Source of the DNA: Strigamia acuminata
Taxonomy: Eukaryota > Arthropoda > Chilopoda > Geophilomorpha > Linotaeniidae
Assembly: GCA_949358305.1 (NCBI GenBank)
Contig: OX442316.1
Coordinates: 5,642,001-5,706,000 of the forward strand
Direction of reading: 5' to 3'
Length of the DNA stretch: 64,000 nt
Part shown: positions 1-64,000 of the stretch, piece after piece
Layout of the letters: each line of letters opens with the position of its first letter
Numbering within the stretch: position 1 is the stretch's first letter
Translations under genes and position numbers: made by a program
The notes under the pieces: generated by a model
What the model saw: only the letters and a program-made list of their open reading frames with translations
Databases searched by the model: none
Told to the model about the DNA's origin: nothing

Positions 1-1712
1 TTTTCATTTTGATTATCGCAATATCATTTTCCATTTGCGTGTTGTAATAAGGGTCAATATAAACGGCACTGGCTTCCAGTAAGAATCCAACGTAGTCTGT
101 AGGATCATGGACACCGAGGCCCACGGAAATTGTGCTCACCAATCTCCTGTCACATTTGATAAATACGAATATCAAAAATTGTTTCGATAATCTCTGTTTG
201 TAGGACGAGGGATGCGAATGCTTACAATGGTAACCAGATTTTTAAACGGGACCAAATTGAACGGGCGTTATTTAATCACGTCGATTCAATGACAATGAGT
301 GACATACAACAGTTACTCGTGCAGACATTTGGCAGGTAATTAAACAGATGAAATTAAACGTCTCAAAAATGATACTTCTGTTTAATAAACGCGCAATTAA
401 TTGTTTCTCAATTTGTGTACTCGGTTGGTTAATTGTTGACCCGTTCAATTGTTGCCATTTAAATGACACTCCGTTTAATCAAGGCTTAGGACGATTAACC
501 ACAAGACTTTCCATCCCAATTTGTAATACAGGCACCATAGCAATATAACAACTTGCTCCAGACAATTGGTGGCCCATTGTGGAATTTGGACAATTCGCCA
601 TTTGTCTGCAAAATGTTCTTAATTCTTTTGACCCCACAATCACCGGACAAGATTGTTTTCCTTATTAACAACGAAAAACAACTAGTTTTAAGTCTTGTGG
701 TTAATCGTCCGAGGTTTAATTGTCACCAATCCCTAATAATTTCGCCGAAGTAACGAAATTTATTCCTTCTTCGGGTCTCCAGCCTGACTCACCCGTAAAC
801 ACAATGTGCAGCCGTAACGACAAATTCTAAACACAAAAAGAAACAGAATCATGTAACTATTTAAAAACGAATGGAGGGAATCAGAAAAGGGATAAAGTGG
901 TTAACTGTATTTATTAGCTTAACAATAGGATTGTCGCCGCGCAGGCTTAGTGTGTTTATGATACACCAACTGCTAGTATTAACAAATGCTGTTCATTGGC
1001 AGATATAAAAAAAATCGCACACGGATTTAGTTACAATGCAAAGCCTCAACTGTGCGCACACGTCTACAGATAGCTGAAAGGTGCTGCATCTTCATAATAT
1101 TACATCACAAAGCCGAATGTGTAGTTAAGTGGTATGTTTTTTGAGCATTTTGGTGGTTTGGTTGAAAACAAAGTGTTTAAGGTTTGAGATTCTCTTGGAG
1201 TCCTGGATAGCAAACAGTTTGACTCCCGGCTCAGAACTCCTTGGAGTTTGAGTCGTTTTTTTTTCCAGTATAAATTTGTGGGCGACAATAAAAACCATGA
1301 ATTCTCCTATACATGAATGCAGCCTTAAGCATGTTTACTATCTTTTCTGATTCCCCTAATTATTTTATGCTTTTACGATTGCTTATTAATGTTCCACCAC
1401 AAAAAGGGAATACATTGCCAACTTTTAATGCCACCTGTAATATAAAAATGCAAATATTTTTGCAGTTTGACACATTTGGTTTTTGACTCACGAGCCATGG
1501 AAATTCATTCGGACGTGAATTGACTCCGTTAGAAATTCTGCCTGCAGGGGCCGAATTGTCTATCCCACAATCTTAAAAATGAATGATTTTTGTAGATTGT
1601 CAAAACAAGGAATGAAAAGAAACTTACAGCAAGCAGCTGGGGCTGGGTATTGTCCTTTAACAGCTGAATTGAAATGAATTGTAAACAGAATACATGCAAT
1701 TAATGAAAACAT
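1..1712 (-). CDS. Secreted serine protease, array copy A (3' end outside window)
   Basis: Chymotrypsin-fold (S1) protease, expected to be secreted as a zymogen. Visible exons: E1 1628-1712 (ATG, hydrophobic signal peptide beginning MFSLIACILF), E2 1492-1571 (light-chain CG followed by the activation site R|ISNG), E3 1377-1434 (FCGG), E4 793-826 (34-nt exon coding TAAHC with catalytic His), and the start of E5 at 146-1. Exon phases join without a stop. Exon 5 runs off the left edge, so the Asp motif is only partly present and the pre-Ser and GDSGGP exons lie outside. The TATA-like box of this copy is altered (TTTAAA, not TATAAA). It is identified by comparison with complete copies B, C, E and G to the right. 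Confidence 0.85.
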
Positions 1713-2124
1713 TTTGACCACCCTCTACATAAATTCTTAAGTAGAAACGGCTTGCATTAATTGCTGCTCAATTTAAAGTTCTACACATCCTGGTACTAAA
1801 ATGTTGTTAATTATTAAAAGTGCAGGCTATCATTACTGCACCGTAGCTTGTGTAAACAAATTTGACAAAATTAATTATTTACAACTGAATGAAATGTTTT
1901 AAAGAAAAAATTTAAATAAGTTAAAATAAGTCACCTAAACACAACCGGGTGGTTATAAAACAGCAACAAATTTGGTATCTTAACTTTATTAAATTTATTC
2001 CTATTAAAATTATAACAAATTAGTAAATTACAGTCAATAAACCAGTGCTGCTGTTAGAGGGAATATGTGGAGTACCATCGGCCTTATGCGGTATAGTAAA
2101 GAAACAAAAATAAGAAAAACGATT
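1713..2124. other. Spacer between protease copies A and B
   Basis: AT-rich spacer holding the proximal promoter of copy A (next to its ATG) and the 3' flank of copy B. It contains the uninterrupted sequence AAATTTAAATAAG, which serves as the empty site for the MITE found in the B-C spacer. I see no other gene. Confidence 0.6.
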
Positions 2125-4133
2125 TTAATCATTACAAAATACAGAGCCTTTAGATATTTTAAAAATCCAATCATAAAAGTAGTCAACTCGTGTAACAATC
2201 ATGTAATCTTCTCGTTTGTTACATACAACACCCAACGATACTACTCCGATGAAATTCCATCGTCCACCGATCAAAATCATGTGAGGTCCTCCTGAGTCGC
2301 CCTACAAAATTGAACAACGTTGTACACTTCTGATCAAATAAATCTTCATTTTCTCCTACGATGCAAAAACATGAACTTCTCATTCAAAGCTGTGAAGAAT
2401 AGGAGAATATGAAGAATTCTTTGGCCAGTGGTGTACATTATTCTGGCCACTGCACCAATGTAGTATTAGTAAAATATTCTTTTTAGTTTGTTTCATGTTT
2501 CGAAATGTAATCAAGAATAAAAATGATTCTCACATCACATGTTCCCGCATGTTTTGCAGGTGATTTCATACATAATGTGGTTGCGTGCACATACTCTATT
2601 CCATAATACCTTGCACATTCGTTAACTGAAACAATGGGCACATTTATGTTCCGCGCCACTGCTGGATAGTAACCTTTTTAATTAAAAATAAAAATTTTAT
2701 ATTTTTATTTTAAAAGTAATTTACTTTCTTAACATTACCAGTTTCAGTAATACCCCATCCAGTGACGGTTGACCATTGACCCGTGTAGTTCAGTCCTGGT
2801 CTGGGGAAGCAAGGAGGTCTCATATTGGAATAAAAATTGATAAATTTTTTCATTTTGATTATCGCAATATCATTTTCCTTTTGCGTGTTGTAATAAGGGT
2901 CAAAATAAGTGTCACTGGCTGCCAGTAAGAATCCAATGTAGTTTGTAGGATTGTGGACACCAAGGCCCACGGAAATTGTTCTCACCAATCTCCTGTCACA
3001 TTTGATAAATACGAATATCATAATTTGTTTCGATAATTTCTGTTCTTTGGACAAGAGATGCGAATGCTTACAATGGTAACCAGAGATTTAACCAGGACCA
3101 AATTGAACGGGCGTCATTTAATCAGGTTGATTCAATGAGTGACATACAACAGTTACTCGTGCAGACATTTGGCAGATAATTAAACGGATGAAATTAAACG
3201 TCTCAAAAATGAAACTTCTGTTTAATAAACGCGCAATCAATTGTTTCTAAATTTGTGTACTCGGTTGGTTAATTGCTGACCTGGTTAATTGTTATTTAAA
3301 TGACACTTCGTTTAATCAAGGCTTACGACGATTAACCACAGGACTTCCCATCCCATTTTTGTAATACAGGCATCATATGTTGTTGCAATATTACAACTTT
3401 CTCCAGATAATTGGTGGCCCATTGTGGGATTTGGACAATTCGCCATTTGTCCGCAAAATGATGTCATTTTTGTTGACCCCATAATCACCAGACAAGATTG
3501 TTTTCCTTATATACAACGAAAACTACGAGATTTAAGTCTTGTGGTTAATCGTCCGTGGTTTAATTGTCACCAATCCTTTATAATTTCGCCGAAGCACGAA
3601 ATTTATTCTTTTATCGAGTTTCTAGCCTGACTTACCCGTAAACACAATGTGCAGCCGTAACGACATATTCTAAACACAAAAAGAAACAGAATCATGTAAC
3701 TATTTAAAAACGAATGGAGGGAATCAGAAAAGGGATAAACTGGTTACACACGTTTATTTGCTTTTCTGATTCCCCTAATTATTTTATGCTTTTACGATTG
3801 CTTATTAATGTTCCACCACAAAAAGGGAATATATTGCCAACTTTTAATGCCACCTGTAATATAAAAATGCAAATATTTTTACAGTTTGACGGACATTTGG
3901 TTTTTGACTCACGAGCCATGGAAATTCATTCGGATGTGAATCGACTCCGTTAGAAATTCTTGTTCTAACGGGCTTGGGCTTATTGTCTACCCCACAATCT
4001 TAAAAATGAATGATTTCTGTAGATTGTCAAAACAAGGAATGAAATAAAACTTACAGCAAGGATCTGGGATTTGTCCTTTAACAGCTAAATTGAAATGAAT
4101 TGTAAACACAATACATGCAATTAATGAAAACAT
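2125..4133 (-). CDS. Secreted serine protease, array copy B
   Basis: Complete seven-exon S1 protease gene, 275 residues predicted. Exons: E1 4055-4133, E2 3913-3998, E3 3796-3853, E4 3636-3669, E5 2739-2992, E6 2534-2673, E7 2125-2301; all introns are GT-AG and the summed length is divisible by three. Motifs in order: signal peptide, R|ISNG activation site, FCGG, TAAHC (His57), ENDIAII (Asp102), TVTGWG, then CDGDSGGP (Ser195). Residue 189 reads as Gly, so it is not a typical trypsin; chymotrypsin- or elastase-like specificity is an inference. Intron 3 is only 126 nt, because most of a ~450-bp segment present in the other copies is deleted. The light chain is two residues longer than in C. Confidence 0.92.
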
Positions 4134-5162
4134 TTGACTGCCTCTACATAAATTCTTAAAGCTTGTCTCAATTGCTGCTCAATTAATAGTTTTACACATC
4201 CTGGTATTAAAATGTTATTAATTATTAAAAGTGCAGACTATCATTACTGCACGGTGACTGTCAAAATCTATAGAAGAATTGTAAAACAAGAACTCGGTTT
4301 TATTTTACAATAAAATAAAGTCTGTTGCATCCGGGATACGACCAAAGTCGAAAGATGGCACTAATTAGTCCAATCTTAATTAGTTTTCAATGATAACAGT
4401 TTTTTTTTATTGAGACTCCATCAGGAAATTTAGTTTAATGAAATGCAGCAAAGCTCTCTAGAAGCAAATCTTAAACATTGCTATTAAGTTTACAGATTCA
4501 TTGATTGTCAAATTTAAAAAATGTCCAGAAATTGTTTTCCACGATAGTGCACGATGCACAAAACCGGCATCAAACCAAATCTCTATCACGGAACAGTTAA
4601 ATAAAAGTAATGTTAATTTAAAGTTTTCAAAACTGTGTCTAACTAATTGTATTTTTATATAATTCAGATGAATGACTGTAAATACTGTGGTTCGAGATAA
4701 AAGTCAGAACAGAAAGATGAAGAATTTCTAGGTAAATTGACAAATTGCGACCACAAAGCCCTGAAAAGCTGGCAAATAGACAAAGTGACTGAATTGAAAT
4801 AGATGTCGGTTTGGGGTGGATGAGTCTGTTCACGGTCACATATACTTGTGAAAGTAAATTTGACAAAATTAATTATTTACAACTTAATTTCAAGTTTTTA
4901 AAGAAAAAATTTAAATACAGTGTAAGCTGTGTAGTCTGGACACCTCCCGACCGGACAAGCTCTGTGGCCCGGACAGGTTTTGAGGTCCTAAATTGGTCCC
5001 GCCTATACCCAGCCATGCTAAATTCCCTTTTCCCATCTGGACAGCCCCTTAGTCCGGACAACTTTCTGGGTCCCGTCCTATGTCCGGGCTACACAGCCTA
5101 CACTGTACCGCTAAGTTAAATAAGTCACCTAAACACAACCGGATGGCTATAAAACAACGATT
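4134..5162. other. Spacer between copies B and C
   Basis: About 1 kb without a gene. It contains the promoter of copy B (TATA-like CTATTAATT), a block conserved in all spacers (GGTTTTATTTTACAAT), and one inverted-repeat element described separately. Short open frames here are not conserved between spacers. Confidence 0.6.
4918..5105. mobile_element. MITE with TA target duplication (Tc1/mariner- or pogo-like)
   Basis: A 188-bp GC-richer block starts CAGTGTAAGCTGTGTAG and ends with its near inverted complement (CTACACAGCCTACACTG). TA flanks both ends (4916-4917 and 5106-5107). The paralogous A-B and E-F spacers have the same flanking sequence without the block, which supports insertion. CAGTG termini with TA duplication fit pogo/Tc1-type elements. 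There is no coding capacity, so it is non-autonomous. Confidence 0.75.
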
Positions 5163-7526
5163 TTAATCATTACAAAATACAGAGCCTTCAGCTATTTTAA
5201 AAATCCAATCATAAAAGTAGTCAACTCTTGTAACAATCATGTAATCTTGTCGTTTGTTACACACAATACCCGACGATACTACTCCGATGAAATTCCATCG
5301 TCCACCGATCAAAATCATGTGAGGTCCTCCTGAGTCGCCCTACAAATTCGAACAAAGTTGTACACCTCTGGCCAAATAAATCTTCATTTTCTCCTACGAT
5401 GCAAAAACATAAACTTCTCATTCAGAGCTGTGGAAGCATAGGAGAATATGAAGAATTCTTTAGCCAGAGGTGTACATTATTCTGGCTACTGCACCAATGT
5501 AGTATTAGTAAAATATTCTTTTTAGTTCGTTTCATGTTTCGAATTGTAATCAAGAAGAAAAATGATTCTTACACCACATGTTCCTGTGTGTCTTGCAGGT
5601 GCATGCATACATAATGTGGTTGCGTGCACATACTCTATTCCATAATACCTTGCACATTCGCTAACTGAAACAATGTCCACATTTACTTTCCTCGGCGTTA
5701 CTGGATTGAAACCTTTTTTTTTCAAAAATAAAAATGTTATATTTTTATTTTAAAAGTAATACACTTTCTTAATACAGTATTTACCAGTTTCAGTGGTGCC
5801 CCATCCAGTGACGGTTGACATATAACCCGTATAGTTCATTTTTGGTCTGGGGAAGCAAGGAGGTCTCATATTGGAAAAAAAGTTGATAAATTTTTTCATT
5901 TTGATTATCGCAATATCATTTTCCTCTTTCGTGTTGTAAAAAGGGTTAATGTAAGTGGCACTGGCTTCCAGTAAGAATCCAATGTAGTTTGTAGGATCAT
6001 GGACACCAAGGCCCACGGAAATTGTGCTCACCAATCTCCTGTCAGATTTGATAAATACGAATATCAAAAATTGTTTCGATAATCTCTGTTTTTAGGACGA
6101 GGGATGCGAATGCTTACAATGGTAACCAGATTTTTAAACGCGACCAAATTGAACGGGCGTCATTTAATCAGGTCGATTCAATGAGCCACATACAAGTGCA
6201 GACATTTGGCAGGTAATTAAACAGATGAAATTAACGGGCAATTAATTGTTTTTCAATTTGTGTACTCGGTTGGTTAATTGCTGACCCGTTCAATTGTTCC
6301 CAAGGGTTAAATGACACTCCGTTTAATCAAGGCGTAGGACGATTAACCACGTGACTTCCCATCCCATTTTTGTAATAGAGGCACCATGTGTTGTTACAAT
6401 ATTACAAGTTGTAATTTACAACTTTCTCGAGACAATTGGTGGCCCACTGTGGGATTTGGACAATTCGTCATTTCTGTTGCATTTTGGATATAGTTGACCC
6501 CATAATCACCAGACAAGATTGTTTTCTTTATAAACAACGACAAACTACTAGATTTAAGTCTTGTGGTTAATCGTCCGAGATTTACGTTGTCACCAATCCC
6601 TTATAATTTCGCCGAAGTAACGAAATTTATTCCTTCTTCGGGTCTCCAGCCTGACTCACCCGTAAATACAATGTGCAGCCGTAACGACAAATTCTAAACG
6701 CAAAAGAAACAGAATCGTATAACTATTTAAAAACGAATAATGGAGGTAATCAGAAAACTTATTGGCTTAAACATAGGAATGTCACTGCGCATGCTTAGTG
6801 TGTTTATGACACAAATGCAGTTAAATAGCAGATATAAAAAAATCGCACACGGATTTACGTACGATACACAGCCTCAACTGTGCGCCCACGTCTACAGATA
6901 ACTGAAAGGTGCTGCATCTTCAAAATATTACATCACAAGGTCGAATGTGTAGTTAGTGGAATGTTTTTTGAGCATGTTGGTGGTTAGGTTGAAAACAAAG
7001 TGGGTAAGGTTTGAGATTCTCTTGGAGTCCTGGATAGCAAACAGTTTGACTCCCGGCTTAGAACTCCTTGTAGTTTGAGTCGTTTTTTCCACTAGAAATT
7101 TGTGGGCGGCAATAAAGACCGTGCATTCTCCTATATATGAAACCAACCTTAAGCTTTTTTGATTCCCCTAATTATTTTATGCTTTTACGATTGCTTATTA
7201 ATGTTCCACCACAAAAAGGGAATATTTCGCCAACTTTTAATGCCACCTGTAATATACAAATGCATATATTTTTACAGTTTGACAGACATTTGGTTTTTGA
7301 CTCACGAGCCATGGAAATTCATTCGGATGTGAAGCAACTCCGTTAGAAATTCTAGTTTTAGCGGGCTTATTGCTAACCCCACAATCTTAAAAATGAATGA
7401 TTTTTATAGATTGTGAAATCAAGAAATGAAAAGAAACTTACAGCAAGAAGCTGGGACTGGAATTTGACCTTTAACAGCTGAATTGAAATGAATTGCAATC
7501 AGAATACATGCAATTAATGAAAACAT
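5163..7526 (-). CDS. Secreted serine protease, array copy C (reference copy)
   Basis: Complete protease gene, 275 residues. Exons: E1 7442-7526, E2 7306-7385, E3 7189-7246, E4 6660-6693, E5 5785-6038, E6 5573-5712, E7 5163-5339. E1 encodes a cleavable signal peptide; E2 has the activation cut R|ISNG, whose new N-terminal Ile would insert into the active site. The catalytic triad is His in TAAHC, Asp in ENDIAII, Ser in GDSGGP. Cysteines are placed for the usual pairs: FCGG with TAAHC, PPCF with the light chain, ECA with LCM, TC with GIVC. The SGxxC strand near residues 214-220 is present. All seven exons join in frame, and the 34-nt exon 4 exists only to carry TAAHC. A digestive or immune role cannot be told from sequence. 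Confidence 0.93.
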
Positions 7527-7572
7527 ATTGACTGCCTTAACATAAATTCTTATTGCCTTAATTGCTGCTCAA

Positions 7573-7578
7573 TTTATA
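7573..7578 (-). promoter_or_regulatory. TATA box conserved in the protease array
   Basis: TATAAA within ACTATAAATTGAGCAGC, about 50 bp upstream of the copy C start codon. The same box lies upstream of copies D, E, F and G at 47-75 bp and is altered in A and B, so transcription strength may differ between copies. Confidence 0.6.
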
Positions 7579-7683
7579 GTTTTACACATCCTGGTATTAA
7601 AATGTTGTTAATTATTAAAAGTGCAGGCTATCATTACTGCACAGTAGCTTTCAAAATCTATAGAAGAATTGTAAAACAAGAAC

Positions 7684-8080
7684 ACCAGGCTGAAGTTGGC
7701 ACCACATTCACGTTTGCCCAAACTACAGATAGAACAAATCCCAGTTTTTTTACCACGGATTTCAATGATTTTTGCACAAAAAGAGAGGATTTTCTCCTTA
7801 ACAAACCCTGAAAAGCGCAAGTCTCTACCCCTCTTACTTTCCGAGTAGCAACAATTTGAATATGGCGCAAAAAAGACTTGTACTAAATTTCTGAATCTGG
7901 TGCCACAGTTTCAAACTGCAATATCTAAACAACCTCACCACGGATTGTTTTTTAAAAAATTCAAATGATAGAAGACTTTCACCTCTACAAACCCTGAGAA
8001 GGACAACACGCTAGTTCTCTTAGATTTTGAGCTGCGACCGTTTCAATATGGCACAACTGAAGGCTCCCCAGAACGCTCCG
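7684..8080. repeat. Insert in C-D spacer: two diverged tandem units
   Basis: This stretch replaces the block normally following GAATTGTAAAACAAGAAC in other spacers. It holds two related units of roughly 120-130 bp (about 7750-7875 and 7935-8060) sharing CCACGGATT, a run ending AACAAACCCTGA/CTACAAACCCTGAG and CAATATGGCRCAA. No terminal repeats or coding potential were seen; its origin is unknown. Confidence 0.45.
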
Positions 8081-8171
8081 CAGTATACCTTGAGATTTAC
8101 AGTACTGTAGTGGAGTATGCTAAATGTCAGAAGTACAAAGTAGTAAAGAAACAAAAATAAGAAAAACGATT

Positions 8172-11100
8172 TTAATCATTACAAAATACAGAGCCTTTAG
8201 ATACTTTAAAAATCCAATCATAAAAGTAGTCAACTCGTGTCACAATCATGTAATCTTCTTCTGCTTCACACACAGAACCCAACGATACTACTCCGATAAA
8301 ATTCCATCGTCTATTGATTAAAATCATGTGAGGTCCTCCTGAGTCGACCTACAAAATCGAACAAAGTTGTACACCTCTGGCCAAATAAATCTCCATTTTC
8401 TCCTACGATGCAAAAATATGAACTTCTCATTCAGAGCTGAGGAAGCATAGGAGAATATGAAGAATTCTTTGGCCAGAGGTGTACACTATTCTGGCCACTG
8501 CACCAATGTAGTATTAGTAAAATTAAAATATTCTTTTAAGTTTGTTTCATGTGTCGAATTGTAATCAAGAAGAAAAATGATTCTCACATTACATGTTCCT
8601 GTGTGTTTTGTAGGTGATTTCATACACAATGTCGTTGCGTGCACATAGTCTCTTCCATAATAGTCTGCACATTCGTTAATTGAAACAATGGGCACACTTA
8701 CTTTCCTCGGCGTTGCTGCTGTGAAACCTTTTTAATTAATAATAAAAATTTTATATTTTTATTTTAAAAGTAATATACTTTCTTAACATTACCAGTTTCA
8801 GTGATACCCCATCCAGTGACGGTTGACCAATGACCCGTATAGTTCTGTCCTGGTCTGGGGAAGCAAGGAGGTCTCATATTGGAATAAAACTGGATAAATT
8901 TTTTCATTTTGATTATCGCAATATCATTTTCCGATTTCGTGTTGTAATAAGGGTCAATATAAGTGGCACTGGCTTCCAGTAAGTATCCAACGTAGTTTGT
9001 AGGATCATGGACACCAAGGGCCACGGAAATTGTGCTCGCCAATTTCCTGTCACATTTGATAAATACGAATATCAAAAATTGTTTCGATAATCACTGTTTT
9101 TAGGATGATGGATGCGAATGCTTACAATGGTAACCAGAGATTTAACCGGGACCAAATTGAACGGGCGTCATTTAATCAATGAGTGACATACAACAGTTAC
9201 TCGTGCAGACATTTGGCAGATAATTAAACGGATAAAATTAAACGTCTCAAAAATGATACTTCTGTTTAATAAACGCGCAATTAATTGTGTACTCGGTTGG
9301 TTAATTGCTGACCCGTTCAATTGTTGCCATTTAAATGACACTCCGTTTAATCAAGGCTTAGGACGATTAACCACAGGTCTTCCCACCCCATTTTGTAATA
9401 CAGACACTATATGTTGTTACAATATTACAACTTTCTCCAGACAATTGGTGGCCCATTGTGGGATTTGGACAATTCGCCATTTGTCAGCAAAATGATGTCA
9501 TTTATGTTATATTTTGGTTATTGTTGACCCCATAATCACCAGACAAGATTGTTTTCTTTAAAAACAACGAAAAACTACTAGATTCAAGTCTTGTGGTTAA
9601 TCGTCCGAGGTTTAATTGTCACCAATCCCTAATAATTTCGCCGAAGTAACGAAATTTATTCCTTCTTCGGGTCTCCAGCCTGACTCACCCGTAAACACAA
9701 TGTGCAGCCGTAACGACAAATTCTAAACATAAAAAGAAACAGAATCATGTAACTATTTAAAAACGAATGGAGGGAATCAGAAAAGGGATAAACTGGTTAA
9801 CTGTATTTCTTAGCTTAACCATTGGATTGTCACCGCGCATGCTTAGTGTGTTAATGACACACCAACTACTAGTATTAACAAATGCTGTTCAATGGCAGAT
9901 ATAAAAAAATCGCACGCAGATTTACGTACGACACAGAGCCTCAACAGTGCGCACACGTCTACAGATAGCTGAAAGGTCTTGTATCTTCGTAATATTACAT
10001 CACAAGGTCGAATGTGTAGTTAAGTGGTATGTTTTTTGAGCATATTGGTGAAAACAAAGTGTTTAAGGTTTGAGATTCTCTTGGAGTCCTGTATAGCAAA
10101 CAGTTTGACTCCCGGCTCAGAACTCCTTGTAGTTTGAGTCGTTTTTTTTTTCAACGAGAAATTTGTGGGCTGCAATAAAGACCGTGAATTCTCCTATACA
10201 TGAATCCAGCCTTAAGCACGTTTCTGTGCTTTTCTGATTCCTCTAATTATTTTATGCTTTTACGATTGCTTATTAATGTTCCACCACAATAAGGGAATAT
10301 ATTTCCAATTTTTAATGCCACCTGTAATGTCTGTAAATGCCCATAAATACACAAGAGCACCTGGGATAGCAATGTTTATTCATTCGTAACTAACATCGGA
10401 ATGTCCTCTCGGACTCAGCCTACATTCAAAGTAATCTCGAACCCTTTATGCCGCCCTCTAGTGGCCGCACATTATATTACAATATTACACCCCTCCCCTT
10501 CTCCAAAACAACAACAACAATTCAACAAAACACATACAATAAAAAATCAAAAATAAAACAAATCCGGTAGTTCCTGAATTACGTCTGCCAATCCCCGTAT
10601 CGATCTGGCGGGCCTGTCTTCCGTCCAGACTTCCTCACCATCGGCACCACTGGCTCTTGCACCTCCTCTCGTACTCGAACCTCAGGTCTCTGGGCCTCTC
10701 TCTGCAGGTCCTCATTCAATCCCTGCGCCTCATCCTGCCTCCGAATCTCGGGTCCGCGAACCTCCTCTCGCTCATCCAACACTCGATCTTCATCTGGTCG
10801 CGCAAACTCACCCTCCAATTCCAACTCCTCCTCCTCACCACGACCTCGACCCATCACCACACGATCTCCACCCACCGCACCATGAACCTTCTCACTCTCC
10901 TCCGCCCAAATCCGCTTGAAACAGGACGCATTTCGCACTAACACTTGACGCCCTCTCACCGCTGTGACCTGAGTCCCTGCTACACCGGAAACCACCAACG
11001 GCACGGGGTCGAATAGCGCAGAAAATTTGTTCACCTTCGGTTGTCTTACCAAAACTCGATCCCCAATTTTCAGGTCATGGTCTCTCACATTTCGATGTTC

Positions 11101-14100
11101 ATCCGCATATCGTTTCATTTTAGCCTTTTCCAACAAGTCCCTCTCTCGCACTTGCAGCTCCTCTGCTTCTCTCCAAATGGCTGGCAAACGTGTTCTCACC
11201 ACTCTCCCGTGCAAAAGTTCCGCCGGCGATTTCCCAGTCGTACTGTGTGGAGTGGCTCGGTAGTTCAAAAGAAATTCGCTCAACTCGCGCTTCCACGGCC
11301 TTCCCTCCACCTTCGCCGCCCTCACCGTCTTGTTTATTGTCCGCATAAATCGCTCAACTTCCCCGTTGGCTTCTGGCCATAGGGGGGTGACTCTGCGATG
11401 CTGCACTCCAAAATCGGCCAAAAAATGTGTAAATTCCCGCGACGTGAAAGGGGGGCCATTATCTGACTTAATCAAGCACGGCAACCCCTGCTCCAGGAAG
11501 CGTCGCTCCAAAATTGGGCACACCACTGACGCCGCCGTCGAAGCCACAGTTTCCACAAACGGAAATCTCGAAAACTCGTCGATCAAAACGAACAGCAACG
11601 CCCCATCAGGAAAAGGGCCCGCGAAATCAACCGCCAGCTGTTGCCACGGTCCCGCTGGCAACACCGTCATCAACAGCGGATCCCTCCGCGCCTGCGGAAC
11701 CGTAGCTTGGCACGCCAAACACCTCGAAATCTTCTCCTCCACTCGCTTATCCATACCAGGGAACCAAATCTTTTGCCTAAGCAACGACTTGGTCTTCACC
11801 ACTCCCTGGTGTCCCCTATGAGCCAGTTCCACCACTCTTGCTTGTAATTTTCCGGGAATCACAATCCGGTCCGACCGCAAAATTATCCCACTCTTTGAAA
11901 TGGACAACTCTTCTTTTAACGTCGCATAAGGGCGGAGCTGATCATCATCCCAGCGCTTTCGCGCCTCCTCGCCAATGCTCTCCAAAGCCGCACGCACCTT
12001 CTTCAATATCTCGTCCGACTCAGTTTCGCGCAAAACTTCCTCCACCGTCATTGTCGCCGGAATCCGAGTCTGGACGACAAAATCCACATGCTCTTCCAGC
12101 ATCTCGACTACTGCTACTTCAATCTCACCTGCCCCTGGTGACGGATGCCGTGACAGGTAGTCACTTGGATTCGTGCTACCCTTCGTATGACGTACTTCAA
12201 AATTATAGTGTTGTACGCGCACGCACAAGCGCTCCAGCCGCACAGACGGTCGCGCCCTCCGGTTCTTCAGAATGCTAACTAATGGTTGGTGGTCTGTGAA
12301 CAGCACAAAAAAATTGTCAAATAAATACAAATAAAAAAACTCCATAGCCCAGACCACAGCCAGCATTTCTCGCTCAATTTGCGAGTAACGGGCTTCAACA
12401 TCCGACAGCGATCGACTCGCATACGCGATCACTCGTACCACCTCCCTCTCCTTTTCTTGAGCCAAAATCGCTCCCAAACCTATCGGGCTGGCGTCTACCG
12501 TCAAGTGTAACCGTGCACTCGGGCTATAATATGCCATGACCTTTCCATCACTTAATTCCGTCATAATACCGTCCCACGCCTTCTGATGCCACTCGGTCCA
12601 CTCAAACTCCTTATTTGACTTCTTCGTCAATTCTCTCAACGGTTTCGTCCAATCTGCCAACCTCGGGATGAAACGACCGCAATACACGACCATTCCCAGA
12701 AGACTCTTAACGTCCGAAACACTGGAAGGTGTCTTCATCGCCCTGATCGCATCAATTCTCCTTGGATCGGCCGAAATACCTCGAGCTGAAAAGACATGTC
12801 CAAAAAACACTAATTCAGACTTCCTAAATTCGCACTTTTGCGCGTTCAATGTCAAGCCCTCTCCCATCAATCGATCCAACACTGCATATACCGCCACATC
12901 ATGGTCCGCTGTTCTCTTACCGACCACGAAAATGTCATCCATGATGTTCAACACCTGCGCCAACCCCTCCAAAATTTGACGCACCAAATCCTGAAAAATC
13001 TCAGGCGCACAATTTAGCCCAAAAAACAAACGCAAAAATCGATAAAGTCCAACGTGTGTCGCAAAAGTGGTCAAAATCCTCGAGACAACGTCCAACTCGA
13101 ACTGGTGGAACCCGTGCGCCATATCGACCTTCGTGAAGACCGTCGCATCTTCCGCCAGTATGGTCAAATCTTCTAACCTCGGCGACGTATGTCGCACTCT
13201 CTGGATCGCAAAGTTCAACTCGCGCGCATCAATACATATTCGGATGGCGTCAGGGTCAGGGTCCTTAGGTTTTCGGACGCAATGAATGGGCGACACCCAC
13301 GGCGTCGGACCCATCTCCTCAGTAACTTTTTCGATAATCCCTTCCGAAACCATACGATCTAACTCCCGCTCTACTCGACCTCTCAAACTAAACGGTATCG
13401 GGCGGTAACGCTGCGCCACTGGTGGCACGCTTTCGTCCACATGTAAATGAACCACGTGATTTTTTGATTTACCTACTCCACGAAACAGTTCGGGATACTT
13501 AGCCACAATTTCCTCCTTCATGCCTCCCTCTTCTACAGTCCGCACCATCTTGACTAATCCCAGCTCCTCCGCCGTATCACAGCTCAACAAAGAGTCACCG
13601 TCCACGTCCGCAACGTACACTTCCGTCATCGTCCTCAGCCCACTATACTCTAAAAATGTTGTCATCACGCCTAATAAAGGTAAAGGATTAGTCTGTCCAT
13701 ATGGCATTAATCTTGCCGAACTCATTCTCAATTTTGGCAACGGCACAATTGATTTAAACACTTCCCGACTCAACAAATTCACGTGAGCCCCAGAATCGAC
13801 ACCGAACATCACCTTCATCCTACAGCGGCCCATCAACAACTCCATACGTGGCATCTTCCGCTTAGTCCCGATTGATCCAACCGTGATGCCAAAAATGGGG
13901 TTTCCTTCCTCGTCCAGTTCCACATCCCACTCCACTGCTCCAACCGGCTTGTCCACTGCTCCGACCGCCTTCCGCTCGCTACTGGCTGACTTTACTCGGC
14001 AAAACCTAATAAAATGACCCAACTTCCCGCACCCATGACACTTAATTGTTTTAGCTGGACATGGCATTCCCTCGCGATGCGGCCAAGCGCGCCCGCAATT

Positions 14101-15372
14101 GAAACACAGCTTCGGGGCCGCTCCCTCCTTTCTAAACGCACTCTGTACTCGATCTCCCCTCCTCGGAGTGGCTCCTCTCACCGCATTCACGTCCAACGAC
14201 CGCTCAAATCCTCCGGATTCCTCCATTCGTTTGGCCTGCCACTCAGAGCTCTCATAGCTTCTCGCCGCATCCAGTAACTCTTTTAATTTCCAGTTCGTCG
14301 CACGCAATGCTTGGCGCCGCAATTTCGACATCGACGTCGCGAAAATTATTTGGGCTTTCAGCTCCTTATCTAGGTCCGTGAACCCACATCCCACAGCAAG
14401 TCCACGCAATCGCGCACAAAATTGATCCACCGTCTCGGACGCCTCCTGTTTGCTGGCGCGAAACGAATACATACAAAAATCCTCATTTTTCTGCGGCGCG
14501 AAATACGCTGTCAAAATGTCCTTTGTTGTACTATAGGACGTGCCTTTTGTCGGCATCGCCTCATAAACACCGTACACATCCTCACCTACATAGTGAAGAA
14601 GCATCGCCATTTTCTGTCCATCATCGGAAATCCCGGCCGCCGACAGAAAAATCTCCAATCGGCCCAACCAACGGGTCCAACGTTGACTTTGGGTCGCCAT
14701 CTCACCGTGCATATCAAATGGCTGAACTCCCGTCGCCTGCATCCATCCTGCCGACACCGGCTTCACCGTACTCGCACCTGCTAATGACACGTCGATTTTC
14801 TCGGGCGACGCCATCTTGGCTCCACTGACTCACTCGCTAACAACGATCCCGGGCTCAAAACAATTGTTTGTACACTGTCCACACACTAAATACAATCCAC
14901 TCACGTCCACGATTCACTCGTCGCCAATGTAATGTCTGTAAATGCCCATAAATACACAAGAGCACCTGGGATAGCAATGTTTATTCATTCGTAACTAACA
15001 TCGGAATGTCCTCTCGGACTCAGCCTACATTCAAAGTAATCTCGAACCCTTTATGCCGCCCTCTAGTGGCCGCACATTATATTACAATATTACACCACCT
15101 GTAATATAAAAATGCAAATATTTTTACAGTTTGACACACGTTTGCTTTTAGACTCACGAGCCATGGAAATTCATTCGTACGTGAAGCGACTCCGTTAGAA
15201 ATTCTGCCTGTAGGGGCCGAATTGTCTATCCCACAATCTTAAAAATGAATGTTTTCTGTAGATTGTCAAAACAAGGATTGAAATGAAACTTACAGCAAGG
15301 AGCTGGGTGTTGTCCTTTAACAGCTGAATTGAAATGAATTGTAAACAGAATACATGCAATTAATGAAAACAT
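8172..15372 (-). CDS. Serine protease copy D, Gly193Val, with LTR element in intron 2
   Basis: Seven exons remain in frame (273 residues): E1 15294-15372, E2 15158-15237, E3 10264-10321, E4 9689-9722, E5 8793-9046, E6 8588-8727, E7 8172-8348. Intron 2 is swollen by a 4.77-kb retrotransposon inserted at the splice acceptor; the AG used by exon 3 is now made of the last A of the LTR plus the G of the target duplication. The catalytic His, Asp and Ser codons are intact, but the serine motif reads VDSGGP: Gly193, whose amide helps form the oxyanion hole, is Val. Activity is therefore expected to be poor or absent (inference from the family). It could be an inactive homologue or a decaying gene. 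Confidence 0.85.
10323..10489 (-). repeat. 3' LTR of the mag-like element
   Basis: 167 bp, bounded by TG...CA on either strand and matching the other LTR base for base as far as I can read. On the minus strand it follows the polypurine tract. Confidence 0.93.
10490..10504 (-). other. Polypurine tract of the mag-like element
   Basis: GGAGAAGGGGAGGGG on the minus strand directly abuts the start of the 3' LTR, the expected plus-strand primer position. Confidence 0.8.
10579..14814 (-). CDS. Gag-Pol polyprotein of the mag-like element
   Basis: Single open frame of 1411 residues, no frameshift. Gag is followed by two zinc-knuckle-like motifs around residues 236-275, the first non-canonical (CX2CX5HX5C), the second CX2CX4HX4C. 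Then come aspartic protease (VDSGAH, ~340), reverse transcriptase (IMDD in place of YxDD, ~623), RNase H (VDAS, ~773), and integrase with an HHCC zinc finger (~1000) and D-D-E residues in VDFAG, SDNG and NGEVE (~1064, 1118, 1150). No envelope or chromodomain was seen. An intact frame, identical LTRs and an exact target duplication suggest it may still be mobile. The antisense open frames over it are shadows. Confidence 0.93.
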   Translation of the reverse strand: MASPEKIDVSLAGASTVKPVSAGWMQATGVQPFDMHGEMATQSQRWTRWLGRLEIFLSAAGISDDGQKMAMLLHYVGEDVYGVYEAMPTKGTSYSTTKDILTAYFAPQKNEDFCMYSFRASKQEASETVDQFCARLRGLAVGCGFTDLDKELKAQIIFATSMSKLRRQALRATNWKLKELLDAARSYESSEWQAKRMEESGGFERSLDVNAVRGATPRRGDRVQSAFRKEGAAPKLCFNCGRAWPHREGMPCPAKTIKCHGCGKLGHFIRFCRVKSASSERKAVGAVDKPVGAVEWDVELDEEGNPIFGITVGSIGTKRKMPRMELLMGRCRMKVMFGVDSGAHVNLLSREVFKSIVPLPKLRMSSARLMPYGQTNPLPLLGVMTTFLEYSGLRTMTEVYVADVDGDSLLSCDTAEELGLVKMVRTVEEGGMKEEIVAKYPELFRGVGKSKNHVVHLHVDESVPPVAQRYRPIPFSLRGRVERELDRMVSEGIIEKVTEEMGPTPWVSPIHCVRKPKDPDPDAIRICIDARELNFAIQRVRHTSPRLEDLTILAEDATVFTKVDMAHGFHQFELDVVSRILTTFATHVGLYRFLRLFFGLNCAPEIFQDLVRQILEGLAQVLNIMDDIFVVGKRTADHDVAVYAVLDRLMGEGLTLNAQKCEFRKSELVFFGHVFSARGISADPRRIDAIRAMKTPSSVSDVKSLLGMVVYCGRFIPRLADWTKPLRELTKKSNKEFEWTEWHQKAWDGIMTELSDGKVMAYYSPSARLHLTVDASPIGLGAILAQEKEREVVRVIAYASRSLSDVEARYSQIEREMLAVVWAMEFFYLYLFDNFFVLFTDHQPLVSILKNRRARPSVRLERLCVRVQHYNFEVRHTKGSTNPSDYLSRHPSPGAGEIEVAVVEMLEEHVDFVVQTRIPATMTVEEVLRETESDEILKKVRAALESIGEEARKRWDDDQLRPYATLKEELSISKSGIILRSDRIVIPGKLQARVVELAHRGHQGVVKTKSLLRQKIWFPGMDKRVEEKISRCLACQATVPQARRDPLLMTVLPAGPWQQLAVDFAGPFPDGALLFVLIDEFSRFPFVETVASTAASVVCPILERRFLEQGLPCLIKSDNGPPFTSREFTHFLADFGVQHRRVTPLWPEANGEVERFMRTINKTVRAAKVEGRPWKRELSEFLLNYRATPHSTTGKSPAELLHGRVVRTRLPAIWREAEELQVRERDLLEKAKMKRYADEHRNVRDHDLKIGDRVLVRQPKVNKFSALFDPVPLVVSGVAGTQVTAVRGRQVLVRNASCFKRIWAEESEKVHGAVGGDRVVMGRGRGEEEELELEGEFARPDEDRVLDEREEVRGPEIRRQDEAQGLNEDLQREAQRPEVRVREEVQEPVVPMVRKSGRKTGPPDRYGDWQT
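14917..14926 (-). other. Primer binding site (tRNA-Ser type)
   Basis: TGGCGACGAG one base inside the 5' LTR on the minus strand. It matches the complement of a serine tRNA 3' end including CCA (recalled from known insect tRNA-Ser(GCT)); ten bases match before divergence. Confidence 0.6.
14928..15094 (-). repeat. 5' LTR of the mag-like element
   Basis: 167 bp, no difference from the left LTR noticed. Adjacent 15095-15099 CCACC is the target duplication, and the native intron sequence of protease D resumes directly after it. Confidence 0.93.
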
Positions 15373-16637
15373 TTTGACTACCCTCTACATAAATTCTTAA
15401 GTAGAAAAGATTAACAGGCTTGCCTTAATTGCTGCTCAATTTATAGTTTTACACATCCTGGTATTAAAATGTTGTTAATTATTAAAAATGCGGACTATCA
15501 TTACAGAAAAATTGTAAAACAAGAACTCGGTTTTATTTTACAATAAAATAAAGTCTGTTGCATCCGAGATGAGACCAACATCTCAAGATGGCACCAATTA
15601 TTTCAATCTTAATTAGTTTTCAATGATGACAGTTTTTTTTTATTGAGACTCCATCAGGAAATTTAGTTTAATGAAATGCAGCAAAGCTCTCTAGAAGCAA
15701 ATCTTAAACATTGCTAACAAGTTTACAGATTTATTGATTGTCAAATTTAAAAAATGTCCAGAAATTGTCTTCCACATTGAAATGACTACAAATATTTAAA
15801 ATCATGATAATGTTGGGCTGATCGACCAATGCTGCAATGGAAGGGATTTGTGGCAATAATAAAAGCCCCAGAAACTTCAAAACACCCAAATTTCAAGAAA
15901 CTTTAAAAATTGGTTCATACATTGGCCACTTCCAGTCATTGGCACTTGGCCTCAAGGAGCCAAGTTGCCAATTGGTCCAGTCCATGATTGGCCAAGGAAG
16001 ATAATCCAGACCAGATTATAAAAGTGGACCTCAACAAAAGAACTCTCTCGAGCAGATTCCTTCAAGCCAAGCAGCCACGTCGATCGTATCGTTATATTCA
16101 CCACGCGGCCGAAGGAACCGAAGAAGGGAATGCCGATTCGACGCCAGTACGTGTCCCTTCAAGCATCTAGAAGAAGATCGGACAAATTGTGAACGTTTGT
16201 GCGACGTGTGTGCGACGCGAACCGCCCAATCGGCCAACAACCACGCGGACTCCGTTTGTGCGACGTTTGTGCGACGTGAATCGTCCAATCGACCAATAGC
16301 CACGCGGTCCCATTATTCAAGCTGTGGAATCCCGAATGAAAACCCAGAAATATCCATGTGAGTCCGTTCCTTTTTGCCAATTTAAGAATGCCATTTTAGA
16401 GATCAAGCAACATTTTCCATTTCTTTTTATTGTTAAATAAATACTTGTTACGACCCATAATTTCTTGTCTCAACAATATGCCTAGAATTTTTTATGGCAG
16501 ATAATCGCCACAGAACATGTGGAGTATCATTGTCTTCGGCCTTATGAATTACACCTTGAGATTTACAGTACCGTAGTGGAGTATGCTAAATGTCAGAAAT
16601 ACAAAGTAGTAAAGAAACAAAAATAAGAAAAACGATT
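15373..16637. other. Spacer between copies D and E
   Basis: Contains the copy D promoter (TATA box about 70 bp upstream of its ATG), the usual conserved spacer sequence, and a 664-bp insertion that looks like a solo LTR (separate entry). No gene is supported; open frames inside the insertion are incidental. Confidence 0.6.
15849..16512. repeat. Probable solo LTR
   Basis: 664-bp insertion relative to paralogous spacers, beginning TGTGGC and ending GCCACA. It has a TATA-like ATTATAAAAG near 16016 and AATAAA near 16436, the layout expected of an LTR. Flanking GATT and GAAC could be a decayed 4-bp duplication of GAAT, the sequence in the empty paralogous site. No internal region is present, which suggests LTR-LTR recombination. 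Confidence 0.6.
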
Positions 16638-19067
16638 TTAATCATTACAAAATACAGAGCCTTTAGATACTTTAAAAATCCAATCATAAAAGTAGTCAAC
16701 CCGTGTAACAATCATGTAATCTTCTCGTTTTAAACACACAACACCCTTCGATACTACTCCGATGAAATTCCATCGTCCACCGATCAAAAGCATGTGAGGT
16801 CCTCCTGAGTCGCCCTACAAAATTGAACAAAGTTGTACACTTTTCTGATCAAATAAATCTTCATTTTCTCCTACGATGCAACAATATGAACTTCTCATTC
16901 AGAGCTGAGGAAGCATAGGAGAATATGATGAATTCTTTAGCCAGAGGTGTACATTATTCTGGCCACACCAATGTAGTATTAGTAAAATATTCTTTTAAGT
17001 TTGTTTCATATTTCGAATTGTAATCAAGAAGAAAAATTATTCTCACATTACATGTTCCTGAGTGTTTTGTAGGTGATTTCATACACAATGCCGTTGCGTG
17101 CACATATTCTATTCCATAATACTTTGCACATTCGTTAATTGAAACAATGGGCACATTTATTTTTCTCGCCACTGCTGGATTGAAACCTTTTTAATTAAAA
17201 ATAATAATTTTATATGTTTATTTTTAAAGTAATATACTTTCTTAACATTACCAGTTTCAGTAGTACCCCATCCAGTGACGGTTGACCAATGACCCGTATA
17301 GTTCAGTCCTGGTTTGGGGAAGCAAGGAGGTCTCATATTGGAATAAAAGTTGATAAATTTTTTCATTTTGATTATCGCAATATCATTTTCCCCTTTCGTG
17401 TTGTAATAAGGGTTAATGTAAGTAGCACTGGCTTCCAGTAAGAATCCAATGTAGTCTGTAGGATCATGGACACCAAGGCCCACGGAAATTGTGCTCGCCA
17501 ATCTCCTGTCACATTTGATAAACATGAATATTAAAAATTGTTTCGATAATCTCTGTTTTTAGGACGAGGGATGCGAATGCTTACAATGGTAAACAGAGAT
17601 TTAATCGGGTCCAAATTGAACGGGCGTCATTTAATCAGGTCGATTCAACAGTTACAACAGTTACTCGTGCAGACATTTGGCAGATAATTAAACGGATGAA
17701 ATTAAACGTCGGAAAAATGAAATTTCTGTTTAATAAACGCGCAATTAATTATTTCTCAATTTGTGTACTCGGTTGGTTAATTGCTGACCCGTTCAATTGT
17801 TGCCATTTAAATGACACTCCGTTTAATCAAGGCTTAGGACGATTAACCGCAGGACTTCCCATCCCATTTTGTAATACAGACACTATACAGTATGTTGTTG
17901 CAATATTACAACTTTCTCCAGACAATTCGTGGCGCATTGTGGGATTTGGACAATTCGCCATTTGTCAGCAAAATGATGTCATTTTTGTTATATTTTGGTT
18001 ACTGTTGACCCCATAATCACCAGACAAGTTTTTTTTCCTTAAAACAACGAAAATCTACTAGATTTAAGTCTTGTGGTTAATCGTCCGAGGTTTAATTGTC
18101 ACCAATCCCTAATAATAATTTCGCCGAAGTAACGAAATTTATTCCTTCTTCGGGTCTCCAGCCTGACTCACCCGTAAATACAATGTGCAGCCGTAACGAC
18201 AAATTCTAAACACAAAAAGAAACAGAATCATGTAACTATTTAAAAACGAATGGAGGGAATCAGAAAAGGGATAAAGTGGTTAACTGTACTTATTAGCTTA
18301 ACCGTGGGATTGTCACCGCGCATGCTTAGTGTGTTTATGACACACAAATTACTAGTATTAACAAATGCTGTTCAATGGCAGATATAAAAAAAATCGCACA
18401 CGGATTTACGTACGATACAGAGCCTCAACTGTGCGCACACGTCTACAGATAGCTGAAAGGTGCTGCATCTTCATAATATTACATCAGAATGTCGAATGTG
18501 TAGTTAAGTGGTATGTTTTTGGGTGGTTGGTTGAAAACAAAGTGTTTAAGGTTTGAGATTCTCTTGAGTCCTGGATAGCAAATAGTTTGACTCCCGGCTC
18601 AGAACCCCTTACAGTTTGAGTCGTTTTTCCCACTAGAAATTTGTGGGCGGCAATAAAGACCGAGAATACTCCTATATATAAATCCAGCCTTAAGATTTTC
18701 TGATTCCCCTAATTATTTTATGCTTTTACGATTGCTTATTAATGTTCCACCACAAAAAGGGAATATATTGTCAACTTTTAATGCCACCTGTAATATAAAA
18801 ATGCAAATATTTTTACAGTTTGACACACACATGGTTTTTGACTCACGAGCCATGGAAATTCATTCGGATGTGAAGCGACTCCGTTAGAAACTCTGCTTCT
18901 AGGGGGCTTATTATCTATCCCACAATCTTAAAAATGAATGATTTCTGTAGATTGTCAAAACAAGGAATGAAAAGAAACTTACAGCAAGCAGCTGGGGCTG
19001 GGTATTGTCCTTTAACAGCTGAATTGAAATGAATTGTAAACAGAATACATGCAATTAATGAAAACAT
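16638..19067 (-). CDS. Secreted serine protease, array copy E
   Basis: Complete gene, 275 residues. Exons: E1 18983-19067, E2 18847-18926, E3 18730-18787, E4 18172-18205, E5 17252-17505, E6 17047-17186, E7 16638-16814. The activation site is R|VSNG rather than R|ISNG, a conservative change at the new N-terminus. TAAHC, ENDIAII, TVTGWG and CNGDSGGP are all present. The loop after residue 214 reads SKG in place of SLG/SSG, close to the substrate pocket, so specificity could differ slightly from the other copies (inference). Confidence 0.92.
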
Positions 19068-19728
19068 TTTGACTGCCCTCTACATAAATTCTTAAGTAGA
19101 AAAGATTAACAGGCTTGCCTTAATTGCTGCTCAATTTATAGTTTTACACATCCTGGAATTAAAATGTTGTTAATTATTAAAAGTGCAGACTATCATTACT
19201 GCACGGTAACTGTCAAAATCTATAGAAGAATTGTAAAATAAGAACTCGGTTTTATTTTACAATAAAAAAAAGTCTTGCATCTGAAATGCGACCAAAGTCG
19301 ACAGATGGCACCAATTATTTCAATCTTAATTAGTTTTCAATGTTGACAGTTTTTTTTTATTGTAACTCCATCAGGAAATTTAGTTTAATGAAATGCAACA
19401 AAGCTATCTAGAAGCAAATCTTAAACATTGCTAACAAGTTTACAAATTAATTTACAACTGAATGAAAGGTTTTAAAGAAAAAATTTAAATAAGTTAAATA
19501 AGTCACTTAAACACACTCGGGTGGTTACAAAACAACAACAAATTTGGTATCTTAATTTTATTAAATTTATTCATATTAAAAATTAAAACAAATTAGTAAA
19601 TTACAGTCAATAAATCAGTGCTGCTGTTAGAGGGAATAGGTGGAGTACCATCGGCCTTATGCGGGAATAGGTGGAGTACCATCGGCCTTATGCGGTATAG
19701 TAAAGAAACAAAAATAAGAAAAACGATT
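19068..19728. other. Spacer between copies E and F
   Basis: Holds the copy E promoter and conserved spacer blocks, including an empty site for the B-C MITE. A 31-bp direct duplication lies at 19632-19693. No gene is seen. Confidence 0.55.
19632..19693. repeat. 31-bp tandem duplication
   Basis: Two adjacent identical copies beginning GGGAATAGGTGGAGTACC. Other spacers have a single copy of this sequence, so this is a local duplication. Confidence 0.8.
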
Positions 19729-21021
19729 TTAATCATTACAAAATACAGAGCCTTCTGATACTTTAAAAATCCAATCGTAAAAGTAGTCAACTCGTGTAGC
19801 AATCATGTAATCTTGTCGTGGTTTACACGTAGCACCCTGAGCTGCTACTCCGATAAGATTCCATCGGTCACCGATCAAAATCGTGTAAGGTCCTCCTGAG
19901 TCGCCCTACAAAATCGAACAAAGTTGTACACCTCTGGCCAAATAATTCTCCATTTTCTCCTACGATGCAAAAACATGAACTTCTCATTCAGAGCTGAGGA
20001 AGCATAGGAGAATATGAAGAATTCTTTAGCCAGAGGTGTAGATAATCTGCCCACACCAATGTAGTATTAATAAAATACTCCTTTTTAGTTTGTTTCATGT
20101 TTCGAATTGTAATCAAGAAGAAAAACGATTCTCACATTACATGTTCCCGAGCGTATTGAAGGTGATTTCATACACAATGTCGTTGCGTGCACATAGTCTA
20201 ATCCATAATACCTTGCACATTCGTTAACTGAAACTATGGGCACATTTATTTTCCTCGCCGTTGCTGAAGCGTAACCTTTGTAATTAAAAATAAAAATTTT
20301 ATACTTTTATTTTAAAAGTAATATACTTTCTTATAATATTATTACCAGTTTCAGTGTCACCCCATCCAGTGACAGTTGCCCAATAACCTGTATAGTTCAG
20401 TCCTGGTCTGGGGAAGCAAGGAGGTCTCATATTGGAATTAAACTGGATGAATTTTTTCAGTTTAATTATCGCAATATCATTTTCCCTTTTCGTGTTGTAA
20501 TAAGGGTTAACGTAATAGGCACTTGCTTCCAGTAAGAATCCAGTGTACGTGAAGTCTGTAAAATCATGGACACTAAGGCCCACGGAAATTGTATGCACCA
20601 ATCTCCTGATAAATACAAATATCAAAAATTGTTTCGATAATTTCTGTTCTTTGGACGAGGGATGCGAATCCTTACAATGGTAACCAGAAATTTAACCGGG
20701 ACCAAATTGAACGGGCGTCATTTAATCATGTCAATTTAATGAGTGACATACAACAGTTACTTGTGCAGACATTTGGCAGGTAATTAAACAGATGAAATTA
20801 AACGTCTGAAAAATGAAACTACTCTCTAATAAACGCGAAATTAATTGTTTCTCAATTTTTGTACTCGGTTGTATGACCTCTGGTTAATTGCTGATCCGTT
20901 CAATTGTTGCCATTTAAATGACACCCCGTTTAATCAAGGCTTAGGACAATTGACCACAGCATTTCCCATCCCATTTTTGTAATGCAGGCACCATATGTTG
21001 ATGCAATATTACACCTTTCTC

Positions 21022-21129
21022 CAGGGGCGGATCTAGCTTTTCGGGGGCTCTGGGCTTGAGGTTTTATCGGGGCCCCTTTATCGAAATTTGGGCTCAAGCC
21101 CCATTAGCCCTATGCTAGATCCGCCCTTG
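21022..21129. mobile_element. Short hAT-like MITE in intron 4 of copy F
   Basis: 108-bp block with terminal inverted repeats CAGGGGCGGATCTAGC and CAAGGGCGGATCTAGC (reverse complement of the right end). Flanks CCTTTCTC and CCTTTCTT form an 8-bp target duplication with one mismatch, as in hAT elements. The other protease copies have CTTTCTCCAGACAATTGG here without an insert. Confidence 0.8.
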
Positions 21130-22042
21130 CCTTTCTTCAGATAATTGGTGGCCCATTGTGGCATTTGGTCAATTCGTCATTTTTGTTGCATTTTGGCTAA
21201 TAGTTGACCCCATAATCACCAGACAAGATTGTTTTCTTAATAAACAACGAAAAGCTACTAAATTCGAGTCTTGTGGTTAATCGTCCGAGGTTTAATTGCC
21301 ACCAATCCCTTATAATTTCGCCGAAGCACCGAAATTTATTTCTTTTTCGGGTCTCCAACCTGACTTACCCGTAAACACAATGTGCAGCCGTAACGACAAA
21401 TTCTAAACAACAAAAGAAACAGAATCATGTAACTATTTAAAAACAAATGTAGGGAATCAGAAAAGAGATAAAGTGGTTAACTGTACTTATTGGCTTAAAT
21501 ATAGGAATGTCACTGCACTATTAACAAATGCTGTTAAATAGCAGATATAAAAAAATCGCACCCGGATTTACGTCCGATACAGAGCCTCAACTGTGCGCAC
21601 ACGACTGGAGATAGCTGACAGGTGCTGCATCTTCATAATATTACATCACAAGGTCAAATGTGTAGTTAAGTGGTATGTTTTTTTAAGTGGTATGTTTTTT
21701 GGTTGTATTAAGGTTTGAGATTCTCTTGAGTCCTGGATAGCAAATAGTTTGACTCCCGGCTCAGAACCCCTTACAGTTTGAGTCGTTTTTTCCACTAGAA
21801 GTTTGTGGGCGGCAATAAAGACCGTGAATTCTCCTATACCGGTATACGAAACCAACCTTAAGCACGTTTACTTTCTTTTCTGATTCCCCTAATTATTTTA
21901 TGCTTTTACGATTGCTAATTAATGTTCCACCACAAAAAGGGAACATTTCGCCAACTTTTAATACCACCTGTAATATAAAAATGGAAATATTTTTACAGTT
22001 TGACACACATTTGGTTTTTGAGGACTCACGAGCCATGGATAT

Positions 22043-22615
22043 TGTCACGTGTACGAACCGTGCCAATTGATGCGCGATTCGTAGCACGTAATTCGAATCA
22101 TTATTAGGTTAAATGTTGCTAAATTTCGGCCACAGATGGCGCTGACGGTTGGACTCCGTCATCGCCATGTGATGGACCGATCAATTCAATTATGGGGTTT
22201 ATGGCAGATTTGCTATAAATAAGGAGCCCGCACTAAGACAGCTCTCTAATCACTTTTGCTTTTCAGGAACTAGAGAGTCTGATGTCGCCTCAATAAAGAG
22301 CGCGGCTGATGACTATAAAACCAATTTGATTGCATTACATTTAGATTATCACACAGTTGTTTTATAACCCAATTAATAAAGGTTGTACATTTGATAAATG
22401 TAAAATGATAGTTTATCCAAATAACATTCTGACCTGTTTGAGAATAAATGTAACTGAATTTAAAAGGGATCGAACAAACTCTGTTTGTCCGGTCAAATAA
22501 ATCTGAATTGAATTTAAAGCATAAATGAATCTCATTCCTTCCTTTTCACACTCATTAAAACCCCAATTAAACACAGTTGCGTGGAAACCTGATCAGGCCC
22601 GGAATCCACGTAACA
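22043..22615 (+). repeat. 5' LTR of the gypsy-type element
   Basis: 573 bp; contains a TATA box (TATAAA, 22214-22219) and several AATAAA sequences. Two bases after its end begins TGGTGGAGGTGCGG, the likely primer site; I could not assign the tRNA. Confidence 0.92.
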
Positions 22616-23859
22616 AATGGTGGAGGTGCGGTTCTTTCGCCGAGACCAAAATTAGAATAAAAACCCCGAAAATTAGAGTTAAATCATCAAAAATCGTAAA
22701 ATTTAGAGCAAAATGAGTGAAATTAGAATTAAAATAACATAAAATTGGCAAATTTAGCTTAAAAATAGCCTTGAAAATCATATAAAATTTAGAGAAATCC
22801 CAAACTAATTTAAATATGAGTGATTCATTTGTGAAACTGATAGGAAAGTGAGAATGAGTCATTGCTAGTGAATAAATAGGTCAATTAGATTGAAAATTGG
22901 CAAAGTCTAAAAAAATAAAATAGAATAGAATAGAAGTTTTGAGTGTTTAAATTGGATAAATTTGCATTTGAGTGTTATTTACTGTGATATTTGACTTTGA
23001 ATTGAATTGATATAGTATTATTGATTGAATTTTGATAAAATTTGATGAAATTGTATGTTAATAAGGAATTTAATTGTGATGTTGAGATAAAATTGGATAA
23101 TAATAGAGAATATATTGTTTATAGTTATTAATGAATTTGTTTTTTTTCCAGAGCATTTTTGTAAAGTGTTATTAATAAGAAATTTTTCCTTGAATAGTTT
23201 TGATGAAATTTAGTAATTATGACCGTGAAAATGAATCGTTTTTTTTTTGGATATTTTTGTAATTATGACCGTGAAAATTGAATTGTTTAATTATTGAATT
23301 GTTCTAGTGTTTTGAAACATTTCTGTAAAAATTGAAGTGTTTAATTATTGAATTATTTTTCAGAAAGTGAAAAGAGTTTTGTGTGCTAAAAAGTTATAGT
23401 GTTATTTATAACTGGAAAAGTGAATTAAAAGTGCTTCGAGTCAAAGGATTGTGTCTTCTCTACAATTAATAAATCATTGCGGACTCTAGACGTTACGCGT
23501 TTTCAAAATACGTAACGGATTACCTGCTCTCAGGTAGTAAGAAAGAAGAAGAGTTGGAAGAAGAGACAGCATTGAGTGACAAGGTGACTGAGCGAAATAG
23601 GGGGCCAAAACCCAAAGAGGGACTTAAAACTCAAAAAAGGGAAGGTGAAACCCCGCAACAGCACCGAATACGAGTTGTTAGTGCTGATCTTCAAGCTGAA
23701 TTGTTCCCACACGAGGTGGAGCAATTAGGAGAATTATTGATACGAGAACAGGGTGATCAGGACGACGCAGACGAGAAGGACGTTTTCCAAGACGTTGAGG
23801 AGCAACCAAATTTAGAACTTTCATATTTGTGTATAAATAAAGAACAATCACCAATTAAA
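22616..23859 (+). other. Leader of the gypsy-type element
   Basis: Very AT-rich and largely non-coding up to about 23476. From there the gag frame is open for ~128 codons (acidic/basic, with EEE and KPK runs) but has no ATG before 23860. It may be untranslated, use a non-AUG start, or be joined by splicing. Confidence 0.5.
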
Positions 23860-24975
23860 ATGGCAAATGCTTCACCAGAACTTGTAGCAATACAGACGGT
23901 ATTACAAAATTTAGTGGTTAATAGAAGAAATCCAGTTGACTTTGATCCGGCGACAGGAAATATTGACACATGGCTGATCGGATATGAAGATACAATAGCC
24001 GATGACACCGAGAGAATTAAACATCTATCAATTGTGCTGAAATCCTCCGCATCATCGTGGTATCTAGACCAACTTCCACAACATCCGACTAGAACATGGA
24101 TTCAATGGAAAGATGCGTTGAAGGCAAAATTCAGACGACAAATAACAACAATTTTGTCGAAATTACAGGCAATGCAGCACAAAGATGGGACAGCTTTGGA
24201 ACATATGCAGAAAATATTAAAAGAATGTTCTTTTGCGAGACCAGCATTTACTGAAGAACAAAAGATATTTCATGTGTTTCAAGGACTTAAAAAGGTGACT
24301 AGAGATAAATTGGTAGTCAATTTTCCAAAGACATTGGATCAATTAACATCTCAACTTGGATTATTGGAAGCTCATGCATTCAGTGAGGACCCTGCAGAAG
24401 TTTTACTAACCCTACTGCAAAAAGCTGTTGATACAACAGGCGAGGTGAAACCAAGCTTGTTAGTTGAACCGAGCGACGTCAATAAAACCAAAGACGAGTT
24501 GTTAGCAGAGGTCAAAGTGCTAAGACAACAGCAGCAGTTTGGGGAAGCTCAATATGCAGAGGTTACTCCAGTCTTCTATCAAAATCAATGGTATACACCA
24601 CATCCAAACCAGGCCCAGTTCTACAATAGAGGTAACTTTAGAGGACGATCTGGACAACAACGTGGATGGTGGAATGGCAATAATAGGAACCAAGGAAGAG
24701 GATGGAGTGACAATAGAGGTCAAAACAGAGGTAATTGGAATAATCAGTGGAATGATTCAGGTCAAGGATTCCAACAGCAAAATCCACAACAGCAGTGGAA
24801 TCCACCACAACAGCAATGGAATCCACCACAAGGACAAAGACCACAGGGGAATCCGAATAACCAAGGCCATCCACAAAATCCGAATTATAAAGGTAAAAAT
24901 TTTATTGAAAATTACCGAGGCCGAGGAAATCGAGGAGCCCCACGTGGTGGACCACCTAATGCATTGGGAAACTAG
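23860..24975 (+). CDS. Gag of the gypsy-type element
   Basis: 371 residues from the first in-frame ATG (good context, AAAATGG); the frame is open further upstream without an ATG. The N-terminal half resembles retrotransposon capsid (WYLDQLP, W..WKDALKAKF). The C-terminal ~130 residues are rich in Arg, Gly, Asn and Gln with RG/RGR repeats and WNPPQQQ repeats, presumably the nucleic-acid-binding part; there is no CCHC zinc knuckle. The frame ends in TAG directly after a slippery heptamer, so a minority of ribosomes should continue into pol. The start choice is uncertain. Confidence 0.85.
   Translation: MANASPELVAIQTVLQNLVVNRRNPVDFDPATGNIDTWLIGYEDTIADDTERIKHLSIVLKSSASSWYLDQLPQHPTRTWIQWKDALKAKFRRQITTILSKLQAMQHKDGTALEHMQKILKECSFARPAFTEEQKIFHVFQGLKKVTRDKLVVNFPKTLDQLTSQLGLLEAHAFSEDPAEVLLTLLQKAVDTTGEVKPSLLVEPSDVNKTKDELLAEVKVLRQQQQFGEAQYAEVTPVFYQNQWYTPHPNQAQFYNRGNFRGRSGQQRGWWNGNNRNQGRGWSDNRGQNRGNWNNQWNDSGQGFQQQNPQQQWNPPQQQWNPPQGQRPQGNPNNQGHPQNPNYKGKNFIENYRGRGNRGAPRGGPPNALGN
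24966..24972 (+). promoter_or_regulatory. -1 ribosomal frameshift site GGGAAAC
   Basis: In the gag frame it reads G GGA AAC followed at once by the stop TAG. This is a canonical X XXY YYZ heptamer, and slipping back one base enters the pol frame (CTA GAA TGG), which is open through the gag stop to the pol body. No structure-probing evidence was available. Confidence 0.8.
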
Positions 24976-27900
24976 AATGGCCACAAAGACGAAATAACAA
25001 AAAGAAAAGAAGAAAAAGGAAATTAGAAATTATCGAGTTACACGCTATGGATGAACTTTTGCAGATTCCAGTAGTATTAAATGGTATGGAAATTACTGGT
25101 GTCTTGGATTCTGGAGGTTTTCGTAATATCATCAGTGAAGATTTGGTGAGAACTCTGCAGCTCAAATATCAACCCTGCCCAGGTGTTCGATTGAGAGTTG
25201 TGGATGGCTCATTGATAATCCCAGAAGGAAAAACCAGGATTACCATTGATGTTGGACAACAACAACATACCATCGAAGTGTTGATTGTCAATGGATTTGG
25301 ACGACATTTACTGCTAGGAGATAATTTCTTAAGATCTGCAAAGTGTAAACTCGACTATGACCAACAGAAGATCTTTGTAGGCCCAAAAGATGAACAACAA
25401 GAAGTTTTCCCAATGTCAAAGAATTATACTGATGTAAATTACATAGCCCGAGTTTTAAAACCAATAACAATTCCAGCATTACATGAATGTGTAGTTCCAA
25501 TAAAAATTGCAAAGAAAGTAGATGATGAACTATTCATAGAACCACTCAGTGGAGTAATTGATCGTTTTGGAGTGATTTGTTGCAAAACATTGACTAAATT
25601 CAGAAAAGGTGAAGGAGTTCTGCGAGTTGCGAATCCAACTAAAAAGACAATCTATTTAGGAAAAAACTCAGCAATAGCAAAAGCTTTTTATGTAATTGAG
25701 TCTGGCGTGCTTGATGAAAATAGAGTTGATCAATTTGACTTTAGCACGGCCATGGCAAATGATAATATGACGCCATCACAACAAGAACTGATGCGACAAC
25801 TGCTAGAGAAAAATTCTGATAGATTTGCGAAAACTGACAATGATTTAGGCAGAGCTCACGCGATTAAACATCGAATTGATACTGGAGATTCTCCTCCAAT
25901 CCATTTACAACCTTATAGAAGATCAATTAAGGAGAAAGAAATCGAGGATGCAGAAACAAAGAAGTTACTTGACCAGGGAGTCATTAGAGAATCCGAGAGC
26001 CCATGGAGTGCACCAGTACTACTCATCAAGAAGAGAGATGGCAAATGGAGATTTTGTGTAGATTGGAGACGGTTAAACGCGGTAACAAAGAAAATGGTTT
26101 ATCCCTTACCACGTATTGATGACACCCTAGATCAATTAGCGGGTGCGAAGTATTTTTCAATGATGGATCTCATCCAGGGATATCACCAAGTCGAAATAGA
26201 CGAACAAGATCGTGAAAAGACAGCGTTTACCACGTCTAGCGGACATTATGAGTTTAATGTCCTTGGAATGGGATTATGTAACAGCCCAGCCGCCTTTCAA
26301 AAATTGATGAACAAAGTGCTTGGTAACCTCCTGGGAAAAGTATGCATTGCATATCTTGACGATTTGATAGTGTTTTCAAAGACTTTCGATCAGCACCTCG
26401 TTGATTTGGAGGCAGTTTTCCAAAAGCTTAGAACAGCGAATCTCAAAGTTAAGCTGAGTAAATGTACGTTTGCGACACACACCATACGATATCTCGGACA
26501 TGTGGTTGATGCTGAAGGTATTTCACCGGATCCCAGGAATTTGGATTCTGTGGCGAAGTTTCCGATTCCTGTGAACGTTAAACAACTACGTGGTTTTCTA
26601 GGATTATGCTCGTATTACCGGAAATTTATTAAAAGTTTTGCGGACATTTCCAAACCTCTGGTGAATCTAACCAAAAAAGATGAAAAGTTTGATTGGGGAC
26701 CTCCCCATGAGAAAGCATTCCACACGCTTCGAACAGCATTAATAACAGTGCCGGTGTTAGCACATCCAGATTTTACTCAGCCCTTCATGATTTCATGCGA
26801 TGCAAGTGCCTATGGATTAGGAGCTATTTTGAAGCAAAAAGTCAACAATCAAGAGCGTGTCATCGCTTATGCAAGTCGTATGATGAGCACAGCAGAAATG
26901 AATTACACTGCAACTGAAAGGGAAATGTTAGCAATCATTTTTGCTATTGAAAAGTTTAGACCGTACTTATATGGACAGAAATTCCAAATTATTACCGACC
27001 ATTCTGCCCTCCAATGGCTGAAAGGAGTCCGAAATCCAAATGGACGTCTAGCCAGGTGGGCGCTGCAACTAGCTGAGTATGATTTTGAAATATTTCATAA
27101 AAGCGGCAAGAAACATACAGATGCCGATGCTTTAAGTAGGATCCAGGAAGAATTAAGTGAAGAAGAAATAGAAAAATTACCTTCGCTTTTCTTGGAAAAC
27201 TTGGACCTCCCTGTTGAACAGAGGAAGGATCCCAAACTTCTGGACCTCATAACAGCGCTAGAAAACCAAGAGCAACTTCCAAGAAGAAGAAGACGACCAC
27301 TAAAGCAGTTCGTTCTTCAAAACAAAACGTTGTTCAGGAAGAAAAAACTTAACAGTTCCCTGAACATGGAAGATTTACTACTAGTAGTTCCAAAACAACT
27401 TCAAAAAGATGTATTGCATGAAATGCACGATGGATTACTAGGAGCTCATTTGGGATTGGCAAAAACGTGGAAACGGGTAAGAACACGATTCTTCTGGACA
27501 AGAATCTACAAAGATGTCAGAAATTACGTCTTGTCCTGCCAACATTGCGCAAAAGCAAAAACAATGACAACGCCAGCTAAAGGATTAATGCAGCCATGGT
27601 CAACAGTCTCAAAGCCCTTTGAGCGAATTGGAATAGATACACTTGGACCTTTTCCATTATCACGTCTTGGAAATAAACATGTTTTTGTTGTAACTGATTA
27701 CCTTTCTAGAAATGCAATAGCTAGACCAGCAGCAGCAGCTACAGCGTTAGAAGCAGCAAAAACATTGCTTTATGAAGTTATTCTGAAAGAAGGCAGTCCA
27801 AGAGAAATCCTAAGCGACCGGGGAACCGAATACAGGAATAAAATGGTTGAGGAAGTCTCAAATATGTTTAAAAGTTTGCATAAAACTACGTCAGGATACC

Positions 27901-28772
27901 ATCCAAGAACAAATGGATTAACTGAGAGATTTAATGCGACATTCGCAAAAATGTTGCAAAGTTATGTTAATGAAGAACACACTGACTGGGACGAATTTCT
28001 TCCATTTCTCCTGTTTTCGTATAACACGGCCGTTCATGAAACAACAGGATATACACCACACTATTTACTTCGTGGATATGATGTGGATTTGACAGTAGAT
28101 GTTAATTTGGACCTGCCACAGAAAGAATTTACCTTAAGGACAGCAAAATTCATTCGAGCAGCCAGGAAAATTGCAAATGAGAGACTTGAAAAACAATCTG
28201 TAAAAAGTAAGAAAAGATTTGATGAAGATAGAGTCAACAAAGAATTTGAACCAGGTGAATTGGTTTATCTGAAAACCATCAACAGAAAAGTTGGCTTGTC
28301 AGAGAAGCTTTTACCGCAATTTTCCGGCCCGTATGAAATTGTGCGAAGAACTGCACCTAATGACTATGAAATCATCAATTCTACAAGAAAGAAAAGTGAT
28401 ATAGTGAATGTAGAAAGGTTAAAGCCATATAAGGAACGAATTGAAGAAGAAATAGATGAAGTTCTGAAAGATATGCCAGAAAAGAAAGTAAAATTTGCTG
28501 AAAAAGTGAAAAAAATCAGTAAAAATGGTGAAATTGTGGTTGAAAACACAGAAAAACCAGTGAAAACAACAAGAATCAAGCCAAAGGAGCGTTATATAGA
28601 TGATACGGAACAAATTTCATTGAAATCGCTATTTGAATCACAGCCCACGAACGAAAATGATAAAAACCAACTTAAAAATCCGCCACCAGATGGCGCAAAC
28701 ACAAAAAATGATGATTTCCGGTCGCGCAGACTCAGACCGTTGAAACGAAAAGATTATCGTCATGGCTACTAA
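24972..28772 (+). CDS. Pol of the gypsy-type element
   Basis: Open from the frameshift site; the first ATG of the frame is at 25047 (1241 residues from there). Domains counted from that ATG: aspartic protease with LDSGG (~20), reverse transcriptase with YLDD (~435), RNase H with CDAS (~584), integrase with HHCC finger (~790) and D-D-E residues in DTLG, SDRG and NGLTERF (~863, 923, 957). The basic, Lys/Glu-rich tail after the integrase is typical. The protein would be made as Gag-Pol by -1 frameshifting. The open frame has no internal stops. Confidence 0.94.
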   Translation, partial: LEWPQRRNNKKKRRKRKLEIIELHAMDELLQIPVVLNGMEITGVLDSGGFRNIISEDLVRTLQLKYQPCPGVRLRVVDGSLIIPEGKTRITIDVGQQQHTIEVLIVNGFGRHLLLGDNFLRSAKCKLDYDQQKIFVGPKDEQQEVFPMSKNYTDVNYIARVLKPITIPALHECVVPIKIAKKVDDELFIEPLSGVIDRFGVICCKTLTKFRKGEGVLRVANPTKKTIYLGKNSAIAKAFYVIESGVLDENRVDQFDFSTAMANDNMTPSQQELMRQLLEKNSDRFAKTDNDLGRAHAIKHRIDTGDSPPIHLQPYRRSIKEKEIEDAETKKLLDQGVIRESESPWSAPVLLIKKRDGKWRFCVDWRRLNAVTKKMVYPLPRIDDTLDQLAGAKYFSMMDLIQGYHQVEIDEQDREKTAFTTSSGHYEFNVLGMGLCNSPAAFQKLMNKVLGNLLGKVCIAYLDDLIVFSKTFDQHLVDLEAVFQKLRTANLKVKLSKCTFATHTIRYLGHVVDAEGISPDPRNLDSVAKFPIPVNVKQLRGFLGLCSYYRKFIKSFADISKPLVNLTKKDEKFDWGPPHEKAFHTLRTALITVPVLAHPDFTQPFMISCDASAYGLGAILKQKVNNQERVIAYASRMMSTAEMNYTATEREMLAIIFAIEKFRPYLYGQKFQIITDHSALQWLKGVRNPNGRLARWALQLAEYDFEIFHKSGKKHTDADALSRIQEELSEEEIEKLPSLFLENLDLPVEQRKDPKLLDLITALENQEQLPRRRRRPLKQFVLQNKTLFRKKKLNSSLNMEDLLLVVPKQLQKDVLHEMHDGLLGAHLGLAKTWKRVRTRFFWTRIYKDVRNYVLSCQHCAKAKTMTTPAKGLMQPWSTVSKPFERIGIDTLGPFPLSRLGNKHVFVVTDYLSRNAIARPAAAATALEAAKTLLYEVILKEGSPREILSDRGTEYRNKMVEEVSNMFKSLHKTTSGYHPRTNGLTERFNATFAKMLQSYVNEEHTDWDEFLPFLLFSYNTAVHETTGYTPHYLLRGYDVDLTVDVNLDLPQKEFTLRTAKFIRAARKIANERLEKQSVKSKKRFDEDRVNKEFEPGELVYLKTINRKVGLSEKLLPQFSGPYEIVRRTAPNDYEIINSTRKKSDIVNVERLKPYKERIEEEIDEVLKDMPEKKVKFAEKVKKISKNGEIVVENTEKPVKTTRIKPKERYIDDTEQISLKSLFESQPTNENDKNQLKNPPPDGANTKNDDFRSRRLRPLKRKDYRHGY

Positions 28773-29938
28773 AGTTCTTTGCAACGGTGAACGCAGATAA
28801 TAGCGTGACCCGAAACAAAGTCTTCTACGGATTATTTGTTGATAAATTGTGTTAAATTGTGTGTTAAAAGGTTTGTGTGCATGTTGTGAATGTTTTTAGG
28901 TGATTTTAGAAATGAAGTGTGATGTTTTTAACGTCCTTATGAACGAATTTCGTGAAATAAAATTCACCGCCATTTTCCTCACTTGTGTCAAATATTAATT
29001 AGGTGAAGACATTCTAGACTAAATTTTAAATAGTTGAAGATTAAATTTAATAAAATATTGTTGTGAGATAAAATAATTTTAGAATATGAAAGGAATTAAG
29101 ATAAACAATGGTGCGAATGGCTGGGAATGTGAAAGGACCCATCGCAACCTTCGCCATCTGCACTGAATTTCATTGGGTTTATTAAATAGGATAAAAATTA
29201 GAAATAATCAAAAATTAATAGTAATGACACGAGTGTTCGAAGGATGCGATGAAAATAAATAATTGCGAATTTTGTTGAAAATGAATAAATTTGAATTGAT
29301 TTTGACAAACTGTAAATATTTTGTGATGAAATTTTTGATAAATTTAATGTAAATATTTCACGGCATAATTTTGATTGAATGTAAATAAGAGTTAATTGTT
29401 GTAAATAATTGAAATGTGTTGATGTTTTAACGGTATTGTTAATTTTAAAGAAAATTAGAGAAATTGGAAAAATATTTTTTGAATTTGTTTATTCCCACTT
29501 TGAAAATTGTTAAGAATTGTAATTGATTATGAAAATGCTTGTTTGTAGTGTGAATGATTTTGAGTATTGTGCAAAAATATGAATTTTGATTTTGATAATT
29601 TAACTTTGACAAAAATTTTTCTTTTGATTTATGTTTTTGTTGGATTTTTCAAACATGTAAAAATGAAAAAATGGAAAAGCAGAAATTGTATTAGTGATAT
29701 TAAGTTAGTTTAAGTTGAATTATTTTATGATTTAATTGGAATAGTAACATTGGAATAAAAGGGAGTAAAGTTAACTCCAGAATGATTTAAGTTTGTGTGA
29801 TAATAATGAAACAACTGAGTGATAACTTATGAAGGGTAGAAGTAGCCGAACATTCCTTAAAGAATGTCCGATTTAAAAGACACCTGTCTGGTACCGAAAT
29901 TTGTATTTTGGGGTCCAAAACACAGCAAAAAAGGGAGT
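28773..29938 (+). other. 3' non-coding region and polypurine tract of the gypsy-type element
   Basis: Over 1.1 kb of very AT-rich sequence with no open frame of note, so no envelope gene. It ends in AAAAAAGGGAG immediately before the 3' LTR, the polypurine tract. Confidence 0.75.
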
Positions 29939-30511
29939 TGTCACGTGTACGAACCGTGCCAATTGATGCGCGATTCGTAGCACGTAATTCGAATCATTAT
30001 TAGGTTAAATGTTGCTAAATTTCGGCCACAGATGGCGCTGACGGTTGGACTCCGTCATCGCCATGTGATGGACCGATCAATTCAATTATGGGGTTTATGG
30101 CAGATTTGCTATAAATAAGGAGCCCGCACTAAGACAGCTCTCTAATCACTTTTGCTTTTCAGGAACTAGAGAGTCTGATGTCGCCTCAATAAAGAGCGCG
30201 GCTGATGACTATAAAACCAATTTGATTGCATTACATTTAGATTATCACACAGTTGTTTTATAACCCAATTAATAAAGGTTGTACATTTGATAAATGTAAA
30301 ATGATAGTTTATCCAAATAACATTCTGACCTGTTTGAGAATAAATGTAACTGAATTTAAAAGGGATCGAACAAACTCTGTTTGTCCGGTCAAATAAATCT
30401 GAATTGAATTTAAAGCATAAATGAATCTCATTCCTTCCTTTTCACACTCATTAAAACCCCAATTAAACACAGTTGCGTGGAAACCTGATCAGGCCCGGAA
30501 TCCACGTAACA
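29939..30511 (+). repeat. 3' LTR of the gypsy-type element
   Basis: 573 bp, read as identical to the 5' LTR. The right-hand ATAT duplication and the remainder of protease F exon 2 follow directly. Confidence 0.92.
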
Positions 30512-30698
30512 ATATTCATTCGGATGGGAAGCGACTCCGTTAGAAATTCTGGTTCTAACGGGCTTGTTGTCTACCCCACAATCTTAAAAATGAATGATTT
30601 TGTAGATTGTCGAAACAAGAAATGAAAAGAAACTTACAGCAAGCAGCTGTTGAATTGAAATGAATTGTAAATAGAATACATGCAATTAATGAAAACAT

Positions 30699-31325
30699 TT
30701 TGACTGCCCTCTACATAAATTCTTAAGTAGAAAAGATTAACAGGCTTGCCTTAATTGCAGCTCAATTTATAGTTTTACACATCCTGGTATTAAAATGATG
30801 TTAATTATTAAAAGTGCAGATTATTATTACTGCACGGTAACTGTCAAAGTCTATAGAAGAATTGTAAAACAAGAACTCGGTTTTATTTTACAATAAAAAA
30901 TAGTCTGTTGCATCCGAGATGCGACCAAAGTCGAAAGATGGCACTAATTATTTCAATCTTAATTAGTTTTCAATGATGACCGTTTTTTTTATTGTAACTC
31001 CATCAGGAAATTTAGTTTATTGAAATGCAGCTAAGCTCTCTAGAAGCAAAACTTAAACATTGCTAACAAGTTTACACATTTATTGATTGTCAAATTTAAA
31101 AAATGTCCAGAAATTGTTTTCCACATTGAAATGACTACAAATATTTAAAATCTTGATAATGTTGGGCGTTCCCTGCCCGACCAATGCTCAAATGGGAGGG
31201 AATATGTGGAGTATCTTCGTTTTCGGCCTTACGCAGTATACCTTGAGATTTACAGTACTGATAGTGGAGTATGCTAAATGTCAGAAATACAAAGTAGTGA
31301 AGAATCAAAAATAAGAAAAACGATT
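30699..31325. other. Spacer between copies F and G
   Basis: Copy F promoter (TATAAATTGAGC) and conserved spacer sequence only; it preserves the empty version of the D-E solo LTR site (GGGAGGGAATATGTGG). No gene is seen. Confidence 0.55.
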
Positions 31326-33792
31326 TTAATCATTACAAAATACAGAGCCTTTAGATACTTTAAAAATCCAATCATAAAAGTAGTCAACTCTTGTAACAAT
31401 CATGTAATCTTCTCGTTTACACACAACACCTAACGATACTACTCCGATAAAATTCCATCGTCCACCGATCTGAATCATGTGAGGTCCTCCTGAGTCGCCC
31501 TACAAAGTCCGAACAAAGTTGTACACCTCTGGCCAAACAAATCTTCATTTTCTCCTACGATGCAAAAACATAAACTTCTCATTCAGAGCTGAGGAAGCAT
31601 AGGAGAATATGAAGAATTCTTTGGCCAGAGGTGTACACTATTCTGGCCACACCAATGTAGTATTAGTAAAATATTCTTTTAAGTTTGTTTCATGTTTCGA
31701 ATTGTAATCAAAAAGAAAAACGATTCTCACATGACATGTTCCTGAGTGAAATGCATTAGCTGATTTCATACACAATGTCGTTGCGTGCACATACTGTATT
31801 CCATAATACCTTGCACATTCGTTAACTGAAACAATGGGCACATTTATTTTCCTCGGCGTTGCTGGATTGTAACCTTTATAATTAATAATAAAAATTTTAT
31901 ATTTTTATTTTAAAAGTAATATACTTTCTTAACAATTACCAGTTTCAGTAGTACCCCATCCAGTGACGGTTGACCAATGACCCGTATAGTTCTGTCCTGG
32001 TCTGGGGAAGCAAGGAGGTCTCATATTGGAATAAAAATTGATAAATTTTTTCATTTTGATTATCGCAATATCATTTTCCATGTCCTTGTTGTAATAAGGT
32101 TCAATATAAATGGCACTGGCTTCCAGTAAGAATCCAACGTAGTCTGTAGGATCATGGACACCAAGGCCCACGGAAATTGTGCTCACCAATCTCCTGTCAC
32201 ATTTGATAAACACGAATATCAAAAATTGTTTCGATAATCTCTGTTTTTAGGACGAGGGATGCGAATGCTTACAATGGTAACCAGAGATTTAACCGGGACC
32301 AAATTGAACGGGTGTCATTTGATCTTGGACGAACCCTTAGTGTTTGTCCAAGATTTAATCATGTCAATTCAATGAGTGGCATACAAGAGTTACTCGTGCA
32401 GACATTTGGCAGTTTAATTAAAGAGATGAAATTAAACGTCTGAAAATCAAAACTACTTTCTAATAAACGCGCAATTAATTGTTTCTCAATTTGTGTACTC
32501 GGTTGTATGACCTCTGGTTAATTGCTGATCCGTTCAATTGTTGCCATTTAAATGACACTCCGTTTAATCAAGGCTTAGGACGATTAACCACAGGACTTCC
32601 CATCCCATTTTGTAATACAGGCACCATATGTTGTTACAATATTACAACTTTCTGCAGACAATTGGTAGCCCATTGTGGGATTTTTGTTATATTTTGGTTA
32701 CAGTTGACCCCATAATCACCAGACAAGATAGTTTTCTTTAAAAACAACGAAAAACTACTAGATTTAAGTTTTGTGGTTAATCGTCCGAGGTTTAATTGTC
32801 ATCAATCCCTAATAATTTCGCCGAAGTAACGAAATTTATTCCTTCTTCGGGTCTCCAGCCTGACTCACCCGTAAATACAATGTGCAGCTGTAACGACAAA
32901 TTCTAAACACAAAAAGAAACAGAATCATGTAACTATTTAAAAACGAATGGAGGGAATCAGAAAAGGGATAAAGTGGTTAACTGTATTTATTAGCTTAACC
33001 ATGGGATTGTCACCGCGCATGCTTAGTGTGTTTATGACACACCAACTACTAGTATTAACAAATGCTGTTCAATGGCAGATATATAAAAAATCGCACACGG
33101 ATTTACGTCCGATACAGAGCCTCAACTGTGCGCACACGTCTACAGATAGCTGAAAGGTGCTGCATCTTCATAATATTACATCACGAGGTCGAATGTGTTG
33201 TTAAGTGGTATGTTTTTTTAATTGGTATGTTTTTTGGTGGTTGGTTGAAAACAAAGTGTTTAAGGTTTGAGATTCGCTTGGAGTCTTGGATAGCAAACAG
33301 ATTGACTCCCTGCTCAGAACTCCTTGGAGTTTGTGTCGTTTTTTCCACTAGAAATTTGTGGGCGGCAATTAAGACCGTGAATTCTCCTATTATGATTCTT
33401 GTTTTAAGCACGTTTCCGTGCTTTTCTGATTCCCCTAATTATTTTAGCTTTTACGATTGCTTATTAATGTTCCACCACAAAAAGGAAATATATCGCCAAC
33501 TTTTAATGCCACCTGTAATATAAAAATGCAAATATTTTTGCAGTTTGACACACATTTGGATTTTGACTCACGAGCCATGGAAATTCATTCTGTTGTGTAG
33601 CGACTCCGTTAGAAATTCTGCTTCTAGGGGCCTTATTGTCTATCCCACAATCTTAAAAATGAATGTTTTCTGTAGATTTTCAAAACAAGAAATGAAAAGA
33701 ATCTTACAGCAAGCAGCTGGGGCTGGGTATTGTCCTCTAACAGCTGAATTGAAATAAATTGTAAACAGAATACATGCAATTAATGAAAACAT
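31326..33792 (-). CDS. Secreted serine protease, array copy G
   Basis: Complete gene, 275 residues. Exons: E1 33708-33792, E2 33572-33651, E3 33455-33512, E4 32869-32902, E5 31940-32193, E6 31731-31873 (one codon longer), E7 31326-31499 (one codon shorter, VCKRED); the two length changes cancel. R|ISNG, FCGG, TAAHC, ENDIAII, TVTGWG and CHGDSGGP are present, all junctions GT-AG and in phase. It is the last complete copy at the upstream end of the array. A small inverted-repeat insertion lies in its intron 4. Confidence 0.92.
32324..32352. repeat. Tiny palindromic insertion in intron 4 of copy G
   Basis: CTTGGACGAAC and GTTTGTCCAAG are inverted with one mismatch around a 7-nt loop. Other copies read CATTTAATCA without this segment. 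Confidence 0.6.
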
Positions 33793-34632
33793 TTTGACTG
33801 TCTTTTACATAAATTTTTAAGTAGAAAAGATTAACAAGCTTGCCTTAATTGCTGCTCAATTTATAGTTTTACACATCCTGGTATTAAAATGTTGTTAATT
33901 ATTACAAGTGTAGACTATCATTATTCATTACTGCACGGTAACTGTCAAAATTTATAGAAGAATTGTAAAACAAGAACTCTGTTTTATTTTACAATAAAAA
34001 AAAGTCTGTTGCATCCGGGTATACCACCTGTTGCGATCCGAGACACACTTGGCTTGTGTTTGGCATGTGCCAAACCAGAGCAATTAATTAAATCTATTTT
34101 TTAGTGGTGTTGATGATTTTATATGAAATAAAATCAGGATCACCAAAGTCCAAAGAGGGTACTAATTAGTTCAATCAATGATAGTTTTGTTTATTGTAAC
34201 TTCATCAGGAAATCTAGTTTAATGAAATGCAGCCAAGCTTTCTAAAAGCAAAACTTAAACATTGCTAACAAGTTTACACATTTATTGATTGTCAAATTTA
34301 AAAAATGTCCAGAAATTGTTTTACACATTGAAATGACTACAAATATTTAAAATCTTGATAATGTTGGGCGTTCCCTGCCCGACCAATGCTCAAATGGGAG
34401 GGAATATGTGGCGTATCTTCGTTTTCGGCCTTACACAGTCTACCTTGAGATTTACAGACCTGATAGTGGAGTATGCTATGTTGGGCTGACCGACCAATGC
34501 TGCAATTGGAGGGAATATGTGAAGTATCATTGTCTTCGGCCTTATGAATTATACCTTGCGATTTACAGTAGTGGAGTAAGCTAAATGTCAGAAATACAAA
34601 GTAGTAAAGAAACAAAAATAAGAAAAACGATT
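33793..34632. other. Spacer between copies G and H
   Basis: Copy G promoter, conserved spacer blocks, and an extra ~115-bp stretch (about 34020-34135) absent from other spacers, containing GGCTTGTGTTTGGCATGTGC. The motif GTTGGGC...CCAATGC occurs twice (34362-34390, 34480-34496), a partial spacer duplication. No gene is seen. Confidence 0.5.
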
Positions 34633-34809
34633 TTAATCATTACAAAATACAGATCCTTTAGATACTTTAAAAATCAAATCATAAAAGTAGTCAACTCGTG
34701 TAGCAATCATGTAAGCATATTTTTTGCTACACGTAACACCCAACGATGCTACTCCGCTTATATTCAATCGTCCCTTGTTCAAAACCATGTAAGATCCTCC
34801 TGAGTTACT
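34633..34809 (-). pseudogene. Relict last exon of serine protease, copy H
   Basis: A 177-nt open exon homologous to E7 of the other copies, with splice acceptor and stop, but no upstream exons can be found to its right. The active-site motif reads SNSGGS in place of GDSGGP: Gly193 to Ser, Asp194 to Asn, Pro198 to Ser, while Ser195 remains. Without exons 1-6 and with the Asp194 salt-bridge residue lost, it cannot make a protease. It marks the edge of the array. Confidence 0.85.
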
Positions 34810-35443
34810 CTACAAAAACAAAAAGTAGCAAAAAAGAATAAAAACAATAGAAAAGACCGACGTCGTAATTTAATTATTTTCGCTTTCATCCGTTGTGAAC
34901 TAAAGTGATATGGGCGATAATCAATACGTTATTGCTTCATTTGTTCGTCTATAGATGGCAGTAGCTACCAGAGACAATTTTTGATTGGAAAATAGTGGCG
35001 CCATCTACGTTTCCAAATATGAATTAGGAGTTACAATTTCTCTTACTTGTTAGTGGTGACTTTGGAAAGGACCAGATTTATCGCCCATTAAACGAATGCA
35101 ATACAGTAAATCGAATACGTTTCTTTGATGTAGTCAACATTTCGCACGTGAGCGATAAATTGAATACGGTATTTTGCGCATGGACGGAATGCGAGGAATT
35201 ACTCTCACTTCGGAAAGGACTCGGTTTAAATTTGTAAGTTGATGTGTCGCACGATAGCACTTGAGTTTATTCCGCATTTCGACAATGGACAATTTTGCGA
35301 GTCCTTCGTTCGGGCTTAAAAGGAAACGTTAGCAACTCTCTTGAGATTTTTTGTTTGTAATTTTTATCATCAGATGACAGCACGCGAGCAACTGACGTTT
35401 TTTCTTGAAATTTCTGTGAGTTTTAATTGGTTATTCAAATTAG
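34810..35443. other. Region upstream of the 35.4-kb spliced locus
   Basis: No gene. 35080-35180 contains sequences (AATCGAATACGTTT; TTTCGCACGTGAGCGATAAA) that recur inverted near 37600-37640, i.e. at matching distance from the paralogous minus-strand locus, so they may be shared promoter sequence. Confidence 0.4.
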
Positions 35444-36241
35444 ATGATAAGGCATTTGCTACTTTGCATTTCGCTTAGTTTTTCATTCCTTTTTTCTCCG
35501 GCTCACAAGCGAAGAACACGGCATTCTGAGGTGAGTTCTACTCTATTTTTGTTGGTTTTTAGCTTACATTTAGCGTTTTCATAATAATTTCTTTCTTGTA
35601 CAATTAGTTATTATACATTTTCGCGCATGATTGCAAAATTTATTTGCGCTTAAATTTTATTAATTTCTACGGTTAACTATAATTTGTATTGTTACATACC
35701 GAGTATACTGCGTGAGCATATTCCTTTAGTTTTTATAGGTTTAGGTATTTAATATTTTATCTAAATTTATTATAATTACAGGTAAATTAATTTATATTTT
35801 AGGTAAATGTTAGTTATTTATTCTGCGGTTTTCTTTAAATAGGTTTATTCACGGACTTAGACGAATGGCGTAGACAACTAGCGTAGACAACTAGCGTAGA
35901 CAACTAGCGTAGACAACTAGCGTAGACAACTAGAGCTACGAGTACTAGAGATGAATTCCATGACGACGTAAACAAATTACAGCATTATTTTAATTCCAAA
36001 CTAGTATTTTTGTATAATTATTATTATTATTACTCGTATTTTTATGTATTATGACTTTTACTTGTATTTTTGTATAATTGTATACCGTAATTGTTTTTAC
36101 TCATATTTTTTTTGTATAACTTTTGTTATATTTATTTGATAATTTTTTTACGTTTAGGTTCAAACAATCACCAGGAAGACATCGTGGGACATCTTTTTGG
36201 GGGCCCAGAGCGTGGCACACTCTGGGTCCTGGGTGTGGTAA
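35444..36241 (+). other. Spliced locus; possible small secreted peptide or long non-coding RNA
   Basis: Exon 1 ends at 35530 with a strong donor (GAG|GTGAGT); exon 2 begins at 36158 after TTTTTTTACGTTTAG and is followed by AATAAA at 36382. Joined, one frame gives 56 residues: MIRHLLLCISLSFSFLFSPA, a plausible signal peptide, then a basic HKRRTR stretch and a tail ending SGSWVW. The frame is not preserved in the paralogous locus at 37.2 kb (one-base difference before the donor), which argues for a non-coding transcript. Both readings are open. Confidence 0.35.
35868..35932. repeat. 13-bp tandem repeat, five units
   Basis: Five perfect tandem copies of GCGTAGACAACTA inside the intron of the 35.4-kb locus. 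Confidence 0.9.
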
Positions 36242-36582
36242 AACGGTGGAGTCTCAAGGGGATGGTTACCCGAGACAATCCTTAAATGTTCCGTTATAAC
36301 CCGCTTAAACGTTTGATTTGCCATTTATTTTCCTTTTAAGGAAAAATTTGTCAACTTTTTATGTATAGTGTCTTTCATTTCAATAAAGTTTTATTTTTAT
36401 TTTCTATAAGCTAAGTCATTTCTGCAAAAATTATTCTAAGTCCAAAAATCAATAAGGCGAATCCATGCCGAATTTTTATAGGTTTGGACTTAGAAGAAAA
36501 AAGGGATGGTGGGTGGGTATACAGATTCCCCATTTTATTTATACACGAGTATTTAAAGAATAGAGAAATTTATAAAAACCAT

Positions 36583-37212
36583 TTTATTCAGAAAATGTAT
36601 AGATTATTAATTAGTGTAACTTTGAAAACAAAATCACACACAATTAATAATTTATACAACACTACATTAAATTTTTAATAATACAACAAAAAATATAAAA
36701 GGAATGACTAAATATTTCAAATATACAATCTAATGAGTATAAAAGTAAAAATAACAATAAATAACGACCCTAGAGTTCATTCGTGCTGTCCCTCGTTCCG
36801 TTCGTTGAAGCAGAAATTCCACGCCTTGAATCTAAAATGGAAAAAAAAAACATTCAAAATTAACAACTAAAACAATTTATACCGGTAATTAAAAAGTGAA
36901 ATTAACTCGTTAGTTTCTTAAACCAAAGTTAAAATGCTGTAAATTAAACCGCTAACAAGACAACTAAACGTGAAAATGGCTTACCGGTATATTATTAAAT
37001 AAAACTGCCTGTTTTGCTCGCGGAAGGGGAAATAATAATTTAAAATTAAATATTCCGTAACTCTTAAGTAAATTAAACTCCATACTATCAAACAAAACGC
37101 CTAACTTGTAAGTGCTAAATAATGTCACAAACTCACCTAATTTAGTCGTGTGTTTCTTCCTCCGAGTCGGGAAAACAATTAAACCAAACCGAGCGAAAAG
37201 TGAAAAATGCAA
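36583..37212 (-). other. Paralogous spliced locus, inverted relative to the 35.4-kb locus
   Basis: Minus strand. The first exon (37212-37137) ends at GTGAGTTT and aligns with exon 1 of the plus-strand locus, as does about 60 bp upstream (GATTGGCTACGCAAATTAA versus AATTGGTTATTCAAATTAG). Further likely exons: one ending at 36985 (donor GTAAGC) and one beginning at 36831 after TTTTAG; AATAAA is at 36588-36583. No convincing long protein; a frame starting MHFSLFARFG is open in exon 1 only. Confidence 0.35.
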
Positions 37213-37900
37213 AATTAAATATTGACGTCAATTAATTTGCGTAGCCAATCAACTGAAAAGACAGAAACTTCTGGAAATTAAGCACGGGAAATACGTCAAC
37301 TTCCTGCTGTACACTGCCGTCTGGCCGAACAAAATTGTAACACAAAAAAATACAGCTACGTAATGATGTAAGAATTAGATCTGAGATACTTGGAGTTGCC
37401 GATGTGTTTACTTTTCTAAATCCAAATTAAAACATGTTTGATTAAATTAAGACATGAAACGATTGCGAATTGATTATGCCAAAATAAAAATGAAACTTAC
37501 GACTACGACCACTCGATCCGAATTAATTATGGTGCGAAACGAATACATTACGACGAAAAAGCGATCCCATTACCATTAGTGCTTCCGAAACGTGAACTGC
37601 AGATGAACAAAACGTATTCGATTTATCGCCCACGTGCGAAAACTGTTGAATCTGAACTGTAGACTGCATGACATATTTATCGTCTGTTTATGAACAATAA
37701 GTAAAACCAATTATAGAAAGGAAAACTATTTTAATTTTCATAGTTTTGTACATCTTTACGTATACAAACAACTGAAATCAAATCGCATCAACACAAACTG
37801 CATTTACTTTTTGGATGTTGTTTAAATCTTAGACAAGGCGGATTGCCACATACAAGTAATAACGTAAATTCATTTTTTCTCCAATTTTTCATCACTTATT
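37213..37900. other. Gene-poor stretch between the spliced locus and the PUB gene
   Basis: A donor-like junction (GTAGTC|GTAAGT, minus strand) lies at 37501, perhaps an upstream 5' exon of the minus-strand locus, and promoter-like sequence shared with 35.1 kb lies near 37600-37640. Nothing else is supported. Confidence 0.35.
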
Positions 37901-38839
37901 TCAGTCGGAGTCCGAGCAGAGAAGTTCCGATTCAAAATCCGTATCCGAAAAGTCATCAAAATCAGAATTCAGATCTGAATCAGATATTGAAAGAAAGTCG
38001 TCGCTATCAGAATCAGAATCAATTTCCTTTCCGTTTGTTTGTGTTACAATAGGTCTGAAAAAGTACAGTTGACATTATTAATAATTGTACGAGATCTGTG
38101 CGAATTTTAGTGATCAACTTTTCTGCATGACAATACATGCAGCGAAGCTCGACTTAAGAAAACGAGTAACTTACGCTTCTTGTTCAACTGGAATTCGGGC
38201 GATTTTCTGTCGCGATGTATCAACAGTTGGTTTATTGCTAATTTCGACCTTCTGATTATTCCCCTTCGATTCGTCCTTCTCCGGCACCTCCGAAGCATCT
38301 GGACTCGCACCTTTCGATTCGACTTCCTTCGGCACCCCCTCCGGAGTGGCAAATCTTTAAAATTACAAATATTCATTAAATTAAATTTTAATAAAAGATA
38401 TCTTACATTATGTCCAAAATAACGTCTATTCCCATTCGAAGATTATCAATTGCCGGCAAATACAATAAATTTCCATCCTGTAAATGAATCTATTCTTGAT
38501 TAATCTTTGTAATTTAGAAAGAAATAAATTAAGACATTTTTAACTCACATTTCGCCATCCCAGGTTATAAAAAAATAACTGTATGCTCTGAAACTTCCAG
38601 ATGGAATTGAAATGGTTATCAGAACAGCTAACTCTGCGATAGGACTCGTTATTTGGGTTTTGGAAAATATCTCTTAAGTTAAAAAAAAATTATAATAAAT
38701 TCTAATACTAAAAGTGGCATGATTTTCACCTATGCAAGCTGTAAAGCTTCTCAAGAACTACTAGACATTTCGCTAAATCGCCTATTTCGTGAGACAAATA
38801 CTTTAAATGGCGCTCCAAATCAACTTTAACGTTAGCCAT
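37901..38839 (-). CDS. PUB-like domain protein with acidic tail
   Basis: Five exons: 38730-38839, 38549-38672, 38407-38477, 38175-38354, 37901-38054; all GT-AG, total 639 nt, 212 residues. Residues ~1-100 resemble the PUB fold (helical, seen in peptide:N-glycanase and UBX proteins): LERHLKYLSHEI, LYSLHRDIFQNP, YRRVSCSDNHFNSIW, LFFYNLGWRN, LLYLPAIDNLRMGIDVILDI. PUB domains usually bind the C-terminus of the p97/VCP ATPase. The rest is disordered: a Glu/Lys/Ser/Pro stretch and a Ser/Asp-rich tail ending ELLCSDSD. I do not recognise a named orthologue. Its first exon and promoter recur as relics in the S-gene cassettes to the right. Confidence 0.75.
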
Positions 38840-39271
38840 TATTAAGAACGAAAAAAATTATAACGTGGCTGCGATATTGGGTATACTAATCACGACTTAG
38901 ATCGAAGGCAAGTCCGTTCCACTTCGTGATTTATATTTCTTCAACTCACCATTTAAATAAAACAATATCATCGTGTTATATGTAACCATTGTTTAATATA
39001 TTACAATAATAAATCGAAATAAACTTACTTAAATTCTCAACAAACATCACCGAAAAACACATTCAAATTTCTACTAAATTAAAAAACATTCTAATTAATC
39101 AAAGCGTTAAATAAAAATATTCGTTTCAAGACGTCAGTAAACAATATTAAGTGAGATCTCCCAAGGTATCAAATGATTCTGTTACTATCATTTTTTACTC
39201 TAAAAACAAGAAATAAACGTTACATTTTTATAGAGATTAAATTAAAAAAAAAAAAAAACGTATACTTCTTC
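38840..39271. other. PUB gene promoter region, founder of the cassette spacer
   Basis: No gene. Sequence from here (ATCGAAGGCAAGTCCGTTCC, AATAAAACAATATCA, AAGTGAGATCTCCC) recurs downstream of each S gene, showing that the cassettes were copied from the PUB 5' end plus the neighbouring small gene. Confidence 0.6.
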
Positions 39272-39476
39272 GGTAGAATGACGGTTTACGGGCGACCCGA
39301 AAATCAAGTTTATAATTTAATAATTTAATTTAGTTAATTAAAACCCCAAGAAGGGCTAACAAGGGGGGGCTGCGCCCCCCCTTGACCCCCCGCGAACCTC
39401 ACCTTGCTGGTTTTTTTGTGCAAACCACTTCTTTGAGCCGACTTGTCGTGAGTCGCCCGTAAACCGTCATTCTGCC
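39272..39476. mobile_element. MULE-like MITE in the last codons of S1
   Basis: About 205 bp with inverted termini sharing AGAATGACGGTTTACGGG; interior has a palindromic GGGGGGGCTGCGCCCCCCC. ACTTCTTCG flanks both ends (39263-39271 and 39477-39485), a 9-bp duplication as in Mutator-like elements. Its right end provides the stop codon of S1. Coordinates may be off by one because of homopolymers. Confidence 0.75.
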
Positions 39477-39996
39477 ACTTCTTCGCACTTTTTCATGAAA
39501 AGTGCTTTATTTTGAGCATCCATTAGTTGAATACGCTGTTCCTCTTCCAGTCGACATTTCAAATCATATTCATCTTCAAACATCAGGTGGGCAATAAATT
39601 TGTCATGAAATTCTTCAGCGTGTTTTACATTTGCAGCAAAGTCTGCAGCAGACTGGTCATCATACGGAGCAAAGTCTGCATCAATCAGGTCTTCATATGC
39701 AGCAAAGTCTGCAGCAGACTGGTCTTGATACGCAGCAGACTTTTTAGCGTATTCATCACGCTGTTTTTGATAATCAGCGTCCTTCTGCTGTCTTCTTGGA
39801 GGTGAAGATCCCGTTTTCATTCTCCTAGTTTATAAAAACATGTTAAAATAAAATATTTTCTTTTATTTAAAAAAAAAGTATACTTGTTGACCGTTGAACC
39901 TGGCATCTGTTGTGCTGGCACATTTGACAAGTTGTACAAGCATTGTTTGTAATCTGAACCCCAAGCACGATCTGGTTCTCTCTCGTTTCGTCGCAT
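39467..39996 (-). CDS. S-family small protein S1 (C-terminus replaced by a MITE)
   Basis: Two exons, 39884-39996 and 39467-39824, joined in phase 2 (AA|G) across a 59-nt intron; 156 residues. N-terminal part has the family pattern (PAQ...PGST), exon 2 starts with RMKTGSSPPRRQQ. The middle contains two repeats of DQSAADFAA. Strongly charged, probably coiled or disordered. Not recognised. The last codons and the TGA stop come from an inserted MITE; the original C-terminus would have continued beyond CEEV, resembling NEVDIFI of S2. Its promoter module lies at 40070-40134. Confidence 0.65.
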
Positions 39997-40794
39997 TGCT
40001 CAATCTTGTGTAGAACAAACCGCACAACTTCAAAAGCAAACCCCAAATGACGAATTTAATCAGCTGTATTTTATAAGGTCGATAAGAACATGATTAGTCA
40101 ATGTAAATTTAAATAAGTTTAAAAAAATTTGCATCTATGATTTTTTTAGTTGCTAATAAATCTATTCACAACTTTCCACGTACTTTTTAATTTCAAAACC
40201 ACTTTTTAAAAAACACTCGTTTTCAAATAAAATTTAAAGTAGCTTCTAACTTTCCTGCAAAACATCTGAACTTCAAAATAGATAATTTTGTTTATGCTAT
40301 TTCTTCAGACAAATTTACTTTAACGTTAGCCATTATACACTCGTACAGTAGAAACGAAAAAAAACATACGACGTAACTGCGTCATTACGCACACTAATCA
40401 CAGTTAAGATCGAAGACAAGTCTGTTTAGCCACGTGATTTATATTTTTTCCACTCACAATTTAAATAAAATATATTATCAGTGTTATAAATTATTTAATA
40501 CGGTACATTACATCAAAATGGTGAATAAATTAAATAAAAATTGAAGTTCCCAGTACTTAAAATCACTAAAAAAAACACATCACCGACAAACAACATTCAA
40601 AAACAGTCCTAGAAAATTAAAAATCAAATTCTAATTAGCCAAAGCTTTAAATTAAAATCTTCATGTTTTTTCAAGACTTCAATAAAAAATATTAAGTAAG
40701 ATCTCCCGTAGCAAGGTGCCAAGGAGTTCTGCTACTATCATTTTCTAACCTAAAATCAAAAAAATTACCCTTAAATTTTCGTGCAAGTTAAAAT
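39997..40794. other. S1 promoter and cassette spacer
   Basis: No gene. Contains the S1 promoter module, a weak relic of PUB exon 1 near 40306-40361 (ACTTTAACGTTAGCCATTAT) and spacer sequence shared with the other cassettes. Confidence 0.6.
40070..40134 (-). promoter_or_regulatory. Promoter module of S1
   Basis: Minus strand order: octamer ATGCAAAT, 18 bp, degenerate octamer ATTTACAT, CCAAT-like GACTAATC, TATA-like CTTATAAAA. The fixed arrangement recurs upstream of S2 (displaced), S3, S5 and S6. Confidence 0.6.
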
Positions 40795-41306
40795 TTAAAT
40801 AAATATATCTACTTCGTTGCACTTGCGGACTTGTGCTTGTGCTCGAACCTCTCTTCTTTTACTACGCTGTCTTTGTTCGTGCAGCCGACGCTCCGATTGA
40901 ACGGGCCATTCCAAATCTTCATCACTGTCGTGCATAAATTGACAAGCTTGCAAAAATCCGTCAGGCTGTTTTTTAGATCCTGCAGACTTTTTAGAACGTA
41001 GTAAAGCATCAAGTTTAGCCCTTTCAGCAGAACTTTTAAGCTTAGCTTCCTTAGCACAGCAATCTTGATAACTAGCGTACTGTTGCTGTCTTGTTGGCGG
41101 TGAAGTTCCCGATCTCATTCTCCTAGTTTGCAAAAACAAGTTACAATAAAATGCCGTTTTCTTTTCATTAAAATAAAGACGTACTTAGCGACCGTTGCCC
41201 CTGGAGCCCGTTGTGCAGGTACATCTGGCAATTTCCAATACGAGTCCAACCAATCCTGATAGTTCTTAACAAGCGTCTGGTCTGGTTGCGTCTTCTTTCG
41301 TTGCAT
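40795..41306 (-). CDS. S-family small protein S2
   Basis: Exons 41185-41306 and 40795-41122, junction AA|G in phase 2, 62-nt intron; 149 residues. Exon 1 carries the family core KLVKNYQDWLDSYWKLPDVP-like sequence; exon 2 begins RMRSGTSPPTRQQQ and is rich in Lys, Glu, Arg, ending NEVDIFI. Function unknown, no signal peptide or membrane segment. A 6.9-kb foldback element now separates the coding part from its promoter (48318-48383), so expression is probably abolished or altered. Confidence 0.7.
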
Positions 41307-41378
41307 TGTAAAGCTTGAGCGAAACAACCCGAACGATTTCAAAAGCAGACTCCAACTTTCAACCTCTAAACTCCAAAC

Positions 41379-41634
41379 GGCAGGGTAGAATATTTTCGAC
41401 TCGGATTCCTTTCGACCGCGTTTTTTTTCGACCGGATTTTTTGCGACCGGATTTTTCTCGACCGGATTGTTTGCGACCAGGATTGTTTCCGATCAGGATT
41501 GTTTGCGACCAGGATTCTTTTCGACCGGTTGGATTGCGACCTGGAATTTTATCGACTAGGATTCTTTGCGACCAGGATTTATCTCGACCGGGATTCACTT
41601 CGACCAGGATTCCTTTCGACTTGGTCGAAATTTA
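41379..41634 (+). repeat. Left terminal inverted repeat of the foldback element
   Basis: About 14 degenerate units of the type GACCAGGATTCTTTTC in plus orientation. All frames are open because the unit lacks stops, which produces incidental open frames on both strands. Confidence 0.8.
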
Positions 41635-41883
41635 GGTAGTTTACTTTTATAAATGGACTTGTAACGTGTCAAATTTATTCATTTTTATATTTTCTTTCAT
41701 CGGTACATATTTGAACCAAAATTTTGTTTTTAGTTTATGGCGAACGAATCTAAGGTTTGTGGAGAAGGGCTATTTCGGTAATGGCTCGTGATGTATAGCA
41801 GCACATAACTGCTCCATTTGGGTAATTTTATCCTTACTTGTTAAATTATTATTGAAATTTATGTTTACATTTTTTCTTTGTAG

Positions 41884-42710
41884 CAAGTGTCCGTTAATGA
41901 TTGGCTAAATTGTACGGCTACTTGCGATTCGAATGGTGAAGTAGTGGGCACAGTTTTGACCCAACTTCTGCACGGCGTTGGTAATTAGAAAAGGATATCG
42001 AGAAAACGATTCGTAAGGAATATATTTCTAGTTAATATTGATTGAAATTAAAATGTATATTTTTTTTAATTGCAGCCAATTTATAGAACAAATGTTTGCA
42101 ATCTAAAGACGCTAGAGTCCGATCTGGGTGACAAAATAGAGACAAATTCGTCGAAAAATTCAGCAGATAATTCAGCTCAAGATGTTCGAAGTGATCAATC
42201 GACGGCCGATTCTTGCGATCCAGCCAAACGAACGCCAGAGAAGACATCTGAGTCTTATAAAGAGACGCGGTCACGGATTACGGAATAGTTTTTATGGATA
42301 ACGTACCGGTAAAAATCTAGAGACTCGTTTTATTGAATTGGTGGAAGTAAATGAATATTTTATGGTACTTTAGTTTATTTACTTCTGTTACCTCTCGAGT
42401 ATTCTATTACTCCTTAGCGATTTCATGCATTTTAATTGTATTTTTTATTAGATATCAAATAATTTAATACCCCAGGACGAAATTACGCGATTAACTCACG
42501 CAAATACAATGACCTCATCTGATCTTCGTTCGTTTGAAATTGCATCCATTAATAAAGTGAGTGGAGATTAAAAATTAATATTATTTTAATCTAATTTTAA
42601 TCTAATTTTAATCCTAATTTCAGGTGGCTTGGAGTCCAAACTTCGGATCGCATTTATTAGTGGCTTCGGGTGAAAATTCAGGATTAATTAGGATCCATCG
42701 AATTCATTGA
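41884..42710 (+). pseudogene. 3' fragment of a WD40 gene, TFIIIC-subunit-like
   Basis: Recognisable exons: 41884-41980 (WLNCTATCDSNGEVVGTVL), 42076-~42288, 42452-42556 and 42624-42710, the last two joining in frame as INK|VAWSPNFGSHLLVASG...SGLIRIHRIH and a stop. This looks like the final WD40 repeat of a GTF3C2-type protein. The second exon runs into a stop (TAG, 42286-42288) before any good donor and the junction from the first exon is not in phase; the 5' end of the gene is missing at the element terminus. AATAAA follows at about 42762. Likely a captured, truncated copy; the family assignment is moderate. Confidence 0.5.
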
Positions 42711-42960
42711 TTGCAGCAGACAAAAGTAGAAAAACTACGGGTTAAATTGCAGACGATGTTGTAAATAAAGTGAAATAATTAAAGAAAATGTCTAATTAGC
42801 ATGATTTTTAATGAAATTTCTTTGAAGGTTTAGAGTTTAACTTCGGATGTTGATAATTTTGAAACTCGTCAATCGAATTGCAATGTCATCATTTTTATTA
42901 ATAAATAAAAAATTCCAAAAAAAATTACTTTGACCAAATATTTTTATTTATTCACACGAA

Positions 42961-44273
42961 TCACATTTCTTCAGTTTCAACAACAACAGGCGCTTCATCA
43001 TCATCTTCCCTATCAAAATCCCACTTGAATGTTTTCGTTAAATATTTTTTTAAACCTTCTACCCTTTTCTACAATTTCGTGCGGTACTTGTTGGTTCCCG
43101 TTCAAATTGGAGAAGAAAGAATGCAATGTGTTGACGAGGAAGTTTTCACGACTGACAATATCTACAAAGAAATCGCGAGGAATTTCCTGAAGTTGGTGAT
43201 GAAGTACAAAAATGAATTTTGAATATAAATCTGCGTATTTCGTAAGAGCATTGTCGCACGAGCACAGCAAGTGGATTAAATGTTTCCATTCTTCAAATGC
43301 GTCGTACACCTGTCCTAAAATAAAACAAATAAAAGCCATTTGAAGTTCTCCGAGAATGTCTTCAGGATCTGTATACGATTTGAGCATTTGATCTAAAGTA
43401 TAGGTCAAATCTAAACTGTTTTGTGATTTCACAAAACATTTAAGTTACTTTTTTAAAATCAAAATTGTCTTTTTTTTCTTCTTACTTTTTTCAGGAAATT
43501 TGGAAAAACGAATTTCCGTTCCGGGTTTTTGACACATTTTCGGAAGAAAATCATCTAGTTTTGGTCTCTTATTTGTTCTTGTTGACGATTCACTCTCATC
43601 AGTTATTAAATGGGAAACTGACGAAATTTTTTTGTTTAATGGCTGCACCCGTTCTAAAACTGTGTCTAAGAGAATAAGTTTTGTATAAAATATTTTACAA
43701 AATACGAAATTTTTTTCCTTACCAGTCATGTAGTAGGTCTGGAAAATCCATTTTTTCCAGTTGTCGTATGGATAAGCGCCTAAATGTTTGTCAAGCTCCC
43801 TTAAATTCTCTTTAAGCCTGTCTATTTCTTCATCTGAAGTGACTTCATCTTTGATATCTATATTGAACGATACACAATTCAGGTTACAGACCAATTTAAA
43901 CGTTAATTAAAATAACCTTCGAGATATTTATCCCATTTTGTAACAACTATTTCTCCTTTATTGAATTAATGAAAAAATCCAGTTCTGGGTGCCATTTGGT
44001 TGTCCCGACTAACTGCACTGAAATAAAGAAAATAAATTGTGGTCATTAGTCATTGCAAAATCCAAATCCAAATTTTTAACCTCGAAATTACCTGTAATAT
44101 ACAAAATGAATGCCCAGAGGAATCATCTTGACACCTTTGATATCGGTTTCCACATTCTAAGTATTGTGATCTATTCCAAATTCAGTTTTTGGTGGTACAT
44201 CTAAAAATATTAATGTCACACCTTCGCGAAATAAAGTCTTTGCAACATCAGGATCCATATCTTGTGAAGCCAT
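42961..44273 (-). pseudogene. Aar2: AAR2 splicing-factor gene, captured and decaying copy
   Basis: AAR2 acts in assembly of the U5 snRNP with Prp8. Exons: 44092-44273, 43917-44017, 43723-43857, 43486-43665, 42961-43410, with introns kept, so capture was at DNA level. Diagnostic segments: FREGVTLIFLDVP, GVKMIPLGIHF, LGAYPYDNWKKWI, PGTEIRFSKFP, ILGELQMAFICFILGQVYDA, EIPRDFFVDIVSRENFL. Three lesions: TAG at 44157-44159 where the family has Trp, TAA at 43966-43968, and one extra base in an A7 run (43045-43051) that shifts the acidic C-terminus (PVVVE) out of frame. The exon 2 donor (GTTATT) is weak. It lies inside the foldback element. Confidence 0.88.
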
Positions 44274-45136
44274 TGTCAATTTTACACAGGTACACGGGTT
44301 TTAGCAATGTCGCTCTCTCACTTATGATGTTTGGCCTTGGTCCAAGGTTTGGCACGTGATTGGCACTCCTCTCCAATTCTTATCGCGTCACTCGGTCACT
44401 CACCCTACATTTAGCCAGTGACTTTGACCCATTTTTCACCCCTTTGTTTTTCAGTGAAGAAAACACAAAACTTAGGGGGCACAGAAAGGCTTGGGTGCAT
44501 TGCACAACTCAAAAAACACATCAAACTCAAGTTGTGTGTTCTTACAAGGAATGACATTTACTTTTGTGGCTCAATCAGAGGAAAAAAATGTTTGAAATTA
44601 GCAAAAATGCAAGTGCAAAATGGAGAGGTCAGGGGCAAATTGAAAAATCGTCGGTGCAGACGACAATTAAATTAAATCAAATGAATAAAACCATGCAATA
44701 TTTAGCCCAATTTAGTCTCAGGAGAGAGCATAATATTTTTCCTCGTTGTTTTATAACCGTTTGTAGTAAATTATAGTTTACTAAATTTGAATTTCGAGCT
44801 CGTTTTTGAGCTTTTTATTCTGGCGATAGATGGCGACACGGTGAAATAGCTAATTCTAGTTTAATTAAAATAAAATAAAGTTTTTTGCGAGGAATTGCAA
44901 GAATTAGTAAGTCGGAGCACTTTGGATCGAAAACTTTAATGCATTTTGTGGCTAAATGGAAGTCGATCCGTACTTAAAAAAAACATGTAATATTTATTCG
45001 CTCTGGTGCAGTTATTTTCTTCTGTATAACGGCAAATACAAACGGCAATAAATTAATGTATAAGTTTTTGCAAGTAAAATAAGTCTTATTTCATCAAATA
45101 ATCAGATTTTAACGAAGGTGATATTGTTTTGAAAAC

Positions 45137-45227
45137 AATAATTTGACGCGCTGTCTTTGAAATTGTTGGAAAACAATGTTTTTTCGCATGTTTTCCAACA
45201 ATTTCAAAGATAGCGCGTCAAATTATT
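45137..45227. repeat. Near-perfect inverted repeat (hairpin)
   Basis: Arms of about 39 bp (for example TTTGACGCGCTGTCTTTGAA on the left) with a single mismatch near GCGCT(G/A)TCTTT, around a 13-bp loop ATGTTTTTTCGCA. No target duplication noticed. Confidence 0.85.
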
Positions 45228-45706
45228 CCGATGGGCGACTTCGCTGCGAAACACGTGGTCGCTAAGCAACGGAGCGATGGATAATTCTTCGCTAAATTTT
45301 AACAGTATTTTACCATTCTATTTTATATTGGTTTAAAAAAAGAAACCATGCATAATTTATTGAGCATGAAATGAGATTCACTTTGGTGGTCAAAATGGAA
45401 GCAAATAAACTATCGGTGTTTTAATTCGTTTTTAATTTTTAATGCCAAACAGATTAGCGTAAAATGCTCCAATACATAAATATAAATCAAATAAAAATGA
45501 CGTTTAGAAGTTTTTTTTTTGTTAGAAACCAATTTGGAAATTCTATTATAGGAAATTATGCGGAATGGTGGGGGAAATGTTTGCACCTGTGTGAATCTAA
45601 TAAAATCACAGAAATTTATGACTCCTAGGACGAATATTCTTCAAAAAAATTAATATGAAACATGAAACTTTGACAATTCAATTTGTGGCGCAAGTCGGAG
45701 AGTTTA

Positions 45707-45708
<2 letters not shown>

Positions 45709-45764
<56 letters not shown>

Positions 45765-45776
45765 GTGTGTGTGTGT
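45709..45776. repeat. (TG)n microsatellite
   Basis: About 34 dinucleotides with one GTGGGTGGG interruption. The minus-strand frame of repeated His-Thr is an artefact. Confidence 0.9.
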
Positions 45777-46644
45777 GACCTGTGTGAAGAGGGGCCGGAA
45801 GTGTCTTTACCCTTGAGAGGTGTGATATAAATGGCAGCAGGTGTTCCTCCTCCAATATTCAGTAAAGAGACACCAGTCTCCTTTAGGCAAAGTCAACCCG
45901 ACAGGTGTTTGAAGGGAAATGCAAGAAAAATAAATGGAAAATATAAAAGAAAGAGAGAAAGAAAGAAAGATACGACGTTCCTCGCTTTACTTGGGGCACA
46001 TAACCATGAAATTAGCTTTTTTCCTGTGGCATAAAGGTGATGAGACAAATTATAAAAAGATTTTTTTTTTCTTAAAAGTTTAATTCCACATTACCGGTAT
46101 GTTTGATAAATGATTTTTTGGTTAAATGCACTGCCATGAATATGTCATGATGTTTGATTCCAAGGCTTCTCACTTCCTCATAATAACCCAGGCCTTGATG
46201 TGACCTGATAAAGAGGTCTTCATTCAGCTGATTTACACCTGTTTCATTTGTTGTTTTATTTTCATTTTATGGAAGTTGTTGAAAAAGTTTTTGGTGGTAA
46301 ACTTTATCAAGTTTCTGTTTCAAACATGCATTTCGTGGGATTTAAATTAATTAAATTTAATTTAATTTTAATTTAATTTAATTTTAATTTTCTGGAAATA
46401 TTTTTTTCTTTTAAAATTTGAATTTTGAATAGAAATCAAAAAAGTCACTAATTCAAGAGACAATATAATAATTTTGTTTTCCAAAACTGGAATAATTGAC
46501 AAGTCTAAATGACTCGGTAATTGAATTTTCCCTCAAATTTTCCGTCGAATTTTTCACTCGCCTTGACCTGCGCGCTCACGTGCGCGCTTGACCTGCACCC
46601 ACCTGCGCCCCTCGCTTTTAATTTAATTTTTTAACTTTGGTTAT

Positions 46645-46851
46645 TGTTAAGTTATGTTAATGTAATGTTGAGTTCATTGTTGAAGAACGTGTTATTGCTA
46701 TATCATACTGTTACATTGTTGTAAAAGCGTTACCATGACAATTTTGTATTACTCCTCACTTGCTTGTATTTTACCCACGAGTAAAGACGTGTGTTTTGTT
46801 TTCCACTTTAAAAACCTCTCCTTTATTTCAACGTGATGCCCCAGCATAACA
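46645..46851. repeat. Solo LTR nested in the foldback element
   Basis: 207-bp block TGTTAAG...CATAACA flanked by the 5-bp duplication GTTAT (46640-46644 and 46852-46856). No primer site or internal region follows. Superfamily not assigned. Confidence 0.65.
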
Positions 46852-46856
46852 GTTAT

Positions 46857-47636
46857 TAAAATTTAGCAATATCTTTGGTTTATTTTTTGTATTTTTAATA
46901 TTGTTTACTATTGGCTGGAATTAGGTTTTGCTTTCGTGTTAATTTCTGAATTTTGGAGTGTTTTATTACATAACTTGATCAAAACTGCCGGTAAATTTCA
47001 TATTTATTATTCAGTTTTAAAGATAATGATGTGATGATAATATGCATCTTTCCAAGTCCCATCGAATCCCCTCCGAATCCCATCCGAATCCCCAGAATCT
47101 ATCCGAATCCTACGAATCCCATCCGTATAAAAAAAACAAAAACAAGTATTATCCTGTAATATTCACAGCATCGTATCACAACGTTTATTAGCAATATCAA
47201 AAAGAAAAAACAACACATTATATTTTTGATATTGTCGATCTAAACAAACTTAGTTTATTTAGCAGCTATAGAACATTTTTAATTTTATTATTAGTGGTGC
47301 TCTTTATTTATTTAGAAAAATGTAAATGTCAATGGAAAAAAAATATTTTTGTACATTATTTTGTAAATTACATCTGCCTTGTGGCAGCACTGTTTTTAGA
47401 ATATTTTACAGTAGTTTAATTTTATAATAATGAGAAATAAAAGCATTTTCACACGAATTTAATCGAATCCGATGTTTTTTCATTTGTCGAAAGAAAAAGT
47501 AGAAAAATAGGTTTGATTCTGCTTGTTTGCGACTCCAATGATGAAATTAAAGTTTGAAATTAATTTACACAGTTTTTATTTATTTGTTTGTTTATTAAAA
47601 AAAAAAATTGAATTGAAAATAAAGATTTTTGTCCGC
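46857..47636. other. Non-coding stretch before the ICMT exon
   Basis: AT-rich, with a degenerate repeat of CGAATCCCATC (about 47058-47125) and AATAAA on the minus strand near 47593 that would serve the ICMT exon. No gene. Confidence 0.5.
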
Positions 47637-47822
47637 TTATTGGTACTCTACCCTGAATCCCGATATAAAAGATAATCCAGTAGGCACGTTCTTCTGATAT
47701 TTCACGTAATCTTGACCAAAAAAATTTAAAAGAATGAATTCTTCTTCGTGTATCCGCTCGTTAAAGAAATTCCATGATGCGATAGTGTAACCGATTAAAC
47801 AGATCGGATTGCACAATACAAT
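47637..47822 (-). pseudogene. Last exon of isoprenylcysteine carboxyl methyltransferase (ICMT)
   Basis: 61 codons after a good acceptor (TTGCAG) ending in TAA and followed by AATAAA. VLCNPICLIGY, EEEFILLNFFGQDYVKYQ and VPTGLSFI match the conserved C-terminus of ICMT, the ER membrane enzyme that methylates the prenylated CaaX cysteine. The preceding exon (usually W-FYWSIGTQ) is not found upstream within the element, so this is a captured fragment. No lesion within the exon itself. Confidence 0.8.
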
Positions 47823-48064
47823 CTGCAATTAGAAATAAACTTTTAGTGAGTAAATGCTATAAAGAAGGCTGCAAAAGTAGATTATTTGCTTCTAAAAAAT
47901 GCTTATTCAAGAAACACAATTCCAGCAATTTCCATTAAAAAATATAGTGTTGGATTGAACAATACACATTACTCCTGTCATGTATGCAATACGTGTCATC
48001 GTCACGTATTGTATACTGACATCGTCAGTTATATAATGCGTGACATTATTTGGGGTATATAAAC

Positions 48065-48310
48065 CCCCAACCATTGGTGAAGTCGAAAAATGTCCGGTCG
48101 AAAAAAATCCTGGTCGAGATGAATCCTGGTCGAAAATTTTCCTGGTCGAAAATTATCCTGTTTGAGTCGAAAAAATTCCTAGTCGAAAATTTTCCTGGTC
48201 GAAAATTTTCCTGGTCGAAAATAATCCCAGTCGAAAAAAAGCGCACTTTACCTCGAGTCGAAAAGAATCCCGGTCGCAAAGAATCCGGGTCGAAAATATT
48301 CCTCCTCGCC
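48065..48310 (-). repeat. Right terminal inverted repeat of the foldback element
   Basis: About 13 degenerate units of the type GGTCGAAAATTTTCCT, the reverse complement of the left array. The outermost ~35 bp match the left terminus well. Confidence 0.8.
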
Positions 48311-48317
48311 CTCCAAA

Positions 48318-48383
48318 CATTTATAGGGACAATTGGAACATGATTGGTCAATGCAAATTTAAATAAGTTAAAAAAATTTGCAT
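48318..48383 (-). promoter_or_regulatory. Stranded promoter of S2
   Basis: Octamers ATGCAAAT (48351-48358) and ATTTGCAT (48376-48383) with 17 bp between, a CCAAT box (ATTGG on plus at 48343-48347) and a TATA-like CTATAAA next to the foldback insertion. The S2 coding region lies 7 kb away across the element. Confidence 0.7.
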
Positions 48384-49045
48384 CTGTGATCTCATTTGCT
48401 ATCAAATCTAATCACAATTTTCCACATTTTAAATTTAATAACCATTACAGTTGTTTAAAATCACTACTCAAATAAAATTTAAAACAGCTTCTAACTTCAC
48501 TGCAAAACACGTAGTATTATATACTCATTTCAAAGTTTACTTGAAAATAAATAATTTATACTTGTATAACCATTTTGTGCGTCTTTGCTATTTCTTTAGA
48601 CAAATATTTTAAATGGCGCTTCAAATCTACATTAGCTACCGGTATTATACATAGAAACGAAAAAGATACGACGGGATTGCGACTTGGCTCGTGATTTGTA
48701 TTTCTTCGATTCACAATTTCAATAAAACAATATCAGTGTCATAAATTGTTTAATACATTACATCAAAACGGTAAATAAATAAATCAAAATTAAAGTTACA
48801 TAAAATCACCGACATCAAACATCACCGAAAAACACAAACATTCAAAATTAGTCCAACAAAATTAAAAATCGAATTGTAATTAGCCAAAGTTTTAAATTAA
48901 AATCATTGTTTTTAAGACATCAACAAAAAATATTAAGTACGATATCCCGTAGCAATGTGCCAAGGAGTTCTGCTACTATCAGTTTGTCTAAAACCAAACA
49001 AAATTAATAATAAATTTTCGTGAAAGTCAAAATTAAAAAAAAAAT
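48384..49045. other. Cassette spacer with PUB exon 1 relic
   Basis: Relic of PUB exon 1 at about 48598-48652 (AATATTTTAAATGGCGCT), then the spacer shared by all cassettes. No gene. Confidence 0.55.
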
Positions 49046-49461
49046 TTACTTCTTTGCACTTACGGGTCTGTTACTGTACGAGGACTCGTAACTGCGAGCT
49101 CGTTCTTGTGCTAAAGTATCTCTTATTTTAGTATAGAATTCTTTTCTCTGCTGTTCTTTGGCAATGTCATCCTCTGTAACATGAACAGGCCTGCTAGCTA
49201 ATTCATCAAGCCGAGCTTGATGACTAGCGTCCAGTTGCCGTCTTGTTGGTGGTGGAGATCGTGTCCTCATCTTCCTAGTTTGCAAATACAAGTTACAATA
49301 AGATAATGTTTTATTTTCATTAAAATAAGGGCGTACTTAGCGGCCGTTGGTCCTGGTTCCCGTTGTGCTGGCCTAAATAGCCATTCCCCACACGAATCCA
49401 AACAATCCTGATTCAATGTCTTCACAAGTTTCGGGTCTGGTTCCGTCTTATTTTGTTGCAT
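49046..49461 (-). CDS. S-family small protein S3
   Basis: Exons 49337-49461 and 49046-49274, AA|G phase-2 junction, 62-nt intron; 117 residues. Starts MQQNKTEPDPKLVKTLNQ; exon 1 ends QREPGPTAAK; exon 2 starts KMRTRSPPPTRRQ and contains a charged EEx-rich helix (DDIAKEQQRKEF), ending NRPVSAKK. Soluble, unknown function. It is the simplest undamaged member and has a complete promoter module. Confidence 0.7.
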
Positions 49462-49506
49462 TGTAAAACTTGAGCGAACTCAAATTGCTAAATTGCAAAC
49501 CAGTTG

Positions 49507-49585
49507 TGTATATGTACATATATATAGGGCCAACTGGGAGCACGATTGGTCAATGCAAATTTAAATAAGTTTAAAAAATTTGCAT
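49507..49585 (-). promoter_or_regulatory. Promoter module of S3
   Basis: Minus strand: ATGCAAAT, 17 bp, ATTTGCAT, GACCAATCGTG (CCAAT box), then CTATATATATG (TATA) about 55 bp upstream of the ATG. Confidence 0.75.
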
Positions 49586-50659
49586 CAATGGTTTTATTTG
49601 CTATCAAGTCAATTCACGATTTTTCAAGTACTTTTTTTAAGCATTTAGTTTAAAAACACTCATTTTCAGATAAAATTTTAAACAGCTTTTGCAAAACACT
49701 CATTTACAAGTTTACTTCTAAATAAACAATTTATATAACCATTGTGTTTGTTTTTTTATTTCTTGAGGCAAATATTTTACATGGCGCTCCAAATCTACTG
49801 TAACGAAAAAAAAAATTGATATAGCCATAATAGTACACGCTATATCACATCTAGATCGAAGACAAGTCCGTTCCGCGTTGTTATTTAAATTTCCCCAACT
49901 TGCAATTTCAATAAAACAATATCATTATAATCATTATTTAAACGTTACATCAAAACGGTGAAAACATAAAAAACAAAATTAAAATTACCTAAAATGACGA
50001 CAAACAACCAAAAACATACATTCAAATATAGTCCTAGAAAATTAAAAATCGAATTCTAATTAGCCAAAGCTTTAAATTAAAATCTTCATTTTTCAAGACT
50101 TCAATAAAAAGAAATATTATTCGTAAGTTAAGATCTTCTGTAGCAAGACAACAAGAGCTGGCTTGTGCTACTACCACCTTTTTATCTTAATTAATAAGAA
50201 ATTAACATTAAGATATTTGTGGAGGTCAAAATTATTATACATATTATTTTTAGTTGTACATAGAAACGAAAAAGATACGTCGGGATTGCGACTTGGCTCG
50301 TGATTTGTATTTCTTCGATTCACAATTTATGAGACACTGATATATATCAGTGTCTGATAAATTGTTTAATACATTACATCAAAACGGTAAATAAATAAAT
50401 CAAAATTAAAGTTACATAAAATCACCTACATCAAACATCATCGAAAAACACAACATTCAAAATTAGTCTAAGAAAATTAAAAATCGAATTGTAATTAGCC
50501 AAAGCTTTGAATTAAAATCATAATTTTTAAAGAAATCAACAAAAAATATTAAGCACGATCTCCCGTAGCAAGGTGCCAAGGAGTTCTGCTACTATCCGTT
50601 TGTCTAAAACCAAAAAAAATTAATATTAAATTTTCGTGAAAGTCAAAAGTTAAAAAAAA
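49586..50659. other. Duplicated cassette spacers
   Basis: Two overlapping copies of the cassette spacer (about 49840-50225 and 50260-50620), each with ATCAAAACGGTAAA/GTGAAAAC and TAGCCAAAGCTTT, plus a PUB exon 1 relic at 49764-49806. No gene between S3 and S4. Confidence 0.55.
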
Positions 50660-51010
50660 AATGCTACTTCTTCGCAATTATGGGCTTGTTACTGTACTAG
50701 GGCTCGTACCTGCGAGCTCGTTGTTTTGCTAAAGCATCTGTTAATTTCCTACACATTTCTTCTCTCTGCTGATCTCTGGCATTTCTTCCAGCCTCTGTAA
50801 CACGCGGATAACTGTTTCACCAAGCTGAGCTTCATCATTGGGGAGCATTTGATGTCTTGTTGCTGCAGGAGCATCTAAAAATTCCCAAACCATTACTTCT
50901 CTCTGCTGTTCTTTGGCATTTTCAGCCTCTGTAACAGGCCGGATAGTTGATTTAGCAAACTGAGCTTGATGATTGGCGAGCATTTGCTGTCTTGTTGGTG
51001 GTGGAGAAAC
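50660..51010 (-). pseudogene. S4, truncated S-family copy
   Basis: Two partial exon-2 repeats in tandem (ANHQAQFAKSTIRPVTEAE and a degenerate second), with no exon 1, no splice acceptor and no promoter: the copy abuts 3'-flank sequence of S5 directly at about 51005. Frames break near VCGN. Remnant of a partial cassette duplication. Confidence 0.6.
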
Positions 51011-51141
51011 AACGTGCCAAAAAGTAGTGCTACTATCCGTTTGTCAAAAACCAAAAAAAATTAATATTAAATTTTCGTGAAAGTCAAAATTAAAAAAAAA
51101 AATGCTACTTCTTTGCACTTATACCTAGGCTTGTTACTGTA

Positions 51142-52034
51142 CTAGGGTTCGTACCTGCCAGCTCGATGATTTGCTAAAGCATCTGTTAATTTCCTAGTCA
51201 TTTTTTTTCTTTTCTGTTCTTCGACATGATCAGCCTCTGTAACGGGCCGGATAGCTGCTTTAGCAAGCCGAGCTTGATGATCGGCGAGCATTTGCTGTCT
51301 TGTTGGTAGTGGAGGTCCGAGTATTATCATTTTCCTAGTTTGCAAAAACAAGTTACAATAAGATAATGTTTTCTTTTCATTAAAATAAAAGCGTACTTAG
51401 CGGCCGTTAGTTTTAGTTCCCGTTGTTTTGCTAAAGCATCTGTTAATTTCCTACTCATTTCTTCTCTCTGCTGTTCTATGGCATATTCAGCCTCTGTAAC
51501 AGGTCGGATAGTTGATTTAGCAAGCTGAGCTTGATGATTGGCGAGCATTTGCTGTCTTGTTGGTAGTGGAGGTCCGACTAGTGTTATCATTTTCCTAGTT
51601 TGCAAAAACAAGTTACAATAAGATAATGTTTTCTTTTCATTAAAATAAAAGCGTACTTAGCGGCCGTTGGTCCTGGTTCCCGTTGTTTTGCTAAAGCATC
51701 TGTTAATTTTCTACTCATTTCTTCTCTCTGCTGTTCTCTGGCATATTCAGCCTCTGTAACAGGTCGGATAGTTGATTTAGCAAGCTGAGCTTGATGATTG
51801 GCGAGCATTTGCTGTCTTGTTGGTGGTGGAGATCGTTTCCTCATTTTCCTAGTTTGCAAAAACAAGTTACAATATAAGATAATGTTTTCTTTTCATTAAA
51901 ATAAAAGCGTACTTAGCGGCCGTTGGTCCTGGTTCCCGTTCTGCTGGCACAAATGGCCATAACTCCCACGGATCCAAACAATCCTGATTCTCCTTCACAA
52001 GTTCCGGGTCTGTTTTCCTCTTATTTTGTTGCAT
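51142..52034 (-). CDS. S-family protein S5 with triplicated exon
   Basis: Four exons: 51913-52034, 51657-51848, 51397-51594, 51142-51334; every junction is AA|G, phase 2, and each intron is nearly the same 62-64 nt sequence. 234 residues. Exon 1 ends EREPGPTAAK. Exons 2-4 are repeats of ~64 residues, each with PPxPTRQQMLANHQAQLAKS and PVTEAE...TDALA; repeats 1 and 2 end like exon 1 (LTAAK or PGPTAAK), so a 254-260-bp exon-plus-intron unit was duplicated in tandem. The last repeat ends AGRYEP. Helical, charged, unknown function. Complete promoter upstream. Confidence 0.7.
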
Positions 52035-52077
52035 TGTAAAACTTGAGCGAACTCAAATTGCTAAATTCCAAACCAGC

Positions 52078-52146
52078 TGTATATATAGGGCCAACTGGGA
52101 GCACGATTGGTCAATGCAAATTTAAATAAGTTTAAAAAATTTGCAT
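52078..52146 (-). promoter_or_regulatory. Promoter module of S5
   Basis: ATGCAAAT (52146-52139, minus) and ATTTGCAT (52121-52114) with 17 bp between, CCAAT box at 52110-52106, TATA at about 52087-52078. Almost identical to the S3 module. Confidence 0.75.
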
Positions 52147-52348
52147 CAATGGTTTTATTTGCTATCAAGTCAGTTCACGATTTTTCAATTACTTTTTTTA
52201 AGCTTTTAGTTTAAAAACACTCATTTTCAGGTAAAATTTTATTCGTATTTAAACAGCTTCTACCTTCACTGCAAAACACTCATTTCCAAGTTTACTTCTA
52301 AATAAACAATTTATATACCGGTAATTTTGTTTGTTTTTGTTATTTCTT

Positions 52349-52403
52349 GAGACAAATATTTTAAATGGCGCTCCAAATCTACTTTAACGTTAGCATTATA
52401 AGT
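52349..52403 (-). repeat. Relic of PUB gene exon 1 in the S6 cassette
   Basis: Matches the first ~18 codons of the PUB gene (VDLERHLKYLS readable on the minus strand), but one base is lost after ATG. Similar relics lie at about 48598-48652 and 49764-49806 and more weakly at 40306-40361. Confidence 0.7.
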
Positions 52404-52836
52404 AAAAGCGAAAAAAAAATTGACATAGCCATAATAGTACACGCAATATCACATCTATAATCGAAGACAAGTCCGTTCCGTTTTTTATATTTCTTCAACT
52501 CGCAATTTCAATAAAACAATAATATTATTATAATCATTATTTAATCGTTACATCAAAACGATCAAAACGGTGAAAACATAAAAAACAAAATTAAAACTAC
52601 CTAAAATGATGACAAACAACCGAAAACATACATTCAAATATAGTCCTAGAAAATTAAAAATCGGATTCTAATTAGCCCAAGCTTTAAATTAAAATTTCCA
52701 TGTTTCAAGACTTCAATAAAAAAAATATAAAGTTAAGATCTTCTGTGGCAAGACACCAAGAAGTAGCTTGTGCTACTACAATCTTTTTATCTTAAATAAC
52801 AAGAAATTAACATTAAGATATTTGTGGAGGTCAAAA
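52404..52836. other. Cassette spacer before S6
   Basis: Shared cassette spacer sequence (ATCGAAGACAAGTCCGTTCC, GTTAAGATCTTCTG). No gene. Confidence 0.55.
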
Positions 52837-53325
52837 TTAAAAAAATATATCTACTGCTCTTCCGCTCTGGCGCACTAGTGCTTGTTCTCGAGCAACTCTT
52901 ATTCTCCATTGCTGTTTCTCTCTGTGCAGTCGACGTAAAGATCGAAAATCAGGTTCCTTAATATCATCGTAATCGTAATAATATTGCTCATAAGATTCAT
53001 CAGCCTGTTTCTCAGATGCAGCAGACCATTTAGATCGTGCAACAGGTTTTAAATTCCACGCAGCAGAACTTTTAACACATTCAGAATACAGTTTTTTCCG
53101 TCTCGTTGGTGGTGGAGTTCCCAATCTCCTTCTCCTAGTTTGCAAAAACAAGTAAAAATAAAAAAATCCTTTTTTTTTTATTAAAATAAATGTGTAGTAC
53201 TTATGGCCCGTTAAACCTGGTGCATATTGTACTGCCACATCTGCTAATTTCCAATCCGTATCCAACCAATATTGATAGTAGTTTTGAACAAGTTTCTGGT
53301 CTAGTTCTGTATTATTTCGTTGCAT
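52837..53325 (-). CDS. S-family small protein S6
   Basis: Exons 53201-53325 and 52837-53134, AA|G junction, 66-nt intron; 140 residues. Starts MQRNNTELDQKLVQNYYQ, exon 1 ends PGLTGHK; exon 2 starts RRRLGTPPPTRRKK, has an acidic Tyr/Asp patch (YYYDYDD) and an Arg/Gln-rich end (GRAVDIFF), resembling S2. Unknown function. It is the outermost member on this side. Confidence 0.7.
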   Translation of the reverse strand: MQRNNTELDQKLVQNYYQYWLDTDWKLADVAVQYAPGLTGHKYYTFILIKKKGFFYFYLFLQTRRRRLGTPPPTRRKKLYSECVKSSAAWNLKPVARSKWSAASEKQADESYEQYYYDYDDIKEPDFRSLRRLHREKQQWRIRVAREQALVRQSGRAVDIFF

Positions 53326-53392
53326 TGTTAAACCTTGAGCAAAACAAACCGGACGAAAACAAACCTCAATTGCTAAATTCCAAACCAGCTGA

Positions 53393-53457
53393 ATTTATAA
53401 GACCAATTGGAACATGATTGACCAATACAAATTTAAATACCGTAAAAAGATTTGCAT
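53393..53457 (-). promoter_or_regulatory. Promoter module of S6
   Basis: ATGCAAAT, 17 bp, degenerate ATTTGTAT, CCAAT-like TCAATCATG/CCAATTGG and TATAAA at about 53398. Same order as the other modules. Confidence 0.6.
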
Positions 53458-55297
53458 CTCTCATTTTTTTTCTTACTATAAAATCCAGTCCGAATTTTCC
53501 ACGTACTATTTCTTTATTTTAAATATCAGTTTATAAACATTCATTTTTCAACTAAAAAGTGGCTAAAGCAACTTCCCTGCAAAACAACTGGAAAAAATAT
53601 ACTCGGAATTAACTAAATAATTAAACTCAAGAATTTTATTTGTTCTTGCTACTCCTTACTTGTTGTGATAATTAATTCGCGTGCAAATTCAATATAACTA
53701 CTATAAAAAAAGTAATCACAGAGGTTTATTTATAGAAACTTGTATTCCTATCGATTTCTCTGGCTAGTTAAGTAAAACACGCAACCAATTCGCTTGAAAC
53801 TAACCTGTGCGTGTGAAAAATATCAAACAAAACGCATTAATTGATTGATCATTGTCTAATTTACGTAAGACTTTAATTAAATTGGGAATTTAAACGAAAA
53901 TTTCACATTATATACTGACTATAGCACGATTGAAAATGTTCTGTGGAATAAAATAAATGATTAATTCCGTTAACATTGAAAAATATGTTCCCACACTTGT
54001 GCTAATACATAAGAATATTTACAATTTCTCTTTGTTTACATTTTACATGTAAAATATCTTTAATATGACTTACTTGTTAGATGAAACTTTTAGAAAAAAA
54101 AAAGTGCTTCGATGTTTTTAAAATCAACAATTACACTAATTCAAACACATTATAATAACACATGCAGTTTACAACACACATAAAATCATGTCCGGACAAT
54201 TTAATTCACCAATATTTTAATTTAAGACTGAACAGGTATATTTTTCGTGTCTAACATGTATAGTGTACAAGTTTTGCGCAAATCCTTACATTCTGTAAGG
54301 CTATGGAAGTGATTTTAAGTGAATAAACTTGCATTATGCACTCCCAGTTCCCACATTTCTTCTTAAGTCATCAACGTTGTGGAAAAGAAACAAATTAATC
54401 GAAGATAAAACTAAACCTGGCTAAAATGCAGGACAAAGTTAAGCAGATATTGATAATTTTATGTCATAGAATTTCAAATTTACTATGCTAATTAGTCTTA
54501 ATTTTATTGGAATTGTAAATAAAATGGAGGGGAAGCCATTAGTTCAATTTTTGATGGCAGTTTTTTTTTAGTTTAAATGTTTACAAATTTAAAATACAAA
54601 AAAAGCATTGAAATAAATGAATTAATGTTGAAGAAAATTATTACAATCACTTCTTTAAACTGTAAAATAAGAGCCAAATTCCGAGTTATGCTTAGAGAAA
54701 TCCACTTATCCCGCAAAAATTACCTTAAACGAAATCTTTTCTCACATAAATAGTAAAATTGCGAATTAAATGCAACATAAGTAGTAATACAAACAATTCA
54801 AACTGTTATTCGTGTTAATGGAGCATTAGAACAACAAAAATATGCAATAAAGAAGTAATCCTATAAACTCTTCTATTACAAATTAATCATAGATTAACTT
54901 CGTTGTCGCATGATTCTTTACTCGATTGGCAGTGATAAATAAACCCAAAAAAATAAAACAAAACCTTGAAAAATATTGGAATTCAAAGTAAATCAATTAT
55001 CCAAGTGCAAATATTAAAATATTTCATATTGACCTGACTAGACATTACAACCGTACGCACAACAACCGTCAAATTCAAAAACAGATGAAGAACATTGAAA
55101 AATGTATAACCAGACTAAACTAACTCCTTTTTATATATATAGATAAAACAAATTCATTCATCTTATTTATAAATTAATTTAACAAAAAAAAAATCTATTT
55201 ACCACTCCACCATCCCCCTCTTTCAAGTCGTAAATAAATAATAATTTTTATATTAAGTGTGTTAAAATGCTGGTCACAGATTGACCACCTAATAAAT
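53458..55297. other. Long AT-rich interval between S6 and Csp
   Basis: About 1.8 kb with no gene, repeat family or conserved exon recognised. Part is probably the 3' untranslated region of Csp. Confidence 0.5.
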
Positions 55298-56677
55298 TTA
55301 ATATTGATTATATTGCGGGTGGCTCGGCGACCCCTGTGTCGCCATTCCAGGTGTATAGGTCGCTTTTTCGCTAGGCCTCAATACGGTGTTTTCAGTCGCC
55401 TCCCCCGGCATTGGATAAGCGCTTCCAGCTGACATGTTGCCCGGCTTTGGCTGAGATATTACTGGAGAACTGGCACCACCTGCGTCTTCGTCATCGCTGT
55501 ACATTTCCTGAAAACATCGCAACATTATGATTTAATTATTTAATTTAGAAAATAAAAATTAATTAATTTGATAAAAAGGAAAGGAGAAAGAAAAAAAAAT
55601 CAAAATTATATAAATATTTCAAACCTTACCTGATTTGACCAATAAAACGTAATAATATAAATGACCCCGCTATAGAATTTAGTCATTATTAGATTGTTAA
55701 AGGATGAATAAAATGCTTACCTTAATATCTCCCAAACCGTCTCTCCCGTGACCTGGTGTCAAGTTTTCACATTCATGCTATTCATGCAGTAAACATAATT
55801 TTAAAATAAAAATAAAAATGCATGCGGTTAAGCCCGGTTTAAACTAATCCCCAAAAGAAATGAAAACAAAAACAAAAACTGAAAGAATAAAAGAGATTTC
55901 GCGATGTAAATGAGTGAGACTCACTTGTAGATTATGGTAATCGCCTGAATCTTCTGGAGGAGTTGGTTTGCACTTGCCGCAGCAGAAGTTGCAACAGCAG
56001 CAAAAGCAGCAACATAAATAACACCCGGTTACGATACCGCAGATGAAAAACAATGCCTGAAATGAACAAATAAAATTTATCAACTAAAAATAAAAATAAA
56101 TAAATTAAAATACTTGCCTTGCACCAACCACTGGTTAAGATGAAGTATGTGTTGACATTCTCCTCGCCAAATTGCTCGGCTATGTATATACCAAGAGAGC
56201 CGTAATTGTCGTATATATTTCTCTTCGTGAGATCACTTAGTATCCCGTGAGCTCGATTGATTTCTTTGAACTAAAAAATCAAATTTTTTAAAATTATAAT
56301 ATTTTTGAGATTTTTTTAAGAAAATACTTTTTCAGCTGCTTCCGGGTTGTCTTGATTTTTATCCGGATGAAATTTCAATGCTAACTGTAAATTATAATAA
56401 AAATGAGACGAAAATGCGAGAAAAATTTTAATACTTTTCTTACTTTTCTGTATGTTTTCTTAATTTCATCTGCATTTGCTGTCTTAGGAAGGCCTAATAC
56501 TAGATACAACGAATCCCCAGCGGTTCTGAATGTGGTGGAAATTAGGAATATTAATAAATAATTAATTTATGTCAAAAGCGATAAATATAAGTCGAATTTT
56601 GATCATTTTTGATCCGTGTGTAAATTTATTAACAAAATAACGCCCACTTACGAGTACTTCCTCGCCGTACTCGCCAT
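55298..56677 (-). CDS. Csp: Cysteine string protein (DNAJC5 family)
   Basis: Synaptic-vesicle co-chaperone: its J domain stimulates Hsc70, and the palmitoylated cysteine string anchors it to vesicles. Exons: 56652-56677, 56444-56525, 56328-56384, 56118-56270, 55925-56056, 55721-55777, 55298-55507; 238 residues, in frame throughout. J domain ~14-80 with [13 protein letters not shown] at 42-44 and the linker; cysteine string ~112-135 with 12 Cys (CCC, CCCC, CC). The C-terminal tail is Pro/Ser-rich and ends NQY. The exon 4 donor is GCAAGT, a GC-AG intron. Length fits insect Csp. Divergent from the FAM185A-like gene. Confidence 0.95.
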
Positions 56678-57031
56678 TGACTAGTGTAGTGTTTACAGAA
56701 TGTGGTGAATACAATGATGGTCTAATTGTGTACTAGGTAGTACACATTATATTGAGTTTTTCGCAATCACCGAAAATATGCCAACGTTGAAGATGGTGGA
56801 AGGAGAACGGCGCAATCTCCTCGATTGCGCTGTAACATATGGAATTTTGATTCGGCAATTTCTCGCTAGATGGCAAAACAAATGTATAAAAATTGGGGCG
56901 AAAAACAGGCGTTAAATCCTTAATTGCAAATGGAGTGTAGTTTGTAGGAAATGATAAGACAATATTTAGTTATTTGGGTTTTACAAACTGTATTAGAGTA
57001 AACTCTTTTAAAATTTCTTTTTTTTTAAAAA
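56678..57031. promoter_or_regulatory. Shared intergenic region of Csp and the FAM185A-like gene
   Basis: 354 bp between divergent start codons, so both promoters must lie here or overlap. No TATA box is obvious; a bidirectional promoter is inferred from spacing only. Confidence 0.45.
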
Positions 57032-58501
57032 ATGAGTGTCTTAAAGAGTTTTCTGTTGAATGTTTATAAACGGCCTCGTTTGGTTAATAATTTTAAAAAT
57101 GTGAATTGCAATGTTTCAAGCAAATCAAAATGTCGTAGTTATTCCAAACCATCAAATCCAAAAATTATTTACGAAAATGATACCAAAGTTCCTCTTCAAG
57201 GAACATTAGACATAGAAACTCCTTTTAAGACTAGAATATCATCTCAAGATGAAATTGAGGCACTCGATAGAGCAGCTATCAAAGTTCTAGACGAAAGTGA
57301 AAGTCTCGATCCAAATGATGTTTTAAATTTTCTTTCGTTTGAGGCAACTTTAAAGGATTTATCCACAACTATATTTCGTGGGACATCAAAATCGGTTGAC
57401 ATTATCCCAAAATTGGTTTGTGATGCCATCATACCGATTCAATACAGTAAAAAGTTGCATGAAACGTCACTTTTTCATATTAAAATAACATTTTCCGAAC
57501 ATTTCAGATGTCAAAGCTGCTGTGACTGGACCTGGATCCGTAGAAATACAAAATATGGAGTCCAAAAATGTATCTGTAACAACCAAAGAAGGGAATATAA
57601 CCTGCAAAAAACTTAAGGTTCTAATTTAATTTAAGTCCTAATGTTTTCACATGTTTTCCAATTATTTTTGCAGTGTGAAACACTAAACTTGTGCAGCACG
57701 AGTGGCGATATCAACTTTCCCAGTGTTATTCATGGCAATATCCACATCAAAACCCAAGACGGGGTAAACCGGCATTTAAATATTTGCTTACCCAATTTGA
57801 ATGCACCTAATGCTTTGTTGTTCCTTTTAAGAATGTAAGTGGAATGCGATTGCAAGGAACACACATCGATATAGAAACACACCGCGGCCTTATAGATCTA
57901 TCATCCATTTACGCCGACACGTCCGTTTTCAAAAGCGTGTCTGGTGTGATGAACTTGGATAATTTCCATGGAAATGGAACTGTTCATTTGAAAGACGGAA
58001 CAGTTAAAATCAGTAATGGGAGTTTCCACGCACACCGACTCTTTTTAAATCCAATTTCTCGTCCACAGCCGGATTAGATGGGAGTCTCCGCGGCGAGGTG
58101 GAAAGCGGAGAAATCTCGGTGCAAGTCAGTCGTCTTCTCGGACTTTACTTAAACAATAAAAATGGTGACTGAATATTTCACTCGGCTTATAATTCCACAC
58201 TAATTGGCATTAATTTTTTTAAAAAAAAAAAGGAAATATCGAAGTCAAAGTGCCAACACATCTGCAAAGCCGCGTGGAAATCGAAGCCAAAGAAATAGAT
58301 ATCGAAAAACGGCTCCAAGTTCAGGGAAAATTCAAGAAAAACGACCGAGGTCGTACGTTTACCGGGGTCCTGGGTGCCGGCAACGGACCCATTGTAATAA
58401 TATTTGCACCAAAGGGTTTGGTGCGAATTACCATCCAGGATTGGTTGTCGAGCATGGGCGGAATGATCCCCGAATTTGGACCGTCCGAAGAATTCAAGTA
58501 G
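57032..58501 (+). CDS. FAM185A-like protein (DUF4097-type repeats)
   Basis: Six exons: 57032-57446, 57508-57617, 57674-57763, 57832-58021, 58069-58164, 58233-58501; 389 residues. Introns are very short (47-68 nt); intron 4 is 47 nt with donor GTTTCC. The N-terminus is basic and Ser-rich without acids (MSVLKSFLLNVYKRPRLVNN), a likely mitochondrial presequence. The middle shows the repeated beta-strand pattern of the family (GSVEIQNMESKNVSVTTKEG, STSGDINFPSVIHGNIHIKT, SVSGVMNLDNFHGN), and the end has VPTHLQSRVEIEAKEIDI and APKGLVRI, as in vertebrate FAM185A. Function not established. Confidence 0.85.
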
Positions 58502-58593
58502 TCAAACGTGAAATAATTGTTGTTTCAGGAATGTTTATTTTTAATATCATGTAAATATAAATCATAATCGCTGTGTAGTTTCCAAACAGCAAA

Positions 58594-61500
58594 TCATGGT
58601 GGAATAAAACTTTTCATCAGAAGTTGTCCGTTGACAATCGACGTGCTTGTGATGATAAATCTATAACCTAAAACACACAACAAGAATTAATACACACATT
58701 TAATACCATAAATAAATGTATTTTCACCTCTTAACCGTCCCAATAATCGAAAAGCAGCTATTTCGCTGTACGTAATACCACCGAGAATGCAGACTAGAAC
58801 CACTTGATCACAAACCGCTTTACCGGCTCCTCGTGCGGATTTCACGGAACAATTTGAAAAATGTTCACCAGGTAGGAGTTTGGTGATTTCATCCATGCCG
58901 TCGAACCCACCTCGCTCCAATACCTATGACAAAACATTTTCTTTCAACACTTGCATCAAAAAACGGATAAATATGTATCGTACCATCTGAACTAAACTGC
59001 AAATCAAAGGGACGAAGGCTCCTCCAAAGACGTATGCAGGATTTGTTGGATTTTTATAATCAAATTCTCCTTCCACCTTCGGCACTAAATTCAACTTCCT
59101 CGTGAGTGTGTGGAAATTTGATTTTGCCAAATACGACATTGCAGATGCTGCGAATTTGCCGACCAATTTCGAAGAAGGCATCGACGGCGTGTTTAATTTC
59201 AGTTCGTGTTCGTAGAAGAGACCCAATTTGGACAGGTTTGCGAATGTTAACAGATGTTGATGACCGTATGATTGGAGAAATTTGGTCCGCAGAGAATTGA
59301 AATCTTTAGAAAGGAGTCCGCCATGCGAGGAAGCGAAAAGGCACATGAGTCGTAATGTTTGTTCGATGGGGAATTTCAATATGATGGCGTCTTCTATGAA
59401 ATGTAAACACTCCTGGTACGCTACACCTTCTATACAATCTTTTTAAAAAAATAAAAATATTTATAAATTTGAATATGTAGCAAATTGAGTGCGATAAAGT
59501 ACTAACCTTGTTCTACTCTCATTTGTTCCGTCATTCGATTATTTACCAACACTTTATTAATCCTATTACAAGCTCCAATATCTGAAAAGTCAAATTTAAA
59601 ATAAAAATAAAATATTTCACGCGCAATCAAATACTACTTACGTAAAGCAACCGATCCGTGGTGTTGTTGGTGGCGAGATAAGTCTGTTTTAATATAAGCG
59701 GCAACATCCGATATATTCATATTTTGTCGCTTCTAAAATTGTTTTAACAAAACAGTTGAAAGAAATTCACTTGTTTTTATTTTCTAATGTTACATTTAGA
59801 CTGGTTTAAAAAATATAAACAAGTTTAAATGTTTTCATTTGTATATTTTAGCTGCTAAATTGTTAAAGTTTACGTTTCTTACCTCTGCACTAACAACTAA
59901 TTCCTTTACTTTTTTAGACAATACACCAAACGCTTTAGTAATGTGGCTGTCCCTGATTTCATCAAAGAGCTAGATGAAATAATTTACTAAGAGTTTAATT
60001 TTTTAAATGATCTATGTTACCTTATCTTCGCTCGTTAAAGACAATTTAACTGGATCATTTTTCCCAGTTACTTCTGATCCAAGCGCAATAAATCCACATT
60101 TAATGGAAAATATTTCGTCCAACTGTCCTTCGTACGTCAACTGCGTCAAAAGCGTCGAAGCATGGTCCACATCTGATTATAAAAGCAATTTAAAAAATAT
60201 AGAAATTTAACTCGGAAATGTTTAATATTGCAATAAACCTCTGTCTATTAAAAAGAGGTGTCCTATTTCCCGGTCTCGCAGTCCATCTTTTATATCTGCA
60301 GAAGTTAGTAAACGTTTCATCATGTCGAACACTAACTAAAATTACATATTGATAATGCTGTTTATGTTGCGCACGTCCTCTTATACCTTTGCACCACGCC
60401 CTTGCCCATAAACATTTGGGATGAAGCCAAACTCTTTCTGTAGTTCTACCAATGAATTGGCAACAGTCTGGATCCAAATATAATTCTTATTCTGTCAATA
60501 TTATTAGAGATAATTTAGAATTATTATTTTTTTTACTTTTAGTCGTATTAATAAGTTTACTTACTACAAAAAAATCACTGTAATAGTTCGGTAGCTCTAA
60601 GCTCAAAATATCTCTGTCTAGTGGAATGAAGCCCAAGTCAAGACTAATTAAATTCACATCACCATAAACACCTTCATATTCAAACAATTCCTCGCAAACA
60701 TACAACTGTTTAGAAAAAAGACAGAATTATGATTTAAACAAAGTTTCGTGTAAATGACAAGGACGGATCGAATTATCGAGCAAAATTAGTAGTAAAATTC
60801 ATTTATTGGACCGAAAATTAATTTTTCGTTTCAAACATTCATTTTTCAGACCAAAAATTCATTCTTTTAGACCGAAAATTCATTTTTCAAACCGAAAATT
60901 CATTTTTCAAACCGAAAATTCATTTTTCAAACCGAAAATTCATTTTTCAAACCGAAAATTCATTTTTCAAACCGAAAATTCATTTTTCAAACCGAAAATT
61001 CATTTTTCAAACCGAAAATTCATTTTTCAAACCGAAAATTCATTTTTCAAACCGAAAATTCATTTTTCAAACCGAAAATTCATTTTTCAAACCGAAAATT
61101 CATTTTTCAAACCGAAAATTCATTTTTCAAACCGAAAATTTATTTTTCAAACCGAAAATTTATTTTTCTGACTAAAAATTTATTTTTCAGACCAAAAATT
61201 TATTTTTTAGACCAAAAATTTATTTTTCAAACCGAAAATTTATTTTCCAGACCAAAAATTTATTTTTTAGACCGAAAATTCATTTTTTAGATCGAAAATT
61301 CATTTTTTAGATCAAAAATTCATTTTTTTAGACTGAAAATCCATTTTCTTAAACCAAAAATTAATTTTTTGGACCAAAAATTGATAAAATGGGGTTACCC
61401 ACAGATTGCGCCTTGCATGTTCTAGGGGTCAAGCAAATACAATATTCCCCCTCGATCCGCCCCTTACAAAAGGAGGTTTTGGGGGTTGTGGAAAATAAAA

Positions 61501-62042
61501 CCACCTTGCGAGGAAGAAATACAACATCTACGCGAGCCAGTCTCTTATTCTGCGATTTGTGTGAGTTGATGTGATCACATATAATCTTAGTTTTTTCTAT
61601 TGTTGGTCGTAAAATGTATACCCTTCTGTTTAAAAAGAAAATAAAATCATTAAAACACATGGATTAAATCAAAAAGACAACTCACACTCACTGTTTTGGT
61701 TCAACCGTTTCCTGTGGATCTAATTTATGGATTTTACCAATTCCACATTTCTAAACAACAAGAACTCACGTTATTTAAATTACTTAATCATTCATTCTCA
61801 CATATTGATGTTACCTTTAAAAACGTCGCCCCTGCAATCCTGTCCAATGGTAAAATAAGATCAGGATCTAGGATCAAATCCTTGTCACCAGGAATCTAAT
61901 ATCAAATATCAAATATTTATTATTTCTTATTAATCTCAATTAAAAATTCTCTACGAACCATGCTCAATAAATAAGCCAATTTTTCCCTCGATCTGTTCCT
62001 TAATGCATCCACATTGGGAACCCCTATAGTGGATCCCGCCAT
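58594..62042 (-). CDS. Vps33B: Vps33B, Sec1/Munc18 family tethering protein
   Basis: SM-family protein that pairs with VIPAS39/Vps16B (CHEVI complex) in endosomal and lysosomal fusion. Fourteen exons: 61959-62042, 61815-61895, 61692-61750, 61505-61625, 60565-60705, 60387-60485, 60239-60335, 60021-60172, 59883-59969, 59642-59732, 59507-59581, 58984-59438, 58728-58923, 58594-58667; 603 residues, in frame. Diagnostic: PLDRIAGATFLK, YEGVYGDVNLI, REIGHLFLIDRDVDHASTLL, LQSYGHQHLLTFANL, LGGITYSEIAAFRLLGRLRG-YRFI. RGYRFI at the end favours Vps33B over Vps33A. The intron between exons 4 and 5 carries a minisatellite. No lesions seen. Confidence 0.94.
60797..61386. repeat. 20-bp minisatellite in a Vps33B intron
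   Basis: The core (about 60870-61140) is a near-perfect array of ATTTTTCAAACCGAAAATTC; both flanks are more degenerate (GACC, AGACCAAAAATTTATTTT). About 29 units in all. The unit has no stop in some frames, creating a false 121-residue open frame. Confidence 0.9.
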
Positions 62043-63182
62043 TTTGAATTGTAGCCTCAATGCAAGTACAGTACTACGGTAGCCCAAATCAAAATTGACA
62101 CATCACTATTTTATTATATCAATTATTTTTGTGTTTTTTGGGGTCAGGGCGAAAGAAGAAGAACAATTTTAATGTATTAGAACACGAATTGCATCAAGAG
62201 ATGCATGATTTCAATGTAGTAAAAGCTATTGTCAATTCTCCACAACATAAACCACAGTCGGGCAGTTTTAAATTGAATTGAGTTCAGAATTTGTCAACAG
62301 AAAAGAATGTACAAAAGATGTTTATTATGTGTGCAGTTTTATGCATGAATTCGAGTCAAGCAGAACTTAGACAACCTTGATATTTTCTTATGGAAATATA
62401 TAATGAAAAATAAAGCTTACATTGAAAGAATCACAAAATCTGACCTCAGACATTTTTTTCAAGGTGCTGTGTGTCCTTTATCTGACCTCATTCACCCACT
62501 TGAAGCCAAAAAGAATGTTTACTTTTATTATTTCAAATTCCCCCACTCAAAAAAAAAATTTGATGAGTTTCTTGACATAACATCTGTAAAAATTCTTCAA
62601 GAGATGATAATCATTTATTGCATGTGAAAATAGTTTTTGTCAATTAACACAGGTGCAAGAAACAAAAAATAAAAATACACTTAATGGCTATAATTTCGTC
62701 AATATTGAAATATTTTTTTAATTCTGACCTATTAATTGCGAATCTGTCCTTCTCTATATATAATTGAGCTATTAAAGTAAAAAGTTGAATTTTTGCAGAC
62801 ACACACCTTGAGAAGTTGAACAAATTTGTATTTTTACGTATTTTGGAATGAATTACAATTGAAAACCACAAGGAATGACCAACAAGAATCATAAACAAAT
62901 AGACAAGCAAACAATTACACAAACAAACTCAGAGGGAAATCAAAAGCTGACCTTGAAGTTACTTCAATATGTTCTCAGTTTAATTGTATACATTAACAAA
63001 CATAACAAACTTGTTATAACAATTTTTCTACAAAAATTAAATTCCAAAATCCACTTTTTTTTTTAACTTATTTCCTTGACGATTTAGCTCTGACCCATGA
63101 ATCTAGAAATCTAAAAAATGAAATATGGCTCAGAATTAGTCTTAGAATCTCATAATTAAAAGTTACGGCTTAATTAAAATAA
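62043..63182. other. Region upstream of Vps33B
   Basis: Vps33B promoter lies next to 62042. A plus-strand open frame at 62403-62627 (74 codons) has no recognisable relatives or splice context, so I do not call it. Otherwise AT-rich and empty. Confidence 0.45.
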
Positions 63183-63356
63183 TTACTCTCGACACTTGAT
63201 CCATTCCTTACAAGATGGCGGATTATACCCAACAGATGATCTGCATTCTTGAAAATTCTTGATGCATTGAGCTGAATCAGTCACTGCACCAGTGAAAATG
63301 CTCAAACAGGTCACCATCACCAAAAACATGCAAACTAAACTAACAAAAATCTTCAT
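63183..63356 (-). CDS. Possible small secreted cysteine-containing peptide
   Basis: 57 codons from ATG to TAA. Begins MKIFVSLVCMFLVMVTCLS, a good signal peptide, followed by a mature part of ~35 residues with four cysteines (AQC, EC, SC, KC) ending IKCRE. A splice acceptor (TTATTAG) lies just before the ATG, so a 5' untranslated exon may precede (candidate ending near 63433 at GTAAAAGC). No family recognised; defence, venom-like or other secreted roles cannot be told apart. It could also be a chance frame. Confidence 0.4.
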   Translation of the reverse strand: MKIFVSLVCMFLVMVTCLSIFTGAVTDSAQCIKNFQECRSSVGYNPPSCKEWIKCRE

Positions 63357-64000
63357 GCCTAATAAAAAAAAGCAAAACAAAAAAACAAACAAGACAGATG
63401 AACCACAAAAACACATACCAGCTTTTACCTCAATCTTTGGTTTACAAAATTCTTGATCCAACAAACTTTCACCAGGTTTTGTTCCTAATGTCAACCTACT
63501 TTCCCACTCGCTGCAGGAGATCTGAATGGATTAGTTGGGAACCAAAACTTTTCCTTAACAGCAACATCTGCTAGTGGATGTTGATCACATCCTTATCCCC
63601 AAAGAGCTCTCAGCGGAAGACTAAGGTGAAATCGAAACGCCCTTCCATTGACACCCAAATAGGTCAGTATTAAGTGCCTCGACTGGTTCCGTTTTGCCTC
63701 GAAAAGAGTGTAGGGCTAAGACAAAACCACAGATAATTATAATCGGTTAGCTAACCCTAATTTTGACCAGAATTGTTGGAAAATGGAAATTTAGTTATGA
63801 AATTGTTTGGCACAAAATTTCGTTCGTAATTAAACAAAACTTTCACATTTCCATCAAACTAGCTTAACCCAGATTGGACTGATTTATCAGATTCCCTTCC
63901 CTTAGTGCAGTGACCAGTGACCCGTTAACCTTGAACGCCCATAGCCAGCAGCAAGAGTTTTGCAAGAAGCAATCCCTACGTCCGGATGCACAACTCAAAA
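63357..64000. other. Right end of the window
   Basis: No gene recognised. The composition becomes less AT-rich after 63500, but no exon, repeat or known motif could be supported. Confidence 0.4.

Follow-up and report, generated by a model that had tools for sequence, protein, structure and literature searches.

Pieces of three host genes lie together between inverted repeats in the Strigamia acuminata contig OX442316.1, which raises the question whether they belong to a resident locus or are the cargo of a mobile element. The unit in question spans 6,932 bp (41379-48310) of the window, the stretch of 64,000 nucleotides that was analysed. Direct reading shows it to be flanked perfectly on both sides by the 8-bp target-site duplication (TSD) CTCCAAAC, at 41371-41378 and 48311-48318. 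The left end (41379-41621, plus strand) consists of the terminus GGCAGGGTAGAATATTTTCGAC and an array of degenerate units (TTTTCGACCMGGATTC), the right end (48082-48310, minus strand) of an array and the inverted terminus GGCGAGGAGGAATATTTTCGAC, whose terminal bases are those of a transposase-bearing relative. Both termini have GGC and the core GAATATTTTCGAC in common, with unlike bases in between, and the arrays of about 230-240 bp at each end are mutually inverted. A sequence-only reading of this DNA had correctly described the perfect duplication, the inverted termini and the inverted arrays of about 230 bp, but its unit length of 17 bp has to be corrected to 16 bp (TRF periods 16 and 32). 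The array units are probably transposase binding sites.

The insertion site itself has element-free counterparts. A 300-bp query made by joining its flanks yields six genome matches. Two are the halves of the query; the other four, of 72-74% identity, all lie in the window (39971-40201, 49383-49626, 51973-52187 and 53246-53502), continue across the insertion point and resemble promoters of genes in a tandem family. In the best of these (53246-53502) the target site is nearly intact, with a single TTCCAAAC where the element's site has CTCCAAAC, followed by 7 extra bases; the remaining three show divergence or gaps at that point. On the minus strand, a TATA-like TATAAAT appears to stand only a few bases away from the insertion, which falls between this motif and a predicted reading frame starting near 41306. 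As the insertion would adjoin the TATA-like box of a tandem-family gene, an effect on expression is possible.

The termini recur throughout the genome, which was searched over 237.5 Mb in 157 contigs. With 40 of 95 first-look candidates scored, the left-end query (41387-41640, 254 bp) gave at least 43 matches, of which 13 are identical along their entire length; the right-end query (251 bp), with 40 of 114 candidates scored, gave at least 45, including 14 identical ones. Twelve copies, that of the window included, are uninterrupted and 6,928-6,932 bp long; the other eleven align to the window's copy at 99.9% identity or more, showing 0-2 mismatches and no more than one gap, and one of them (L038) misses the first base. 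Three further copies are broken by insertions. Two of these (L037 and L048) are nearly identical to the uninterrupted copies, while the third, at C8:11350434, is regarded as older because it matches only in pieces of 94-99% identity. Perfect 8-bp TSDs, every one of a different sequence, border nine of the twelve uninterrupted copies, and the interrupted L048 retains agreement at 7 of 8 bases. No TSD was seen in the flanks of the remaining three (L036, L038 and L046); an exchange among these copies was considered and rejected, as their flanks, compared by eye, do not match. The unit is an insertion with 8-bp duplications that exists in many near-identical copies, and the near-identical element has spread to about 14 places very recently. 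The sequence-only reading had expected a search with the ends to find many loci with the same termini, different 8-bp duplications and different cargo. The last point holds only partly: the cargo is the same in the near-identical copies, but partly different in relatives of 16.6, 11.6 and 9.2 kb.

The cargo totals about 3.4 kb and derives from three host genes. An intron-bearing 3' end of a WD40 gene occupies 41721-42882 (plus strand) and has its parent at C4:12109749-12110885 (51 mismatches in 1,159 aligned bases). The parent's upstream exon matches PF00400 below the Pfam cut-off (E 7e-4) and the GTF3C2 chain 8cli_C at E 0.004; several of many WD40 chains score better, and the resemblance to GTF3C2/TFIIIC110 is weak. 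The adjacent piece (42881-44295, minus strand), identified by PF05282, is the whole coding region of AAR2 with introns, extending from the 3' UTR to about 16 bp ahead of the first ATG, and differs from its parent C3:28565782-28567243 by 61 mismatches in 1,414 aligned bases. That parental locus is the top of 21 AAR2 matches genome-wide, with 178.5 bits and no stops, compared to 144.4 bits for the 14 cargo copies. The idea of a working AAR2 gene in the cargo was rejected in view of premature stops, frameshifts and one lost splice acceptor, which mark the piece as a pseudogene. The exon-1 stop is present in 15 of 16 loci inspected, i.e., in the 14 near-identical copies and in L022, the stretch of the C8:11350434 copy that covers it; the sole miss, L047, is a stretch of the same copy ending short of the exon. 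The WD40 and AAR2 pieces meet at a 2-bp overlap, CA, which occurs in both host loci.

The third piece (47125-47914, minus strand) is the 3' part of ICMT, with the last coding exon at about 47637-47826, the 3' UTR and a piece of intron. The exon is recognised by PF04140 (E 1e-5) and by ICMT in the PDB (E 4e-19). Its parent, C1:11046258-11047052 (94.9% identity over 800 aligned columns, 26 mismatches), encodes the matching exon, stop-free up to the exon end, and adjoins the one place listed in a genome search with PF04140. This search lists the native ICMT only, though the element's exon alone scores 26.3 bits, and therefore is no proof of a single-copy ICMT.

Over all three pieces, BLAST identity to the host loci is 93-96%, with about 3-4.5% mismatches, and the retention of introns indicates DNA-level capture, the cargo being genomic sequence from three host genes. 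This bears out the sequence-only reading in its main claim, a foldback-like mobile element holding the DNA of three host genes, with many copies and with parental loci elsewhere; likewise its WD40 3' end and last ICMT exon hold, whereas its whole AAR2 gene is a whole coding region but a dead one. The contrary reading, that AAR2, the WD40 gene and ICMT are resident here and the flanking repeats coincidental, can draw on the presence of the gene pieces and nothing more. We reject it as practically impossible, given the host loci elsewhere, the twelve near-identical 6.9-kb units, nine of them with different TSDs, and the paralogous promoters lacking the element. Helitrons typically capture several genes along with introns, so that rolling-circle capture, or else a segmental duplication, might be thought of in place of a transposon with terminal inverted repeats (TIRs). 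Helitrons, however, are not known to generate TSDs or to bear TIRs, and both explanations are rejected, with next to no probability left to them, by the inverted termini, the 8-bp TSDs of nine of twelve copies and the same ends in eleven of twelve (L038 being one base short).

A later insertion into the element provides insight into the order of events. A solo LTR of 207 bp (46645-46851; TGTTAAG...GCATAACA) occupies 46640-46856 together with its 5-bp duplication GTTAT. The query 44300-48080 matches all 14 near-identical copies without a break over its positions 1-3781, the LTR included. From the C8:11350434 copy the LTR is absent: there the matches end at 2346 and restart at 2553. The uninterrupted copies differ from each other by less than 0.1%. 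From this divergence, the roughly 3-4.5% of the cargo and the LTR pattern we infer that capture was followed by decay, then by insertion of the LTR element and its reduction to a solo LTR, and finally by a recent burst.

Three larger relatives were examined, and all three have perfect 8-bp TSDs: C4 (C4:7720633-7737281, 16,649 bp, CATTGCAC), C11 (11,621 bp, ATGGGGAT) and C5 (9,172 bp, AATTTGTG). One terminus of each is GGCGAGGAGGAATATTTTCGAC, the right end of the window's element, and the other is GATAGGGTGGAATATTTTCGAC. The arms of the window's element are 74-80% (left) and 87-89% (right) like those of the relatives, with 78% and 87% for the 16,649-bp element. Most long stretches common to the three relatives agree at 94-99.9%, and C11 resembles C4 with deletions. 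Their contents are partly unlike those of the window's element. In comparison with the latter, the ICMT pieces of all three are 3.1-3.3% apart, the AAR2 pieces of C4 and C11 are 4.4% apart (C5 holds short pieces only), and backbone stretches are 93-96% identical. In particular, 45781-45944 (plus strand) is common to all three at 96% identity, and in the relatives of 16.6 and 9.2 kb it begins an ORF of 172 aa, for which searches of Pfam and PDB gave no significant match. The C4 element also holds further gene-like contents (WD40-like, RING). Additional relatives lie at about C12:437720-454726, C3:6738001-6748352, C12:7910975-7915251 and C13:362904-369568.

Among the three relatives and the matches listed, a Mutator-like (MULE) match is found in C4 only. 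Here a gene with six exons and GT/AG borders is predicted, with 507 stop-free residues to the last exon followed, which would encode a MULE transposase (PF10551, E 4e-12). Its DDE spacing, D-60-D-129-E, lies within the 60-76 and 120-135 residues reported for most arthropod MULE clades (PMC13359780). The N-terminal FLYWCH zinc finger of the Phantom/Muta group of MULEs (PF04500, cut-off 23.6) is borderline, at 26.3 bits on the exon ORF and 23.4 on the spliced model. The predicted transposase has at least 90 matches in its own genome (85 of 178 candidates scored). Among those listed, only the C4 locus reaches 90-99% exon by exon; the others comprise scattered fragments of 43-90% (the longer ones mostly 62-82%) as well as more distant MULEs whose open frames are about 25-33% identical. 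Inside the 15 element copies there is no PF10551 match among the 118 listed (150 of 169 candidates scored). The 19-base terminal pattern, with up to 3 mismatches, occurs 352 times in the genome compared to 20 times for the reversed control; GGGTCGAATAATTTCAACC, a common three-mismatch form among the first 100 places listed, may be that of another family.

The near-identical copies, the TSDs of nine of twelve, the element-free promoters, the intron-bearing host loci and the MULE-encoding relative make it very probable that the element is a non-autonomous MULE DNA transposon, a Pack-MULE, with foldback-like inverted termini of subterminal tandem repeats. With no PF10551 match of its own among those listed, it carries host gene DNA traceable to three parental loci, as Pack-MULEs do, and its termini are in part those of an element with a predicted MULE DDE transposase (C4:7720633-7737281). 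The long tandem-repeat inverted termini are those of Foldback (FB) elements, a structural resemblance that implies no sequence family. Against this assignment stand the lack of a TSD in three of twelve copies, the borderline FLYWCH scores and the differences of both arms from those of the large relatives. TSDs of 8 bp are common to the P and hAT superfamilies. Those seen here, in nine of twelve copies and all three relatives, are also within the 8-10 bp given for MULEs (PMC5225508), and Galileo combines foldback termini with a P-type transposase (PMC3573991, PMC3688188, PMC3169594), so that another superfamily of 8-bp-TSD foldback elements could have been the mover and the MULE gene of C4 a mere passenger. 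We consider this improbable, as the six-exon open transposase gene sits within related termini with a perfect TSD, and as the architecture agrees with the MULE families Muta and Tm1.

Within the Pack-MULE interpretation, the alignments bear on whether the host DNA was captured once or repeatedly. For AAR2, the element and all relatives agree in 13 columns where the native gene differs, and the element and the native gene agree in 7 where all relatives differ (11 private to the element, 600 the same, 26 others set aside); for ICMT the corresponding numbers are 8 and 1 (8 private, 431 the same, 31 others set aside). These counts omit gaps in the element or native gene, columns with fewer than two relatives, C11 (the same as C4) and, for ICMT, the badly aligned L056L (19-24% apart). 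The comparison, unrooted as it is, is consistent with a single capture, and it is less likely that the two element groups captured AAR2 independently. A small ICMT tree joins the element with the native gene at a support of 0.21.

An ancestral element would have taken up ICMT and AAR2 DNA, and the AAR2-WD40 junction has a 2-bp microhomology, as expected from template switching during repair or replication. The cargo would then have decayed into pseudogenes, a solo LTR would have arisen within one element lineage, and this LTR-bearing lineage would have been mobilised in trans to 14 places very recently. The mover was most likely the candidate transposase of the 16.6-kb element or that of a close relative, although other MULEs with open frames, about 25-33% identical (among the matches listed), could act instead. 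It is conceivable, if rather doubtful, that the captured DNA arose in or passed to a lineage of giant transposase-bearing MULEs and was inherited via autonomous elements, with multi-gene composites built stepwise by template switching, perhaps at the arrays. Since the host loci, element-free sites, an older copy without the LTR and a candidate transposase occur in one genome, capture order and mechanism are testable. Should additional gene models for AAR2 or ICMT turn up in the Strigamia acuminata genome, they could be transposon cargo.

Fragments captured by plant Pack-MULEs are usually shorter, and their hosts belong to another kingdom. Like them, the present element has MULE ends that enclose host-gene fragments (PMC6446971). 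The sequence-only reading knew of no described family with this architecture; this is contradicted by Muta (PMC5225508) and Tm1 (PMC3169594). The Muta MULEs of Aedes aegypti, grouped with Phantom (PMC6446971), are described as having 8-9-bp TSDs, long TIRs and several identical copies; 10 of 12 long-TIR families show subterminal tandem repeats of 9-15 bp, and about 20% of Muta1 derivatives contain pieces of host genes (PMC5225508). The present element shares 8-bp TSDs, tandem-repeat termini, identical copies and host-gene cargo with them. Muta1, however, measures 3,198 bp, and its cargo example is 276 bp in a 1,623-bp derivative (PMC5225508), as opposed to an element of 6.9 kb whose three gene pieces add up to about 3.4 kb, and which has a transposase-bearing relative of 16.6 kb. 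The latter exceeds, any nested insertions counted in, the 1.4-10.0 kb reported for arthropod MULEs (PMC13359780).

Tm1 (Mutator/Foldback) of Meloidogyne root-knot nematodes likewise has FB-like composite TIRs with a repeated motif of about 14 bp and asymmetric outer termini, FLYWCH and MULE transposase in a single element, and many non-autonomous members with possible acquisition of host sequence (PMC3169594). Common to both systems are composite tandem-repeat TIRs, asymmetric outer termini and a MULE transposase, here predicted in a relative. By contrast, Tm1 has 9-bp TSDs, no two elements are stated to be identical and the family is judged senescent (PMC3169594), whereas the copies here are young and near-identical.

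With the animal Pack-TIRs the element shares captured host DNA in a TIR element, multiple copies, distinct TSDs and 2-bp microhomology at a junction (PMC8277862). This survey of 100 animal genomes reports four multicopy cases, and no Pack-MULE or insect Pack-TIR in reference genomes; Ssk-FB4 of flies captured almost a whole gene (PMC8277862). As internal sequences of 100-5,000 bp were accepted (PMC8277862), a 6.9-kb element was probably passed over. The present case is a young and clean multi-gene Pack-MULE, of a kind the survey found in none of these reference genomes. Gene-carrying MULEs with tandem-repeat termini are already known, as the tandem-repeat MULEs Muta and Tm1 and the animal Pack-TIRs have been described; what is unusual here is the size of the cargo, the whole coding region, the number of near-identical copies and the cargo common to a 16.6-kb transposase-bearing relative.

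The locus C12:2771700-2778900 (on contig C12 of the same genome) shares the backbone of the window element and carries ICMT-bearing ends on both sides in inverted orientation; comparison with the window element left the WD40 and AAR2 pieces unmatched, and the locus is a possible intermediate. The 16.6-kb transposase-bearing relative (C4:7720633-7737281) also has two ORFs, at 3654-4172 and 7020-7625 in the coordinates of locus L053, which represents this relative. The first is 172 aa long and matched nothing significantly in Pfam or PDB searches; the second encodes a RING finger (PF13920). These two ORFs perhaps encode accessory proteins or represent additional cargo.

Further partial matches to the captured WD40 piece, with 91-93% identity, lie outside the element copies (C3:18108115-18108449, C4:12854115-12854436, C1:46694970-46695132 and C1:46696628-46696790), and may be pseudogenes, paralogues or separate captures.

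At the insertion site, the element splits one promoter-like repeat of a tandem gene family, beside a TATA-like box. Promoter-like repeats of this family are located at window 39971-40201, 49383-49626, 51973-52187 and 53246-53502, and its reading frames, on the minus strand, start with MQRKKTQPDQ... or MQRNNTELDQ.... Elsewhere in the window, positions 60794-61369 hold a tandem array of 28.6 copies of the 20-bp unit AAAATTCATTTTTCAAACCG.

The element itself contains a nearly perfect inverted repeat (window 45137-45227; 39-bp arms, 97% identity, 13-bp spacer) and a 207-bp solo LTR (window 46645-46851) with a 5-bp duplication. Sequences nearly identical to this LTR occur elsewhere in pairs spaced 4.7-7.4 kb apart (e.g., C1:50425097 and 50429759), as would be expected for the LTRs of full elements.
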